64,000 nucleotides of DNA. It comes from Aphanothece saxicola GSE-SYN-MK-01-06B. GTDB lineage: Bacteria > Cyanobacteriota > Cyanobacteriia > PCC-6307 > Cyanobiaceae. The notes under the pieces are model-generated. The model was not told the DNA's origin, did no database searches, and saw only the letters and a program-made list of their open reading frames with translations. The position numbers were made by a program, and so were the translations under genes. The stretch lies in contig JAHHGT010000001.1 in the NCBI GenBank assembly GCA_019359745.1, positions 372,001-436,000 on the forward strand, read 5' to 3'. Positions 1 through 64,000 of the stretch are shown one piece after another; the stretch's first letter is position 1, and every line of letters starts with the position of its first letter.

Positions 1-1
1 C

Positions 2-1024
2 TTCGCCACCGCCCCCTCCCTGGGGGCGGACTTCGCCGCCTTGCTCGCCCCCCAGGTGGCCCAGTGGCTGGGCCTGCTGCCGGCGGAGGGGCCCCTGGCC
101 CTGGTGGAGACCGGGCCTGGGGAGGGCCAGCTGGCCCAGCAGCTGGCCGAAGCGCTCCATGCGGGTTGGCCCGAGCTGGCCAGGCGAACCGAACTGGTGC
201 TGGTGGAGCCGAATGCCGGCATGGCCCAGCGGCAACGGCAGCGCCTCCATGCCTGCCCGCTGCCGGTGCGCTGGACCGCTTTCGAAGCCTTGGCCGGCGC
301 TCCCCTGCGGGGTGTGGTGATGGCGCACGAAGTCCTCGATGCCCTGGCCATCGAGCGCATCGAGCGCCGGGCCGACCAGTGGTGCCGCCAGCGGGTGGTG
401 CAGACCGGGGCCCGCCTCAGCCTGGAGGCCGGCGAGCCCCTCGACGGCCCCGCGCTCGAGCCGTTGCAATCCCTCGGCCTTCTCCCCCTGGATGGGAGCC
501 GGCCTCCGGGCTGGTGCACGGAGCTCCACCCCGGACTGGAGCCCTGGCTGGCCGCCTGCGGTGGAGCGCTGAGCGAGGGATGGTTGCTGGTGATCGATTA
601 CGCCCACGAGGCCCGGCGCTATTACGCGCCCCAGCGCTCACGCGGCACCCTGATGGCCTACCGCCGCCAGCGGGCCAGCGGCGACCCGCTGCTGGAGCCG
701 GGTCTGTGGGACCTGACGGCCCATCTCTGCCTGGAGACCGTGGAGGCGGCGGCCCGGGCCGGCGGCTGGCAGCCCCTGGGCAGTTGCCGCCAGGGAGAGG
801 CCCTGCTGGCGCTTGGTCTGGCCCAGCGTCTGCATGCGCTGCAGCAGGAGCCGGCGTCTCGGCTGGCGGAGCTGTTGCAGCGGCGGGAGTGCCTGTTGCG
901 GCTGGTGGATCCCGCTGGGCTCGGTGATTTCCGCTGGTTGGCCTTCCACCGGGGTTCACCGGTGTCGGGGCAGGCTCCCAGGCCTCAACCAGCGCCCCTG
1001 TTTCTCAGCCAGCCGCCCGCCTGA
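2..1024 (+). CDS. MidA/NDUFAF7-family SAM-dependent methyltransferase, 5' end missing
   Basis: This is a class I SAM-dependent methyltransferase of the MidA family, related to NDUFAF7, which methylates a complex I subunit in mitochondria; the bacterial substrate is unclear. The reading frame is open from base 2, so the true start lies left of the window. The first residues, FATAPSLGADF, match the family's early YFxTxPxxG segment, so probably only a short N-terminus is missing. The SAM-binding glycine motif ETGPGEGQLA is at about residues 37-46, an acidic VEP follows, and a MAHEVLDA segment matches the family's MANEVLDA. The gene lies upstream of, and converges with, the DUF4912 gene. Family assignment is fairly sure. 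Confidence 0.8.
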   Translation, partial: FATAPSLGADFAALLAPQVAQWLGLLPAEGPLALVETGPGEGQLAQQLAEALHAGWPELARRTELVLVEPNAGMAQRQRQRLHACPLPVRWTAFEALAGAPLRGVVMAHEVLDALAIERIERRADQWCRQRVVQTGARLSLEAGEPLDGPALEPLQSLGLLPLDGSRPPGWCTELHPGLEPWLAACGGALSEGWLLVIDYAHEARRYYAPQRSRGTLMAYRRQRASGDPLLEPGLWDLTAHLCLETVEAAARAGGWQPLGSCRQGEALLALGLAQRLHALQQEPASRLAELLQRRECLLRLVDPAGLGDFRWLAFHRGSPVSGQAPRPQPAPLFLSQPPA

Positions 1025-1091
1025 TCGACGGCCTTGACGTTCCATCTCTGCATCCAATGGCGAGCTGCGGCGGCAGCGCGATGGAGGCGGC

Positions 1092-2177
1092 TCAGAACCA
1101 CTCCGACTGGGCGTCTTCCTGGGCGTTGACGTTGGCGTGGGGGGTGGTGCGGCGGAACTCCATGGTGATGCTGCGCTTCTGCTCCCCGTCGGCGGCCAGG
1201 GCCTCGATCGGATACAGCTGCTGGCCATCCCGGAAGGGCACCTGGAGCCGGAAGGTGCCATCGGAGGAGAGGGGAATGTCCTCCCCGCCGATGGTGAGGC
1301 GGGCGGAGGGATCGGTGGCGCCGTAGACAATCAGTTCGGCATCGGCCACCAGCCAGAAGGAGCGCTGGCGCGTGGGCACGCCGCCGATGCCGGAGCCGCT
1401 GCGGCCGGAGGCCCAGGAACCCGCACCGGAAGCGGAGAAGTCACCGCCGCCATAGAGACCGGAGGCGGAATCGAGCTCATGAAACGCCTCCGACCCCCTT
1501 CCGAGGGGGCGCCAGGGGCTCGTGGCGCTCTGATAGAGCCGTTCGTGCAGGTCATTGATGATCTCCCTGGTCGGCGCAGGAGCGGGCGTGCCGTCGACCG
1601 CCGGAGGCATGGAGAAGGCCACGAAGGGGTCGGGAAGGCTGATGGCCGGGCTGTCCAGAACGGGGACGTGGGCGGTGGCGGAAAACGCCAGCGAAATCCA
1701 GCCACCGCTGCCCCCTTTGCGGAAGCCGAGCTCCACCCTGTAGTCGCGACCGGACAGGGGCACGGGCAGGTACCACTCGGTGGCCTGGCTTTCGACCACC
1801 ACTTCCTGGAGGGTGTGGGGATGGGTGGAGCCGCCGTCGAGTCCGGTCACGTCGGCGACACGCAGGCAAAGCTGGGTGGCACCCTCGGCCTGGGCCCGGC
1901 TCCTGTCGGTCGGGTTGATCGACCAGCGCACCTGGGACCACTGGGGATCACGGGGCAGGAAGGCGACCCAGGAGGCCTCTCCGCCGCCGCTCGGCGCCGC
2001 CACGGCAGGATTGGCGGGGAGTGGGTCCGCTGACTCAGGGGAGGGCTCCTGAGCGGGTGATGACGCCGGACGTGCGGGCTCATCGCGGCCCCCGAGACCC
2101 ATGGTCCTGGCCAGGGCGCCGAGTCGTCGCAGGGGCTGGCTCAGAAAGGTGGTGAACCGGCTGGGACGACTGCTCAT
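1092..2177 (-). CDS. DUF4912 domain-containing protein
   Basis: This 361-residue protein matches cyanobacterial DUF4912 proteins. The N-terminus (about 1-75) is proline/alanine-rich and looks disordered. The middle (about 75-200) is a beta-rich module with the conserved WYLPVPLSGRDYRVELG and the start of GYRxGxxxW-like sequence. A Gly/Ser-rich linker is followed by a second small module, RSFWLVADAELIVYGATDP, of the form seen in DUF4912 C-termini. No signal peptide or catalytic motif is evident. It is divergent or co-directional with aroB (64 bp apart, same strand). Function is unknown; the family is often described as sugar- or surface-associated, but nothing here proves that. Confidence 0.75.
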   Translation of the reverse strand: MSSRPSRFTTFLSQPLRRLGALARTMGLGGRDEPARPASSPAQEPSPESADPLPANPAVAAPSGGGEASWVAFLPRDPQWSQVRWSINPTDRSRAQAEGATQLCLRVADVTGLDGGSTHPHTLQEVVVESQATEWYLPVPLSGRDYRVELGFRKGGSGGWISLAFSATAHVPVLDSPAISLPDPFVAFSMPPAVDGTPAPAPTREIINDLHERLYQSATSPWRPLGRGSEAFHELDSASGLYGGGDFSASGAGSWASGRSGSGIGGVPTRQRSFWLVADAELIVYGATDPSARLTIGGEDIPLSSDGTFRLQVPFRDGQQLYPIEALAADGEQKRSITMEFRRTTPHANVNAQEDAQSEWF

Positions 2178-2241
2178 GGGCCGTGAGGAATAAAAACCTT
2201 CCGGTGATGGTCTCCGATCTGGGGGGGCCGCGCCTTCCCTG

Positions 2242-3384
2242 TCAGCGAAAGACCACGTTGGAAGCGGCGATCGCCAGGGCGGCTCTGATCGTGGCGGGAT
2301 CGACGTCGTCGCGGATCGTGACCGATCCGACCCCGGTGGGCAGCACGAAGCGCACCTTGCCCTGACGCACCTTCTTGTCCGCCTGCAGGGAGGTCAGCAC
2401 CGCCTCGGGATCCAGATCCGGCCAGCCCATCGGCAGTCCGGCGGCCGCCACCAGCCGGCGCTGCCTGTCCTGATCCGCCTGGCTCCACAGACCCATCGCC
2501 ACGGCGATGTCACCGGCGGCGACCATGCCCAGGCCCACCGCTTCCCCGTGCAGCCAGGTGCCGTAGCCGCTGAGGTTCTCCACCGCATGGCCCAGGGTGT
2601 GGCCGTAGTTGAGGATCGCCCGCAGCCCCCCTTCCCGTTCGTCGGCGGCCACCACCTTGGCCTTGGCGGCGGCGGAGCGCCCCAGCAGGCGTTGCAGCAG
2701 CTCGGGCCCGATGGCGTCGCGGCTGGCCAGGGCGCCCTGGGGATCCCGCTCGGCGGCCTTCTCCAGATCGACGAAGAGTTGCGCATCGCCGATGACGGCG
2801 TACTTGATCACCTCCGCCATCCCGGCGCGGAACTCCCGCTCCGGCAGGGTGACCAGCACCTGCGGGTCGATCAGCACCAGCTTCGGTTGGTGGAAGGCTC
2901 CGATCAGGTTCTTCCCCCCCGGGTGGTTCACCCCCGTCTTGCCACCGATGGCGGCATCCACCATCGCCAGCAGGGTGGTGGGCACCTGCACCACGGCGAT
3001 GCCCCGCAGCCAGGTGGCGGCGGCAAATCCAGCCATGTCGCCCACCACACCGCCCCCCAGGGCAACGATCAGGGAGCTCCGTTCCAGGCGGTGCGCAAAG
3101 GCGGCGTCGTGGATCGCCGCCACCGTGGCGGGGGTCTTGCGCTCTTCGCCGGCCTCCAGCACCAGGGTCCGCACCACGAACCCGCTGGACTCAAGGCCCG
3201 TCAGCGCTTCCGCACCATGGAACCCCTGCACCTCCGGGTTGGTCACCACCAGCACCCGGGTGCCGCTCTGGAAACCACGCTCGATCAGAAAGGCGCCCAG
3301 GCGGCCGAGCAGCCCCTCACCGATCAGGATCGGATAGGGATCGGCGCTCAGGGACACCGTGATGGTGCGGTGGTCCTGCGGCAC
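2242..3384 (-). CDS. aroB: 3-dehydroquinate synthase
   Basis: AroB converts DAHP to 3-dehydroquinate, the second step of the shikimate pathway, using NAD+ and a divalent metal in the cytosol. The 380 residues are the usual length. NAD-binding [19 protein letters not shown] is at about residues 115-133. [21 protein letters not shown] follows with catalytic Asp and Lys residues. The metal-binding segment [13 protein letters not shown] and the later [10 protein letters not shown] carry the expected glutamate and histidines. The start is the ATG at 3384, shortly downstream of the recQ stop on the same strand. Identification is secure. Confidence 0.96.
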
Positions 3385-3411
3385 GGACGGGGTTTCAAGG
3401 GTGGGCTGAGG

Positions 3412-5241
<1,830 letters not shown>

Positions 5242-5323
5242 CGGGATGGCGGATCGAACGGCATCGGTGGCCTCCAGCCTGGCTGCCGATTGTGCAACGC
5301 CCCACGTCCGGCAGGATGCACCC

Positions 5324-6220
5324 ATGGCCACACCCACCCCATCTGCGCCGGCTCCCGGCCGCTCTACCTGGGCGTTTCTGGCCCCCGCCCTGCTGCTGCT
5401 GGCGGTGTCGGTGCTGATTCCGGCGGCCATGGCCCTGGTGATCAGCTTCACCCGTACGGGGCTGGATGTGAGCGAGCCGCTCACCTTCGTGGGCCTGGCC
5501 AACTTCCGCCGGCTCGTGGCCGATCCGATGCTGCTGCGGGTCACCGGCACCACCTTTCTCTATCTGGTGGGTGTAGTGCCACCGATCGTCCTCGGGGCCC
5601 TCGGCCTGGCCGTGCTGGTCAACCGCCAGCTGCCGGGCATCCACTGGTTCCGCGGCGCCTTCTACACCCCGGTGCTGGTGTCCCTCGTGGTGGCGGCGAT
5701 CGCCTTCCGCTGGCTGTATGCGGAAAACGGTCTGGTCAATGGCTGGCTCGGGGCCCTGCTGGGCGATCGCTTCACGCCGATCGGATTTCTCACCTCCACG
5801 GGCCTGGCCCTGCCTTCGGTGATGCTGGTCACCCTGTGGAAGGGCCTCGGCTACTACATGGTCATCTTCGTGGCCGGCCTGCAGGGGATCTCCGCCGATC
5901 TCTACGAGGCGGCGGCGCTGGATGGCAGCGAGGGCTGGCGCCGCCACCTGGACATCACCCTGCCCCTGCTGCGCCCCTACATCACCCTGGTGGCGGTGAT
6001 TTCGGCCATCGGGGCCACCAAGGTGTTCGAGGAGGTGTACCTGATGACCCAGGGGGGCCCGGCCGACAGCACCCGAACGATCGTGTACTACGTCTACGAC
6101 CAGGCCTTTTCGGAGCTGGAGATCAGCTACGCCTGCACCGTCGGCCTGGCGCTGTTTCTGATCGTGCTGCTGCTGAGTCTGCTCCGTTACGCCTTCGCCG
6201 CCGAGAACCCTCTGCAGTGA
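5324..6220 (+). CDS. Carbohydrate ABC transporter permease (MalF/UgpA type)
   Basis: This 298-residue inner-membrane protein has six hydrophobic segments, the first at about residues 18-40. The EAA loop EAAALDGSEGWRRHLDITLP, which contacts the ATPase, sits at about residues 203-222. It belongs to the MalF/UgpA/LacF side of CUT1 sugar importers. The start is the ATG at 5324; an open extension back to 5246 lacks permease character. No ATPase, second permease or binding protein flanks it, as recQ is on one side and purK on the other. It must therefore work with subunits encoded elsewhere. The substrate cannot be told from the sequence. Confidence 0.88.
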   Translation: MATPTPSAPAPGRSTWAFLAPALLLLAVSVLIPAAMALVISFTRTGLDVSEPLTFVGLANFRRLVADPMLLRVTGTTFLYLVGVVPPIVLGALGLAVLVNRQLPGIHWFRGAFYTPVLVSLVVAAIAFRWLYAENGLVNGWLGALLGDRFTPIGFLTSTGLALPSVMLVTLWKGLGYYMVIFVAGLQGISADLYEAAALDGSEGWRRHLDITLPLLRPYITLVAVISAIGATKVFEEVYLMTQGGPADSTRTIVYYVYDQAFSELEISYACTVGLALFLIVLLLSLLRYAFAAENPLQ

Positions 6221-6247
6221 GGACAGCCCTGGCTCTGAGGTTGGGCC

Positions 6248-7567
6248 TTGACGCCCTGGTGGCAGGCTGGTCCCCGGTTCGAACGACCTTGCAGGGTGCA
6301 GACCATCCCTGACACCGATTCCCAGGCCGTAGCCACGGCGATCGATGCCATCGGCATCGTGGGAGGCGGCCAGCTGGCCTGGATGCTGGCCCAGGCCGCC
6401 CGGGACCTCGGGGTCGCCCTGCATGTGCAGACCCCCGGCGCCGACGATCCGGCCAGCCGCGAGGCGGCCAGTGTGGTGCTGGCCCCCATCGATGACGTGG
6501 TCGCCACCCGGGAGCTGGCCAGTCGCTGCCGCGCCATCAGTTTTGAAAACGAGTGGATTCCCCTTGACGCCCTGCAGGCGCTGGAGGGGCCTGCTCTGCA
6601 GTTCCTGCCGGGACTCCAGGCGCTGCGGCCCCTGGTGAGCAAGGCGGGCCAGCGGCGACTGCTGGCCGACCTGCACCTGCCGGCGCCCCGCTGGTTCCCC
6701 CTGGCCGACGTGCTCCAGCCCTACGCCCCCAGCCCAGCACACGGGGGGCAGGCCGCCTTTCCGGTGAGCCAGCCACGCCCCCTTCCGTCCCCAGCGGCTC
6801 CCCGCCTTCCCGAGGGCTTCGATTTTCCGATGATGGCCAAGGCCAGCCGCGGGGGCTACGACGGCCGCGGCACGGTGCCCCTGGCCGACCTGGCTGCGCT
6901 CGAGGAGCTGCTCGGCAGGGTCGACGCCGACGACTGGATTCTCGAGGAGCTGGTGCGCTTCGAGCAGGAGCTGGCGCTGGTGGCCTGCCGCGACCAGCAC
7001 GGCACGGTGGCCTGCTATCCCCTGGTGCAGACCCACCAGCACAGACGCGTCTGCGACTGGGTGCTGTTCCCGGCGCCAGTGGATCACCGGGTTGAGGTGT
7101 TCGCCCGCAACGTGGCCGCCTCCCTGCTCACCGCCCTCGACTACGTGGGCGTCCTGTCGATCGAGTTCTTCTACGGGCCCTCGGGTCTGCAGGTCAACGA
7201 GCTGGCCCCCCGCACCCACAACTCCGGCCACCTGACGATCGAGGCCTGCCGCACCAGCCAGTTCTCCCAGCAGGTGCGCATCGTCGCCGGGCTGCCGATG
7301 GGCGCCACCGACGCCGTGGTGCCCGGTGCCTTGATGATCAACCTGCTCGCGCCGGAGGGTGGCGATGCCGACCAGCTGGAGCGGCGCCGGGCCCTGGAGG
7401 CGCTCCCTGGCGCCCACCTGCACTGGTACGGCAAGCAAGGCGGCGGGGCCGGTCGCAAGCTGGGCCACCTCACCCTGCTGCTCGAGGGCCGCAACGACGC
7501 CGAGCGTGAGCTGGAGCGGCAACGCCGGCTGGCGCAGGTGCGGACCATCTGGCCGCTGCCTGGCTGA
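6248..7567 (+). CDS. purK: 5-(carboxyamino)imidazole ribonucleotide synthase
   Basis: PurK makes N5-CAIR from AIR, bicarbonate and ATP in purine synthesis. The ATP-grasp protein begins with the Rossmann-like IGIVGGGQLAWMLAQAA (about 34-50). ATP-grasp signatures include MMAKASRGGYDGRGTV, ILEELVRFEQELAL and the metal-binding VNELAPRTHNSGH. The TTG at 6248 has a GAGG about 8 bases upstream; a GTG at 6296 is an equally possible start and removes 16 poorly conserved residues. A proline-rich insert of about 30 residues precedes the ATP-grasp glycine loop. The gene ends 18 bases before a putative 6S RNA, the neighbour I recall for purK in other cyanobacteria. Confidence 0.93.
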   Translation: MTPWWQAGPRFERPCRVQTIPDTDSQAVATAIDAIGIVGGGQLAWMLAQAARDLGVALHVQTPGADDPASREAASVVLAPIDDVVATRELASRCRAISFENEWIPLDALQALEGPALQFLPGLQALRPLVSKAGQRRLLADLHLPAPRWFPLADVLQPYAPSPAHGGQAAFPVSQPRPLPSPAAPRLPEGFDFPMMAKASRGGYDGRGTVPLADLAALEELLGRVDADDWILEELVRFEQELALVACRDQHGTVACYPLVQTHQHRRVCDWVLFPAPVDHRVEVFARNVAASLLTALDYVGVLSIEFFYGPSGLQVNELAPRTHNSGHLTIEACRTSQFSQQVRIVAGLPMGATDAVVPGALMINLLAPEGGDADQLERRRALEALPGAHLHWYGKQGGGAGRKLGHLTLLLEGRNDAERELERQRRLAQVRTIWPLPG

Positions 7568-7572
7568 CCGAC

Positions 7573-7579
7573 TTAGGAT
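7573..7579 (+). promoter_or_regulatory. -10 element of the putative 6S RNA gene
   Basis: TTAGGAT lies six bases before the predicted 5' end of the 6S-like RNA and just after the purK stop. It resembles a sigma-70-type TATAAT box. No clear -35 was identified because that region is inside the end of purK. Confidence 0.45.
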
Positions 7580-7584
7580 GTCCA

Positions 7585-7763
7585 TGGACTGCTGTGTTGG
7601 TGACTGCCTTTCACAGTTTTCTGATCTGACTCCCTTTCGACGCGGGGAGTCTTCAGCGACGGCAACGTATACCGGCCTCACGGCCGGAAACGAAGCCCCG
7701 CCCCTGACTCCCCACCTGGTTCATCCAGGTCGAACACTGGGGCAAGACGGCACGGCGGTCCAC
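7585..7763 (+). ncRNA. ssaA: 6S RNA (SsaA/Yfr7-like), regulator of RNA polymerase
   Basis: 6S RNA mimics an open promoter and binds RNA polymerase holoenzyme. The call rests on structure and position. A closing helix of about 15 consecutive pairs, including G-U, joins 7585-7599 (TGGACTGCTGTGTTG) to 7748-7762 (CGGCACGGCGGTCCA). Inside it are an open central region, two apical hairpins (GACTCCC with GGGAGTC, and CCGGCC-TCAC-GGCCGG) and a 3'-side hairpin, ACCTGG-TTCAT-CCAGGT. The length of about 180 nt and the place just after purK fit cyanobacterial 6S RNA as I remember it. The last 40 nt are the island's left 47-bp repeat. An unrelated structured RNA remains possible. Confidence 0.7.
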
Positions 7764-7770
7764 CCCTTTC
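7724..7770. repeat. Left 47-bp direct repeat (attL candidate)
   Basis: This copy is identical over 47 bases to 29818-29864. It starts TCCAGGTCGAACACTGG and ends CCACCCCTTTC. Its first 40 bases form the 3' part of the putative 6S RNA, including the whole 3' strand of the closing helix. Confidence 0.85.
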
Positions 7771-7945
7771 CACGACATGAGTCTCAGGCTGTCAAAGGTG
7801 AGACGTAACGACCAGCTGTAACGACCAGCCAATCGCCTCCGCTCAAGTTTCAGATCCGCTGCAACCCCCCAAGAAGTCACCGCCCTTCCTGGTTCGGCCC
7901 TCTTGCTGATGGTGAAACTGGGCCAAGAAGCCTGAAGGCGACAGA

Positions 7946-8638
7946 TCACCCCTCACCGACCCCGATACCCAGCCGCTCCAGGAGCCTCTTGACCTGGGTG
8001 GGGCTGAGCTGGTTCCCCGCCTTGGTGGTCTTCCCAGCCCCCTCCAGAGCAGCCGCCATGTCCCTGAGGGAGAGCCCAGCTGCGGCCATGGGACGAAGGA
8101 CTCCTCGAAGCTTCTCAGCCTCCCTGGTGGCCCTCTCCTTGGCCGCTGTGTTGTGACGGTGGGTGCCAGGCCTGAGACCACCCAGCTTGACCCCACGGGC
8201 CTTTGCAGCAGCCAGAGCGTCCCGTGTTCGCTCAGAGATGCGACGGGATTCGAACTCAGCCACAGATGCCATGACGGACAGGATCAGTCGACCAGCTGAA
8301 GTGGTGGCGTCCACGTCGGGCAGGTCGCAGAAGATGAATCCAGCGAGACCGTTGGTCTCTGCTTCCCTGCTCAGCCGAAGGACGAACTCAGCATCCCGAG
8401 CCAGCCTGTCGAGCTTGGCCACAGTGATGGCTGCCTTCCGCTTACGAGCTTCCACCAGGGCCTTGGCCAGCTCAGGTCGGTCGTCCTTCCTGCCGCTCTC
8501 CACCTCGACGAACTCAGCCACGACCACTGCGCCACGCTCAGCAGCTACCTGGGTGACCTTCTCGCGCTGTGCTTCCAACCCAAGACCGCTCTGGCCCTGT
8601 CGGTCGGTAGACACCCTGTAGTAGGCAACGAGATCCAA
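7946..8638 (-). CDS. Serine recombinase (resolvase/invertase family)
   Basis: This small serine recombinase has 230 residues. The catalytic domain opens with LVAYYRVSTDRQGQSGLGLE, in which the Ser of YRVST is the nucleophile. Arginines follow in VAKLDRLARDAEFVLRL and in FESRRISERTRDALAAAKARG. A C-terminal helix-turn-helix (about 180-225, LSLRDMAAALEGAG) should bind DNA. The size fits a resolvase or invertase rather than a large phage integrase. It sits 175 bp inside the left island boundary, transcribed toward it. It could resolve dimers of the element or invert a segment; the tyrosine recombinases at the far end are likelier integrases. Confidence 0.92.
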   Translation of the reverse strand: MDLVAYYRVSTDRQGQSGLGLEAQREKVTQVAAERGAVVVAEFVEVESGRKDDRPELAKALVEARKRKAAITVAKLDRLARDAEFVLRLSREAETNGLAGFIFCDLPDVDATTSAGRLILSVMASVAEFESRRISERTRDALAAAKARGVKLGGLRPGTHRHNTAAKERATREAEKLRGVLRPMAAAGLSLRDMAAALEGAGKTTKAGNQLSPTQVKRLLERLGIGVGEG

Positions 8639-9629
8639 GGGTCTGACCCCATCTGTACCAAGAGGCTACGTTCGTTGTGAGCGGTACGTCAAGCTGTGCT
8701 CAGAGGGCTGAGAGGACAGGGGCGCTGAGTAACCCGGTGACCAAGTGATGGAACTGAGATCGAGCAGGTGACCCCCTCCCTCTTTCGTCTTTGTGGTGAA
8801 CTCAGCGATCACCCCCCTATGGGGGAATGTGGACATCCAAGTCCGTAGGGTTGGCCTCACAGAGATTTTCTTCAAAATCCTTCGAATCGAGATGGGTCCC
8901 CTATCAAGTAGCTACCGGCATCAAGACGAACTGACACACAGACCCGCACTCGACACCATCTGTTGATTCTCGTCTGTTCTTCGCTTGGAACAACACCCCA
9001 CCCAGCCTCTGGGTTGAGGAGCAGCACGCCGTGGGTCCCGCAGTGAAGGCCATGAGCGTCAGCGGAAGGCCGAGAACGGCAGCGGGGGACGGTGAGCGAA
9101 CGCGACGACCCTAGAGGGAACAAACGCTCGAATCGACACTCTCACTCGCTCTCTCTAAGACCCAGCTGGCCACCAACTAATGGAAGTTCTGTTGTCGATA
9201 CCCCCGAAGGGGATCTTCACTCTCAAGCGCTCTCCGAAGGGCGGCTTGGACAATAACCAGCTTCAGCCGGCTGTGTCCCTCTCTTCAGTATCTGTCATTT
9301 CTTCTCTTCAACTCTTTCCTGCATTCAGTCGTCAGTTCGACTCGTTTCGTGGTGACCAGTCGAGACCCTGTCATCGCTGTGACCCACCCATCCCGAGGTC
9401 ACCCTGTGCCATTGATCTTGGCGCTGTGAGAGGGGCTGTAAATCGCCAAACTCACTCCGCTGTAACCGATCTCAGCTAATCAAGGCACGTAACCTCCAAA
9501 GAAAGACCCCTTAGAGCTAAGGGGCGTCGATTAGCCGATACCCGTTGGTGTGACTAGGGTGACCTGTGGCAGAAACCGATCTCAACGAGTAGCCTCACCG
9601 TGGTTGATTGAGTGATTGATTGGTGATGC
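8639..9629. other. About 1 kb between recombinase and helicase with no supported gene
   Basis: Short open frames exist at 8666-8875(-), 8872-9123(-) and 9180-9479(+), but their translations have no recognisable domain and skewed composition, so I do not call them. The stretch contains several short GC-rich hairpins: CCCCCC-TAT-GGGGG near 8812-8825, CCCC-GAA-GGGG near 9201-9211, and a strong inverted repeat at 9507-9524. It may hold promoters for the recombinase or an element origin. Confidence 0.4.
9507..9524. repeat. Near-perfect inverted repeat CCCCTTAG-AG-CTAAGGGG
   Basis: Two 8-bp arms complement each other exactly around a 2-base AG centre. It sits about 105 bp beyond the 3' end of the helicase gene. 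There is no T-run, so a classical terminator is not clear; a protein-binding operator is equally possible. Confidence 0.5.
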
Positions 9630-11879
9630 TCAGCTGGCCAGAGCGACCCGATCCACGTAGACCTGCCTCGATCGACCGAAGCCGCTGTAATTCAGCTCGA
9701 TGCCCAGCTCCTTGGCCCTTTTCGCGATTGAACCAGGGGTGTCACCGCTCACCCGTTTCCCCCATGTCTTGTTCCACGCATTACGGGAGATATCAGCCAG
9801 TTCAAGGAACTCAACAAGCCGTGTCCGCCCAACAGGGAGATTCACCAATACGCGAAGAAACGCTGCTTCTTTGAGCAGATCGTTTCCTTTCGGTTTCCGT
9901 GCTCGTATAAAGCCAGAGAAGTCCCACTCTTTGACCGTCACATTCGGAAGCTCATCAAGAAGCATCGCCTTGATTGAATCACCCCGTTCGTCACTTGGAA
10001 GAAGAACGAAGAGATCAGTTGGGTGACATCTCCCCCCTCCGTCTATGACCCTTCGAATTTGGCTTCGATAGAGAGCCTGAATCATGTCTACCGCCACCTT
10101 GCTGTTGATCATCTTCTTGACGAGACTTGAATGGCCTCGACGGCTGAGCTGTTCGAGCCCTTCAGCAAGACCCAGCTGGGAGCATAGTGTGTTCGCTGCC
10201 CATTCAGGTGGCCGGTAGAAGCAAGAGGCAATGACAACCGCGTCACAGTCAGCCCAACAATTCTCTCCGGTTGTAGCTCCCCAGTGTGTCGTTTCGAACT
10301 GATCGAAGTAGGGATCAGCCTGAGAGAGATCGGTTAAGCAGTTCTCCACCGAGATGTTTGCCACGAACAGAACCTTGCGATGGCGACCCAGATTGGGGTT
10401 CATCTTCAGGGACTCGTAAAGCTCGATCACACGTGTGTCTCGTTCGTTCGATTCTTTGCATCCAGACTTACCCAGGTTGGCTGGGGTTTGTTTGATGTGG
10501 AGCGTCACATCCTCCAGATTCCGAAGACACTTGTTCGACATAACCTCCACCCGATTGGGGAGAAAATCGTACGTCATGTCTTGAGAAGCTGTGCCATCAA
10601 GGATGACCATGCTTCCGACTTCATCACCAGACAGCAGCCAGGTGGCAGCGTTCGTCCGTTGGAATAATCCCGACTTGGTTGAATACGACCAATCGTTGAC
10701 CAGTCGATCGATGGCCTGTAGAACCGACTTGATGTTGGCCCTCACCTCCTGGGCGACGGTTGCGCTCTCTCGCCGGAGGGTGATTTGATCCCACGCATAC
10801 TCACCGAGAAGGAGGGTGGCGTAAAGCTGCTGCAGGTTGACCCTTGCTGGTGCTTCTTCCACGATCCGGTTGAACACGGAGCTTGTGACCGTCGGACTAG
10901 CCTTCGCGTCTGACTGAATCTGTTCGAGCACTGGACCAATCGCCTTGAAGACTGCCCACTCGCTTGGATGCTGCGAGCTGAGAGACGGGATCAACCCACC
11001 CTGAACGAAGTACCCGTCAACTCGGTTGTAATCTGAAAGGGTCAGCTGATACTCGCTGATAGGGTTTATCGATTCGTCAACAATGACCAGCATTCGTTGT
11101 CCGTATCTCCACCGAGCAAAGGACCGCATCGTCGAAGCGTTGCCATCCGAGAGTCGCTGGAGACTGTTGCTGTAAGCCTTATGGCAGATTACAAGGATCG
11201 GGTAGTTGTAGATGTCATTGAAGCTGACTTCTGACTGGGAGTGCTTGGCTACTGCACACTGGTCAGACCTGCCGGTGATGTCCTGATAGAAGAGGTTGAT
11301 CTCCCTCGCAGTCTTTTCGGCGGTCTGAATCCTCTCGACAATGAGGATGGCTCCCCAGCTGAAATTGATTCCAGTGAAGCTAGCGTCGAAGTAGCTTGCA
11401 GCAAGGATGGCACATGCAACATGGGCAGCTTGGGACTTCCCGATTCCACAACTACCGTTGTAAGTGTAGACAGACCCTTTGGTGTCAAGGAGTGACTTAT
11501 TGAATGTATCGCAAAGAAGCGTCCACTCTTTGATCAGATCATCCGAGATCGTGTTCCCCCGGCTAACCCAGACATCGGTCATGTCCTCGATGAACCAGTT
11601 CTCCTCGATCTTGGGAGTACTAGCTAGGTAAGGAGTGGGAGTCGGTGCTCCCATGCCAAAGTCATCTCCCTTAAGGTAGAAGGAAGTGGTCAGGTCGATC
11701 TCGTGCCAGTCCTCAGATAACCTGCGTCGAAGAACAGGGATTCTTGCTGCGAAGGCTGTCGTCCGATCATTAGTCGCTGATAGGGGTAAAGCGCCTCGCT
11801 GTGAGTCGAGGTCGACCTTGCGGCCGATGATGGTTAGAGGCTCTAAGTGTGAGCTGGTGGAGGGGATAGTAGTGGTCAT
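9630..11879 (-). CDS. SF2 helicase-like P-loop ATPase of the island
   Basis: This 749-residue protein carries a Walker A loop, NGSCGIGKSQAAH, at about residues 139-151. A motif Ia-like GAILIVERIQTAEKT, a Walker B/DExx LVIVDES and a motif III-like VILDGTAS follow. Later come THWGATTGENCWADCDAVVI and ALYRSQIRRVIDGG, which resemble SF2 motifs V and VI. The last 100 residues look like a winged-helix DNA-binding region. I do not recognise a named family. Its place beside a non-coding tandem repeat array suggests an element replication or mobilisation helicase, an inference only. The start is the ATG at 11879; a 54-aa gene lies just upstream on the same strand. Confidence 0.7.
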   Translation of the reverse strand: MTTTIPSTSSHLEPLTIIGRKVDLDSQRGALPLSATNDRTTAFAARIPVLRRRLSEDWHEIDLTTSFYLKGDDFGMGAPTPTPYLASTPKIEENWFIEDMTDVWVSRGNTISDDLIKEWTLLCDTFNKSLLDTKGSVYTYNGSCGIGKSQAAHVACAILAASYFDASFTGINFSWGAILIVERIQTAEKTAREINLFYQDITGRSDQCAVAKHSQSEVSFNDIYNYPILVICHKAYSNSLQRLSDGNASTMRSFARWRYGQRMLVIVDESINPISEYQLTLSDYNRVDGYFVQGGLIPSLSSQHPSEWAVFKAIGPVLEQIQSDAKASPTVTSSVFNRIVEEAPARVNLQQLYATLLLGEYAWDQITLRRESATVAQEVRANIKSVLQAIDRLVNDWSYSTKSGLFQRTNAATWLLSGDEVGSMVILDGTASQDMTYDFLPNRVEVMSNKCLRNLEDVTLHIKQTPANLGKSGCKESNERDTRVIELYESLKMNPNLGRHRKVLFVANISVENCLTDLSQADPYFDQFETTHWGATTGENCWADCDAVVIASCFYRPPEWAANTLCSQLGLAEGLEQLSRRGHSSLVKKMINSKVAVDMIQALYRSQIRRVIDGGGRCHPTDLFVLLPSDERGDSIKAMLLDELPNVTVKEWDFSGFIRARKPKGNDLLKEAAFLRVLVNLPVGRTRLVEFLELADISRNAWNKTWGKRVSGDTPGSIAKRAKELGIELNYSGFGRSRQVYVDRVALAS

Positions 11880-11963
11880 GTTGATAGTTGTACTGAGAGA
11901 GAAAGAAGGAGGTATAGATAGAGACTGAGTGCTCGCTTGTTGGTTTGGTGGCTCACCACCGGT

Positions 11964-12128
11964 TCACTGTTTCTCTCTGAAGTGAGAGAGGAGCTGAGTA
12001 ATATCGTCGAGTCGATAAGCGATCTTCCGTAAGGTCGCATTGATCAGCTGAAGCGTCCCAATCAGATCCGAGGCTGCTCGCGGGCTCACTGGGGGTGCGG
12101 GTTGTGTCCGATGAGGTGCGTTGTCCAT
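11964..12128 (-). CDS. 54-aa hypothetical protein upstream of the helicase-like gene
   Basis: ATG at 12128 opens a 54-residue frame ending at a TGA at 11964-11966. The N-terminus is proline-rich. The second half, ASDLIGTLQLINATLRKI followed by AYRLDDITQLLSHF, is a strongly amphipathic heptad-like helix, which suggests a short coiled coil. It is on the helicase strand, 84 bp ahead of it, and probably co-transcribed. Composition and heptad pattern look like a real protein rather than a chance frame. The function is unknown; a small oligomeric accessory or regulatory protein would fit. Confidence 0.55.
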   Translation of the reverse strand: MDNAPHRTQPAPPVSPRAASDLIGTLQLINATLRKIAYRLDDITQLLSHFREKQ

Positions 12129-12303
12129 AAATCCAAGCAGTGCAGTTGCTTTGTGAGTTTTGTGAGTGCGTATGATTGGCTAATCCCTATCCCCTAGGCA
12201 TCGAGCCCAGATGTGATCCTCTCGGGAGGGTTGTTGATGATGTTGACGAGTGATCGAAGCTGGGGCTTAGTGCGTTCGAGGGCTCACGTTCGAGCAAATG
12301 TCT

Positions 12304-13298
12304 CCTCAGCAGATGGGGGCCCTCCCAATTCTTCAGTGGTGGCCTGTGTTTGTTCGAGCCACCTTGGGTTGCTATAAGGGGCCACTGAGGGCCATTCCCC
12401 AGGAGAAGTGACTGACCCCATGGCTATTGGCTTGCCCAGTGAGTAGGCGAAAGGACTCGACCTCTGGCGAACCACCTCTCCTCAGCAGATGTCCCATCTC
12501 CCGATTCTTCAGTGGTGGACAGGGCCGGTTCGTACGAGATCATTCGGAGAGCTCACCGGAGATGCGATTCACCGCCTTCCTCAGCAGTAGTGACGTACCC
12601 AGTGGTGGCCTGTGTTTGTTCGAGTCACCTTGGGTTGCTATCGGGGGGTACTGAGGGCCATTTCCTAGCAGTAGTGACAGACCCCATGGCTATTGGGGTG
12701 CCCAGTGATCATGCGAACGGACTTGACCTCTGGCGAGCCAACCCTCCTCAGCAGATGTGACTGGTCCCGATTCTTCAGTGGTGGACTGGGCCGGTGCTTG
12801 CGAGGTCGTTCGAGGTCGTTCGCGAGCTCACTTGAGTGCTCACTGGAGATGCGAGCCGCTGCCGTTCCTCAGCAGATGTCAGTGATCTAGTGGTGGCCTG
12901 TGTTCCCACTCCACCCATCTCGGCCCGTTCCCCAGGAGAAGTGACAGACCCCATGGCTATTGGGTTACCCAGTGATCAAGCGAACAGACTCGACCTCTGG
13001 CGAAACACCCCTCCTCAGCAATCGTAACTGCTCCCAATTTCCCAGTGCTGGACAGGGGCTGTTCAAGGTCGTTCGCGAGCTCACTTGAGTGCTCACTTGG
13101 GCTGCGAGCAGCCGCCTTCCTCAGCAGATGCAAGCTCTCCCGATTCTTCAGTGGCTCACTGAGGTCGCCTCAGCTGGATTACCAGAGGTGGCCTTCCTCA
13201 GCAATCATGACTGACCCAGTGAGGGACCGGGACCGTTCCACATGGTCCACCCACCACATCGAGCCAGCGAACTGATTCGGGCGTTTCCTCAGCAGATA
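12304..13298. repeat. Non-coding tandem repeat array, about 267-bp period
   Basis: About 1 kb of diverged direct repeats. CCCCATGGCTATTGG recurs at 12416, 12682 and 12949 (266 and 267 bp apart). CCTCAGCA recurs nine times, at 12304, 12480, 12579, 12746, 12867, 13013, 13119, 13196 and 13287, roughly twice per unit and usually as CCTCAGCAGATG. TTCTTCAGTGGTGG and GCCTGTGTTTGTTCGAG recur similarly. Frames across it are short, differ between copies and stop often, so it is not a repetitive protein gene. There are no uniform spacers, so it is not CRISPR. An origin with iterons, a partition site or recombination sites are possible roles. Confidence 0.8.
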
Positions 13299-13358
13299 TG
13301 ACACATCTCCCATCGCCTTGGTATCACTAGGTCGGCTTGGTCGGCCACTGGGCTCAAT

Positions 13359-13619
13359 TTGGGCCTTGCCAACGGGGGGCTCACAGTCCTCACATCTACC
13401 GCTGTTGGGGACTCCGGCATAAACTGTCCCGAGCCATACCACTCTCCATTGCTCACCGACCAGCCAGGAGCCACCTCCGGTGATGACCAGGAGATCGAGG
13501 AGGAGCTGGGTAACGTTCTGTTGGAGATACTCCCTAGCGACGGGTCCACCATTGGCAACCAAGCAGCCCGGAAACGCCTGTCTGGGTGGGTTGACTGGGA
13601 GATCGACGGGGTGGCCTAA
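13359..13619 (+). CDS. 86-aa hypothetical protein, possible remnant of a methyltransferase C-terminus
   Basis: The last 50 residues look protein-like. The segment LLEILPSDGSTIGNQAARKR resembles a sequence I associate with C-terminal parts of large restriction-modification DNA methyltransferases. The first 35 residues have no recognisable character. Nothing catalytic is present. It may be a remnant of a lost restriction-modification gene or a chance frame. Confidence 0.35.
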   Translation: MGLANGGLTVLTSTAVGDSGINCPEPYHSPLLTDQPGATSGDDQEIEEELGNVLLEILPSDGSTIGNQAARKRLSGWVDWEIDGVA

Positions 13620-13678
13620 TCAGCGCTCAAGGAGCGTCTCCTAGGCGTGTGAGCAAGGGTTATGTCCACCACGTTCGG

Positions 13679-15154
13679 TCAGCTGTTCTCTAAGGTCCTC
13701 TCCAGCTCTTTACGCTTGGCTTCACTTTGCCGATACTGCTTGACTTCAGCAGCCAAGGTAATCTTTAATTCAGAGGCGGTTCCTTCCTCCTGGTGAATCC
13801 TGACCAGTTCTTCACGTATCTCTTCTATCGAGACTCTGAAGAACTCTTTCCTAAGATTCTCAAGATTGATCCTTCGGTTGTCGAACCTCCTGTGCAAGGA
13901 GTTCTCAAGTGATGGAGCGTCCTTTGTGAAGATCAGTGCATGCACATCAAAGGGAAAAGGAACTGAGGCATCCCCAAGCTCTCGAACTCTGTCTAGTGGC
14001 TCACGCCTTCTTGTCATACCAATCTTATAGACATGCTCTCCGAAGCTCCCAACATTACTTATGATGTAGACGTGGCCTGACCGAGTTAGCTGCGCTTGGC
14101 TGATAGCTCTTTGCTTCGCTTCTTCGGCTGCCGCGACAGTCGCTTCGAGAATGGCAATCTTTTCCTCGAGAGCTGAGCGGTCATCCAAGGTTGAAGCCGC
14201 AGCCTCTGCCTTGGCTTTGTTCAGCAACTCTCTGTACTTCTCCTCTTCCCGTTCTGCATCGCTTCTTGCTTTCTCCAATTCTCTCAAGGCCCTTTCTTCA
14301 TCCTTCATTTGGGCGCGTATCAGCGCTTGCTCCTCACGTTCTCTCTGCTTTGCCTCCTCGTAAGTAAACACCAGCCTCAGCTCTCGCAAGCGATTCTCTA
14401 GATATTTCTTGGAAAGATGACAATGCCACAACTCGGCAAGCTTTCCAATCTGATCAAAGCTGTTATCGATTCTCTTCTCCATCTGGCCGATGTTTTTGTA
14501 TGTAACTCGCGCAATAAACGCATCACACTCACCGTTGAAGGCTCGGAGCATTAGCCTCAGAACCTTCTTCAGCATCGCTTTCCCCTTTGATACTGATCCA
14601 TCGAATGAGATTTCCTTAGAACAAAATGCAGCTGCTCCTCTATCCCCACTGCTGCCATCTAGAAGCAACATTCTCTTTTGCTCTGCTCTTAGCTCGGCAA
14701 GTGCAGTTTCATAGGCCGGAAGATCGCTGAACTCATAGTCAGGTTCGATGTAGCCAACCTGCATTAGTAGGCTGTCATCCTGAAGGAGGCTTAGCGACCT
14801 CTTGATTGCATTGAGTTCGAGTGCCTTGCCTTTGCGCTCATTTTCTATCTCTGCGATTCGATTCAGCGCTTGAAGCTTCTCTTGCTCAATATCGACTAGA
14901 TCCTTCTTGGCCTGGTGTTTTATCTCTGTTGCCTCAACCTTCGCTTTGGCAATGATGGACTCTGCCATCTTTCTTGAGGCGGCTTCCATTTGCTGCGTTC
15001 CATCTCGCATATTGGCTGCTTCCCGTTGTACATCTACAATTGGAGCAAACTTCTTTCTCATCCGCTTTAGCTTGTGCTGGGCTACCATTGCCCAGACCAA
15101 GGAAGCGAAAGCTGCAATACTCAGAACTAAAACGACCATGACCAGATTGACCAA
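13679..15154 (-). CDS. DUF4041 and T5orf172 (GIY-YIG-like) protein with N-terminal membrane helix
   Basis: The 491 residues begin with one membrane helix (about 3-24) and continue as a charged coiled coil (about 25-120). A DUF4041 domain starts near GYIEPDYEFSDLPAYETALA (about 132-151). A second coiled coil (about 265-350) leads to a C-terminal T5orf172/MUG113 domain, recognisable by GHVYIISNVGSFGEHVYKIG and MTRRREPLDRVRELGDASVP, the GIY-YIG nuclease-like fold. The family occurs widely in phages and islands with no settled function. A membrane anchor plus a nuclease-like tip could suit a defence or DNA-processing role, which is inference. No operon partner is adjacent. Confidence 0.85.
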   Translation of the reverse strand: MVNLVMVVLVLSIAAFASLVWAMVAQHKLKRMRKKFAPIVDVQREAANMRDGTQQMEAASRKMAESIIAKAKVEATEIKHQAKKDLVDIEQEKLQALNRIAEIENERKGKALELNAIKRSLSLLQDDSLLMQVGYIEPDYEFSDLPAYETALAELRAEQKRMLLLDGSSGDRGAAAFCSKEISFDGSVSKGKAMLKKVLRLMLRAFNGECDAFIARVTYKNIGQMEKRIDNSFDQIGKLAELWHCHLSKKYLENRLRELRLVFTYEEAKQREREEQALIRAQMKDEERALRELEKARSDAEREEEKYRELLNKAKAEAAASTLDDRSALEEKIAILEATVAAAEEAKQRAISQAQLTRSGHVYIISNVGSFGEHVYKIGMTRRREPLDRVRELGDASVPFPFDVHALIFTKDAPSLENSLHRRFDNRRINLENLRKEFFRVSIEEIREELVRIHQEEGTASELKITLAAEVKQYRQSEAKRKELERTLENS

Positions 15155-15413
15155 AGGGTTCTTTTATAGCTCGCTTTGGTTCCAGCTGTGTTGACGGAAT
15201 GAAACCGAAACAGACCTTGAGGGACTTGGTGGATACGAAGCTCAACCACTGGCTGGTTCATGTTTCAGTGTGTAGCCGTGAGCACACGGCGAATGTCTTC
15301 ATGTGGTCTCTTCCACTAGGAATGTGAAAGCGGAATGATCATTCCTGATCTTCTGCACTTGTAACCGCTTTGCGGCGTAGTGGCCTGACCATGCTCAAGC
15401 CAGACTTGGGAAG

Positions 15414-16118
15414 TTACCCTTTGCTGGCTTCGTCTTTAGGTCTGTGCTGGGAACAGAATCGACTTTCAATGAATGTCACCGAGCCATCAGGAGACTCTCC
15501 CCAGACGACCATCCGGTTGGCTTCATCAAGATCTACTCTTGTCTTTCCTCTAACGAAGCCGCCGCTCCCCGACTTCGAGAATCCTTCGAGTTCATTCTCT
15601 GCGTAACGGAACACGATTACCACTTGCCACCCTCAATCAAGTGGCATCTTTCCAACAAGCTGGGTTCCCATGGCACCCCTGCCGAACCAGGAATCCTCGA
15701 CCACCAACACATTGAAAAGGAAGATGGTGACCTCGACCATTTCCCCATCTGGAGCACATTGAATCCAGTGAGTTGACTCTGGTGCGTCACGAGGCGGAGA
15801 CGATGGGCTCGTCCAAGGAAAGCAAACCCGTGCAGCCAGAGTCAATGGTTCTGTGGTGGCATCTCGTCGGTCCCAAACACCAAGGAACCGGGAAGTCGGT
15901 ATGGCGTTCGGTGGAAACAACTTCTCTAGCTTGTCTCGATGAAAGCTAACGTGCCATCGACCGCTTTGATGCAGACTGAGTTTCATCGCATGTCCAAGCG
16001 GACGGCTAGTAAGGTACACGTCTTTCTTGCCTCTTCCTACGCTTGTCCAGCAATTCCAGATATCTGTTGTGGCCCCATCATGAGATCTGACAGCAAACCG
16101 AATGCTGTGTTGAGGCAT
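15414..16118 (-). pseudogene. Unknown protein split by one in-frame TGA
   Basis: From ATG 16118 (MPQHSIRFAVRSHDG) the frame runs 161 codons to a TGA at 15633-15635. It then continues in the same frame for 73 more codons with no loss of protein character (GWQVVIVFRYAENELEGF) to a stop at 15414. The first part has the pattern of a widespread small unknown family: a tryptophan-rich strand, DVYLTSRPLGHAMKLSLHQS, then GRWHVSF. The simplest reading is a recent nonsense mutation. Stop-codon readthrough cannot be excluded. The frame also extends upstream to 16223 without an ATG. Confidence 0.6.
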
Positions 16119-16423
16119 GGCGCGAAGCAGTAAGGAGTTGACTTGCCAACCGTCTTGAGGTTTCCACTGTACTGATGATTTGGCGGAGAGCAACTGGTTG
16201 CTTCCAGCGTCTTCCAGCACCAAAGCTTGTTCACTTCCTGCTTTGGTTTTGTGTGATCAAGGGTTCTCCCCACATTCATTGGTGGAGGGCCATTCCATCG
16301 CTTAGGGGATAAACGACTTCTAGACCGGCATGGCTGTTGCAACCTTCGACCACGCCATGATCGTGAGCGGTGACTACTTGAGAACCCCCTACCAGCAACC
16401 ATTCCGATGACTCCTGAGTCCCC
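16119..16423. other. 305 bp with no supported feature
   Basis: This stretch separates the divergent broken gene and the 60-aa gene. I see no convincing frame, RNA or repeat. Promoters for both neighbours probably lie here but no clear box was identified. Confidence 0.3.
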
Positions 16424-16606
16424 ATGACGGACGCTGACGACCGCACTACCCGCCTAGCTGAACTTCAGAAGCAGCTGGACGCCTTGTCCGAAGAGGGCAG
16501 AGCCACTGAGCCGAATACACCTGTACGGGCAGCAGTGCTTGAGCGTTGGGCTCCTATCTATGCGGCTGTGATGGCGTTGAAGGAGGAGCTGGATGGTGAC
16601 GAATAG
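16424..16606 (+). CDS. 60-aa helical protein, paralogue of the one at 19309
   Basis: ATG 16424 opens a 60-residue protein, MTDADDRTTRLAELQKQLDA onward, with two charged amphipathic helices around the linker ATEPNTPVRAAVLERW. A second copy at 19309-19485 shares most positions, including LAEL, QLDAL, EEGRATEP and the end VMALKEEL. Two separate copies with amino-acid conservation argue that both are real genes. No family is recognised. The size and helical charge pattern suggest a small regulatory or binding protein, which is inference. This copy lies outside the nested segment; the other lies inside. Confidence 0.65.
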   Translation: MTDADDRTTRLAELQKQLDALSEEGRATEPNTPVRAAVLERWAPIYAAVMALKEELDGDE

Positions 16607-16782
16607 GCACAACTTGTCGATCCATCCAATGGCCAGCCAGCGTCACCACCAGGGACCAAGGACAATCAAAGCGGACAACGCTTTTAGGGACCGCTAGGCC
16701 AACGATCAGGAGCACCTGTAAGGGGGAGGTGGCACCTTGTCCGTCAGCCGGAAATCCGAGTGAAGGAAGGGATGACCCTGGT

Positions 16783-17394
16783 TCAGTTGATAGCGCTGGT
16801 GACCGGCATTTTGCTGCTCTTGATGCGCTTCCTCAGCTTGCGGCTGTAGCCGAAGGCAGCGGCAGCGCCGAGCACAGGCAGGGGGGCGGGGACGCTTGGG
16901 ACGCTGGGCGTAGGGGTTGTAATTGCGCTAAATTGGACAATGCCACTATCGATACATCTATCAACAACGCAAAAGGCCTCCTGAAACACGCCAAAGCTTA
17001 GAGAAGAGCCGCCAATAGATGAAAAGTTGAGGAGGTAGAGCGGTCCGGAACTGCTAACCCCAAACCAGGTCGCTTCCGTAATGACACCGTCGATGACTGT
17101 AAACCCCGATTCGTCTCCGACTCCGGCGGGTGTATATGGCCCTGCTCCTGTGATCCCATTTGCATTGTTAGTTCCACCATTTGCCAACCCCGTCGACACA
17201 CTTACAGAACATCCAATCGTGCTCCCGCTGTTGCATCGGTTTGTTTCATTGTCAACTAAGCCGGTGATGAGTCCCGATAGCTCGGTCCCAAAGGAGAAGG
17301 TGAAGTCGAGAGCTGATGCTGCCTGTGGAGCCAGCATGGAGACTGTCGCAAAGCCAAGGGCGGCGATGGTCGCTCCAGAGACAACTGATTTCAC
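16783..17394 (-). CDS. Exported protein with a PEP-CTERM-type sorting tail
   Basis: The 203-residue protein starts with a signal peptide (about 1-28, ending near PQAASALDF). A Gly/Ser/Asn-rich beta-type middle contains four cysteines. The C-terminus is VPAPLPVLGAAAAFGYSRKL followed by RKRIK. That tail, PAPLP, a short hydrophobic helix and a basic cluster, is the cyanobacterial variant of the PEP-CTERM sorting signal processed by exosortase-like systems. The product is thus likely exported and surface-anchored or released. About 22 residues follow the basic cluster, which is slightly longer than usual. No exosortase is in the window. Substrate or partner is unknown. Confidence 0.75.
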   Translation of the reverse strand: MKSVVSGATIAALGFATVSMLAPQAASALDFTFSFGTELSGLITGLVDNETNRCNSGSTIGCSVSVSTGLANGGTNNANGITGAGPYTPAGVGDESGFTVIDGVITEATWFGVSSSGPLYLLNFSSIGGSSLSFGVFQEAFCVVDRCIDSGIVQFSAITTPTPSVPSVPAPLPVLGAAAAFGYSRKLRKRIKSSKMPVTSAIN

Positions 17395-18122
17395 GCTAAA
17401 ATCATGTATTTCTCACCAAGAATATAGCTTGCGGGCCACTGCTTCGGTATCGATAGACACGTTGGTTGTCCCAGTGTGTGATCCCTGCCATGGCGATGGA
17501 AGACGCGGGGCCCCCTCTGCCAGGACAGTTGACGCCTCTCAATCCCAACCTTTTCCATCCACCTGGGTCTTGATGGAGCAGGCCAATGGGTCGACAAAAC
17601 GGGCCGTCTAGCCGAAGGCTTCTGAGAAGCAATTGGCTGGTGTGAGGAGTCGGATGAGTCCACCACGCTGGCAGGGCGTGGCCCTAGGTGTGGCCCAGGC
17701 CTCCTCGCTGACAGGCTCAAAACCTTGCAGTGACTGACATCTCCGGTAGGGCTTACCTAGTTGAAGTACGTCTTGCCGGACAGTTACCAGATCCCGCAAG
17801 GGAACTGGGAAGTTGCCCTCCCGGCGTGGCCCAAGCTCGTTGCTCAAGGGGGGTCTGAGGTGGCGTCCAGGAAGCATGGCAGCATCGTCAGGAAGGGCCG
17901 AGCCGGGTTCCTGCAGCAGCGCGGCGTCCCCAGGTCAGCCAGGGTGTGATCGGCAAGTGCCAGTCGAAAGAGCCAGTCGGGATGACCATCAGAGAGGCAC
18001 TGGCTCGTGTCCCCAGCTTCCTCACTAGAACGGATCAGCCCTGCCGCTGTGACCCGCGGCGAGTGGACCCCCTCAAAAGACGAGCAAATCTACGCCATCC
18101 CTCAGCGGTTCGACCTCTCTGA
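17395..18122. other. About 730 bp around the left inner repeat, no firm gene
   Basis: Contains the 99-bp repeat copy at 17676-17774. A frame at 17982-18122(+) starts MTIREALARVPSFL but loses protein character. Another frame across 18007-18180 (SDSAVIDALSAGITAALGDK) looks partly protein-like but runs into the HsdR remnant in a different frame. Both may be debris from insertion and deletion. Confidence 0.35.
17676..17774. repeat. Left inner repeat, att-like
   Basis: The block starts GCGTGGCCCTAGGTGTGGCC and ends with the exact core CTTACCTAGTTGAAGTACGT plus CTT (17752-17774). The core recurs at 27556-27578, and the preceding 75 bases match there at roughly 70-80 percent by eye. Confidence 0.7.
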
Positions 18123-19226
18123 CTCAGCGGTGATCGACGCCCTGTCGGCTGGGATTACTGCAGCGCTGGGAGACAAGACGATGCTCCTCAGCTCAAGGAG
18201 GCACTGGCCACCTACACGGCTTCAAAGGGCAAGGGTCGACCCACCATCGACACAGACGTTGCCTATCGAATCCTCCAAGAGAAGCTCCAGGTCGCCAACG
18301 ACATGCTTCACCCGATCGACTGGAGTGGCTTTCGGGAACCCACCAAGGCCATGGCACTCTTGGCGGTTTGCCTCGACCACATCATTGAGCTGCCGGATGG
18401 ACGCAAGCGGTTTTGTGATGTGGTTCTGAATATCACCAAGGCCTTTGCCCTCTGTGGCACCTTGGATAAGGCAATTGTCTTCACGGATGAGATTGCCTTC
18501 CTTCAGGCTATCCGTGCCCCCCTAGTGACGGGAGCTGATGATAGCGGCGATGGTCGAGCACCAAAGAATAATGACTTTGCTCTGAAGCAGCTCCTCTCTG
18601 ACGCTCTGGTTGGTGGAGGGATCACCGATGTCTTCAAGGTGGCAGGGCTGGAGAAACAAGACATCAGCATTCTCTCGGATATGTTTCTGGCTGAGGTCGC
18701 CAAGATCCCTCTGAAAAGCCTTGCCGTTGAACTGCTGCAACGTCTCCTCAAGGAGGAGGTACAGACCCGGTTCAAGACGAATGTGGTTCAGTCGAAGAAG
18801 TTCAGTGAGATGCTCAAGGCATCCTTGACCAAGTATTCCAATCGCTCGATCGAGGCATCTGCCGTCATCGCTGAACTCATTTCGATGGCAAAGCAGTTCC
18901 GTGAGGATGCAGTGAAAGCAGATTCACTAGGCCTTTCCCCTGCTGAACTTGCTTTCTATGATGCCTTGGCCAACAACCAGTCAGCTCATGACCTGATGGG
19001 GGACGAGGTGTTGACGGCGATGGCTCGGGAGCTTGCGGAGAAGCTACGTCGAAATCTCTCCATTGACTGCCAGCACAAGGAGAACGTCCGTGCTCGGCTC
19101 AGGAATCTGATCAAGGCCCTGCTTAAGTGGTACAAGTATCCACCCGATCAAGAGGCAGCTGCCGTGGATCTGGTGTTGGTGCAGGCTGAGACGCTTTCAG
19201 AGGATTGGTCAGTAGAAGCTGCATGA
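18123..19226 (+). pseudogene. C-terminal remnant of type I restriction subunit HsdR
   Basis: The frame encodes only the C-terminal region of a type I restriction endonuclease R subunit. Readable landmarks are LKEALATYTASKGKGRPTID, LSPAELAFYDALANNQSAHD, LMGDEVLTAMARELAEKLRR and KENVRARLRNLIKALLKWYK with the closing YPPD segment (DUF3387-like HsdR tail). An intact HsdR is about 1000 residues with nuclease and helicase domains, which are absent here; the frame closes at a TGA at 18120. The first ATG is at 18303. No hsdM or hsdS lies nearby. The remnant sits just inside the left inner repeat and may have been cut by the insertion that made it. Confidence 0.75.
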
Positions 19227-19308
19227 TTCACCTCGACTCACCACGGTTTTATTACTTTCAGCTGGTAGAGGAAGATTCCTGCTCCTGTCGCAGTCGTACA
19301 TGTAGCTC

Positions 19309-19485
19309 ATGACCACCAACGACCGAGCTGCCCGACTCGCTGAACTTAAGCAGCAGCTGGACGCCTTGACAGAGGAAGGCCGAGCCACTGAACCGAGCAC
19401 CCCTGAACGGGAAGAAGTGCTTGAACGTTGGGCTCCGATCTTTGCGGCTGTGATGGCGTTGAAGGAGGAGCTGGAGGAGGGTTGA
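19309..19485 (+). CDS. 58-aa helical protein, paralogue of the one at 16424
   Basis: ATG 19309 to TGA 19483-19485 gives 58 residues starting MTTNDRAARLAELKQQLDAL. It matches the 60-aa protein at 16424 along its whole length, with changes mostly conservative and codon positions differing, which fits two selected gene copies. It follows the HsdR remnant by 82 bp on the same strand. The family is not recognised. Both copies have a short proline turn between two charged helices. Confidence 0.65.
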   Translation: MTTNDRAARLAELKQQLDALTEEGRATEPSTPEREEVLERWAPIFAAVMALKEELEEG

Positions 19486-19795
19486 GCTGGCATTCTGGCT
19501 TGTCATTCACGTTATCAGCCAAGTGAGAACTACCTTCTACATCTTGGGACTATTGGCTCAAGAGAACTATGCCTCAGCCGCTTATCTCTTGCTAATGCAT
19601 GACTACATATTGACAGGGTCTAGTAATTGGCCTTTTTGCCATCGATATTGCGTTTACCAGGTTTGCGTGCTAAAAGGATTCCTATTCTCGTGGCTTGCTA
19701 GCTTCGGAGGGTCGACTATGGGAAGACAGCTGTATCTCCCCATCACCTTACAGGCTTATTAACGATCTCCTTTTCTTGATCATTGGTTGGCATGA
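19486..19795. other. 310 bp with no supported gene
   Basis: Separates the 58-aa gene from the SieB-family gene. One 79-codon frame (19523-19762, +) lacks recognisable features. The sequence is AT-richer than the backbone and probably holds the promoter for the SieB-family gene. Confidence 0.3.
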
Positions 19796-20302
19796 ATGGA
19801 TCCATCTAAGCTCCTTCCATTTCTCAAGCTTAGTCCCCAAGTCTTGCTTGGCATCTTCATAGCTTCAGCGCTATTGGCATTCTCGCCAAAGATCCTTCTT
19901 GTGCAGCTTGGCTTGTCTTCGTTGGTTATTCTTTATCGAGGTTGGATTGGAGGCCTGTTCGTCTTGAGTGCGGCCATGCTCCTTTCAAAGTGTATGGTCA
20001 CGGCATACAGGAAAGGACTTGCCCTCTATTCAGAGTGGCGACTAGCGGCTGGGAGAAGGGCTTCATTCGCATATCTGAGCCCACCAGAACGAGCTCTTTT
20101 AAAGCGATATCTTATCGAAGATACAACCACACTCATCTTCCCGATTTCTGATGGTGTTGTTGGTGGTCTTGTCGCGAAGCAGTATATCTTCAGACCTTCT
20201 AACGTCGGGTCATATGGTATGCACTACGCCTTCAATCTTCATCCTTGGGTCTGGGTTTGTTTGTCGAAAAGTCCTGATCTGCTGAATGATCCAGTATCCT
20301 AA
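19796..20302 (+). CDS. Superinfection exclusion B (SieB)-family membrane protein
   Basis: The 168-residue protein fits the SieB family by layout. The start MDPSKLLPFLKLSPQVLLGI leads into two membrane helices (about 16-32 and 42-65). A cytoplasmic part follows with YLSPPERALLKRYLIED, then ISDGVVGGLVAKQYIFRPSN and the end FNLHPWVWVCLSKSPDLL. SieB of lambdoid phages aborts infection by other phages; chromosomal relatives are mostly untested. It could protect the host or element from phages, which is inference. The gene stands alone on the plus strand between the 58-aa gene and an IS remnant. Confidence 0.7.
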   Translation: MDPSKLLPFLKLSPQVLLGIFIASALLAFSPKILLVQLGLSSLVILYRGWIGGLFVLSAAMLLSKCMVTAYRKGLALYSEWRLAAGRRASFAYLSPPERALLKRYLIEDTTTLIFPISDGVVGGLVAKQYIFRPSNVGSYGMHYAFNLHPWVWVCLSKSPDLLNDPVS

Positions 20303-21000
20303 TGAACTGTACTCACTACTTCTTGGCTTTTGGCGCTAGCTGCAATCGTTTTGCTTTCGCCTATCCGACTATCACCACTGGATTCATGAAGCGTGGCCAA
20401 AGCCGCGGCTCAATACCCCTTTTCAACGACCTGAGACCTACTTCGGTGACTGCACCTCTTGCTAGGGCATGCACAGTTAACCTTGGACGGGATGATAGGA
20501 GCTATTTCCACTGACTAACTCTTGGGGAGTTCGACTTCCAAGTGCGCGGTGACATCTTACAATGCCATACCAACCCAGGATGCGGTCTAGGTCTGAACTA
20601 GGCCTCTCATCCTTCGCTGGAGGTTGGCACGTACACCTCTTCATACTCGAGAGCCCTCCAAAGCTCCTCTGCCAGGATGATGTCAACGTAGCGACTATCC
20701 TAGGACCAGTAGAATCCTATTCCTCTTATCTCTTGATTCTCAGTAGAACTTTGTCTGTGAACTGACACACTCTATCAAATTATTTCATTATTGTCTAGCT
20801 AGTTAGCGTCTGTATTCAGAGGGATCTCGGGGGTTGACTTTGGAATATGGGTGCGGCGCTTAAATCATTGAGTGGGTGTCCACTTTTCAGGGTTGGTGCC
20901 CCACCTCGGTGGGAGGTTGATATCTCTCCTGAATCCCAAGACACCATACTCTTAGGGGATTCATCGTTGGCTTCACGCTCAACACCGTCTGAGTCAGAGG
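20303..21000. other. About 700 bp with no intact gene
   Basis: Apart from the decayed IS3 transposase at about 20477-20720, I see no supported gene. The right part (20720-21000) has short plus frames without domain character. Confidence 0.4.
20477..20720 (-). pseudogene. Decayed IS3-family transposase fragment
   Basis: Two pieces of the C-terminal part of an IS3-type orfB are readable on the minus strand in different frames. The first (about 20693-20609) gives RYVDIILAEELWRALEYEEV followed by YVPTSSEG and then stops. The second (ending at 20477) gives ILGWYGIVRCHRALGSRTPQ followed by ELVSG, the familiar end of such transposases. A TAG precedes the first piece. Only the last part of the catalytic domain remains, and no terminal inverted repeats were found. 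Confidence 0.7.
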
Positions 21001-21414
21001 CTACTTGGTTTCAGGAGGAGCAAAGAAGACGAACAAGCTAAACAGCACTAAGCTCAGCAGAAATAATCTGATCTGAAGACGGCACTGGGTTCCTAGAGAG
21101 GGATGCTCTCCCTTGAGTCCACCTTTCTGTTCATAGATACTTAATTGTGGCTCTACCTGCAACAGCGTGGGCAGCTTCTCAGCAATGGATGGGATTGTCC
21201 CAACAACCCAAACTGCACCTACCCATATTGAACCTACCAATGACACTAATAGGAGCGCGGTCAGCAAGCCGTACCAGCCGGTGGGCGACTGTCGTAGCAG
21301 ACTCCCAATTACGCCGATCGCCGCACTCTCGACAATAATCAGGCCACTACTCCAATCTCTAACTAATTTGAGCGCTTCAAGATGGTTGGATTCGAGCTGG
21401 TTGGACGAGTTCAT
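21001..21414 (-). CDS. Unknown small membrane protein
   Basis: The 137 residues start MNSSNQLESNHLEALKLVRD and contain three likely membrane helices: about 24-40, about 49-72, and about 114-131 near the C-terminus. Between the second and third is a soluble stretch of roughly 40 residues with no recognisable motif. It shares strand with the larger membrane gene at 21531-23057, 116 bp downstream of it, so a common transcript is plausible. No function is recognised. Confidence 0.55.
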   Translation of the reverse strand: MNSSNQLESNHLEALKLVRDWSSGLIIVESAAIGVIGSLLRQSPTGWYGLLTALLLVSLVGSIWVGAVWVVGTIPSIAEKLPTLLQVEPQLSIYEQKGGLKGEHPSLGTQCRLQIRLFLLSLVLFSLFVFFAPPETK

Positions 21415-21530
21415 CAGTTAAGAATGATGGAGTATGCGATCGTTTAGTGGGTGTCTCACTGCATAAAGAGATGCCAAACAGCAGTTTCCTAATTGGCGAG
21501 AATGACAACCGACTGAAACTCTCTGGACCC

Positions 21531-23057
21531 TCAGAACAGGGTTGGGTAACGCTCATTGAGGATCTCAATCTCGGCAAAGTGTGGGATGACTTGCTTTAGT
21601 TCTTCCTTAATGCGCTTGTGGAGTAGAGACGGGTCCAGTTTGAGATCCCTTGCCGAACGAGCATATGCTTCCCTGGTGACTGAGTGAATGTAATCTTCAA
21701 GACGATCTCCATATATCTCTCGGTACTTGGGCATCAGCTCTTCTCTGTGCTTGAACATGATGGGAAATTCTACTGCCATTCTTGCGTCTCTGACTTCTTT
21801 CTCAAATCTTTGAACCATTAATTCTCTGGGAAATTGCGGATGCCCGGCAAGCTCAAAGAAGTATGGTGTCTCTGAGCCATCAACTTCCTGCCTCACTACA
21901 GTAATCCTGTTTGTTGATGTATCAGAGCTGGCCTTCACTAGCCGCCTCCAAGGAATTGTGAAGTGTGCGGGATTCTTCAAGCTTTCTGATGTAAATCTTT
22001 CAAGCACTAGTGGTCTGTCATCATCAGACTTTGAAAAACCACCCATAACCTCACCCAAAACTGGCACTATTTGACCAGCTAGAGTCGCAACAGCCTTGGC
22101 CGATATCTCCTTTCCTAGTGAACCTTGACTATCCGGATCTGCTGGCAAGAAGACAATACCCTCTTCTGCGATGTAGACTAATCCCTCGTTCCCAGTCATA
22201 TTGACTGGGCCTCCAGTAGTTGTCCACACCCAGCTTGGGTCTGCCAGCTTGGATGTCACTATTTGGGATTCGGACTTGAGATATTCTTCCGTTGTACTCA
22301 TCGGGATTGAGTAGCTTTCTCTATATGGACTGGTCTTGGTTGGCAATTGAGGTGTGTACGGGTCGATTGGTCGGTCAATAGCCTTGCGCATAACAAATAA
22401 TGAACCAAGCCAGGTTGCACTTCCAGCAATGACAGCTGGTAAGAGCATAAATATCAATTCTGGCTCTGGACCTGCGGCGTTAAGGACCACAATGAAAGTG
22501 GCGAACCCTGTAACGACGCCGTACGCCTTTGCCCAAAACAGGACGGTACTTCTCGTCATCCGTTTGGCGCGTTCTTTATTGATAAGCTCTTCGCTCGTCA
22601 ACAAGGAGGTCCACTGGTAAGGTAGGCCTGATGTATCCAAAGCCTTTATATCTATCTTCAGTAGATGCATAGTCCCTTTAGCAATAAAGAACAACCCAAT
22701 CAGCATGACACTAATTCCCAAGTTGTTCGCGAAACGTAGCCATGAATTAGTCGCGAGCACAAAGATGAATCCGACAATCGTTGGCGTGATCCCAATACCA
22801 AAGTAGTAACGTGCGGATTCTTGCCGATTTAATGCGGATTCAAATGAGCAGTATCGTAGAGAGATGGGTATTAGCCGTGCATCTAGGCCTGCCTTTGCAA
22901 ACTCGTTAGGTAGACCGCTTTCAGGCTTGCCAATAATCTTCGACTGTTTCGTTAAGTTGAAAGCGGCAGCGAGGTCTTTTAATGCCATCGGAATGTTTTC
23001 CATTGCTACCGATAAGGGCTTGACTTCTAGGCCGTCACTATACCCGATACAATCCAA
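21531..23057 (-). CDS. Unknown 508-aa membrane protein
   Basis: A soluble N-terminus of about 85 residues is followed by two pairs of membrane helices (about 86-130 and about 170-228). A long soluble C-terminal part (about 240-508) is rich in charged residues. Readable segments include PSWVWTTTGGPVNMTGNEGL, PAHFTIPWRRLVKASSDTST and the closing FAEIEILNERYPTLF. No Walker, nuclease or protease motif is seen. I do not recognise the family. It is likely co-transcribed with the 137-aa membrane gene downstream. A membrane effector or sensor is possible but speculative. A second ATG about 19 codons in could also be the start. Confidence 0.6.
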   Translation of the reverse strand: MDCIGYSDGLEVKPLSVAMENIPMALKDLAAAFNLTKQSKIIGKPESGLPNEFAKAGLDARLIPISLRYCSFESALNRQESARYYFGIGITPTIVGFIFVLATNSWLRFANNLGISVMLIGLFFIAKGTMHLLKIDIKALDTSGLPYQWTSLLTSEELINKERAKRMTRSTVLFWAKAYGVVTGFATFIVVLNAAGPEPELIFMLLPAVIAGSATWLGSLFVMRKAIDRPIDPYTPQLPTKTSPYRESYSIPMSTTEEYLKSESQIVTSKLADPSWVWTTTGGPVNMTGNEGLVYIAEEGIVFLPADPDSQGSLGKEISAKAVATLAGQIVPVLGEVMGGFSKSDDDRPLVLERFTSESLKNPAHFTIPWRRLVKASSDTSTNRITVVRQEVDGSETPYFFELAGHPQFPRELMVQRFEKEVRDARMAVEFPIMFKHREELMPKYREIYGDRLEDYIHSVTREAYARSARDLKLDPSLLHKRIKEELKQVIPHFAEIEILNERYPTLF

Positions 23058-23349
23058 AACGGAACGTCGGCATCAACTCTGCATATCATTGTTCAATTGA
23101 TCTTTGCTTTCGTGGTTGCAGGTCATGAGTTTGGCTTGCAATCCCCAGGAATATCCAAGTCAGCATGTGGGTGATCTGACGTCCTTTCAAGAAGTGAAGT
23201 AGAGCTGCCTGGATTGGCAAGACTCGGCTTGCTTGCTTCGTTGGATTCATCGACCAGCTCACACCAAGTGTTTGATTCTTGGTTCATAACCTTCTATTCA
23301 CAGAAGACCCGACGGCTTGGAACTGCCTGAAATTCTTGTGGTCGTCAGT

Positions 23350-24033
23350 TCACCTCAACGCTTCGCAAGCCTCTCCATCGCCATCCCCATCCAAATAGGT
23401 ATGCCCCTCCCTCAGCAGCTGCTGAGCATGCTCCCAAGACCCCACGTTTCTGCAGTACCACCGCCTGCCTGAGCTTGGCCTCGATCCACCATTGATGATC
23501 GTGAGGTTCACTGGTCGCTGTGGTCTGGCTACTGGCTGGCTCTGTGCTCCACGCCGGGCAGTTCTGAAATTCCATGGGCGCTCAATCCCCCCGGCAGATC
23601 TCCAGACACCAAGCCGGTAGCGCTCAGCCAGCTTCTCCCGATCCAGGTAAGCCCACTCGTCGCACAGCTTCAGGTACTGGCGGTATGCGAAGGCGTTGCC
23701 TTGCTGAACCAGGGTCAGCCCTGCGTTGGCTCCGTTCTGAGCGAACACCTCAGCCACAGTCCTTCCGTAGCGATCCTTCGTCTGCACCTTCAGGGTGACC
23801 GTGGAACCGACCTGAAGCAGCTGCTGGAGCGCCTGCCTTGCATGCTGCCCGTAGGGGGACTGTGCCATCTCAGGGGCATCGATGCAGGCCACCCGGATCG
23901 TGATCTTCCGGCCAGCTTCCTTGACGCGGAGGGTGTCCCCATCACCGACTGAGATGACAGTGGCCGCTTCTGCTGATAGTGGAGCCAAGGTAAGACCGAA
24001 GACCGCTGCGGCAATCAGTGCAGTGAGTCGCAT
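23350..24033 (-). CDS. Secreted thermonuclease-family protein with excalibur-like tail
   Basis: This staphylococcal-nuclease-fold protein probably acts outside the cytoplasm on DNA or RNA. A signal peptide covers about residues 1-23 (ending AEAATV). The nuclease fold shows VISVGDGDTLRVKEAGRKIT with its metal Asp, IRVACIDAPEMAQ, QTKDRYGRTVAEVFAQNG and QYLKLCDEWAYLDREKLAER. After a linker rich in Arg, Gln and Pro, the C-terminus has YCRNVGSWEHAQQLLREG and the calcium-binding-type LDGDGDGEACE, an excalibur-like domain. Catalytic Arg/Glu positions look intact. It is a single gene on the minus strand; secretion suggests a nutrient or competition role. Confidence 0.88.
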   Translation of the reverse strand: MRLTALIAAAVFGLTLAPLSAEAATVISVGDGDTLRVKEAGRKITIRVACIDAPEMAQSPYGQHARQALQQLLQVGSTVTLKVQTKDRYGRTVAEVFAQNGANAGLTLVQQGNAFAYRQYLKLCDEWAYLDREKLAERYRLGVWRSAGGIERPWNFRTARRGAQSQPVARPQRPVNLTIINGGSRPSSGRRWYCRNVGSWEHAQQLLREGHTYLDGDGDGEACEALR

Positions 24034-24284
24034 CTGGTGGAGCTGAAGGTCTCAGCATTTTCGGTGCCAGTGTCCGCCACCGGGGACCCTGTACCCAGTC
24101 GCCACACCACCATCACCATGCCCCGCTACCTCTGGCACTTCGATCCCGATGGCTGGCCCGTCGAACGCATCGACACCCTCACCGTCGAGCATGTTCCGGT
24201 CTTCACTGGTGGCCCTCAGGAGACGCTCTACCCCCAGGAGGGTGGGCGCCCCATGGCCTGCTCTTTTCCCAAGGTCTCAGGGGT

Positions 24285-24410
24285 GGTTTTGGGACTTGGA
24301 TTGCTCTCGCCGAACAAGGTGCAGACACCCGACTCATTCATGACCACCTTCGGCACCGCATCAATCAGCACACCGTGCGCTACACCGCAACCAACACTCG
24401 ATCGGTCTGA
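24285..24410 (+). pseudogene. Fragment of a FimB/XerC-like tyrosine recombinase
   Basis: In one plus frame the sequence reads TWIALAEQGADTRLIHDHLR followed by HRINQHTVRYTATN. This matches the C-terminal catalytic end of FimB/FimE-type tyrosine recombinases, with their usual GxDTRLIQDYLGHRN and the nucleophile Tyr in HTVRYTA. The earlier part of the domain is missing or out of frame, so it is a remnant. It overlaps a longer frame (24037-24438) that I do not consider a gene. Confidence 0.55.
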
Positions 24411-24508
24411 GTGGTTTTGGGCAAATCGCTCAAGATAATAAGCTGGCAGGGCTATTGGGGTGCCAAAAAATGTTCCTACTCACGTCTTCTGTATCTGGTT
24501 TCCAGGCC

Positions 24509-25333
24509 TCATGTGCACCGCGCTTCGGTTGCCTTTGAGGGCGTGTAGTCAAGAATTGGCGGAAGCTTGATTAGACCAGCCTGAACGACAGTCAGAGCCG
24601 CGATGGAGATTGCTACCCAGTAGGCCCAACGCTGAATCTTGACGTTTTCAGTGTGTTTACGCTCCTCCTCTTCATATTCTTCTATTGCGCGGAGCGCTAG
24701 GCCAGTGACTACGTATTTGCACTTTACCTTTCGCAGTTCACCAGTGTCCACCAACGACTCAAGGTAGAACTTCAGTCTCTCCTGCACTTGTTTTCCCTGT
24801 GGGTGCGAGAACCATTTAATTGAGTACAGCGAAGTCATCAGATCCAGTGGTTCATGCTCGTTCCGACCGTCGAGCGCTGCGTTGACCAGCACTTTCAAAA
24901 GGCTCATCCGCTCCTTAGAGACAAGCTTCTTCTTGTTGAAGAGGTACTGGTCAAAGCGGGAGAGGATGTGAATCGTATGATTCGAGATATAGGGCCAGCG
25001 CGTAGTCCTATTGACAATGAAGTCGAAGATGCCGGTGTATCTAATCTCTGAAAGACCGTCGTAGTGCGTGATGGTGAAGTCTTTAGGGCCGAAGTCAGTG
25101 AGGGCAAAGTCGCACCGTGTGGAGTAGCTGTGGCCATCCCAATTAATGCAGGCGATGCGGCCATCTTCAAGTCACTGCACCATCAAATATGGATCATCTT
25201 CTTTGTCAATCGTGGTTACGAAGCAATTGACAGCAGCTCCTCGTCTTCCTGACCTTGGGATACGGCTCTCGCACGGACGGGACAGCGCGGTCTGCAGGAC
25301 AGAGGTCGTGATGCGGAGAACGAGGGATTTCAT
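24509..25333 (-). pseudogene. Unknown membrane-anchored protein split by one in-frame TGA
   Basis: From ATG 25333 the frame runs 53 codons to a TGA at 25172-25174. It then continues for 221 codons in the same frame with clear protein character: LEDGRIACINWDGHSYSTRC, then RYTGIFDFIVNRTTRWPYIS, ILSRFDQYLFNKKKLVSKER, and a C-terminal membrane helix WVAISIAALTVVQAGLI before the stop at 24509. No usual start codon follows the TGA until ATG 24907, which would drop 88 well-formed residues. A nonsense-mutated gene is likeliest. Readthrough or a non-standard start is possible. The family is unknown. Confidence 0.55.
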
Positions 25334-25454
25334 GAGGTACAACGCTGCCACTTAGCGGCGGCCAGGTGAATACCCTTTAGGGGTCTTTTGGCTCTTGATA
25401 AGATCCTATGGCTCTCTACCTCAGAAGTGGGTTGTTAAGCATGCATAAAACGAG

Positions 25455-26687
25455 TTAACTGCTTGAACCGAAACTAAACGCTGCATCAACCATGTGGCTG
25501 GGGAAGAGGATGCCGACCCGTTGCCTGTTTTCATCCCATCCTAAATCCCTTGTAAGGACAAGACGGACGATTTCTTCCCTTGGCTTGTTCTCGATGCAGA
25601 GTAAAACGTGAGAGGCTAGGTCTTGGACAATCTGATAGTCTTCAAGAGCCTGCTCGGGCGAAGCTTTCAGTAGCGATGCTTTGTATGACAAAAAAGAGAA
25701 GTCCTTAAATTCGATAAATAGAGGTGTCTTCTTTTCAAAAAACAGTTCATCAAAGGTGGTAAACTCGGGATCCACATTGCCATGCAGTAAATCATTTCGT
25801 CCGTTCATCATTGTATGAAATCGCTTGCATGCGTCCCATTCATCGTATTTAACATGGCTTGCGAAGCCAGTGCAGTATAAGTGTAGTCCCCTGATGCGAA
25901 CGTCAATATTCTGCCGAACAATTCCCTCGTACAGCCTTTTGTCACTCCTTACCTCTGGCCTTGCCATCGCAAATATCAATAGATTCACAAACGATTCCGC
26001 CCAAACCGGTGCAAGCATTCTGACCCCTAGTGAAATCTGCGCTGCTTTGGAAAAGTTGATTGCTGCCTTGGAAAATACTTCCCTGAAGGATTCGACCTCT
26101 TCTTCAGTTCGTGGCTGACTGGGCTCTTCTAAATCTCCGAGCTTAAGATCCTCCAACTCCTGAAGTTGTGATTCAATCATTGTCTTTAGCCTGAAGTATG
26201 GATTTAGAAATACCTTCCACCTTTCAAGCCCCTTGCGAACTTCCTTCATCGATGAAGCGACTCGTTGGAAATCCTGTTTGATGGCTAATAGGAAATCATT
26301 CGGATCGGCGAAGACAGGCACACCTGGGTACCATATTTCTAGCCGAAATGACCAGCAAAGGAAGTCGATGCTCCCGAGACCGCACTCAACTGAATAGTGC
26401 CAATGAATCAGGTTGTCGCTATCATCATGATTTTTGGAAATCATTGTTATCCCATTTGGCTCACCGAATCTTGCTTTTAGGTACACGTATAAATCTACCG
26501 GTCTAATTCCTGTTGTTACCTCCCACCTTCCCTGTGAGGCTTGGCGAGGCGCACTATGCGCAGCAGTCTCTCGATCTCTAGTGACTTTCTCTATGATGCT
26601 GGTAATTGGTATTGATTGCCATGACAATATATGATACTTGTCGTCTTTGGGGGCATCCAGCATTGCCGGTCCACATATGTCTTGCAT
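25455..26687 (-). CDS. HEPN-like protein with R-N-x3-H motif, function unknown
   Basis: I place the start at ATG 26687 (MQDICGPAMLDAPKDDKYHI), because the 45 residues encoded upstream to 26822 are basic and low in character. The 410-residue protein has a beta-rich N-terminal half (about 30-160) and a helical C-terminal half. The latter carries FHTMMNGRNDLLHGNVDPEF at about residues 297-316. R-N-D-L-L-H fits the R-x4-6-H motif of HEPN ribonucleases, which are common in toxin-antitoxin and abortive-infection systems. No partner antitoxin adjoins; its nearest upstream neighbour is the recombination region. HEPN assignment is by motif only. Confidence 0.6.
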   Translation of the reverse strand: MQDICGPAMLDAPKDDKYHILSWQSIPITSIIEKVTRDRETAAHSAPRQASQGRWEVTTGIRPVDLYVYLKARFGEPNGITMISKNHDDSDNLIHWHYSVECGLGSIDFLCWSFRLEIWYPGVPVFADPNDFLLAIKQDFQRVASSMKEVRKGLERWKVFLNPYFRLKTMIESQLQELEDLKLGDLEEPSQPRTEEEVESFREVFSKAAINFSKAAQISLGVRMLAPVWAESFVNLLIFAMARPEVRSDKRLYEGIVRQNIDVRIRGLHLYCTGFASHVKYDEWDACKRFHTMMNGRNDLLHGNVDPEFTTFDELFFEKKTPLFIEFKDFSFLSYKASLLKASPEQALEDYQIVQDLASHVLLCIENKPREEIVRLVLTRDLGWDENRQRVGILFPSHMVDAAFSFGSSS

Positions 26688-26822
26688 CTTTTGTGTCCTG
26701 TGTGGCGATGCCCAACTCGACTTGCAGTTTACCGGACTCGCCCAGCTTTTCATTGGTTTGATCCGTAGAAGTCTTTTCAACCGCCTCCTCGGCTGATTAA
26801 ATGCGCTTGGCCTTGAGTGCAT

Positions 26823-27478
26823 GACTGTCAGATCAGTCTCATTGCGGTGGTACCTTGGTGGCAGCCGCCAAAAGCAAGCTTCTTGTTCTGGCCCTCATAA
26901 TCCCGTGTTTCTTGTCGGGCAACCACATTCCTGCTCTTTTCCTAGGGATGTCATGGTGTAGGGGCTACTACGAAATCACCCGTAATCAGAGCAGCTATTG
27001 CCTTCCGTTAAACGTCTCTGACAACGTAGAGGTGCTGCCGCAGTAGGCCACCCACCCAGCGTTGAAGTTCTCCGCATAGGCCTCTTCATGATGTGAGTGT
27101 CATACAGGGCTGCGCAGCTCCGCCGATTGTTCGTTGGTTCGTCTTCGGCACGATTACTGGGACGTGTATGTGCCTCTTCCCTATGTCAAGTGGTTCTTTG
27201 TCCTTGTCTGTGCCCGACATTGCGTCTACACCCCAGCGCTTCACTCTTGCAGCAGCCAGCTTCACAATCACCCGCGCTGTGGTGGTTCAGCAGCGCATGC
27301 CCCTCGATGATGGCCTGGCCCACCATGGTCTGATTCTCGTTGATGCCTTGCTCAGGTAACTCACCCCTCCCTTCTCCAAGGCGATGACCTTGCGAATGCC
27401 GATGTCTTCGTCTTTCGGCTTGAAGCGGTCTGGCTTTCCAGCGCAGGACCACAGACGTTCATGCCAATGGGTCAGGGA
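26823..27478. other. About 650 bp with no firm gene
   Basis: The best candidate is a minus frame at 27086-27271 of up to 61 codons (IVKLAAARVKRWGVDAMSGT onward, with open frame further upstream). Its composition is plausible but unsupported. Remaining frames overlap one another without domain character. The stretch leads into the right inner repeat. Confidence 0.3.
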
Positions 27479-27578
27479 GCGTGGCCCAAGGTGTGGCCCA
27501 AGCCTCCTCTCAGACGGCCCTAAACCCGCTGTGGTGACTGACTTCTTGAGTAGGTCTTACCTAGTTGAAGTACGTCTT
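27479..27578. repeat. Right inner repeat, att-like
   Basis: Diverged copy of 17676-17774, starting GCGTGGCCCAAGGTGTGGCC and sharing the exact 23-bp core at 27556-27578. It lies 70 bp past the stop of the second tyrosine recombinase, the usual place for an attachment site beside its integrase. Confidence 0.7.
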
Positions 27579-27647
27579 ATTGGGAAGGGGTGGTATCAGG
27601 TCCCGCTGGGGGGGGGGTGCCATTGGTGGCTTTTCAACTCTCACCCG

Positions 27648-28301
27648 CTACAACACCTCAATTGCCTTCCTCTTCAACTCCATCGAAATCGCTCCATACG
27701 CCTCACCGACATTCAACGGCTTGTGTCCCATGATCGCCCTGCTGACGGACATGTCGATTCCAGCCTCCCTCATTCGCTGCTTCGCATGATCCCTCAAGTC
27801 TTTGGGAGCAACTCCGATCAGCCTTGACCACGCTATTCCTGAGCCCCAGCGGCTTGTCCTCTCGTTGTAGAAGGAAGGCATGATCACGCCTGTACCCGTC
27901 CATGGCAGTTCTTGCAACTTTGGATGTAGTGGGATCTGTCTGGCTGACTGGCTGGTCTTCAGCGTCCTTGTTTCATGTGGTCGTACGTGGATCACCCCAT
28001 CCTGAATGTCCTCGAATCTCAGACCAGCCGCCTCAGCAAGCCTCATCCCGCTGTAGCGAAGCAGTTGGTAGAGGAGCCTTTGGTCGCCACTGAGCTTCAA
28101 CTCTGCAGCCGTATCAACGGGTTCGATCACAATCACTTGTTTCTGAACCACTTCTGGCTTCATCCTTTTTGTGACACCTTGCCAGATGTTCTCGGATGTC
28201 CAGTCTTCATCTATCATCACCGACCACAGTCCTGACAGATAATTGATGCGCGTAGAGTTTGTAGAGTTCGCAAGACGCTTGGAGAGTAAGTAGTCTCTCA
28301 A
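27648..28301 (-). CDS. Tyrosine recombinase, second of two, start uncertain
   Basis: The C-terminal catalytic domain shows YSGMRLAEAAGLRFEDI with the first Arg, KTSQSARQIPLH, APKDLRDHAKQRMREAG at the usual H-x-x-R box (Lys in place of His), and IMGHKPLNVGEAYG with the nucleophile Tyr. The listed start is a TTG, but the core-binding domain clearly continues upstream (KVPTFATKEQARDLRDYLLS) in an open frame. That frame overlaps the end of the first recombinase in another frame. No ATG, GTG or TTG lies in that extension near the first gene's stop. It is either translated from an unusual start, by frameshift, or truncated. It adjoins the right inner repeat. Confidence 0.75.
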   Translation of the reverse strand: MRDYLLSKRLANSTNSTRINYLSGLWSVMIDEDWTSENIWQGVTKRMKPEVVQKQVIVIEPVDTAAELKLSGDQRLLYQLLRYSGMRLAEAAGLRFEDIQDGVIHVRPHETRTLKTSQSARQIPLHPKLQELPWTGTGVIMPSFYNERTSRWGSGIAWSRLIGVAPKDLRDHAKQRMREAGIDMSVSRAIMGHKPLNVGEAYGAISMELKRKAIEVL

Positions 28302-28393
28302 GTCCCTTGCCTGCTCCTTCGTGGCGAATGTTGGAACCTTCAGTTCAGCATGATCGATAGAGGAGATCTTTACAGCACCTTCTGCAGTCTCTG

Positions 28394-29659
28394 CTACTCC
28401 AGAGACTCGAGAACTTCTCTGAGCTGCCCCATGTTCGGCAACGTATACCCCATCACGACCCGCGACATTCCAGGTACTGCATGTCGGGTGATGGCGTAGG
28501 TGATGAATGGACTGTGTCGAAGACTGAGTTGTGTTACGACCCTTCGCCGAAGATCATGGCTGTGGACTCCGTATCGTCGTGGCATTTCACCCGCCCAGGT
28601 GTCACCCCAAGTCTGCCTTGAAGGTTTGTAGGCGGCTGGCCAAATTGGCCCTGAAGGTGATCCCTTGATGCTTCCCTTCAACCCGAGGACATGCCCCCTG
28701 CATCGTGGGTGAAGAGGCACTGTTCTCTCGTCTTTCCTACCCCCCTTTAGGTGACGGAAGACTTCACCATCCCTCCACTCGACAAACCGAACGGTATTGG
28801 TCTCCAGATCGATGTCTTCCCACCTCAGGCCGTTCACCTCATTCGATCTCGCCCCGGTAAACCGCTGGAGTTGGTAGCGAAGGTCATCTGAAGCCAGCCG
28901 GTCCGCCTTGCTGAAGTCGGGAAGCTCCCTGTCTGAGTGCTCTTCTTTGATGCCCCGGCCCAGCCCATCCCAGATCCCTTGGTGCTTGACCTGTTCATGA
29001 GCGTGTCCCCAGCTCCAGAATCCGACAAAGCATTTGAGGTGATTTCGCACATATGACCCGCTGTACTTCTTACCTGTCTTTGGGCTCACCTGTTCAAGCA
29101 GGTACTCCTTGAAGGCGATTGCCTCTTTTCTGGTCAGTCCACCAAGCTGATCTGTCCCTGCCCACTTCGCAAGCCGACCGAGGTACAGATTCCAATTTGA
29201 GATGGTCGTTACTCGGGTGTGCTCTGCCTGAACCCGACGGTTGATCCAGGTCCTGAAGGGCTCATGAGCTTCTTTCCAGGCTTCATATGACCTCCAGACC
29301 CGCTGCCCCTCTTGATCCGGCTCCCCACGGTCATCGAGGTGAAGGGCGTCAATGACCAGGCCTTGGATAATGCTCTCGTGGTCCTCCGACAGCTTCTTGA
29401 TGGGATTGGCGTCAAGCATCCGCTGGATTCCCCAGAGGCGGTCTGTAGAGGCTCCTGGCAGGCTCTCCTGTCGTTGCTGATGGAACTGACGGTCATGCTC
29501 CACCTGCAAGGCCCTTGCCTCCAATTCAGCTGCCCGCCGGTTTTGTGCACAGAGTTTCTTCAGGACAGAGTGGCTGGAGTGCTGAGACCACAGATCACGT
29601 GGTACGGCGATTCGGGCGTAGAAGCCTGCCCTGCCTGATCGGGTGATGACGCTGGCCAT
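28394..29659 (-). CDS. Tyrosine recombinase (island integrase), first of two
   Basis: I choose ATG 29659 (MASVITRSGRAGFYARIAVP), because this N-terminus has the usual arm-binding-domain form; the frame stays open back to 29722. The 421 residues include a core-binding domain and a catalytic domain. Its residues lie in FTGARSNEVNGLRWEDI, VHSHDLRRRVVTQLSLR (the H-x-x-R box) and ITRHAVPGMSRVVMGYT with the likely nucleophile Tyr. It lies about 160 bp inside the right 47-bp repeat, the classical place for an integrase, and probably acts at that site in the 6S RNA gene. It is followed directly by a second recombinase in another frame. Confidence 0.85.
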   Translation of the reverse strand: MASVITRSGRAGFYARIAVPRDLWSQHSSHSVLKKLCAQNRRAAELEARALQVEHDRQFHQQRQESLPGASTDRLWGIQRMLDANPIKKLSEDHESIIQGLVIDALHLDDRGEPDQEGQRVWRSYEAWKEAHEPFRTWINRRVQAEHTRVTTISNWNLYLGRLAKWAGTDQLGGLTRKEAIAFKEYLLEQVSPKTGKKYSGSYVRNHLKCFVGFWSWGHAHEQVKHQGIWDGLGRGIKEEHSDRELPDFSKADRLASDDLRYQLQRFTGARSNEVNGLRWEDIDLETNTVRFVEWRDGEVFRHLKGGRKDERTVPLHPRCRGHVLGLKGSIKGSPSGPIWPAAYKPSRQTWGDTWAGEMPRRYGVHSHDLRRRVVTQLSLRHSPFITYAITRHAVPGMSRVVMGYTLPNMGQLREVLESLE

Positions 29660-29817
29660 GGGAGGTCTCCCCTTATTGAGCCAGGACCTGTCCAAGGTTC
29701 GTGAGGATGTCCCGTGGCACAACGAACCTCCCTGTCAGATCCAAATGTCATGACCACTCTACCCGGTAAACCGCTCTTCTGGAGTACCCGCCTTGGTCCC
29801 TGCTGGCAGTCCAAGTC

Positions 29818-29864
29818 TCCAGGTCGAACACTGGGGCAAGACGGCACGGCGGTCCACCCCTTTC
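29818..29864. repeat. Right 47-bp direct repeat (attR candidate)
   Basis: Exact copy of 7724-7770. Here no 6S 5' half precedes it, so it is the original 3' end of the RNA gene displaced by insertion. It lies 22 bp from the stop of the nitroreductase gene. Confidence 0.85.
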
Positions 29865-29886
29865 TGCATCAATCCACGGGTTCTGA

Positions 29887-30534
29887 TCAGATCGTCTCGA
29901 TCAGATCCCCCGGCGCGTAGCGCACCTTTGCGAGGGCTGCATAGCGGTCCTCGGGGTCGCGGTAGCCCGCTGCGCAGACCACGCAACTCCGGTAGGGGCT
30001 GCTCTCAAGCTCGAGAATGCTGTCGTAATCGGCGGGAGAAAAGCCTTCGATCGGGCAGGTGTCCACAGACAGCAGCGCCGCCGCCGTCAGAAAGGTGCCG
30101 AGGGCGATGTACACCTGATTGCTGGCCCAGCGATCGATCACCGCGCTGCGGGGACCATCGATCAGATCTTTTTCCATCATTCCCCGATAGGGGGCCAGTT
30201 GTTCCGGGTTCAGGCCCCTGGCGTCGGCCGTGGCCTGGATCAGCCGATCCAGATCGGCCGCCTCAATCGTGCGGCGCGCCAGAAACACCACCAGGTGGGA
30301 GCAGTCCGTGATCTGTGATTGGTCCCAGGAGTGGGGTTTCAGGGACGAACGCAGGGATGGGTCCTCGATCACAAGGAACTTCCAGGGTTGAAGCCCGTAG
30401 CTGGAAGGGCTCTGCACCAAAGCGTCCTCCAGGGCCGACCAGGTGGCTGACGGAATCCTGGCTCCGGCCTTGAAACTCTTCGTGGCGTAGCGCCAACGCA
30501 GGGCTCCGGCGAGGTCCTCAGGGGTGAAGGCCAT
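29887..30534 (-). CDS. NfsB-like nitroreductase family protein
   Basis: FMN-dependent NAD(P)H oxidoreductase of the nitroreductase fold. I prefer ATG 30534 (MAFTPEDLAGALRWRYATKS), since LxWRYATK is the conserved family opening; starts at 30558 and 30600 are possible. Further landmarks are PSSYGLQPWKFLVIEDPSLR for FMN phosphate binding, SHLVVFLARR, and a C-terminal VVCAAGYRDPEDRYA of the GY-x6-D type. At 215 residues it is the family's usual length. The natural substrate is unknown. Its stop lies just outside the island's right repeat. Confidence 0.88.
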   Translation of the reverse strand: MAFTPEDLAGALRWRYATKSFKAGARIPSATWSALEDALVQSPSSYGLQPWKFLVIEDPSLRSSLKPHSWDQSQITDCSHLVVFLARRTIEAADLDRLIQATADARGLNPEQLAPYRGMMEKDLIDGPRSAVIDRWASNQVYIALGTFLTAAALLSVDTCPIEGFSPADYDSILELESSPYRSCVVCAAGYRDPEDRYAALAKVRYAPGDLIETI

Positions 30535-30581
30535 GGGAATGGGGCTGGGGACCCGCATCATGGCGGGCTCATCCGGCAGGC

Positions 30582-31058
30582 ATGCTGGTGGAACGTCCAT
30601 GGGCCGCCGTGATCAGCGAGCTTCCGAGCTTCCAGTCGTCTTTCGAGCGTCTGCTGGCCCGTGCCCCGGGCCCCGTCTTCCCCCGTGCCCGGGCTCTTTA
30701 TCTGCAGAAGTACCCCCTGGAAGGGGAGAGCCAGAGCGAGTTCCGCACCTTTCTGCTGGAGGAGGACATCCAGGAGAGTCCGGCCGGTGCTGTACGCATC
30801 CGGGCCCTGGCCCTGGCGGTGGTGGCCTGGGGCCAACCCTGCTTCGATGCGGTGGCTGCGGCCGCCTACCTGGAGCGACGCTGGGGACTGCGGCCCCATG
30901 ATCTGCAGGAAGTGGAAGGGGTGAGCTGGTTCCGGGAGGGTGGCGCCTACGGCCGCTTCTGCACCCCGGCGGTCTACGAGCGGGTCGCCCCCACCAGCCT
31001 GCTCAGTTCGTCAGCCGATCCAGTGCCTCCTGCAGCTGATCCCGGCTCAGGCGAGTGA
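30582..31058 (+). CDS. Conserved cyanobacterial hypothetical protein
   Basis: The 158 residues are mostly helical with aromatic-rich segments (FPRARALYLQKYPLEGESQS, LRPHDLQEVEGVSWFREGGA). The composition is that of a real soluble protein, and it opens divergently from the nitroreductase gene. The last 20 residues overlap the end of the convergent DUF2103 gene by 56 bp. No domain or catalytic motif is recognised. Confidence 0.6.
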   Translation: MLVERPWAAVISELPSFQSSFERLLARAPGPVFPRARALYLQKYPLEGESQSEFRTFLLEEDIQESPAGAVRIRALALAVVAWGQPCFDAVAAAAYLERRWGLRPHDLQEVEGVSWFREGGAYGRFCTPAVYERVAPTSLLSSSADPVPPAADPGSGE

Positions 31059-31278
31059 CCACGAAGACCTCCTGAGCCGTGCTGCCTCTCCGGGCCAGCA
31101 GCTTGTGGCCACCGGTGATCGGGCTCGACACCCGCAGCCGCAGACCGATGCTGCGGCCCTTCACCCGAGAGATCACCGCCGGCGTGATCGTGTCGATGTC
31201 CGGCACGGTGGCCAGCCGCCGCAGCAGGGGGATGAGGCCCTCGACGTAGGTGCTGTGCGTGATGACAAGCCGGGCCAT
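31003..31278 (-). CDS. DUF2103 domain protein
   Basis: The 91 residues match DUF2103, a small family described as predicted metal-binding. It shows MARLVITHSTYVEGLIPLLR, the basic SRVKGRSIGLRLRVSSP and GGHKLLARRGSTAQEVFVVT. It lies 9 bp downstream of clpS on the same strand and is likely co-transcribed with it. Function is unknown. Confidence 0.8.
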   Translation of the reverse strand: MARLVITHSTYVEGLIPLLRRLATVPDIDTITPAVISRVKGRSIGLRLRVSSPITGGHKLLARRGSTAQEVFVVTRLSRDQLQEALDRLTN

Positions 31279-31287
31279 GGCCGTTCC

Positions 31288-31581
31288 TCAGCCCTGGCCG
31301 AGCGGTGCCATGGTCAGTCCCTCGGCGCTGAGCAACTGGTGATAGAGCTCCCCCTGCTCCAGGGGACCGCTCCAGACCACCGCCGATCCCTCCCCATCGA
31401 TCCGGTGGGCCAGGGTCCAGGCCTGATCGGGCTGCATGCCGGGCAGGTGCCGCACCAGGGCGTCCACCACGTGCTGGAAGGTGTTGACGTCGTCGTCAAG
31501 GACGATCACGTTCACGTTGGGATAGCGCTCCTGGAGGCGCTGCCCTGCCTGGGCGGGACTTCGGGATGGAGCGACGACCAT
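31288..31581 (-). CDS. clpS: ATP-dependent Clp protease adaptor ClpS
   Basis: ClpS hands N-degron proteins to the ClpC/ClpP machine. The 97-residue protein has a short flexible N-terminus, then VNVIVLDDDVNTFQHVVDAL with the conserved DD/DxxNTF that binds the N-terminal residue. AHRIDGEGSAVVWSGPLEQG follows. Cyanobacteria carry two ClpS forms, and the EGSAVVWSGPLEQ stretch suggests the cyanobacterial-specific one, which is inference. It precedes the DUF2103 gene; clpP lies 2.5 kb away. Confidence 0.88.
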   Translation of the reverse strand: MVVAPSRSPAQAGQRLQERYPNVNVIVLDDDVNTFQHVVDALVRHLPGMQPDQAWTLAHRIDGEGSAVVWSGPLEQGELYHQLLSAEGLTMAPLGQG

Positions 31582-31645
31582 GGGGCCTGCAGCGGCTGCC
31601 GGTCACCAGCGTAGGTAACATGCGCTCACCCTTGAATCGGGCTCG

Positions 31646-31747
31646 ATGTTGATCACCCTCGGTTGGTCCGCCCTGGCGGCCATCTTCACCTTCTCGATCG
31701 CCATGGTGGTGTGGGGCCGCAACGGTGACAACAGCATCGGTTTCTGA
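31646..31747 (+). CDS. petN: Cytochrome b6f complex subunit PetN
   Basis: A 33-residue single-helix membrane protein, [20 protein letters not shown] then [13 protein letters not shown]. The LGW start and the [11 protein letters not shown] end are the hallmark of PetN, a small subunit needed for stability of the thylakoid cytochrome b6f complex. It starts 64 bp from clpS, in the opposite direction. Its last 23 bases overlap the next small membrane gene in another frame. Confidence 0.93.
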
Positions 31748-31892
31748 TCTGGCGTTCCCCACCACCACCCTGCTGGCGGGTCTGGCCTCGGCTCTGCTCC
31801 TTTTCGTGAGCGTCGGTGTCATCTACCTGTCCACCGTTGAATGGCGTGACCGCCGCCGCCGTCGTTCCACCGAAGGCCGCCCCCGCTCCTGA
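31725..31892 (+). CDS. 55-aa membrane protein overlapping petN
   Basis: GTG 31725 opens inside the last codons of petN in another frame and encodes 55 residues. They comprise a polar start, one membrane helix (about 12-36, [20 protein letters not shown] onward) and a basic tail [13 protein letters not shown]. The helix-plus-arginine pattern obeys the positive-inside rule. The 23-bp overlap suggests translational coupling to petN. It may be a photosynthetic small subunit or assembly factor; this is inference. Confidence 0.6.
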
Positions 31893-31988
31893 GGCCCTTG
31901 GCCGGTCCCGGTTCAGCCATGGTGGTTCGACTCGGGAATCGCGGGGGCAGCCCATCACCCACCCAGGCCGAACCCTGTCGGCGTTTGC

Positions 31989-33362
31989 ATGAGCCGTCCG
32001 TTCGATCGTCTGCGACGCTCTCTGGTGGCACCGGCTCTGCCACGGCTGCCGCTGCCCCCGCTGCCGGCCACCACGGCAACGTTGTTGCTGCTGTTGCTGC
32101 TGCCCGGCCTGGCCCTGTGGCGCTGGCCCAGGCCCAGGGCCCAGGGGCTGGAGCAGCTCATGGCGGCGAGCAGCCTGCTGCAGAGCTTTGCCGCCAGTCC
32201 GGATCGGCCTGTACCGGCCCTCTGGCGTGAGCGCTTCGGGGACGCACCGGCCACCCGGCTGTGGCGGGAGCAACGCCGCACCTGGTGGCAGTTCTGGGGG
32301 CCCCATGCCGATGGCGGGGCTTACCTGGCCGTCCAGGACAACGCCGGTGCCGGCTCCCAGCGGCCCCTGCCGGCCAATGGTCTGCGGGTGGGGAACCTGC
32401 TGGTGGTGGCGCCGGATCCCCTCTCACGGCGCCTGCTGCAGGATCAGTTACGGCCCGATCAGCGGGCCGGGCGCGGACTGTACAGCGCTTGTCTGCCCAG
32501 GCTGGAGAGCGGTCAGGGGGTGTTCTGGAACGCCTCCGGTCTCGGAGCCCTGGTGGGGCCGCTGGCCCCGCTGCTGGAGGCCTACCAGGAGGGTTGCCTT
32601 TCCCTGTCGCTGGCGTCCTCCGAGCTGCGATGGCGGGGCGAAGCCACCGACCGTGCCGCGATGGCAGGTCCGGCCCGATCCGTCAGCGCCCCCGACGGCG
32701 CGGCGACCTCCCTGCCGCCCCTGCCAACCGACCTGCTGCTGGAACTCCAGGGATCCTCGCTGGAGCAGCTGTTCCGCGGGTTGCTGTCACGGCAGCTGAT
32801 CCGGGATCCCCTGGCGGCGCGCTACGGCATTGACACCAAGGGCCTGGCCCTGCTGCGCCGTTCCCCGTTCCGTCTGCGGCTCCAACCCCAGGCCAGCGGC
32901 CCCTTCCAGGCCTCGCTGGAGCTCCAGTTGGCGGTCGGGTCCGACCGGAAGGCCTGGCGAGAGCTGCTGCTCGGCTTGGCCCGTTCCCTGCAGGCCCAGG
33001 CCCTGCAGGACGTGCCTGGCGCCAGTCCGACGTCCCAGGCCGAGGCGGCCACCTGGCGCCGGGAGGATGGCGTGGTGCTCGGCGGTTGGCGCTGGATCGG
33101 GGACAGCGGCCCCACACCCCAGCTGCTGCTGTTCCTCGGACCGGTGCCCGCCCGCTGGCAGACCATGAGCACCACTGGTGTTGAAGCACCCGGTGCAGGT
33201 TCCCTGTGGTTGCGGGTGCGCCCCCAGGGCCTGGATCAGCTGGGCCTGCTGCCCGAACCGCTGCCGGATCTGGTGCGTCGCGCTGACCAGCTGGCGATCG
33301 AGGCCTCCCCCGGCCCAGGTGGGGTCAGCTGGCTGAGGGGACGCCTTCGGGTGATCCCGTGA
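31989..33362 (+). CDS. Cyanobacterial hypothetical membrane-anchored protein
   Basis: The 457 residues begin with a basic stretch and one leucine-rich membrane helix (about 30-45), then a large soluble part. It contains WWQFWGPHADGGAYLAVQDN, SLELQLAVGSDRKAWRELLL and the end [11 protein letters not shown], a DUF3352-like arrangement of repeated alpha/beta units. That family match is tentative. The end overlaps the thf1 gene by 38 bp in a convergent arrangement. No catalytic motif is seen. Confidence 0.6.
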   Translation: MSRPFDRLRRSLVAPALPRLPLPPLPATTATLLLLLLLPGLALWRWPRPRAQGLEQLMAASSLLQSFAASPDRPVPALWRERFGDAPATRLWREQRRTWWQFWGPHADGGAYLAVQDNAGAGSQRPLPANGLRVGNLLVVAPDPLSRRLLQDQLRPDQRAGRGLYSACLPRLESGQGVFWNASGLGALVGPLAPLLEAYQEGCLSLSLASSELRWRGEATDRAAMAGPARSVSAPDGAATSLPPLPTDLLLELQGSSLEQLFRGLLSRQLIRDPLAARYGIDTKGLALLRRSPFRLRLQPQASGPFQASLELQLAVGSDRKAWRELLLGLARSLQAQALQDVPGASPTSQAEAATWRREDGVVLGGWRWIGDSGPTPQLLLFLGPVPARWQTMSTTGVEAPGAGSLWLRVRPQGLDQLGLLPEPLPDLVRRADQLAIEASPGPGGVSWLRGRLRVIP

Positions 33363-34011
33363 TCTCCTGCCGTTCGCGCCGGCGGCGCTCGGCGGCCACG
33401 GTTTCCTCCATGAGCTCGACGGCCATGGACATCTTCTCGAGGTTGCTGGCGTAGAGGGAGAGGTCCTTGTCGAGCCGGTCCCGCAGCAGGCCGATCGAGG
33501 CGCCGATGTCGTGGGCGAGCTGGCGCAGGGCCTGGGGTTCCATGGCGTCGTCGGCGAGGGCCTGCTCCAGCAAAGCGAGCAGTCCCACGGCCATCAGGCG
33601 CGAGTAGTGGAAATCCGGTCGGCGGATGCTGGCCAGGGCCGTGGCCACCGGTGTTGGTGCCCCTTCGCCCTGGGCCTCGATCCACTGACGCACGTCCTGC
33701 TGGCTATGCCGTCCCATGGCGGCCAGGGCCTCAGCGCACTGGCGGCGCAGATCAGGGCCGTCATAGCCCGAAGAGGCGCAGAGGGCCTCGAACAGGGGTC
33801 CCTTCTGGTTCTCGGGGCGGTAGCCCCGGGCGAAGCCATCGAACACCTGAACCAGACCAACGGCGAACAGGGGATCACTCTGGAAGCCCTTCTGACGGCT
33901 CAGCAGGTGGAGCTCCACCAGCAATTCGTCGACCATGCGCCGGTAGAGGGGACCGATGACATGGGGGAAGGCGCCATGGAAGGCACGTTTGCTGTCAGCG
34001 ACGGTGAGAGC
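33325..34011 (-). CDS. thf1: Thylakoid formation / photosystem II biogenesis protein Thf1 (Psb29)
   Basis: Thf1/Psb29 binds and stabilises the thylakoid FtsH complex in photosystem II repair. I choose GTG 34011 (first residues [15 protein letters not shown]), because [20 protein letters not shown] starts the conserved domain; the frame extends to 34098 without conservation. Further family segments are [35 protein letters not shown] and PEN...[12 protein letters not shown]. The C-terminal third is a charged helix. The nearby clpP and ftsH fit a shared proteostasis role, with ftsH encoding its known partner. Confidence 0.92.
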
Positions 34012-34115
34012 AGCGCTCACGCGATTGGATTCTTCGTTGCTGCGACCATAGCGCTGCAGCCACTCAACCCGATCGGCGGCTGGGTAGGATCGTCTCAATC
34101 GCCTGTCTGGAGCCC

Positions 34116-34706
34116 ATGATCCCGATCGTCATCGAGGAGTCGGGTCGCGGTGAAAGAGCCTTCGACATCTATTCCCGCCTGCTGCGGGAGAGGATCATCT
34201 TCCTCGGGGAACCGGTGACCGCGGAGTCCGCCAACCGTGTGGTGGCCCAGCTGCTGTTTCTGGAAGCGGAAGATCCTGAGAAGGATATCTTTCTGTATGT
34301 CAATTCACCGGGAGGTTCGGTCTACGACGGCCTCGGCATCTTCGACACCATGCAGCACATCAAACCCGATGTGCAGACCGTCTGCGTGGGCCTCGCCGCC
34401 AGCATGGGAGCCTTTCTGCTCTGCGCCGGAGCCAAGGGCAAGCGCAGCAGCCTGACCCATTCGCGGATCATGATCCACCAGCCCCTCGGTGGAGCCCGCG
34501 GCCAGGCCAGCGACATCCGCATCCAGGCCGATGAGATCCTCTACCTCAAGGACAAGCTCAACCGGGAGCTGGCCAGCCGCACCGGCCGTGACCTTGAACA
34601 GATCCAGATCGACACCGACCGGGATTTCTTCATGTCTCCGGCCGAAGCGATGGCCTATGGCCTCATCGACAAAGTGATCGAAAAGCGCCCCATCCGTCCG
34701 GTCTGA
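34116..34706 (+). CDS. clpP: ATP-dependent Clp protease proteolytic subunit
   Basis: The serine peptidase forms the Clp barrel. Catalytic residues are Ser in [19 protein letters not shown], His in [12 protein letters not shown] and the later Asp in DTDRDFFM. The [20 protein letters not shown] segment is typical. At 196 residues it has the standard length. Cyanobacteria have several ClpP paralogues, and which one this is cannot be settled by eye. It diverges from thf1 and converges with ftsH, sharing a two-way terminator. Confidence 0.95.
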
Positions 34707-34764
34707 AGCGGATGGGCTGTCTTGGCCCGTGCGTGGGTTGAATCCAACCCATTTCGTCCTCTAC

Positions 34765-34794
34765 AAAAAAAGGCCTGCACTTGCAGGCCTTTTT
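34765..34794. terminator. Bidirectional intrinsic terminator between clpP and ftsH
   Basis: A-run, GGCCTGC-ACTT-GCAGGCC hairpin and T-run between two convergent genes. It can end transcription from both sides. Confidence 0.9.
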
Positions 34795-34823
34795 CATGGC
34801 TGTGATGGCGAAGCCTCTCGGCT

Positions 34824-36800
34824 TCAGGAGGCCTCAGCTGAATCGGCGACTGCCGCTTCCTGGGGATTGGAGGAGGCCAGATCGGCAGCCGTGAGCAGGG
34901 GGGAAAAGCGATCCTTGTCGGGGATGGCGGCAAACTCCGAGACGATCAGGCGGAACTCATCGCCATCGAGACTTTCCTTCTCGATCAGCAGCTCCACCAG
35001 CCGGTCCATACAGGCGCGATGCTCGGCCACCAGCTTGACGGTGTCGACATAGCAGCTTTGCACGATGTGACGAACGGCCCCATCGATCTTGTGGGCGATG
35101 GCATCAGAAACATCACTGCGGGTCATCAGGTCGCGGCCCAGGAACACCTCCTGGTTGCCGGCCTCCAGGGACATCGGGCCCAGTTCACTCATGCCGAAGC
35201 GGGTGACCATCTGCCGGGCCATCGAGGCCACCTGCTGGATGTCACCGCCGGCTCCGGTGGTGACTTCCGAGTGGCCGAACACCACATCCTCAGCCGCCCG
35301 ACCTCCGAGGGCCCCCATGATGCGGGCCCGCAGCTGGGCCCGGCTCACCAGCATCTGCTCCTCGTCGGGAGCGAACCAGGTGAGTCCCTGGGCCTGCCCT
35401 CTGGGGATCAGGGTGACCTTCTGGACGGGGTCGTGTTGCTTGACCAGGGTGCCCACCAGAGCGTGGCCCACCTCGTGGTAAGCGATCAGGCGCTTGCTGC
35501 GGCCATCGGTCAGGGGCTTGCCCTCCATACCGGCGATGATCCGATCGACGGCGTCGTCGATCTCCGCCAGCCCGGTGGCTTCCTTGCGGCGCCGGGCCGT
35601 GAGGATCGCCGCCTCATTGAGCAGGTTGGCGAGGTCGGCGCCGGTGAACCCCGGCGTGCGGCGGGCAATCATCTCCAGGGAGACATCTTCGGCCAGTTTC
35701 TTGTTGCGGCTGTGCACCTTCAGGATCGACAGGCGACCCTTGATGTCGGGGGCATCCACTTGCACCTGGCGATCGAAACGGCCGGGACGCATCAGGGCCG
35801 AATCGAGAACATCGGGGCGGTTGGTGGCGGCAATGATGATGATGCCGCTGTTGCCCTCAAATCCATCCATCTCGGTGAGCAGCTGGTTGAGGGTCTGCTC
35901 CCGCTCATCGTTACCGCCACCGATGCCGGCACCGCGCTGGCGTCCGACGGCGTCGATCTCGTCGATGAAAATCAGGCAGGGGCTGTTCTCCTTGGCCCGC
36001 TTGAACAGATCCCGGACACGGCTGGCGCCGACACCGACGAACATCTCGACGAATTCCGAGCCCGACAGGGAGAAAAAGGGCACCCCGGCCTCGCCGGCGA
36101 TGGCCTTGGCCAGCAGGGTCTTGCCGGTGCCGGGGGGGCCCACCAGCAGAACGCCGCGGGGGATCTTGGCCCCCACGGAGGTGAAACGCTCCGGGGTCTT
36201 GAGGAAGGTGACCACTTCCTGAAGGTCTTGCTTGGCTTCCTCGACGCCGGCCACATCATCGAACTTGACACCGGTTTCGGCTTCCATGGCGAAGCGCGCC
36301 TTGGACTTGCCGAACTGCATCGCCTGACCAGGTCCACCGGGCATCCCCGAGGAGCGCCTGGCCAGGAAAATCAACGAACCGATCAGCAGCAGTGGGAACA
36401 GCAGGTTGCCCAGCAGGCCCAGGGCCGGCGGGGTCGACTTGAGGGGGTGGACATCGAAGCTGATGCCCTGGTCCTTGAGCTTGTTGATCAGCTCAGGGGC
36501 GACGCCGGGCAGATCCACCCGCAGCCGTTGCACCCGGTTGTCGAGGTCGGGATCGACCGCTTCGATCACCGCGGTGCGGCCACCGTCGTAGATGTCGACG
36601 GCCGTGACCCTGCCCGCCTCGACGTAATCCAGGAAGCGGCCATAACTCATGCGGGCCACCGCGGCATTGCGGGGCGCCGTGGTGTCACCGGTGGGCCCGG
36701 GCGCCAGCCGTCCCCCTGAACTCAGCAACTGCCAGCCCAGGAACAGGGCCACGGCGATCGGCAACAGCCACAGGGCAAGGACACGCCAGCGCTGATTCAT
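34824..36800 (-). CDS. ftsH: ATP-dependent zinc metalloprotease FtsH
   Basis: Membrane-bound AAA protease for quality control, including photosystem II D1 turnover in cyanobacteria. ATG 36800 ([20 protein letters not shown]) gives 658 residues. There are two membrane helices (about 8-24 and about 130-150) with a lumenal part between. The AAA domain has Walker [21 protein letters not shown], Walker [17 protein letters not shown] and the second region of homology. The zinc motif is HEVGH in [11 protein letters not shown]. thf1, encoding its stabiliser, is 0.8 kb away. Four cyanobacterial paralogues exist; the exact one is not determined. Confidence 0.95.
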
Positions 36801-36899
36801 GGTTGTGAAGCTTTTGCACAACCTTAAGAGCGGGCGGCCCGCCTGCGGGAGCGATCCGGCGTCAAGCTTGACGTCTTGGGCGGCAGGCGTCCGCTCGGC

Positions 36900-37223
36900 T
36901 CAGCCCGCCTGCAGCCAGGGATTGGCCTCCATGCCGCCCACGGCAAGTTCGGGGCTGCCGACGAGAGGCTCGCGGATGGGGGCCGATTCCATGACCAGCT
37001 CGCGGGCCTCGATCGATTCGATCAGTTCGGGGCCGCCGAGACCATGGGTCCAGATCTCCACTTCGCTCCTGTCTGGACACTGAAAGGTCAGGAGTTCAAA
37101 AGGGAAGACAACGCGTTCAAGGAAGAACTGGTCCGGCCCGATGCAGCGCAGGATGATCATGCGATCGGATCCATTCCGGTAGCCGCAATCCACCTGTTCC
37201 GTCCTGGCCAACTGTTCCAACAC
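36900..37223 (-). CDS. DUF1830 domain protein
   Basis: The 107 residues resemble cyanobacterial DUF1830 proteins. A CGYRNGSDRMIILRC segment precedes the hallmark FFLERVVFPFELLTFQCP, and a later EVEIWTHG ends the domain. The start could be any of several near 37223. The last 45 residues are unconserved by eye. It lies 100 bp upstream of ftsH on the same strand. Function is unknown. Confidence 0.75.
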   Translation of the reverse strand: MLEQLARTEQVDCGYRNGSDRMIILRCIGPDQFFLERVVFPFELLTFQCPDRSEVEIWTHGLGGPELIESIEARELVMESAPIREPLVGSPELAVGGMEANPWLQAG

Positions 37224-37329
37224 CTTTATCCGGCGACTTCCTCACCATCAAGACATTCCGGCTGTGGGGATTCGGTGACGAAGGCGACGGATTGCCACTC
37301 TTAAGCTTTTCTTCTCTTCTCGTTGGCCC

Positions 37330-37357
37330 CGTGTCTGGCTAGTGCTAGCCAGACACG
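37330..37357. terminator. Perfect 13-bp inverted repeat after the MacB-like gene
   Basis: CGTGTCTGGCTAG-TG-CTAGCCAGACACG has 13-bp perfectly complementary arms with a 2-base centre. It lies 41 bp past the stop of the MacB-like gene. There is no T-run, so it may be a factor-assisted terminator, an mRNA-stabilising hairpin or a protein-binding palindrome. Confidence 0.5.
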
Positions 37358-37397
37358 CTGCGGTGACGCGGCACCGGGGCTGCGGCCACGCTGCAGA

Positions 37398-38627
37398 TCA
37401 GAGGCTTCGCAGGGCCGCAATCGGATCCAGCCGTGCCGCCCGCCGCGCCGGCACCACGCCGAAGAACAGGCCGATCGAGCCGGACAACCCCACCGTCAGC
37501 AGCACCGTGCTGGCTTCGATCGTGGCGGGCAGCGGGGTGAGGGCCCCGACCAAGGCCACCGTGCCCAGCCCCAGGGCACTGCCGATGACGCCACCGAGGC
37601 TGGCCAGCACCAGCGATTCCACCAGGAACTGCAACAGCACGTCACTGCTGCGGGCGCCGAGGGCCTTGCGCAGGCCGATCTCCTCGGTGCGTTCGCTCAC
37701 CGACACCAACATGATGTTCATGATGCCGATCCCTCCCACCAGCAGGGACACCGCACCGATCGCCCCCAGCATCAGGGTGAGGCCGCCGGTGATCGTGCCG
37801 ACGATGGTCAGGGCATCCTTCTGGGAGCGCACGGCGAAGTCGTCTTCCCGCAGTAGCCGGTGGCGCTGGCGCAGCAGGTTGGTGATCTGGAACGCCGCCG
37901 CTCCGGTGCTGGCTTCGTCGCGGGCCTCGACGCTGATGAACGTGAGACTGATGCCGAAGGTGGGATCCCGCCCACTCAACTGGCTCACCATGGTGGTGAG
38001 CGGGATGTAGGCGTTCTCGTCCTGGTTGGAGCCGAACACGGCGCCCTTCGGTGCCAGCACACCGATCACTTCGAACGACTTGTCGCGGATGCGCAGCTGG
38101 CGGCCCAGGGCTTCGCCGGTGGGCATCAGCTTCTCCTGCAGGTCAGGGCCGATCACGACCACGTTGCGGGCGCCCTGCACGTCGCGGTTGTCGATGAAGC
38201 GCCCTCTGGCCACCTCAAAGCTGCGCACCGGCAGGAACTCGGGTGTCACACCCGACACCGAGACCGAGGAGCTGAAGCCGCCGGCCTGGGCCACTTCATT
38301 GAGGGTGATCTGGGGGGCGACCCGACGCACGCTCGGCACCTGCTCGGCGATGGCCTTGGCGTCCTCCAGCACCAGGGTGCGGGGCATCTCGATGCCCTGG
38401 CGTCGCGTGTCGTTGTTGCCGGGCACCACGAACAGTACGTTGGCGCCCAGGGTGCTGAGCTGGCTCTCGGCCAGGTTCTGGGCACCACGTCCGACCCCCA
38501 CCAGGGTGATCACCGAGGCGTTGCCGATGACGATGCCCAGCATGGTGAGCAGGCTGCGCAGGCGATTGGAGCGCAGCGTCAGCAACGCCATGGCCACCGT
38601 TTCGCTCAGGGGCAGCTTGGAGGCCAT
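37398..38627 (-). CDS. MacB/FtsX-family ABC transporter permease
   Basis: The 409-residue protein has an N-terminal membrane helix in LRSLLTMLGIVIGNASVI, a MacB-type periplasmic domain (about 45-260) and three C-terminal helices. The family signature GGIGIMNIMLVSVSERTEEI and GLRKALGARSSDVLLQFL follows, and it ends RRAARLDPIAALRS. Such proteins act with a separate ATPase in mechanotransmission or efflux (DevC/MacB type). No ATPase gene adjoins it. It is downstream of pyk on the same strand, 27 bp away. Confidence 0.9.
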   Translation of the reverse strand: MASKLPLSETVAMALLTLRSNRLRSLLTMLGIVIGNASVITLVGVGRGAQNLAESQLSTLGANVLFVVPGNNDTRRQGIEMPRTLVLEDAKAIAEQVPSVRRVAPQITLNEVAQAGGFSSSVSVSGVTPEFLPVRSFEVARGRFIDNRDVQGARNVVVIGPDLQEKLMPTGEALGRQLRIRDKSFEVIGVLAPKGAVFGSNQDENAYIPLTTMVSQLSGRDPTFGISLTFISVEARDEASTGAAAFQITNLLRQRHRLLREDDFAVRSQKDALTIVGTITGGLTLMLGAIGAVSLLVGGIGIMNIMLVSVSERTEEIGLRKALGARSSDVLLQFLVESLVLASLGGVIGSALGLGTVALVGALTPLPATIEASTVLLTVGLSGSIGLFFGVVPARRAARLDPIAALRSL

Positions 38628-38654
38628 GGCGGCGCAGCCGGAGGGGCTTCGGTT

Positions 38655-40439
38655 CTAGAGGAACGACGGCACCGCCGAAGGGTGGGTGCTCTGGGCACCC
38701 CGGTGCACCACCCCATCCTGAACGTCCAGGGTGACCACCTCCCCCATGCGCAGTTCGAGGGTGGCATTGGCCACGCCCACGATCACGGGCACGCCCAGCC
38801 GCTCGCCGATCACGGCCGCATGGCTCTGGCGACCCTCCTCCTCGGCGATCACCCCCCGGGCCTTGCGGATCGCCTCCAGGTAGGCGGCGCTCGTTTCACG
38901 CACCACCAGGATCTCACCGGGCTCGAGGCGGGCCGCCTCCTCCGGTGTGCTGGCCAGTCGCACCTTGCCGCTGATCGTGCCGCTGCCGATGCCGACGCCT
39001 CGGCCCATCACGGCCGAGACGATGCCCACCTTGACCAGGTCGGTGGAGCCGCTCACCCCCTCCAGCGTGCCGGCGGTCTGGACCACCAGATCGCCGGCGC
39101 TCAGCAGACCCAGCTCCTTGGCAGCGGCCATGGCCACGCTGAAAGTCCGGCTGCTGCTGGGCTCATCGTGGATCAGCAGCGGGTTGACTCCCCACACCAG
39201 CTGCAGCTGGCGGGCCACGGTGACGTCGGAGGTGATCGCCAGGATGGGCGTGCTGGGGCGGAACTTGCTGACGCTGCGCGCCGTGGAACCGGTCTTGGTG
39301 AGGGGCAGGATCGCGGCGGCGTTGAGCTGGCGGGCGATGCTGCTGACCGCCTGACAGATGGCGTTGGGGATGGTGGTGGCCATGTGGCTGTCCAGCACCC
39401 GCTGGGGGTAGTCGCGCTCGATGCGACGGGCGATCTGATCCATGGTGGCCACGGCCTCCACGGGGTAGTCGCCGACGGCGGTCTCGTTGGAGAGCATCAC
39501 CGCATCTGTGCCGTCGAGGATGGCATTGGCCACGTCGCTCACCTCGGCCCGGGTGGGCCGCGGACAGGAGGCCATCGAATCCAGCATCTGGGTGGCCGTG
39601 ATGATCGGAATGCCGAGGCTGTTGGCCTTGCGGATCAGCTCCTTCTGCAAGAGCGGCACCTCCTCGGCGGGCATCTCCACCCCGAGGTCACCCCGGGCCA
39701 CCATCACCCCGTCACAGAGGGGCAGGATGGCGTCGATGGCGTCGATCGCCTCGAACTTCTCGATCTTGGCCACCACCGGGGTGTTGTGGCCCTGGCTGCG
39801 GATCAGTTCGCGGATCTCGAGCATGTCGGAGGGATTGCGCACGAAGCTGAGGGCCACCCAGTCGACCCCCTGCTGCAGTCCGAAGCTGAGGTCTCGGCGG
39901 TCCTTGGGGGTCAGGGCCCGGATCGACAGCTGCACGTCGGGGAAGTTGACCCCCTTGTTGTTGGAGAGCACGCCACCCACGGTGACCCTGCACTTCAGGG
40001 TCTGTTCGGGGCCGTCGACCTCCACCACCACCATCTCCACCCGGCCGTCATCGAGCAGGATCCGGCTGCCGTTGGTCACCTCATCCGCAAGACGCTCGTA
40101 GGTCACCGTGGCGATCGTGTTGTCGCAGTTGACGGCGCGGGACGTGAGCGAGAAATGGTCCCCCTTGGCCAGGGTGATCGGACCGGCCTGGAAGCGCCCC
40201 AGACGGATCTTGGGGCCCTGGAGATCCTGAAGAATGCCGATGTGCACGCCCAGTTCGTGGGCCACCTGGCGGATGGTGGCGATCCGATCGGCGTGGTCGC
40301 TGTGGTCGCCGTGGGAGAAGTTGAGACGGAAGGTGGTGGCACCGGCGGCGATCAGCTGCCGCAGCACCTCGGGAGACTCGGTGGCCGGACCGATCGTGGC
40401 CACGATCTTTGTGCGACGCATGAGATCGTGAGGGGCCAT
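38655..40439 (-). CDS. pyk: Pyruvate kinase
   Basis: Makes pyruvate and ATP from PEP and ADP. ATG 40439 (MAPHDLMRRTKIVATIGPAT) or ATG 40421 (MRRTKI) starts the conserved barrel. Landmarks are TFRLNFSHGDHSDHADRI, LQDLQGPKIRLGRF, the active-site Lys in VVAKIEKFEAID, GDLGVEMPAEEVPLLQKELI and ATQMLDSM. Beyond the normal kinase end, the last 100 residues form an extra PEP-utilising swivelling-type domain (GEILVVRETSAAYLEAIRKA, GRQSHAAVIGERLGVPVIVG). This extra domain is known in some cyanobacterial and Bacillus-type enzymes. Total is 594 residues. Confidence 0.95.
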   Translation of the reverse strand: MAPHDLMRRTKIVATIGPATESPEVLRQLIAAGATTFRLNFSHGDHSDHADRIATIRQVAHELGVHIGILQDLQGPKIRLGRFQAGPITLAKGDHFSLTSRAVNCDNTIATVTYERLADEVTNGSRILLDDGRVEMVVVEVDGPEQTLKCRVTVGGVLSNNKGVNFPDVQLSIRALTPKDRRDLSFGLQQGVDWVALSFVRNPSDMLEIRELIRSQGHNTPVVAKIEKFEAIDAIDAILPLCDGVMVARGDLGVEMPAEEVPLLQKELIRKANSLGIPIITATQMLDSMASCPRPTRAEVSDVANAILDGTDAVMLSNETAVGDYPVEAVATMDQIARRIERDYPQRVLDSHMATTIPNAICQAVSSIARQLNAAAILPLTKTGSTARSVSKFRPSTPILAITSDVTVARQLQLVWGVNPLLIHDEPSSSRTFSVAMAAAKELGLLSAGDLVVQTAGTLEGVSGSTDLVKVGIVSAVMGRGVGIGSGTISGKVRLASTPEEAARLEPGEILVVRETSAAYLEAIRKARGVIAEEEGRQSHAAVIGERLGVPVIVGVANATLELRMGEVVTLDVQDGVVHRGAQSTHPSAVPSFL

Positions 40440-40498
40440 TGGACGACCGTGTACAAGGGCGGAAACTACCATCCGGACTTGCCCGGAGCGAGCTTGAA

Positions 40499-40828
40499 AT
40501 GGACTTTCAGGACTATCAGCGACGCTCCCGTGAGACGGCGCGTTACCCGGATCTGGGCGCCAACATCCTCTACCCGACGCTGGGGTTGTGCGGTGAGGCC
40601 GGCGAAGTGGCCGACAAGGTGAAGAAGGTGCTGCGGGACCGGGGCGGTAAGTTCGGCCCCGACGTCCGCGACGACCTGCGGCTGGAGCTGGGCGACGTGC
40701 TCTGGTACGTGGCCCAGCTGGCCACCGAACTGGGGCTGGACCTCGACGATGTGGCCAGCGCCAACCTGGCCAAGCTGGCCAGCCGCGCGGACCGTAACGT
40801 GATCGGAGGCAGCGGTGATCGGCGGTGA
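40499..40828 (+). CDS. MazG-like nucleotide pyrophosphohydrolase
   Basis: The 109-residue protein starts at ATG 40499 (MDFQDYQRRSRETARYPDLG). It shows the MazG metal-binding helices: LCGEAGEVADKVKKVLRD with E-x-x-E-like residues, and RLELGDVLWYVAQLATELG with the paired E/D. Such proteins cleave unwanted nucleoside triphosphates to monophosphates. Its stop overlaps the next gene's GTG start (GTGA), suggesting coupling. The divergent neighbour is pyk. Confidence 0.88.
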   Translation: MDFQDYQRRSRETARYPDLGANILYPTLGLCGEAGEVADKVKKVLRDRGGKFGPDVRDDLRLELGDVLWYVAQLATELGLDLDDVASANLAKLASRADRNVIGGSGDRR

Positions 40829-41343
40829 AACAGCGATGTATCGCCCGGACATCCCTGGCCCGACGCCTGGCTGGTCTGCTCCTGGGGCTGCTGGTGCTGC
40901 TGAGCGTCCCCGCCCTGGCGGCCGCCACTGATCTGAAGGTGTCGGAGGTGGTGCTCGAGCCCTGCCCCGCCGCCGACCTGGGCACCCAGCCGGAGTTGGC
41001 CCGCCCCAGTGGGGCCAGTTGCTGGGCCCTGCGGGGTGTGGTGCTGAACCCCGGTTCCAAGCCCGTCATGGACACCGATGTGTTCGGCCTGATCCTTGAT
41101 GCCAGCGGTGAACCGGTGCTGCCGAACCGCACCCGGGTGGGTTCGATCGGCGATGTGCCACCCGGCAGCTCCAGCTTTGCCCTGCGCCTGGCGGTGCCGG
41201 CCGGCACGCCGGGTCCCCTTGGCACCCGCAGCGTCAAGGCCAGGGGATTCAGCTCACCGGTGCGCACCCGGGCCGGCATCGACGATGAGCTCCTGCCCCT
41301 GGAAGAGGCCCTGGCCGCCTCCGACGATCTGCCCGCTCAGTAG
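40825..41343 (+). CDS. Exported hypothetical protein
   Basis: The 172 residues begin with a signal peptide (basic start, hydrophobic RLAGLLLGLLVLLSVPALA, AAA site near 36). A beta-rich domain follows, with VVLNPGSKPVMDTDVFGLIL and VPPGSSSFALRLAV, which resemble Ig-like folds of cyanobacterial exported proteins. The start GTG overlaps the MazG-like stop. No family recognised. It converges with the YggT gene with a 7-bp overlap. Confidence 0.7.
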   Translation: MKQRCIARTSLARRLAGLLLGLLVLLSVPALAAATDLKVSEVVLEPCPAADLGTQPELARPSGASCWALRGVVLNPGSKPVMDTDVFGLILDASGEPVLPNRTRVGSIGDVPPGSSSFALRLAVPAGTPGPLGTRSVKARGFSSPVRTRAGIDDELLPLEEALAASDDLPAQ

Positions 41344-41627
41344 GGCAGGCCGCCCGAGAGGGTGGCGATCGAGGCCCCCAGCAGGCTCTGGGCCAGCTGC
41401 AGGGCGATGAAGGCCACCAGGGCCGACAGGTCGATGCCGCCCAGCGGGGGAATCAGGCCGCGGAAGGCGTTGAGGTAGGGATCGGTGATGGCGCTGACGC
41501 TGGAGAGCAACGGGTTGCTCCAGTCGAGGTTGGGGAACCAGCTCAGCAGCACCCGGACCAGCAGCACCAGGAGGTAGATGCTCAGGGTCTGGGCCAGCAC
41601 CTGGAGCAGGAAGACGAAGATGTTCAT
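41337..41627 (-). CDS. YggT (Ycf19-like) family membrane protein
   Basis: The 96 residues contain two membrane helices (about 3-27 and about 69-87) separated by the family segment VRVLLSWFPNLDWSNPLLSS and ITDPYLNAFRGLIPPLGGID. In cyanobacteria and chloroplasts this family (YlmG/Ycf19) is linked to thylakoid or nucleoid organisation and cytochrome b6f assembly. It lies downstream of scpB on the same strand, 39 bp away. Confidence 0.9.
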   Translation of the reverse strand: MNIFVFLLQVLAQTLSIYLLVLLVRVLLSWFPNLDWSNPLLSSVSAITDPYLNAFRGLIPPLGGIDLSALVAFIALQLAQSLLGASIATLSGGLPY

Positions 41628-41666
41628 GGAAAGGGTCGAGGGGTGGGCTGCAACCGCCAGCCAACT

Positions 41667-42233
41667 CTATGGATCCGGTTCATCCTCGGGCGTCGGCGGG
41701 CTCGCGTCTGTCTCGGCGGCCGCCAGGCGCGAGCCCAGGGCCGCCAGGTCGTCGGCCTTCAGGGAGAAGGTGCGATGGAACTTCTCACTCAGGCTGAGCC
41801 AGTAGGAGCGCCCGTCGCTCTGGCGACGGCGCTCGATGAAGTCCTGGGCCAGCAGTTCCTTGATGTGCTCGTAGGCCCCCGAGCCGCGCAGCTCCACCAG
41901 CTCCGATTGCAGCAGCCGCTTCTTGAGGGCGATGGTGGCCAGGGTGCGCAGGGAGGCGATGGACAGATCCACCGGCAGCAGGTTCTGCACCAGATCCCCC
42001 AGGCCCGCCCGCAGTTGCAGGGCGTAGCGCTGACCCTCCTGATGAATCTCCAGGGCGGTGTCCCGGTGGGCGTAGTCAGCCATCAGGGTGATCAGGGCCA
42101 GCTCGGCTGCGTCCCGCTCGATGCCGGCGATGGCGGCCAGTTCCCCCAGCTCCAGCGGCCGTCCCTTGAGGTAAAGGATCGCCTCCAGCCGCGCCGGCAG
42201 GGAGAGGCCGCAGAAGGGTTCGGGTTCAGCCAT
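41667..42233 (-). CDS. scpB: Segregation and condensation protein B
   Basis: ScpB is the winged-helix partner of ScpA in the SMC condensin-like complex. The 188 residues show ARLEAILYLKGRPLELGELA, the central EIHQEGQRYALQLRAGLGDL, then LRTLATIALKKRLLQSELVE and VELRGSGAYEHIKELLAQDF of its two winged helices. It starts 8 bp before ilvA ends on the same strand, so the genes overlap. Confidence 0.92.
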   Translation of the reverse strand: MAEPEPFCGLSLPARLEAILYLKGRPLELGELAAIAGIERDAAELALITLMADYAHRDTALEIHQEGQRYALQLRAGLGDLVQNLLPVDLSIASLRTLATIALKKRLLQSELVELRGSGAYEHIKELLAQDFIERRRQSDGRSYWLSLSEKFHRTFSLKADDLAALGSRLAAAETDASPPTPEDEPDP

Positions 42234-43839
42234 GGGGATGGGCGGCAGGGCGTGGCGGCAGGCTGCGGCCCACTTCCCCCAGGAACAGCCGGTAGGCGGG
42301 GTTGTGGGTCTCCTCCCAGTGCTGGTAAGGAAGATCGGCGAGGAAGGCCTGCCAGGCCTCCAGCTCCCCCGGTGGCACCTGCACCCCCACCACGATGCGC
42401 CCGACGTCGGCGCCGTGGTTGCGGTAGTGAAAGATGCTGATGTTCCAGTTGGGATGGAGGGCGTTCACGAACGCCATCAGGGCTCCGGGCCGTTCCGGGA
42501 AGACGAAGCGATAGAGCCGCTCCTCTCCCTGGTTCAGGGCCGCCCCGGCGCTGGCCGGCAGCCGTCCCCCCACCATGTGGCAGAGATGCAGCTTGGCCAG
42601 CTCGTCGCCGCTGAGGTCGAGGCAAGGAAACCCGTGGGCCTCCAGGGCCTCCATGAGCTGGCGGGTGTCCTGGTGGCCGCTGATCTGGACCCCCACGAAA
42701 ATGTGGGCCAGCTGGGGGTCGGCGAGGCGGTAGCTGAACTCGGTGAGGCTGCGCTGGCCGAGGACGGCACAGAAGCGCGCCAGGCTGCCGGGTTGCTCGG
42801 GGATCTCCACCGCCAGCAGGGCTTCGCGCTCCTCGCCCAGCTCGGCGCGTTCCGCCACGAAGGCCAGCCGGTCGAAGTTCATGTTGGCGCCGCAGGCCAC
42901 CGCCACCAAGGTCCGGTCCCGCAGCTGACGCTGGGCCACGTCCTTCTTCATGCCCGCCACCGAGAGGGCGCCCGCCGGCTCCAGGATCGAGCGGGTGTCC
43001 TCGAAGACGTCCTTGATGGCGGCACAGATCTCATCGGTGTCCACCGTGACCATGCGATCGACACAGCGCTGGGCCAGGGCGAAGGTGTGCTCACCCACCT
43101 GGCGCACGGCCACGCCGTCGGCGAACAGGCCCACCTGCTCAAGCCGTACCCGCTGCCCCGCCGCCAACGAGCGGGTCATGGCATCGGCATCGCTCGGTTC
43201 GACGCCCACCACCTCCACCTGGGGCCAGAGGCTCTTGACGTAGGCACCGATGCCGGCGATCAGCCCGCCACCGCCCACCGCCACATAGATGGCATCGGGG
43301 GGATCGGAGCACTGGCGCAGGATCTCCAGGCCGATCGTGCCCTGGCCAGCGATCACATCCGGGTCATCGAAGGGATGGATGAAGGTGAGTCCGCGCAGCC
43401 GCTGCAGGCGGTGGGCTTCCTCGCAGGCCTCGTCGTAGGTGTCGCCATGCAGCACCACTTCGGCGCCGCGGGCCGCCACCGAACGCACCTTCATCTCCGG
43501 TGTCGTGACGGGCATCACGATCACGGCGGTGCAGCCGAGCCGCTGGGCGGCCAGGGCCACCCCCTGGGCATGGTTGCCGGCACTGGCGGCGATGACCCCC
43601 CGGTCGAGCTCGGCACGCTCCAGACCGACCATCTTGTTGTAGGCGCCGCGCAGCTTGAAGCTGAACACGGGCTGGAGATCCTCCCTTTTCAGCAACACCT
43701 GGTTAAGGAGTCGGCGGGAGAGGTTGGGGGCGGGATCGAGGGGGGATTCGATCGCCACGTCGTACACCCGGGCACGCAGGATCCGCTGCAGGTAGGCGGT
43801 GGCCTCGGGAAAGGCGTCGTCGTGGTCGGCCAAAGTCAT
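42226..43839 (-). CDS. ilvA: Threonine ammonia-lyase (threonine deaminase)
   Basis: The PLP enzyme deaminates threonine to 2-oxobutanoate in isoleucine synthesis. I use ATG 43839 (MTLADHDDAFPEATAYLQRI). The PLP Lys lies in FSFKLRGAYNKM, and the cofactor phosphate loop is AVGGGGLIAGIG. The C-terminal third has two ACT-like regulatory domains (EIPEQPGSLARFCAVLGQRS and FPERPGALMAFVNALHPNWN), as in the isoleucine-inhibited biosynthetic form. At 537 residues it is full length. The stop overlaps the scpB start. Confidence 0.94.
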   Translation of the reverse strand: MTLADHDDAFPEATAYLQRILRARVYDVAIESPLDPAPNLSRRLLNQVLLKREDLQPVFSFKLRGAYNKMVGLERAELDRGVIAASAGNHAQGVALAAQRLGCTAVIVMPVTTPEMKVRSVAARGAEVVLHGDTYDEACEEAHRLQRLRGLTFIHPFDDPDVIAGQGTIGLEILRQCSDPPDAIYVAVGGGGLIAGIGAYVKSLWPQVEVVGVEPSDADAMTRSLAAGQRVRLEQVGLFADGVAVRQVGEHTFALAQRCVDRMVTVDTDEICAAIKDVFEDTRSILEPAGALSVAGMKKDVAQRQLRDRTLVAVACGANMNFDRLAFVAERAELGEEREALLAVEIPEQPGSLARFCAVLGQRSLTEFSYRLADPQLAHIFVGVQISGHQDTRQLMEALEAHGFPCLDLSGDELAKLHLCHMVGGRLPASAGAALNQGEERLYRFVFPERPGALMAFVNALHPNWNISIFHYRNHGADVGRIVVGVQVPPGELEAWQAFLADLPYQHWEETHNPAYRLFLGEVGRSLPPRPAAHPHG

Positions 43840-43935
43840 CGCCCCAGTGTCGCAACCCGACCCTGGAACGGTGGCGTTCGCCGCCGTGGCTTGGAGCGAA
43901 CCCCGTAGATTGGCCATCTGGAAGCAAGGAACGGC

Positions 43936-45855
43936 ATGCATCTGAGCGAGCTGAGCCATCCGAATCAGCTGCACGGCCTGAGCACGGCAGAACTCGAGGC
44001 CATGGCTCGCCAGATCCGCGAGAAGCATCTGGAGGTGGTGGCCACCAGTGGTGGGCACCTGGGTCCGGGGCTCGGAGTCGTCGAACTCACCCTCGCCCTC
44101 TACCAAACCCTCGACCTCGACCACGACCGGGTGGTGTGGGATGTGGGCCACCAGGCCTATCCCCACAAGCTGGTCACGGGCCGCTACAAGGATTTCCATA
44201 CCCTGCGCCAGAAGGGCGGCGTGGCGGGTTATCTCAAGCGAAGCGAGAGCCGTTTCGACCATTTCGGTGCCGGCCACGCCTCGACCAGCATTTCGGCGGC
44301 CCTGGGCATGGCCCTGGCCCGCGACCGCCGCGGCGAGGACTTCAAATGTGTCGCCGTCATCGGCGACGGGGCCCTCACCGGTGGCATGGCCCTGGAGGCC
44401 ATCAACCATGCCGGCCACCTGCCGCGCACCAAGCTGCTCGTGGTGTTGAACGACAACGACATGTCGATCTCAGCGCCGGTGGGGGCCCTCTCCACCCACC
44501 TCAACCGCATGCGGCTCAGCAAGCCGGTGCAATTCCTCTCCGGCAGCGCCGAGGAGGCGGTGAAGCATCTTCCCTTCCTGCACGGGGAGCTGCCCACGGA
44601 GCTCAAGACACTCAAAGAGAGCATGAAGCGGCTCGCGGTGCCCAAGGTGGGGGCGGTGTTCGAAGAGCTGGGCTTCACCTACGTGGGACCGATCGACGGC
44701 CACGACATCCCCGAGATGGTGCGCACCTTCCAGGCGGCGCACCGCTGCGAGGGTCCGGTGCTGGTGCATGTGGCCACCACCAAGGGCAAGGGCTACCCCT
44801 ACGCGGAGGCTGACCAGGTGGGCTACCACGCCCAGTCCGCCTTTGACCTGGCCACCGGCAAGGCCTACCCGTCCAGCAAGCCCAAACCACCCAGCTGGAG
44901 CAAGGTCTTCGGCCAGACCCTCATCAAGATCTGCGAACAGGATCCCAGGGTGGTGGGCATCACCGCCGCCATGGCCACCGGCACCGGGCTGGATCTGCTG
45001 GAGAAAGCGCTCCCCGGCCAGTATTTCGATGTGGGCATCGCCGAGCAGCACGCCGTCACCATGGCGGCGGGCATGGCCTGCGAAGGTCTGCGGCCGGTGG
45101 TGGCGATCTACAGCACCTTCCTGCAGCGCGCCTACGACCAGCTCATCCATGACGTCGGCATCCAGAAGCTGCCGGTCACCTTCGTGCTCGATCGGGCCGG
45201 CATCGTCGGCGCCGACGGCCCCACCCACCAGGGCCAGTACGACATCAGCTACCTGCGGGCCGTCCCCAACTTCACGGTGATGGCTCCGAAGGACGAGGCC
45301 GAACTGCAACGCATGCTGGTCACCTCGATCGCCCATGACGGCCCCTGCGCCATCCGCATCCCCCGGGGCGAAGGCGAAGGGGTGCCCCTGATGGACGAGG
45401 GCTGGCAGCCGCTGGAGATCGGCCGCGGTGAGCTGCTCGCTGATGGCGACGACGTGCTGATCGTGGCCTACGGCGCCATGGTGGCGCCGGCCATGGCCAC
45501 GGCCGGTCTGCTCCAGGAGAAGGGCCTTCGGGCTGCCGTGGTGAACGCCCGGTTCCTGCGGCCCCTCGACGAGGCCCTGATCCTGCCCCTGGCGCGGCGC
45601 ATCGGCCGGGTCGTGACGATGGAAGAAGGCGCCCTGCCCGGTGGCTTCGGGGCGGCGGTGGTGGAAACCTTCAACGACCACGAGCTGGCCATTCCGGTGC
45701 TGCGCATCGGTATCCCGGATCTGCTCGTTGACCATGCCAGCCCTGAGCAGAGCAAGGAAAGCCTGGGCCTCACCCCCGCCCAGATGGCCGATCGCATCCA
45801 CGAGCGTTTTGGCCCGGTGTTCCGCGCCACCGTCCCCACCGCCCTTGCCGTCTGA
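43936..45855 (+). CDS. dxs: 1-deoxy-D-xylulose-5-phosphate synthase
   Basis: First enzyme of the MEP isoprenoid pathway, feeding carotenoids and chlorophyll phytyl. The 639 residues include the early [18 protein letters not shown]-like segment. The thiamine diphosphate motif runs from [20 protein letters not shown] to [12 protein letters not shown] pyrimidine-domain [20 protein letters not shown] carries the catalytic Glu, and [17 protein letters not shown] carries the substrate His. The stop overlaps the start of a flavin reductase-like gene by 11 bp. Confidence 0.96.
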
Positions 45856-47074
45856 GTCCTCCCTCCACTGCCAGGTGCTGGTGGTGGGGGCCGGTCCGGC
45901 CGGCGGAGACCTGGCCCGGCGTCTTGCTTCTCAGGGCGTTGATGTCGTCCTGGTCGACCGCCTCGCCGATCTGAACCGTTCCGCCTTCAGCAGCGCCGCC
46001 CTGCCGATCGCGTCCATGCAGGCCTTCGGCCTGCCGGCGGAGGTGGTGGGCAGCCGCTGGCGGCAGTGGCAGCTGATCGGCCCTGGCAGCGCCACCCGCA
46101 CCTGGGCCTCCCTGCAGCCCCTCGGTGTGGTGCTTGATTTCGGCGCTCTGCGCTGCTGGCAGGCCGACCAGTGCCTGCGCTGGGGTGGTCAGGTGCGACT
46201 GGGGCTGCAGGCCTGCTCCAGCCACCAGGAGGGCGAGCGGATGGTCACCCTGCTGCGCCGTGCCGATGGCACCACGCTGCGCGTCAGCAGCGACTGGACC
46301 GTGGATGCCAGCGGCCAGGCCCGGGCCCTGCTGGGGGATCCACCACCGGCCCAGCGGCCGCGGGATGGGCTGGTGCGGGCCGCCGGCCTGGAATGGCTGC
46401 TGCGGGTGTCCCCCACCTGCTGGGAGGGCTGGGCTGATCGGCTCAGCTTCTGCCTCGGCAGCGACTGGGTGCCCCAGGGCTACGGCTGGATCTTTCCGAT
46501 GCAGCCGGGCGTGCTGAAGCTCGGGGTGTGCCGGCTGGTGGACCCCGAACGGGAGCAGCCCCCCCTGGGGGGTCTGATCATGGAGCTGGGCCGGCGGCTG
46601 CTGGCTGGCGAGGCCTTCAAGGTCCTGGACCGCCATGGCGGTCTGGTGCGCAGCACGATCCGCCGCCGCGAACCCCATCAGCGGGGCCGGTTGGTGGGGC
46701 TGGGCGATGCGGTCAGCACCGCCAATCTGCTGGGCGGTGAAGGCATCCGTCACGCCCTCACCAGCAGCGCTGTGCTGGCCCCCTTGCTGCAACAGGCCCA
46801 GGCGGCCTCAGGGGGTTCAGCCGCGGCGCCGCAGGCGCTGCGGGACTATGGGCCCCAGCTGAGGCGTGCCCTTGGCTGGCGCTGGTCGCTCAGCGGCCGG
46901 CTGGCGCGGCGCACCTGGCTGAGCCTGCACGAAGCGAAGGCCGATGGCCGGCTTGACCAGGTGCTGCGGGGGCTGGAAGGCTGCAGGGCGGAGGATCTCT
47001 CGGCCCTGCTGTTTGGCTATCGCTTCGAGCGCTACGGCCTCAGGGCCATGCCGTACCTGCTCGGCTGGCGCTGA
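45845..47074 (+). CDS. FAD-dependent oxidoreductase, geranylgeranyl-reductase-like
   Basis: The 409-residue protein starts best at TTG 45845, inside the end of dxs, because the FAD-binding [20 protein letters not shown] follows directly; an open frame to 45641 is only dxs overlap. A second FAD motif is [20 protein letters not shown] (the GD-x6-P type region). [19 protein letters not shown] is typical of geranylgeranyl reductase and lycopene cyclase relatives. Coupling to dxs suggests isoprenoid or chlorophyll tail metabolism. The exact substrate is unknown. Confidence 0.75.
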
Positions 47075-47095
47075 AGTCCAGCCGCCACCGGACCC

Positions 47096-47353
47096 TCAGA
47101 GGACGCCGCGGGAGGCCAGACCCAGGATCGCGCCCATGCCGAGGATGTGTCCCAGGCTGGTGGTGCCCAGCATGGCGCCGTGGCTGAAGCCGCCGAAGAA
47201 GGAGTTGTTGGGAAGCTGCAGACCCACGTTCTGCTGCTGGATGGTGGCCTTGCCGATGGCGATGGCGATGACGTTGCACACGATCATGACCAGGGCCACC
47301 TTGGGAGACCAGCTGATCGACGCGGGAGCCATGGCCAGGAGGGGAGCGATCAT
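47096..47353 (-). CDS. psaK: Photosystem I reaction center subunit PsaK
   Basis: The 85-residue protein has two thylakoid helices (about 16-33 and about 60-80) with the cytoplasmic loop between, including VGLQLPNNSFFGGFSHGAML, and the second helix LGTTSLGHILGMGAILGL. It helps bind antennae to photosystem I. Its ATG overlaps the stop of the DUF3593 gene (ATGA), so it ends a three-gene operon. Confidence 0.9.
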   Translation of the reverse strand: MIAPLLAMAPASISWSPKVALVMIVCNVIAIAIGKATIQQQNVGLQLPNNSFFGGFSHGAMLGTTSLGHILGMGAILGLASRGVL

Positions 47354-47748
47354 GATGCACTTGCTGACGCCCCATCTTCCGGGTCAGGGGGGGCTGCGCC
47401 CCGCCCCCTTAAGACTTGTTCACCTGGGAGAGGCTGCTCGGGCCGGGGCCGAAATCCCAGCAGCACCACCAGGTTGCTGAGGGTCAGGAAGGCTTCGGCC
47501 CCGCCGTGGAGGGGATCCACCTCCGCCAGCTGACGGCCATAGGCCAGCTGGGCCACCACCGCGGCGGCGATCGTGACCGCCACGAACAGCAGGGTCAGCT
47601 GGAAGCCGCGTAAAGCCAGGCGCGGAAACGCCCGTACCTTCTGCGCCCACCACAGAAACGCCAGATACGGCAGGAGCGAGAGCACGAAGAACGGTGCCGG
47701 ATCCACGCCGCCGAGGCGCGCAAACCAAGCGGCCAGGGGCAGGCTCAC
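47350..47748 (-). CDS. DUF3593 membrane protein
   Basis: GTG 47748 (first residues MSLPLAAWFARLGGVDPAPF) gives 132 residues with three likely helices. It matches cyanobacterial/plastid DUF3593 by PAPFFVLSLLPYLAFLWWAQ and DPLHGGAEAFLTLSNLVVLL. It overlaps both neighbours by 4 bp. The last 35 residues are polar and low in complexity. Function unknown; the arrangement with DUF2499 and psaK points to the photosynthetic membrane. Confidence 0.8.
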   Translation of the reverse strand: MSLPLAAWFARLGGVDPAPFFVLSLLPYLAFLWWAQKVRAFPRLALRGFQLTLLFVAVTIAAAVVAQLAYGRQLAEVDPLHGGAEAFLTLSNLVVLLGFRPRPEQPLPGEQVLRGRGAAPPDPEDGASASAS

Positions 47749-48068
47749 GGGGTCCCGTCCTCCGGCGCCAGCCGCTGCAGACGCAGCAGGTTCCAGGCGG
47801 CCAGGGCCAGGGCTCCGTTGCCCAGGGCGGTGAGACCGGCCTGCAACACCACCAGACCCTTGAGGGCCTCGCTGTTGTCGAACAGATGCCAGGTGCAGGC
47901 CGCCATGGCGCTCACGAGGGCCGGCACCATGGCCAGGGCCAGCCAGCGCCAGCCCCCTTCGCGCCGCAACCTCCCGTAGGCCTGCACGGCCAGGATCGCC
48001 AGCCCCCACTCGAGCACCGACGTGATGTGAATCCACCAGGTGGGCAGCGACAGCGCGTGCATGGGCAA
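47745..48068 (-). CDS. DUF2499 (Ycf49-like) membrane protein
   Basis: The 107-residue protein has about three helices and the family's LPTWWIHITSVLEWGLAILA, then CTWHLFDNS and LKGLVVLQAGLTALGN. Starts at 48068 or 48062 are both ATG. The family is restricted to cyanobacteria and plastids, with no settled function. It is the first gene of the DUF2499-DUF3593-psaK operon; adjacent genes overlap by 4 bp. Confidence 0.85.
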   Translation of the reverse strand: MPMHALSLPTWWIHITSVLEWGLAILAVQAYGRLRREGGWRWLALAMVPALVSAMAACTWHLFDNSEALKGLVVLQAGLTALGNGALALAAWNLLRLQRLAPEDGTP

Positions 48069-48117
48069 GGCCTGGTGTGATCCGTAATGTACGGAGCCGG
48101 AACCACCGCTGCGTCGG

Positions 48118-49149
48118 ATGCGTGCTCTGATCTGCGGCTACTACGGCGAGCACAACCTCGGCGATGACGCCCTGCTGCAGGTGTTGCTGGGCCAGCTGCC
48201 GACCGGTTGCGTTCCGCTGGTCACGGCCCACGACCAGGACCTGGTGCGCGACCGTTTCGGGGTGGAGACCACCGACCGCCGCCGGCTGGCTGGGGTGATC
48301 GCCGCCCTCGGCCGCTGTCAGGCCCTGGTGCTCGGCGGCGGCAGCCTGCTGCAGGACACCACCAGCTTTCAGAGCCTCCTGTATTACGGCGCCCTGATGC
48401 TGGCGGCCCGGCTCCGGGGCCAACCCGTGATCCTCTGGGGCCAGGGACTGGGTCCCCTGCGCCGCCGCCGCAGCCGCGCCCTGGTGCGGCGCTTGCTGCC
48501 CCTGGCGACGGCGATCAGCTGGCGGGACGCCGCGTCTGCCGCCCAGGCAAGGGCCTGGGGGGTGGAGGCGTCCGTCGGCAGTGATCCGGTCTGGGCGCTG
48601 CCGGCCCAGCCCTGGAGTGGCCGCGGTGGCCCGATCGTGCTCTGCTTCCGGCCGGTGCAGCAGCTGAGCGGGGCGACCTGGATCCCCTACCTGCAGGCCC
48701 TCGAGCGGCTGGCGGTGGCGGCTGATCGGGAGGTGCTCTGGCTGCCCTTCCATCAGGACCAGGACCGGGGTCTGCTGGCGCGACTGATCCAGCAGGATCT
48801 GCTGGGTGAGGCGCTCGCCAGCCGCAGCCGTGAGCTGGCGGTGCTGACCCCCGAAGATGCCATGGACGCCTTTCGCCAGGCGGGTCTGGTGCTGGCGATG
48901 CGCCTGCATGGCTTGATCCTGGCCGCGCTGGCCGGCAGCCCCTGCGCCGCCCTCAGCTATGACCCCAAGGTGGCCGCCGCGGCGGCGGGGATCGGATGTC
49001 CCTGCCAGGAGCTCGACGCTCCCACCGACGGCCATCTCCAGGACACCTGGGCCGCGGTGCTCGACACACCGCCGCCGGTCGCCGGCATCACGGCCCTGCA
49101 ACGCAGCAGCCAGGTGCACCGCGAGGTGCTTTCAGCCCTGCAGGCCTGA
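48118..49149 (+). CDS. csaB: Polysaccharide pyruvyl transferase CsaB
   Basis: CsaB-type enzymes add pyruvate ketals to cell-wall polysaccharide, which can serve as anchors for S-layer proteins. The 343 residues open with ALICGYYGEHNLGDDALLQV and GLGPLRRRRSRALVRR. The middle has CQALVLGGGSLLQDTTSFQS, and MRLHGLILAALAGSPCAALS is the characteristic C-terminal sugar-nucleotide-type motif. It is divergent from the DUF2499 gene with a 49-bp gap. Confidence 0.9.
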   Translation: MRALICGYYGEHNLGDDALLQVLLGQLPTGCVPLVTAHDQDLVRDRFGVETTDRRRLAGVIAALGRCQALVLGGGSLLQDTTSFQSLLYYGALMLAARLRGQPVILWGQGLGPLRRRRSRALVRRLLPLATAISWRDAASAAQARAWGVEASVGSDPVWALPAQPWSGRGGPIVLCFRPVQQLSGATWIPYLQALERLAVAADREVLWLPFHQDQDRGLLARLIQQDLLGEALASRSRELAVLTPEDAMDAFRQAGLVLAMRLHGLILAALAGSPCAALSYDPKVAAAAAGIGCPCQELDAPTDGHLQDTWAAVLDTPPPVAGITALQRSSQVHREVLSALQA

Positions 49150-49171
49150 GTCCCGCCCGGCTGAGGCCGCT

Positions 49172-50029
49172 TCAGTCGGGCCGCAGCAGCTCGGCCTGGT
49201 CGATCCGCCGCCCCTGGCTGTCCCAGGCATCGATGCGTAACCGCTCGGCGGTGGCGCTCAGTTCGGCAAAGCCGTAGGTGCTCAGGGCCCGGGCGGTGTT
49301 GGCATTGGGCAGCACGGCCCGCAGCTGGGCGCCGCCGTTGCCCACCGTGAGGTAAGTGGTGCCATCGATCGGGCGGGTGCGCTCGTAGTGGTGGTCGTGG
49401 CCATTGATGTAAAGCTGCACGCCGTAGCGGCGGAACAGGGGCGTGAGCCTGGCGATGGCGGCCGGATCATCGCCGTAGAAGCCGGACGAGCGCATCGGAT
49501 GGTGCCCCACCACCACCTTCCAGGGGGCCGTGCTGGCAGCCAGGGCCTTTTGCAGCCAGGGCCGCTGGTGCTGCCACGGGGCGTTGACGTTGGTGTCCAG
49601 CAGAAAGAACTGCACCGGTCCGCGTCGCAGGGTGTACCAGCGGCCTGTCATGCCAAAGGGCGCATAGGCGATCTGCCGGGCACCGTTGGCGGTGCGGATG
49701 TCGTGGTTGCCGAGCACCGCATGGAAGGGCACCCCGGCCTGCAGCAGGGCGCCGTAGGGCTGGCGGAAGCTGCTTTCCACCAGGGCCAGGTCGCCTGAGG
49801 GGTAGATATTGTCGCCGGCCAGGAGCACCAGGTCCACCGGCGCGCGCCGATGGACCTCGCCCATGCGCTGTCCCACGGCTCGCTGGTGGGCATTGCCGCT
49901 GCCGCTGTCGCCGGTGGCCAGGAAGCGCAGGCGCTCCGGAATGGGGTTCCCCAGAGCCGACGAGGCCAGCAACGGCAGCCCGAGGGCGACGGCTCCGATC
50001 AGGCCCAGAACGTGGCGGCGCCGGATCAC
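49172..50029 (-). CDS. Secreted metallophosphoesterase
   Basis: A calcineurin-like phosphoesterase of the purple-acid-phosphatase type. The N-terminus MIRRRHVLGLIGAVALGLPL is a signal, with RRRHVLG being nearly Tat-like. Metal motifs in order are ATGDSGSG, LLAGDNIYPSGD, LGNHDIRT, VVVGHHPMRS and GHDHHYERT, an almost complete two-metal set. The role may be phosphate scavenging. The gene overlaps the peroxiredoxin gene by 4 bp downstream of it. Confidence 0.9.
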   Translation of the reverse strand: MIRRRHVLGLIGAVALGLPLLASSALGNPIPERLRFLATGDSGSGNAHQRAVGQRMGEVHRRAPVDLVLLAGDNIYPSGDLALVESSFRQPYGALLQAGVPFHAVLGNHDIRTANGARQIAYAPFGMTGRWYTLRRGPVQFFLLDTNVNAPWQHQRPWLQKALAASTAPWKVVVGHHPMRSSGFYGDDPAAIARLTPLFRRYGVQLYINGHDHHYERTRPIDGTTYLTVGNGGAQLRAVLPNANTARALSTYGFAELSATAERLRIDAWDSQGRRIDQAELLRPD

Positions 50030-50595
50030 AGGGCCGTCTCCCCCTGCAGCCGGGAGAGCTCCGCCAGCACCTCCTGGCTGTGGCCGGAGGGCCTGACCGC
50101 CACCCAGCTGGCCCGCAGCACGCCGTCCGGGTCGATCAGGAAGGTGTGGCGTGCCGAGAAGGGGGCCTGCCAGGAGCCGTAGCGCCGACTGACGACACCG
50201 CCGGGATCGGAAAGAAGCGGATAGGCCAGGCCTTCGCTGCCACAGAACGAAAGATGGGCTTCGGCGTCATCGGCACTGACGCCCACCACCTCCGCCTTCT
50301 GGGCGTGGAAGCTGGCCAGGTCGCGCTGGAAGCCGCGGGCCTCCAGCGTGCAGCCAGTGGTGAAATCCTTGGGATAGAAGTAAAGGGCCAGCCAGCGCCC
50401 GCGAAAATCAGCCGTGGACAGGTGGGTCTGGCGCACGGCCCCGTCAGGCCCCGGAGCCACACCGTCCAGATCAACGGCCGGAGCTGGCTTGCCGATCTCC
50501 GGCAAGGTGCCCCCCATCGCAGCGGCTTGCTGCGGACGGGTCAGGAGGGCGATGGCGGCAAGAAAGGATCCGCCGAGAAAACGACGACGCTCCAC
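50026..50595 (-). CDS. Peroxiredoxin (BCP/PrxQ-like) with export signal
   Basis: Thiol peroxidase that reduces hydroperoxides using thioredoxin-like electrons. I place the start at GTG 50595, giving an N-terminal signal or anchor (RRRFLGGSFLAAIALLTRPQ). The core has LALYFYPKDFTTGCTLEARG with the peroxidatic Cys in a P-x-x-x-T-x-x-C pattern. The second Cys lies in SFCGSEGLAYPLLSD. RHTFLIDPDGVLRASW completes the fold. Likely located on the thylakoid or periplasmic side. It precedes the phosphoesterase gene with a 4-bp overlap. Confidence 0.88.
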   Translation of the reverse strand: MERRRFLGGSFLAAIALLTRPQQAAAMGGTLPEIGKPAPAVDLDGVAPGPDGAVRQTHLSTADFRGRWLALYFYPKDFTTGCTLEARGFQRDLASFHAQKAEVVGVSADDAEAHLSFCGSEGLAYPLLSDPGGVVSRRYGSWQAPFSARHTFLIDPDGVLRASWVAVRPSGHSQEVLAELSRLQGETAL

Positions 50596-50666
50596 GCACT
50601 TGAATGCATCAAGGGTGGACCCTAGCGATGCAGACAGCCCACCCTGGGACTGGCCAGCAACGGAGG

Positions 50667-50903
50667 CTAGATCTTGGCCAGGTTGACGCCCAGTTCCTTG
50701 GCATAGGCACCGAGGCCTTTTTTCTGGATGGTTTTCAGGGCCTTGGTGGACACCCGCAGCTTGATGAAACGCTTGCCCTCGGCCCACCACAGCCGCCGTT
50801 CCTGCAGGTTCACCTGCTGCAGCTTCTTGGTCCGCACGTGGGAATGGCTGACGGCCATGCCGTTGTTGGCGCGCTTGCCGGTGAGCTGACAGACCCGGGA
50901 CAT
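50667..50903 (-). CDS. rpmB: 50S ribosomal protein L28
   Basis: The 78 residues carry the L28 signature [20 protein letters not shown], then [20 protein letters not shown] and [20 protein letters not shown]. It contributes to the large subunit. It is a single gene between the peroxiredoxin gene (71 bp away) and the ggt-like operon. Confidence 0.96.
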
Positions 50904-50986
50904 GACGTTGTGACGACGGTGAACAATGCAGGCCTGAGCCAGCCTGAGAGCTTAACAAATGGTGCCCACTGGAAGCTGCGGGCCGA

Positions 50987-51982
50987 TCAGGCGGCAAGCC
51001 TGGCGCCGCTGTCGGGATCGAACCAGAGCTCATGCCGACGCTGCCAGCCCAGGCGCGGTTCGGGGGGCATCGGCGCCTCCGGTGCGGTGAGCACCCGCAG
51101 CGTGCCCCACGGGCTGTCGACCCAGAGGAGTTGCTGGTGGCCCCACCACTCCCGGCGCAGCAGCCGGGCTGCGACAGCACCGTCGTCGCCCAGGCGAAGG
51201 TGCTCGGGCCGCAGGCCGAGCTGACGGCCGGGCTCGATCGCCAGCAGGTTGATCGCCGGTCGCCCCAGGAAGGAGGCGACGAATCGGTTGGCGGGGTTGG
51301 TGTAAAGCTCCCTGGGACTGCCCACCTGCTGCAGCCGGCCGGCTTCGAGCAGGGCGATGCGGTCGGCCATTCCCACGGCCTCTTGCTGGTCATGGGTCAC
51401 GTAGATCACCGGCTGCTCGCGGCCACACAAGAGCCGGCGCAGTTCCGGCCGCAGGTCCTCCCGCAGCTGGGCATCGAGGTTGCTCATCGGCTCATCGAGC
51501 AGCACGATCCGCGGTTGGCGCAGCAACGCCCGGGCCAGGGCCACCCGCTGGCGCTGGCCGCCGGAGAGCTGGGCGGGCCGGCGCTGGCGCAGCTCGCCCA
51601 GCTGGAGCAGCTCAAGGGTGGCATCGATGCGCCGCTGGCGCTCGCGGGGGGCCATGCCGCGCACCTTCAGGCCCAGCTCGAGGTTGCCCTCCACACTCAG
51701 GTGGGGGTAGAGGGCATAGCTCTGGAACACCATCGCCACCTGCCGTTCACCCGGGCTCCGGCCGGTGAGATCCACCCCGTCCAGCAGCACCTGTCCGCCG
51801 CTGGCCGGATCCAGCCCGGCCACCAGGCGCAGCGTGGTGGATTTGCCGCAGCCGCTGGGTCCCAGCAGGGCGACGCATTCACCAGGAGCAACCTGCAGAT
51901 CGAGCCGATCCAGCAGGCACCGACCGCCCACCTCCCGGCCCAGCTGCCGCAGTTCCAGACCGTTGCCGAAGCCAGGGCTCAT
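50987..51982 (-). CDS. ggtA: ABC transporter ATPase, GgtA/MalK type
   Basis: The 331-residue sugar-importer ATPase has Walker [21 protein letters not shown], signature LSGGQRQRVALARALLRQPR, Walker B IVLLDEPMSNLDAQ and H-loop IYVTHDQ. A C-terminal MalK-type regulatory domain (about 235-331) is short but present. It ends a four-gene operon with 4-bp overlaps. The gene order and the cyanobacterial host suggest the glucosylglycerol/sucrose/trehalose importer Ggt; the symbol is by analogy. Confidence 0.75.
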   Translation of the reverse strand: MSPGFGNGLELRQLGREVGGRCLLDRLDLQVAPGECVALLGPSGCGKSTTLRLVAGLDPASGGQVLLDGVDLTGRSPGERQVAMVFQSYALYPHLSVEGNLELGLKVRGMAPRERQRRIDATLELLQLGELRQRRPAQLSGGQRQRVALARALLRQPRIVLLDEPMSNLDAQLREDLRPELRRLLCGREQPVIYVTHDQQEAVGMADRIALLEAGRLQQVGSPRELYTNPANRFVASFLGRPAINLLAIEPGRQLGLRPEHLRLGDDGAVAARLLRREWWGHQQLLWVDSPWGTLRVLTAPEAPMPPEPRLGWQRRHELWFDPDSGARLAA

Positions 51983-52769
51983 CCCTTCACCGCCCCGCGG
52001 GTGAGTCCCGAGACAATCGACCTCTGGGCCAGCAGCACCAGCAGCATCAGGGGCAGGCTGCCCAGCACGGTGGCAGCGGCGAAGGCGCCGTAGGGGATGG
52101 TGAACACCGAGCCGCCCCCGATCCGGGCGATGGCGATCGGCAGGGTGAGCAGATCACTGCGGCTGATCCAGGTGAGGGCGATGGCGTACTCGTTCCAGCT
52201 GGCCAGGAACACCAGGATGGCTGTGCTGGCCAGGGCCGGCCCCAGCAGGGGCAGCAGCACGAAGCGGAGCCGTTGGCCCAGGCCCAGCCCCTCCAGCCGA
52301 GCCGCATCTTCCAGCTCCCCAGGAAGGTCGGCGAAGGCGGCCCGCAGCAGCAGCACCGCCAGGGGCAGGGACAGGGCCGTGTAGGGCAAGCTGAGGGCGA
52401 GCAGGTTGTTGGCCAGGCCGAAACTGCGGGCGATCTCCAGCAGCGCCAGGAACAGCAGCACGGTGGGGAACATGGCCGCCGCCACCAAAGCCAGGCCCAC
52501 CCCCCAGCGCATGGGGCCGCGCAGCCTCTGCAGGCCATAGGCGCAGGGCACCGCCAGCAGCAGGGTGAGCAGGGTGGTGGCCAGTCCCACCAGGGTGCTG
52601 TTGGCCAGGTACTGCCAGAAGGGAGGGTCGCCGGAGAGCACCAGCTGGTAGTTGGCCAGCGTCCAGGGGTTGCCTTCGAGCAGCGGCGCCACCAGGGCCT
52701 CCGGGCGCAGCAGGGAGGTGCGCAGCTGCCAGAGCAGGGGACCCAGGCTCCAGAGCAGCACGAGCAGCC

Positions 52770-52773
<4 letters not shown>
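51979..52773 (-). CDS. ggtD: Sugar ABC transporter permease, GgtD/MalG type
   Basis: The 264 residues contain six membrane helices and the EAA loop ELEDAARLEGLGLGQRLRFV at about residues 151-170, followed by LPLLGPALASTAI. Starts with 4-bp overlap after ggtC and ends with a 4-bp overlap into ggtA. It forms a heterodimeric channel with GgtC. Substrate assignment follows the operon. Confidence 0.75.
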
Positions 52774-53653
<880 letters not shown>

Positions 53654-53657
<4 letters not shown>

Positions 53658-54979
53658 CGGTCTGCCGCTCCGCTCCCGGGGGGGCCGGCCAGGGAGCGCA
53701 GCACCTGCAGGCTCTGGCGCTGGGCGGTGGCCATGGCCTGCTCACCGGTCCCCTGACCGGTGAGCAGGCCGTTCACCTGACGGGCCAGCAGGTCGCTGAG
53801 CTGGGCGTAGGCCGGCGTGGGCGGGCGCAGCTGGGGATGTTGCAGGGCCTGCCGCTGCACCGCCAGCAGCGGGGCGCGGCGCTGCAGGTCCGGGTCGTCG
53901 TAGAGCGCGCTCCAGGTGGGCGCATAGCCCTGCTCAAGGGCCAGCTGGCGCTGCACCACCGGGCCGGTGAGCCAGCGGATCACCGCCACCGCCTCCTCGG
54001 GATGGGGGCTGCCCTTGATCAGGGACAGGCCCCAGGTGCCCAGGGTTCCGCCGCCCTGCTCCCCAGGCGCCCCCACCATGGGCGTCACGCCCACCTTGCC
54101 CTTCACCGACCCCTCGCCCTTCTCGATCTCCCGCCAGGCGTAGGGCCAGTTGCGCAGAAAGGCGGCCTCCCCGGCGGCAAAGGACTGCAGGGCATCGTTC
54201 TCGGCGTAATTGGCCACCGCCCTGGGGCTCACCCCGTCGCGCAGCAGGCCAGCCAGCCAGTCGGCCGCCGCCACGGCTTCGGGGCTGTCCAGCTCGGTCC
54301 GTTCTGTGGCGCCATCCCACCAGCGGGCGCCGAAGCCCTGCAGCATCTCCACCATCACGCAGCTCAGCCCTTCGTACTGGCGCCCCTGCCAGAGGTAGCC
54401 CCAGCGCACCTTGTCGCGGCGCTGGAGGTCCCGGGAGATGGCCACCAGCTCCGAAGTGTCCCGGGGCGGGCGGGGCATCAGATCGGTGCGCCAGTACAGC
54501 AGGCCCGTGTCACCGGTGAGGGGCAGGCGCCAGAGGTGCTCGCCCAGGCCATTGCCCAGGCGGGCGCCGGGCTCCATGGCCGCCAGCACGTCCGGGCCGA
54601 ACCAGCTTTCCAACGGCACGAACCAGCCGGCGGCCACGTACTTCGGCAGCCAGCTGACATCCACCAGCAGCAGATCGAAAGGGGCCTCTCCCAGCAGCAG
54701 GCTGCTGATGGCCAGATCGGAGATGGTCTCCGTGTCCAGGGGGCCGCGGATCACCTCCACCGCCACACCCGAGCCGCTGGCGTTGAAGTGTGCCACCGGC
54801 CCCGCCACCGCATCGGCCAGGGGGGCGGGCATCAGCACCCGGATCGGCACCGGCTCCGCCGCGACGGCCTGAACCGCCCTTTGGCCGCTGGCGGAGAGCA
54901 GCACCAGCAGCAGCACCGCCAGCAGACCTAGGACGGCAGGCCGCCGGCGCAGGCTGGTGACAAGGGGGCGGGCCGCCAT
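53654..54979 (-). CDS. ggtB: Sugar-binding protein of the ABC importer, GgtB type
   Basis: The 441-residue extracellular binding protein has a leader (LGLLAVLLLVLLSASGQRAV) without an obvious lipobox Cys, then a class-D sugar-binding fold. Segments include APFDLLLVDVSWLPKYVAAG, EGLSCVMVEMLQGFGARWWD, FLRNWPYAWREIEKGEGSVK and GGGTLGTWGLSLIKGSPHPE. It is the first gene of the operon ggtB-C-D-A, the order known for glucosylglycerol importers. Uptake of compatible solutes for salt stress is the likely role. Confidence 0.78.
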
Positions 54980-55001
54980 GGGCCAAGGTTACGCGGCCCG
55001 T

Positions 55002-56924
55002 TCAGAAGCCCCGCTGCATCAGCTGGCCCATCAGGTCAGAGCTGCGCTGCTGGAAGCCGGCCAGCTGGTTCGGCTCCAGACCCCCCACGGCCAGGCGGGC
55101 CACCTCATAGATGTGGCGGCTGAGATCCTCCGCCAGCTGGCGGCTGGGCGAGGTGGTGTCGGAGCCGGTGAGGACAGCGCCGGCCGAGAGCTTGAGCAGC
55201 CCCTCCACCAGGGGATGGCGGCGGTTGACCAGCAGCACGTGGTGGTCGGGCAGGCCCGGCAGCCGTTGCTCCATCAGGGCCCCCATGTCGTTGAGACGGC
55301 GCATCTGCTCCGGCAGCAGGATCAGGGCAGCCGGTGAGCCCTCCCCCTTCAGAGACTGCACCTGGATGGTGATCTTGTCGTTGCTGAGGGCGGCCTTGAA
55401 CAGGTCGCGGAGCTTCTCGCCGCTGTCCTTGCCCTCGGCATCGGCCAGCTCGCTCTCGGGCTCATGCAGGCTGGCGTCGAGCTCGGCGTCGACCCGCTGG
55501 AAGCGCAGGTCGCCATGGCGGGCTTCCAGCCAGGGGATGAACTGGGAATCGATCAGGGTGTCGGCGAGCAGCACCTCCGCCCCTTGCCCCTTCCACAGGG
55601 CAAGGGCGCCGGCCTGACCGGCCTCATCGGTGCAGTAGAGGATCCGATCGGCGTTGTCGCTGGCCAGGCGGCCCCGGTAGCCGGCCAGGGTGGTGTAGGT
55701 GCGGCCATCGGTGGCGACCGGGTCGAGGCCGGTGGTCTCCTCGGCGTCCTCGGCCGGCTGGGCGGCCGCTGCGGTGGTGCCGTAGAGGATCAGATCCGCC
55801 ACCTGCTCGGCGAACTTCTCGTCCTCCATGGCGCCGATCTTGATGAAGGGGGCCAGCGAATCCCAGATCTCGGCGTAGCGGGCCGGCTCGTCGCGGTGCA
55901 GTTCCTTGAGCCGGTCGCCCACCTTCTTGGCCACGAAGCCGCCGATGGAGCGCACCCGCCGATCGGTCTGCAGGGCGCTGCGGCTGACGTTCAACGGGAT
56001 GTCGGGCGAATCGATCACGCCCCGCAGGGGCAGCAGGTAGCGGGGCACCACCTCCTTGATCGAATCACTGACGAACACCTGGTTGCAGTAGAGGCGGATC
56101 TCGCCCTTCTCCCAGTCGGCGCGGCCGGTGATCCTGGGGAAATACAGAATGCCCTGCAGGTTGTAGGGGTAATCGGTGTTGAGGTGCACCCAGAGCAGGG
56201 GATCCCCCTGGAAGGGGTACAGGTAGCGGTAAAGGTTGATGTAATCGTCGTCGCTGAGATCGCGGGGGCTTTTGCGCCAGGGGGCCTCCCGCTTGTTGAC
56301 GGTCTCGCCATCCAGCTGCACCGCCACCGGCAGGAAGTCGCAGTAGGTGGTGATCAGGGTGCGGATTCTGGAGGGCTCGATGTACTCCAGCTCCTCCTCC
56401 ATCAGGTGCAGGATGACATCGGTGCCGGGCTCGGAGCGCTCGGCCCCCTCGAGGCTGAAATTGGGCGAGCCATCACAACTCCAGCGCACCGCTTCGGCGC
56501 CGGGCCTGGCGCTCAGGCTGACCAGCTCCACCCGGGAGGCCACCATGAAGCTGGAATAAAAGCCCAGGCCGAAGTGGCCGATGATGGCGTCGCTCTCACT
56601 CTTGTACTTCTCGAGGAAGTCTTCAGCGCTGGAGAAGGCCACCTGGTTGATGTAGCGCTTCACCTCATCGGCGGTCATGCCGATGCCGTTGTCACTGATG
56701 GTGAGCGTTTTCGCTTCCCGGTCAATGCGGATGGCGATGATCCCCTCGGTGCCCTCGCTGCAATCGCCGGCCATGGCGGCCATGCGGCGCTTGCTGATCG
56801 CATCCACCCCGTTGCTGACCAGCTCCCGCAGGAACACCTCATGGCCGGAATAGACGGCCTTCTTGATGATCGGAAAGATGTTCTCGGTGTGGATCTGAAT
56901 CTGGCCCTGTTCCAGCACCGTCAT
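55002..56924 (-). CDS. htpG: Chaperone HtpG (Hsp90)
   Basis: Hsp90 chaperone, 640 residues, important for heat and light stress in cyanobacteria. The GHKL ATP site shows SNGVDAISKRRMAAMAGDCS, ISDNGIGMTADEVKRYINQV and GHFGLGFYSSFMVASRVELV. The middle-domain DSPDIPLNVSRSALQTDRRV is conserved, and the C-terminal dimerisation half follows. It is on the same strand as the ferredoxin gene upstream and the ggt operon downstream. Confidence 0.95.
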   Translation of the reverse strand: MTVLEQGQIQIHTENIFPIIKKAVYSGHEVFLRELVSNGVDAISKRRMAAMAGDCSEGTEGIIAIRIDREAKTLTISDNGIGMTADEVKRYINQVAFSSAEDFLEKYKSESDAIIGHFGLGFYSSFMVASRVELVSLSARPGAEAVRWSCDGSPNFSLEGAERSEPGTDVILHLMEEELEYIEPSRIRTLITTYCDFLPVAVQLDGETVNKREAPWRKSPRDLSDDDYINLYRYLYPFQGDPLLWVHLNTDYPYNLQGILYFPRITGRADWEKGEIRLYCNQVFVSDSIKEVVPRYLLPLRGVIDSPDIPLNVSRSALQTDRRVRSIGGFVAKKVGDRLKELHRDEPARYAEIWDSLAPFIKIGAMEDEKFAEQVADLILYGTTAAAAQPAEDAEETTGLDPVATDGRTYTTLAGYRGRLASDNADRILYCTDEAGQAGALALWKGQGAEVLLADTLIDSQFIPWLEARHGDLRFQRVDAELDASLHEPESELADAEGKDSGEKLRDLFKAALSNDKITIQVQSLKGEGSPAALILLPEQMRRLNDMGALMEQRLPGLPDHHVLLVNRRHPLVEGLLKLSAGAVLTGSDTTSPSRQLAEDLSRHIYEVARLAVGGLEPNQLAGFQQRSSDLMGQLMQRGF

Positions 56925-57011
56925 GGCGAATGAGAAGAATCGCCCTGAACCTAGGTGGGGCCGCCACGGGCCTCAAGGCCAGCGAGGGTGGGGTCCCCGA
57001 ACCAGCGGGCC

Positions 57012-57239
57012 TCAGACGCCGGGCTTCTGCAGGTCGGATCGCTCCTCGGGAAGGATCGCCCCCTCCACCGGACACACCTGCAGGCAGATGCCGCAGTCGA
57101 TGCAGGTGTCGAAATCGATCCAGAAGAAGGTCGTGCCTTTGCTGTTCGCCCCTGCTCCGGGGTGGATGCAGGCCACCGGACAGGCATCGACACAGTCGGC
57201 CACGCCCTCGCAGACGTTGGTGACGATCGAGTGGGCCAT
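57012..57239 (-). CDS. Ferredoxin with two Fe-S cluster motifs
   Basis: The 75-residue bacterial-type ferredoxin has VCEGVADCVDACPVACIHPG and FDTCIDCGICLQVCPVEGAI. The second is a standard 4Fe-4S set. The first has C-x6-C-x3-C with a further Cys, so it may hold a 3Fe-4S or 4Fe-4S cluster. ATG 57239. It lies 26 bp downstream of hisZ on the same strand. Cytosolic electron carrier; partner unknown. Confidence 0.9.
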   Translation of the reverse strand: MAHSIVTNVCEGVADCVDACPVACIHPGAGANSKGTTFFWIDFDTCIDCGICLQVCPVEGAILPEERSDLQKPGV

Positions 57240-57265
57240 CGATGGGGAGGAGCAGCGGCCGGATC

Positions 57266-58456
57266 CTAGGCAGCCAGCCACACGGCACCGCGGCAGCCCC
57301 GCTCCGCCGCCAGCTGTTCCGCCGCCGCCTGGTCGGCGCAGGGCTGGGTGCAGAGTTCGGCGGCCTCGCCGCCGCCGTGCAGGTCCGCCATGCGGCGCAG
57401 GGCCGCCCCGAGCCCGGCGGCGGTGGCGCTGGCCACCAGCCAGGGACCCGGCGCCTGGGTCTCGGCTGCCGCAGGGGCCCCCTCCGATTCGAGCAGGTCG
57501 CGGATGGCCTCCACGTCGAAACCGAAACCGGTGCCGGCCGCCTCGGTGCTGCCGGTGCAGAAGCGACCCACCAGGGCGTCGTAGCGACCGCCGCTGGCGA
57601 TGGCCACCGGGGCGTCGGCCCCCTGGCAGACGAGCTTGAACACCAGGCCGTCGTAAAGATCGAAATGGGGCTGGAAGGTCGGATCCAGCTGCACCCGCAC
57701 GCCAAGGCCGGCGGCCGGGGCCGTGACGCTGGCCAGGGTGGCGGCCAGGGACTCCAGCAGTGGCACCGGACCGAGCCATTGCTCCAGTTGATACAGCACC
57801 TGCACCGGCTCGCCCCGCAGCCCGATCAGGGCCATCAGCCGCTGCCGCTGGCTGTCGGGCAGGGCCAGGGCCTTGAGGGCCAGCGGGTCGAAATCGGTGA
57901 GGGCATGGCGTGCCGGCGAGCGCTGCTCCTCCGGCACCTGGCTGAGCAGGGCGCTGAGCAGTCCGTGGTGCCCGACCAGCAGGGTGGGCTGGTGCCGGGG
58001 CGGCAACCCCAGGCTGGCCACAGCCGCCAGCAGCAGGTGGAGCAGCTCGGTGTCGGCGGCGGGGGAGGGCTCCCCCAGCAGCTCCACGCCGCTTTGCAGC
58101 TGTTCGCTGATGCGCTGGCCACCGCCATCACCGGTGAAGCTGCGGAAGGTGGTGCCACTGGCCCAGAGCCGCAGGGGCCGGGGACGGCCCTGCATCCGGG
58201 TGCTGGCGGCCCGGGCGATCGGAGCGGTAAGTTCCGGCCGCAGTCCCAGGGGCTCATCGGCCACCAGCCGCACGAGTTCCCGTTCGGCGATGGCGCCACC
58301 GGCCTCCAGGGTGTCGCGTCGTTCGATGGTGGGGGGCGCCACCTCCTGGTAACCCCAGAGGCGGTAAACGGTGGCCAGCAGGTCGCAGAGGCGCCGGTTG
58401 CTGTCCACCTGACCCGGGTTCAGGTCCCGTGCGCCGGCGGCAGGTTGGAGGGCCAT
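57266..58456 (-). CDS. hisZ: ATP phosphoribosyltransferase regulatory subunit HisZ
   Basis: HisZ is a catalytically inactive relative of histidyl-tRNA synthetase that activates short-form HisG. ATG 58456 (MALQPAAGARDLNPGQVDSN) gives 396 residues. The class II fold is visible in LWGYQEVAPPTIERRDTLEA, LRPELTAPIARAASTRMQGR and FTGDGGGQRISEQLQSGVEL. A later IASGGRYDALVGRF precedes a divergent C-terminus. It has no anticodon-binding domain. The stop lies 26 bp before the ferredoxin gene. Confidence 0.9.
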   Translation of the reverse strand: MALQPAAGARDLNPGQVDSNRRLCDLLATVYRLWGYQEVAPPTIERRDTLEAGGAIAERELVRLVADEPLGLRPELTAPIARAASTRMQGRPRPLRLWASGTTFRSFTGDGGGQRISEQLQSGVELLGEPSPAADTELLHLLLAAVASLGLPPRHQPTLLVGHHGLLSALLSQVPEEQRSPARHALTDFDPLALKALALPDSQRQRLMALIGLRGEPVQVLYQLEQWLGPVPLLESLAATLASVTAPAAGLGVRVQLDPTFQPHFDLYDGLVFKLVCQGADAPVAIASGGRYDALVGRFCTGSTEAAGTGFGFDVEAIRDLLESEGAPAAAETQAPGPWLVASATAAGLGAALRRMADLHGGGEAAELCTQPCADQAAAEQLAAERGCRGAVWLAA

Positions 58457-58493
58457 GGAGGACGGTGGTCGGGCGGGGGTGGGGGGTCGGATC

Positions 58494-59378
58494 CTATGGA
58501 GCGTCGGCATCCAGCTCCGGGGCCCCGAAGCTGGCACCGCTGAGCGGGCGGCAGAGGGCCAGCCCTTCGATCAGGGGCTGGCGCAGGGCCGGGGTGCAGG
58601 CGATCACCCGGCCGTCGGCCAGGTCGAGGCGGCCGCCGTCGTAGGCACAGACCTGTCCGCCGGCCTCCTCCACCAGCACCACGCCAGCCACCAGGTCCCA
58701 GGGCGACAGGCCCCGTTCCCAGTAGCCATCCACCCGGCCGGCGGCGACGAAGGCCAGATCCACGGCGGCTGCCCCGGCCCGTCGCACGCCGTGGCTGCGG
58801 TGCGTGAACCAGGCGAACTCGGCGTAGTTGTTGTCGAGGCGGTGAACCCGGTCGTAGGAGAAGCCGGTGACGAGCAGGGAATCTGCCAGGGCGCCGCAGT
58901 CGCTCACCTGCAGCCGGCGTTCGTTGCACCAGGCGCCCCGGCCCGGGGCGGCCCAGTAATGCTCTTCGAGCACCGGCACCTCCAGGGCCCCGAGCAGGGG
59001 CAGCCCCTGCCAGCTGAGCCCCACGGAGGTGCCGAAAAATGGATAGCCATGGGCGTAGTTGGTGGTGCCATCAAGGGGGTCGACGCACCACAGCAGGTCG
59101 CCCTGGCCGGCGAGCTGGCCGCTTTCCTCGGCCAGCACGGCGACGGTGGGGGTGGCGGTCGCCAGGACCGCCAGCACGGCGGCTTCGGCCGCCAGATCGG
59201 CTTCGGTGACCAGATTGCCCGCCATCCCCTTCTCCTTCACCTGCTCCAGCCGGCCGAAATGGCGCCGCAGCTCACGGCCTCCGGCCTCTGCGGCTTCGCG
59301 GGCCACCCGCAGCAACCGCTCCAGTTCGGCGGCCTCCAGGCCGGAGCCCACCAGGGCTTGTTGACAGAGGGAGGTCAT
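58494..59378 (-). CDS. Inositol monophosphatase family protein
   Basis: The 294-residue phosphatase has the metal-binding Glu in AVLAEESGQLAGQ, motif A LLWCVDPLDGTTNYAHGYPF and motif B RVDGYWERGLSPWDLVAGVV. An early KEKGMAGNLVTEADLAAE completes the set. Possible substrates are inositol phosphate, histidinol phosphate or sugar phosphates. The neighbour hisZ makes a histidinol-phosphatase role worth noting, but that is inference. Its start overlaps the stop of the 2Fe-2S ferredoxin gene by 4 bp. Confidence 0.9.
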   Translation of the reverse strand: MTSLCQQALVGSGLEAAELERLLRVAREAAEAGGRELRRHFGRLEQVKEKGMAGNLVTEADLAAEAAVLAVLATATPTVAVLAEESGQLAGQGDLLWCVDPLDGTTNYAHGYPFFGTSVGLSWQGLPLLGALEVPVLEEHYWAAPGRGAWCNERRLQVSDCGALADSLLVTGFSYDRVHRLDNNYAEFAWFTHRSHGVRRAGAAAVDLAFVAAGRVDGYWERGLSPWDLVAGVVLVEEAGGQVCAYDGGRLDLADGRVIACTPALRQPLIEGLALCRPLSGASFGAPELDADAP

Positions 59379-59743
59379 TCGTCGTCCAGGGGCAGACCGG
59401 GACGCACCATTCCGCGGCCGAAGAAGCGGCCGAACTGGCGGTCGTAGACCTCGTCCTCGTCCTGGGTCTCCACCTCCAGCGGGCCGGTGGCCCGGGCGAC
59501 GCAGAGCAGGCCGTAGCCCTGCTTACGCAGGTCCTTGGAGAGGCCGAGGGCCTCCCGCTGATCGATGCTTCCCTCCAGCACCCGCACGGCGCAGGCGGTG
59601 CAACAGCCGTTGCGGCAGCTGAAGGGCAGGGGTTCGCCCTGGGCTTCAAAGCTGCGCAGGATGTACTCCCCCTCCGGTACATCGAGTCGGATGACCCGGT
59701 TGGCCTGTCGCCAGTGGACCGTGATCGGATGGGTGCGGGTCAT
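59375..59743 (-). CDS. Plant-type [2Fe-2S] ferredoxin
   Basis: The 122 residues hold the cluster motif FSCRNGCCTACAVRVLEGSI with a fourth Cys in GYGLLCVARATG. The C-terminal tail (ETQDEDEVYDRQFGRFFGRG) is longer than in photosynthetic ferredoxin, and the loop CRNGCCTAC differs from the usual CRAGACSSC. It may serve a specific oxidoreductase. It overlaps the inositol phosphatase-like gene by 4 bp. Confidence 0.9.
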   Translation of the reverse strand: MTRTHPITVHWRQANRVIRLDVPEGEYILRSFEAQGEPLPFSCRNGCCTACAVRVLEGSIDQREALGLSKDLRKQGYGLLCVARATGPLEVETQDEDEVYDRQFGRFFGRGMVRPGLPLDDE

Positions 59744-59831
59744 GGGGACGTGGGCGGAGGGGAGGGTGCCGTTGGGGCGGGGAGGCCTGGTGCAGCCCCT
59801 GCTACATTGCCATCTGCCCCATTTCGCCGCT

Positions 59832-59918
59832 GGAGAGGTGGCCGAGTGGTCGAAGGCGCAGCACTGGAAATGCTGTATAGGGGCAACTCTATCGAGGGTT
59901 CGAATCCCTCCCTCTCCG
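59832..59918 (+). tRNA. tRNA-Ser(GGA)
   Basis: An 87-nt cloverleaf with acceptor GGAGAGG...CCTCTCC, D-arm GCCGAGTGGTCGAAGGC, anticodon loop with GGA, a long class II variable arm (TATAGGGGCAACTCTATC) and T-loop GGTTCGAATCC. CCA is not encoded. It reads UCC and UCU serine codons. Confidence 0.97.
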
Positions 59919-59926
59919 CTTTTGAA

Positions 59927-59953
59927 GTCGGTCCACCGGGCCGGCTTTTTTTT
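59927..59953 (+). terminator. Intrinsic terminator after tRNA-Ser
   Basis: GTCGGTCC-ACC-GGGCCGGC hairpin with G-U pairs, followed by eight T. Confidence 0.85.
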
Positions 59954-60041
59954 CGTCTGCAGTCACCAGAAAACCCTTCCAGCGCAGACACTGAAAGGGT
60001 TCTGACAGCTGCTTTCCTTTTGACGACTCCAAGGCCAGGCT

Positions 60042-60851
60042 TCAGCCGAAGCGTCCGCTGACGTAATCGAGCGTTGACTGCTGGCTGGGGGAGTTGAAGA
60101 TGTTTTCGGTCTCGTTGAATTCCACCAGATAGCCCACTTTCCCGGAGCCCCCTTCGACGGCCTCGGCATTGAAGAAGGCCGTCATGTCGGCGACGCGCAC
60201 AGCCTGCTGCATGTTGTGGGTCACGATCATGATCGTGTAGCTGCGCTTCAGCTCGTGCATGGTCTCCTCGATCTTGAGGGTGGAGATCGGATCGAGTGCC
60301 GAGCAGGGCTCGTCCATCAGGATCACCTCGGGTTCGGTGGCGATGGCCCGGGCGATGCAGAGCCGCTGCTGCTGGCCGCCGGAAAGGGAGAAGCCGCTCT
60401 CCTTGAGCTTGTCCTTGCACTCATCCCAGACGGCCGCCTTACGCAGGGAGCGCTCCATCAGCTCGTCCATGTCGCCCTTGTAGCCGTTGATCCGGGCACC
60501 GAAGGCGATGTTCTCGTAAATCGATTTGGGGAAAGGGTTGGGCTTCTGGAACACCATGCCGATGCGGCGCCTGACCTCCACCGGATCGACCCGCTTGTCA
60601 TACAGGTCGTGCTGATCGAAGATCACCCGGCCCTTGAGGGTGCAGCCGGGAATCAGGTCGTTCATGCGGTTCAGGGCCCGAAGCACGGTGCTCTTGCCAC
60701 AGCCCGAGGGGCCGATGAAGGCGGTGACCTTTCCCTTGGGCAGATCCATGTAGACGTTCTTGACCGCTTCGAAGCTGCCGTAGGAGATCGTCACGTCCTG
60801 CAGGGACATGCAGACGTCGCTGGCCACGGTGGAGGAAGAAGAAGCAGTCAT
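60042..60851 (-). CDS. pstB: Phosphate ABC transporter ATPase PstB
   Basis: The 269 residues include Walker [21 protein letters not shown], signature [20 protein letters not shown], Walker [21 protein letters not shown] and H-loop [20 protein letters not shown], all PstB-like. It is the last gene of pstCAB, 50 bp after pstA. Phosphate uptake across the inner membrane. No pstS or phoU is in the window. Confidence 0.96.
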
Positions 60852-60901
60852 GTCAGGGAAAGGGAGAATCGGAGCCGGAGGAAAGGGACGGGGAAAGCGG
60901 G

Positions 60902-61810
60902 TCAGGAGCGGGACGCGCTGCTGATCCAGCGGGCCAGCAGGTTGGCTCCGAGAATCATGATCACAAGCACAAATGAGGCGGCCCAGGCCAACTCGTTCTG
61001 CGCTTCGTAGGGCATGATCGCGAAGTTGAAGATCAGCACCGACATGGTGGCGATCGGGTTGAACAGTCCTTCCGGCCAGAAGGGGGAGAACAGGGCTGTG
61101 AAGATGAGTGGCGCCGTTTCTCCGGCGGCCCTGGCGATGCCCAGCACCACGCCGGTCGCGATCGGTGTGAAGGCGGCGGGCAGGGTGATCTGGGTGATGG
61201 TGACGAAGCGGGAGGCCCCGACGCCGTAGGCCCCCATGCGCATCTCCTGGGGCACCAGCAGCAGACCTTCGTAGGTGGTCTTGATGACGGTGGGCAGCAT
61301 CAGCACCGAGAGGGCGATGCCGCCGGCCATGGCGCTGAAGCTCTGGTCGAAGAAGATCCGTGTGGTGACGATCAGGGAATAGATGAACACCCCGCAGATG
61401 ATCGAGGGCACCCCGGCCAGCACATCGTTTCCGAAACGCACGAACTTGGAAAACCAGCCGTCCTGGGCGTATTCCGAGAGGTAGACACCTCCCCCCACCC
61501 CCACCGGAATGGCGATCAGGGAGGCGATCAGGGTGACGACGATGGTGCCGATGATCGCGTTCCCGATACCGCCGCCCTCCAGGCCGGGGGCCGGTGGCAG
61601 TTCGGTGAGCAGCCGCAGGCTGAGCAGTCTTCCCCCCTGGATGAGGACATAGATCAACACCAGGAACAGGGGGACCACCGCCAGGGCGGCAAAGAAGGCG
61701 GCGATGGCATTGGCCACCTGGTTGAAGCGATTGCGCTTCAAGGCCGGGTCGTAGTGCAGGGTGAGCCGCTCGGTGAAGTGACTGGTCGTCGGTGGTGTCG
61801 AGAAGGACAT
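60902..61810 (-). CDS. pstA: Phosphate ABC transporter permease PstA
   Basis: 302 residues with six membrane helices. Signature segments are [60 protein letters not shown] and [20 protein letters not shown]. It lies 49 bp after pstC, same strand. Confidence 0.95.
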
Positions 61811-61859
61811 GGCCAGGGAACGGCGTGGGCGTTGTGGGGAGGGGGAGGCGTGGTCGGGT

Positions 61860-62813
61860 TCAGTAGCGCAGGCTGAGACGCCGCACGATCCACTGGGCCA
61901 GCACGTTGACGACGAAGGTGAGGATCATCAGCACGACGGCCGCATACATCAGCGCCGACACCTGAATCCCGTCGGCTTCACCGAACTGGTTGGCCAGCAT
62001 CGAGGCAATGGTGTTGCCAGGGGCCAGCAGGGACACACTGAAATTGAGCGAGTTGCCGATGATCATCGTCACGGCCATGGTTTCGCCCATCGCCCGTCCC
62101 AGGGAGAGCATCACGCCGCCCATGATCGAGGAGACCGCCGCCGGCAGGATCACGTTGAAGATGGCCCCCCAGCGGGTGGTGCCCACCCCATAGGCCCCCT
62201 GGCGCAGCTCGATCGGCACCTGGTTGAGGGCGTCCCTGGAGATGGCGGTGATGATCGGCAGCACCATGACCACAAGAATCAGGATCGCGGGGGCCGTGCC
62301 GGGCCCCTGCGGTGCGGTGGAGAAGAACGGAGTCCAGCCCAGGGTGGAGTGCAGCAGCGACAGGAAGGGACGGATGGCCGGCTCCATCACGAAGATCGCC
62401 CACAGGCCCAGCACCACCGAAGGAATGGCGGCCAGGAGTTCCACCAGCAGGCCGATGAGATCGCGCAAGCGGCTGGGGATCAGATCCTCGGTGATGAAAA
62501 TGGCGGTGCCGAGTCCGATGGGAACAGCGATGAACAGGGAAAGGATCGCGGTGACGAGTGTCCCGTAGATGGCGATCAGGGCGCCGTACTCCTCGTTGAC
62601 GGGATCCCAGGCCGAGGTGGTCAGAAACTTGAGACCGAAGGTGGCCATGGCCTCCTTGGCGCCGCTGAACACCGTCAGGAAGATCGCCAGCAGCACGATC
62701 CCCACCGACGCCGCCAACACCAGGGTCAGCTGGCGGAAGCCGATGTCGATCAGCTTTTCCTGCGGCGGGCGTCGCCTCAGGGTGAACGCATCGATGGGTG
62801 GAGCGCTCCTCAT
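61860..62813 (-). CDS. pstC: Phosphate ABC transporter permease PstC
   Basis: ATG 62813 (MRSAPPIDAFTLRRRPPQEK) gives 317 residues with six helices; an open upstream frame reaches into dnaK and is not used. PstC landmarks are LLAAIPSVVLGLWAIFVMEP, RQGAYGVGTTRWGAIFNVIL and LSLGRAMGETMAVTMIIGNS. It is the first gene of pstCAB. A candidate Pho box lies 63 bp upstream, so induction by phosphate limitation is likely. Confidence 0.95.
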   Translation of the reverse strand: MRSAPPIDAFTLRRRPPQEKLIDIGFRQLTLVLAASVGIVLLAIFLTVFSGAKEAMATFGLKFLTTSAWDPVNEEYGALIAIYGTLVTAILSLFIAVPIGLGTAIFITEDLIPSRLRDLIGLLVELLAAIPSVVLGLWAIFVMEPAIRPFLSLLHSTLGWTPFFSTAPQGPGTAPAILILVVMVLPIITAISRDALNQVPIELRQGAYGVGTTRWGAIFNVILPAAVSSIMGGVMLSLGRAMGETMAVTMIIGNSLNFSVSLLAPGNTIASMLANQFGEADGIQVSALMYAAVVLMILTFVVNVLAQWIVRRLSLRY

Positions 62814-62875
62814 GCAGGAATGGTGCCTGTCGGCATGGACGTTCCACCTGATCTGAGCACGAGTTTCAGCCGCCG

Positions 62876-62894
62876 CGTTTAAGCTGGGTTTAAC
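62876..62894 (-). promoter_or_regulatory. Candidate Pho box upstream of pstC
   Basis: Read toward pstC: GTTAAACC-CAG-CTTAAACG, two 8-mers 11 bp apart, as in cyanobacterial PhoB (SphR) sites of CTTAACCT type. Each matches only partly. It also lies 43 bp ahead of dnaK on the other strand. Confidence 0.5.
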
Positions 62895-62937
62895 GGCCAT
62901 CAGGCTCCGGTAGCGTTGGGCCGCCATCAGGACTTCC

Positions 62938-64000
62938 ATGGGGCGCATTGTCGGGATCGATCTGGGCACCACCAACTCGGTGGTGGCCGTGCTCGAAGGC
63001 GGCAGGCCCCAGGTCATTGCCAATGCCGAGGGGGGTCGCACCACCCCTTCGGTGGTCGGATTCAGCCGGGATCAGGAGCTGCTGGTGGGGCAGCTGGCCC
63101 GACGCCAACTGGTGCTCAACCCCCGCAACACCTTCGCCAACCTGAAGCGGTTCGTCGGCCGCAGCTGGGACGAACTTGACGAGGGCAGCCTGGGGGTGCC
63201 CTACAGCGTGCGCGCCAACGACCAGGGCAACGTGCGCGTCATCTCCCCAGCCACCGAGCGGGAGTACGCCCCGGAGGAACTGGTGGCTTCCATCCTGCGC
63301 AAGCTGGTGGATGACGCCACGACCTACCTCGGCGAGGAGGTCGAGGCGGCCGTGATCACCGTGCCGGCCTATTTCAACGACGCCCAGCGCCAGGCCACGC
63401 GCGACGCGGGTCGGCTGGCGGGGATCGCCGTGGAGCGGATCCTCAACGAGCCCACCGCCGCCGCCCTGGCCTACGGCTTCGATCGCAGCACCGTCAAGAG
63501 AGTGCTGGTGTTCGATCTCGGCGGCGGCACCTTTGACGTGTCGGTGCTGCGCATCGCCAACGGCGTCTTCGATGTGATGGCCACCAGCGGCGACACCCAG
63601 CTGGGGGGCAACGACTGGGACCGGCGCATCGTCGACTGGGTGGCCGAAGCCTTCCTCCAGCAGAACGGCCTCGACCTGCGCCGCGACCGCCAGGCCCTGC
63701 AGCGACTCACCGAGGCCGCCGAGAAGGCCAAGGAGGAGCTCTCCGGGGTCCAGAGCACCCCGCTGTCGCTGCCCTTCATCGCCACGGGCCCCGACGGTCC
63801 GCTGCACATCGAAACGACGCTGGAGCGGGGCCTCTTTGAGGGTCTCTGCCCGGACCTGCTCGACCGGCTGCTGCGCCCCGTCCAGCGCGCTCTGCGGGAT
63901 TCGGGCCTGACGGCCGATGCGATCGACGACCTGGTGCTGGTGGGGGGCTCCACCCGGATGCCGATGGTGCAGGAAATGGTGCGCACCCTGATTCCCCGCG
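62938..64000 (+). CDS. dnaK: Chaperone DnaK (Hsp70), DnaK1-like, 3' end missing
   Basis: The first 354 codons of an Hsp70. The ATPase domain has [76 protein letters not shown] and [12 protein letters not shown] near the window edge. The pattern [20 protein letters not shown] and [20 protein letters not shown] fits DnaK1 of picocyanobacteria. The gene runs off the right edge. It is divergent from pstC. Confidence 0.92.

Follow-up and report, generated by a model that had tools for sequence, protein, structure and literature searches.

The same stretch of a small RNA gene occurs twice in a 64,000-nt piece of DNA from Aphanothece saxicola (hereafter the window), once within what looks like a complete gene and once on its own at the far end of a low-GC island. 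This raises the question of whether the gene is that of 6S RNA and, if so, whether a mobile element uses it as an attachment site. A first-pass annotation, made from the letters alone, had described a perfect 47-bp repeat, a 6S-like fold closed by a helix of about 15 pairs, a TTAGGAT box and a right-hand repeat copy lacking the 5' half of the RNA, and had supposed on this ground that the RNA is 6S RNA and that an integrase had acted at its 3' end. It proposed a search with the Rfam 6S models, a comparison with genomes that lack the island and a search for the repeat beside other integrases.

Self-comparison of the window returned exactly 47 identical base pairs at positions 7724-7770 and 29818-29864, with the alignment stopping at both edges; the expectation of an exact 47-mer by chance in 26 kb is about 2e-20 at equal base frequencies. 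The repeats bound an island of 22.1 kb, the interior of which has a GC content of 0.47-0.58 in 2-kb windows, compared with 0.63-0.72 in the flanks. The Rfam covariance model of 6S RNA, RF00013, matches positions 7583-7765 of the plus strand over its entire length (model positions 1-187 of 187, E 9.8e-16), and the score of 86.6 bits against a gathering threshold of 46.4 bears out the proposed identity of the RNA. A search of the same genome with this model at E <= 0.1 found no further 6S gene. The fold has a z-score of -5.0 against shuffled sequences and contains the terminal helix of about 15 pairs, and the TTAGGAT box is present at 7573-7579, where TAnnnT occurs in 12 of the 12 relatives inspected and TAGGAT in seven of them. 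The right repeat copy does lack the 5' part of 6S. Since the RNA model ends at 7765, the repeat spans the final 42 nt of 6S and 5 nt past it; the earlier statement that the repeat covers the 3' end of the RNA therefore stands, whereas its extent, given as the last 40 nt, does not.

The genomic context agrees with this identification. The excerpted text of a Nodularia transcriptome study (PMC3610870) puts the start site of 6S within purK, so that a purK-6S order is to be expected in cyanobacteria; the 6S gene of the window follows purK, and a purK match adjoins 6S in the same-genus loci compared. Together with this neighbourhood, Yfr RNAs in members of the family suggest a cyanobacterium of the Prochlorococcus/Synechococcus/Cyanobium group. 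A tRNA gene was also considered as the target and rejected, the only tRNA found in the window lying at 59832-59919; no tmRNA was found there.

In order to compare the locus with island-free relatives, a query was assembled from the left flank of the window, one copy of the core and the right flank. Of 60 relatives, 58 have an RF00013 match (57 above the cut-off), and the rejoined flanks aligned across the junction as a single match in 8/8 purK-6S-nitroreductase loci tried. In seven of these loci (L055, L059, L063, L061, L049, L090 and L091) the match extends for about 3 kb, at least 1.4 kb of it on either side of the junction, and identity is 79-91%; in the eighth (L050), which lies at a contig end, it is 1.9 kb long with 70% identity. 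The set does not include L035, a ninth locus of this kind with its nitroreductase some 0.7 kb off. The uninterrupted arrangement that the first-pass annotation had asked after is thus found in relatives. A nitroreductase match is present in seven of the 34 same-genus 6S loci (L031-L064) and also in L090 and L091, and the remaining same-genus loci, which are most of L031-L064, carry other DNA 3' of 6S. Of the 43 relatives whose native 6S downstream regions were compared, 42 match the 2.5 kb that follow the right repeat copy, in many cases only in the part past the nitroreductase, and none matches the first 2.5 kb of island DNA 3' of 6S. We conclude that the right copy is the original end of the host gene and that the left copy came with the island. 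With an intact 6S gene at the left, a displaced 3' fragment at the right, empty sites in relatives and a tyrosine integrase inside, the locus has the features by which RNA-gene islands are recognised, and the earlier view that insertion replaces and restores the end of the RNA is upheld.

The features of the locus are collected in Table 1. The cargo also contains a tandem array at 12301-13171, consisting of three copies of a unit of about 266 nt (85% and 62% identity to the first), and a 157-nt duplication of 86% identity at 16437-16593 and 19319-19475, which flanks the HsdR piece. A 749-aa protein (9630-11879, minus strand), in which a Walker A-like GSCGIGKS can be read by eye, had no match in Pfam, PHROGs, PADLOC or NCBIfam and may serve the element in replication or as a helicase.

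Table 1. Features of the 6S locus and its island, in window coordinates
Feature	Position	Strand	Basis
purK, host gene 5' of 6S	6248-7567	+	NCBIfam PRK06019.1-5, 394 bits (cut-off 326); TIGR01161, 340.6 bits (cut-off 318.4)
-10-like promoter box of 6S, TTAGGAT (putative function)	7573-7579	+	read from the letters and relatives
Intact 6S RNA gene, 3' end island-supplied	7583-7765	+	RF00013 full length; fold z -5.0
attL core, left 47-bp repeat copy, within intact 6S gene	7724-7770	+	repeat analysis
Octamer CAGGTCGA, putative strand-exchange region (attL)	7726-7733	+	CAGGTCGR in all att copies
Putative arm-type site P'1, CGTAACGACCAG	7804-7815	+	offset +34, in range of related islands; degenerate
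Putative arm-type site P'2, TGTAACGACCAG	7817-7828	+	offset +47
Small serine recombinase (resolvase/invertase type)	7946-8638	-	PF00239, 115 bits
Island cargo	8639-27647		protein family and defence matches; low GC
PD-Lambda-1-like defence protein, DUF4041/T5orf172	13679-15154	-	502 bits
HsdR-like type I restriction remnant, C-terminal, 307 aa	18303-19226	+	
SieB-like superinfection-exclusion protein	19796-20302	+	70 bits
Second tyrosine integrase, N-terminally short, 217 aa	27648-28301	-	PF00589, 36.4 bits
Tyrosine integrase of the 6S-targeting group (P0001)	28394-29659	-	likely ATG start; frame open to 29722
Putative arm-type site P1, TGTCAGATCCAA	29733-29744	+	offset -86, as in related islands; degenerate
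Putative arm-type site P2, TGTCATGACCAC	29746-29757	+	offset -73
attR core, displaced original 3' end of host 6S gene	29818-29864	+	repeat analysis; downstream 2.5 kb matches native 6S flanks
Nitroreductase, host gene after 6S in empty-site relatives	29887-30600	-	PF00881, 66.6 bits

The gene of the main integrase, P0001, a divergent tyrosine integrase, is complete in the window and lies about 160 bp from the right repeat copy. The catalytic residues R272, K306, H369, R372, H394 and Y406 are all present; among the 14 members of the integrase group described below, R-K-H-R is found in at least 90% and the tyrosine in 11. P0001 scores 23 bits with Pfam PF00589, below the cut-off of 27.1, and its PHROGs match is an integrase. 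A structure model (pLDDT 84.5, pTM 0.63) gave 28 structure matches at E <= 0.001, including Tn1549 Int, XerA and lambda Int, with modest TM values of 0.24-0.46 relative to the query; full-length lambda Int was among them, at 0.44. At the sequence level, the integrase profile matches a XerC-like chain and Tn1549 Int chains. Residues 1-66 of the model form three strands and a helix, in a block with pLDDT of 82-92 up to residue 60, and this predicted sheet and helix fit an arm-binding domain without proving one; DUF6538 is found in four of the 14 group members. A search for P0001 in viral contigs gave no confirmed match, P0002 had none among phage records, and comparison of P0001 with genome contigs gave one distant partial match, in a Vicinamibacterales record. 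Candidate attP sites were also sought, without a match, by scanning viral contigs for the 6S 3'-end pattern and by comparing the 6S region with phage records.

Two routes led to related islands in the family. When 300 family genomes were searched with the last 65 nt of 6S, 149 had a match of any kind and six had two, and a second copy of the 6S end was solid only in the genome of the window (G000) and in G081. The second matches in G014, G017 and G027 were short and weak, and that in G175 was a second 6S gene truncated by the start of a contig; these were rejected as double-copy cases. In G081, which belongs to another genus, a displaced 47-nt copy 96% identical to the query ends an island of 40.4 kb, and the integrase near this copy is 53% identical to that of the window over 399 aa. 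Adjoining the core, ACGACATGAGTCTC.GGCTGTCA is common to both islands at their left ends, and G126, a relative of G081 in the same genus, has an empty site.

Since the 65-nt search is blind to diverged 6S genes, the integrase route found more islands. A profile built from the two integrases matched 19 proteins, from 17 of the 400 family genomes searched, and in a midpoint-rooted tree of all 19, 14 group together with a support of 100/100. We scored an integrase as 6S-linked when a 6S gene lies within about 20 kb or when a displaced 6S fragment lies beside it. By this measure 10 of the 14 group members are at 6S (G000, G081, G143, G148, G165, G200, one of two in G211, G219, G316 and G360, from eight genera) compared with 0/5 of the remaining, outgroup integrases. 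In G081 the 6S gene is 40 kb away and the displaced fragment is beside the integrase; in G165 the contig ends before attR; and G200 has a fragment only, on a short contig of an assembly in which no full 6S gene was found. G412, with a probable fragment beside the integrase and no 6S found in the assembly, is a probable eleventh case. The 6S 3' end therefore does adjoin related integrases in other genomes, as the search for the repeat beside other integrases had been meant to find out. No 6S end adjoins the integrases of G157 and G223 or the second integrase of G211 (G211b), and with these three members the group is not strictly 6S-bound. The second G211 integrase (contig C2:39044-40339, L123) has similar-looking arm words and no 6S core, and its site is possibly a secondary attachment site.

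On the tree, the 6S label requires four changes, and 11 of 500 shuffled labellings reach as few. For the five outgroup integrases, 6S is 51-67 kb off in four cases and about 470 kb off in G112; a CAGGTCG upstream of the outgroup match in G271 was rejected as an att core, being inside the open frame of that gene, in which the match starts at residue 153. In a sample of 388 genomes of the class, the 14-member profile matched 11 genomes at E <= 1e-25, all in the family of the window, several of these matches being weaker relatives outside the group. Both ends were seen in eight islands, and in every one of these the 6S gene and the integrase gene point towards one another, the integrase lying by the displaced copy. 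Several group integrases look dead from their sequences: G157 has W at the position of the active tyrosine, the G360 integrase is cut short (295 aa), that of G219 is without the N-terminal part (322 aa), and the G081 integrase (L086:4515-5873) is probably a dead copy, its homology being lost before the active tyrosine with no frame that restores it.

These data also bear on whether another recombinase of the island, either the serine resolvase or the short second tyrosine integrase, could have mobilised it with the main integrase as a passenger. Both are present, the resolvase only about 175 bp inside the attL core. However, the resolvase had no tblastn match in the seven other 6S islands tested, and the second integrase, which is N-terminally short, is nearer to the five outgroup integrases (36-39% identity) than to the main one (28%), none of these five being at 6S, whereas it is the main integrase type that recurs at 6S elsewhere. 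We regard mobilisation by either of these enzymes as improbable.

In order to define the core, we compared the att copies of the eight islands in which both were seen. CAGGTCGR is common to every copy, and in all eight pairs exact identity begins at, or 2-7 nt before, this octamer and runs towards the end of the RNA. A CCAG/CTGG dyad was considered as the core site and rejected, as it is absent in G143 and G360. In G316 (intact 6S at L118:3130-3313, displaced copy at 13824-13870), exact identity between attL and attR is limited to CAGGTCGA. To the left of the octamer, host-like TTCTTC stands in the intact gene and TTTTAT in the displaced copy; on the right it is the displaced copy that resembles two same-genus relatives (GATCACCGGGGCTCG against GACCACTGGGGCTCG), and the intact gene differs. 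The rebuilt 3' end has eight differences from the displaced, host-like copy and is absent from both same-genus relatives examined. The simplest reading of these sequences is that exchange took place inside the 8 bp of CAGGTCGA and that a foreign 3' end now sits in the 6S gene, in which case a mobile element may have replaced part of the 6S RNA. In this one island, the difference could instead stem from mutation after integration.

The same alignments address the idea that the RNA gene is a bystander, the true target being either the DNA 3' of 6S or a short sequence located in 6S by chance. Sequence common to attL of G165 and attR of G200 does continue beyond the end of the RNA, but the DNA 3' of 6S varies among relatives, the octamer and the intact gene being constant, and in 8/8 pairs the shared stretch begins inside 6S and reaches its end, with some differences. 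We consider a bystander role very improbable. The flanks of the other islands were compared as well. Past attR, native 6S downstream DNA was matched by blastn and tblastx, respectively, in 29 and 33 of the 43 relatives for G081, 28 and 41 for G211, 41 and 41 for G316, and 41 and 41 for G219. For G148 the count was 0/43 within 2.5 kb and 41/43 by tblastx within 4.3 kb. G200 matched 0/43 of these relatives and 2/11 Prochlorococcus-like loci, G143 0/43 and, weakly, 1/11, and for G360 the native flank was matched in 0/43 and 0/11. The DNA after the intact 6S gene matched 0/43 in all eight islands tested; that of G143 matches 2/11 Prochlorococcus-like loci, which may reflect shared cargo.

Outside the core, seven of the eight islands have direct repeats of a word of about 8-10 nt, with copies on either side and neighbours mostly 12-14 nt apart, a layout that we take to be that of lambda-type attP sites. 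The word differs from island to island (e.g. GGTCCTACCA, TTGACTGACA, GGTACCCACA and TGCAGGACCA) and the positions agree, best on the P side: the P arm copies lie at -70 to -95 in all seven and the P' arm copies at +12 to +83, with one G360 copy at +186, these offsets varying by a few bases with the chosen end of each attL. The observed word count was reached by 0/1000 shuffles in G143, G148, G211, G219 and G360, by three in G316 and by 11 in G081. In the island of the window, exact 8-mer repeats are not significant, their number being equalled or exceeded in 625 of 1000 shuffles. The four putative sites in Table 1 are degenerate; a post hoc consensus of them has two exact matches compared with 0.72 expected, a number equalled in 19 of 100 shuffles, so that the window sites are weak when taken alone. 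Across the group, the location of 10 of the 14 integrases at 6S together with lambda-type arm repeats around most cores raises the use of the integrase from the guess of the first-pass annotation to a strong inference. A history without site-specific integration, in which the repeat stems from local duplication, or from homologous recombination that carried a 6S fragment with it, and the island was built up piece by piece, accords with the composite look of the cargo (the HsdR remnant and the internal duplications) but deserves next to no credence given the clean empty sites, the near-identical left repeat border in eight islands of several genera, the single integrase group adjoining it and the arm repeats at agreeing positions.

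The repeat, the intact 6S gene, the displaced fragment, the empty sites and the recurrence with a related integrase in other genera are direct observations, and we hold with high confidence that the island is an integrative element whose own tyrosine integrase (28394-29659) placed it in the 3' part of the 6S gene. The attP of this element would carry a copy of 6S from CAGGTCGA to just past the end of the RNA, and recombination within CAGGTCGA, presumably catalysed by P0001 bound at the candidate arm sites, would swap this copy into the host gene. The 6S gene would thereby be rebuilt whole at attL, with the 3' end of the host displaced to attR beside the integrase; the rebuilt RNA would be made and would work, and the element may still be mobile. 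What the comparison reveals is a recurrent lineage of integrative elements with the 6S RNA gene as attB.

Among RNA genes, those of tRNA and tmRNA are the classic attachment sites; in tRNA islands the integrase more often lies beside the intact gene. The idea of sublocations for integration sites is reportedly due to Williams in 2002. That an island restores the RNA gene it has split is the usual case at tRNA and tmRNA genes, on which a main island database is built, according to the excerpted text of PMC4383910. The present elements resemble these Islander islands in having a tyrosine integrase, a target restored by an island-borne 3' part and a displaced fragment at the far end; they differ in that the target is 6S RNA and that the integrase lies beside the displaced fragment (attR) in 8/8 islands.

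Within the picocyanobacteria, one known kind of island with a tyrosine recombinase and variable cargo is the tycheposon of Prochlorococcus (Hackl et al. 2023, by way of PMC10872708 and PMC10187409, both as excerpted). Tycheposons are described as bound to tRNA genes, seven in number in the excerpted account (PMC10872708), unlike the 6S-bound elements, a distinction drawn from the published descriptions. The cluster158946 integrase is likewise a divergent picocyanobacterial tyrosine integrase of variable islands, often with a small serine recombinase nearby, but is typically found upstream of tRNA-Phe or tRNA-Cys in the excerpted description, by which alone the two were compared (PMC10187409). 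In Acinetobacter baumannii, ssrS was named in 2025 among the top three prophage hotspots (PMC11998280, as excerpted), so that integration in the neighbourhood of 6S has some precedent. The likeness is that the 6S gene adjoins a favoured place of integration; the differences are that these are prophages of another phylum and that the excerpted text gives adjacency only, with no att core, gene restoration or integrase group. The doubt voiced earlier that use of 6S as an attachment site is widely described was thus fair, one paper, in its excerpted text, naming an ssrS hotspot. Our search of the open-licence PMC literature, outside which lies Hackl et al. 2023 as the likeliest place, returned no 6S att cores, no 6S-bound integrase group and no cyanobacterial case.

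6S RNA is a regulator of RNA polymerase and governs a growth-phase switch. The integrase group described here, the window copy of which falls below the Pfam cut-off, uses another kind of conserved RNA gene than the classic ones, and 6S is a target to add to the mapping of islands in picocyanobacteria. The Acinetobacter hotspot is thereby set in a wider frame, with elements at the 6S gene in two unrelated bacterial groups. More tentatively, and as a possibility that we would not favour on present evidence, the lineage could have made the gene of a global transcription regulator its special target, rewriting 6S as well as restoring it, with the G316 element replacing part of the host 6S horizontally; such elements could adjust the growth-phase switch or be adjusted by it. 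The exchange of the 3' strand of 6S by mobile elements amounts to a natural experiment on 6S RNA, and the group offers integrases with a conserved natural landing site in picocyanobacteria.
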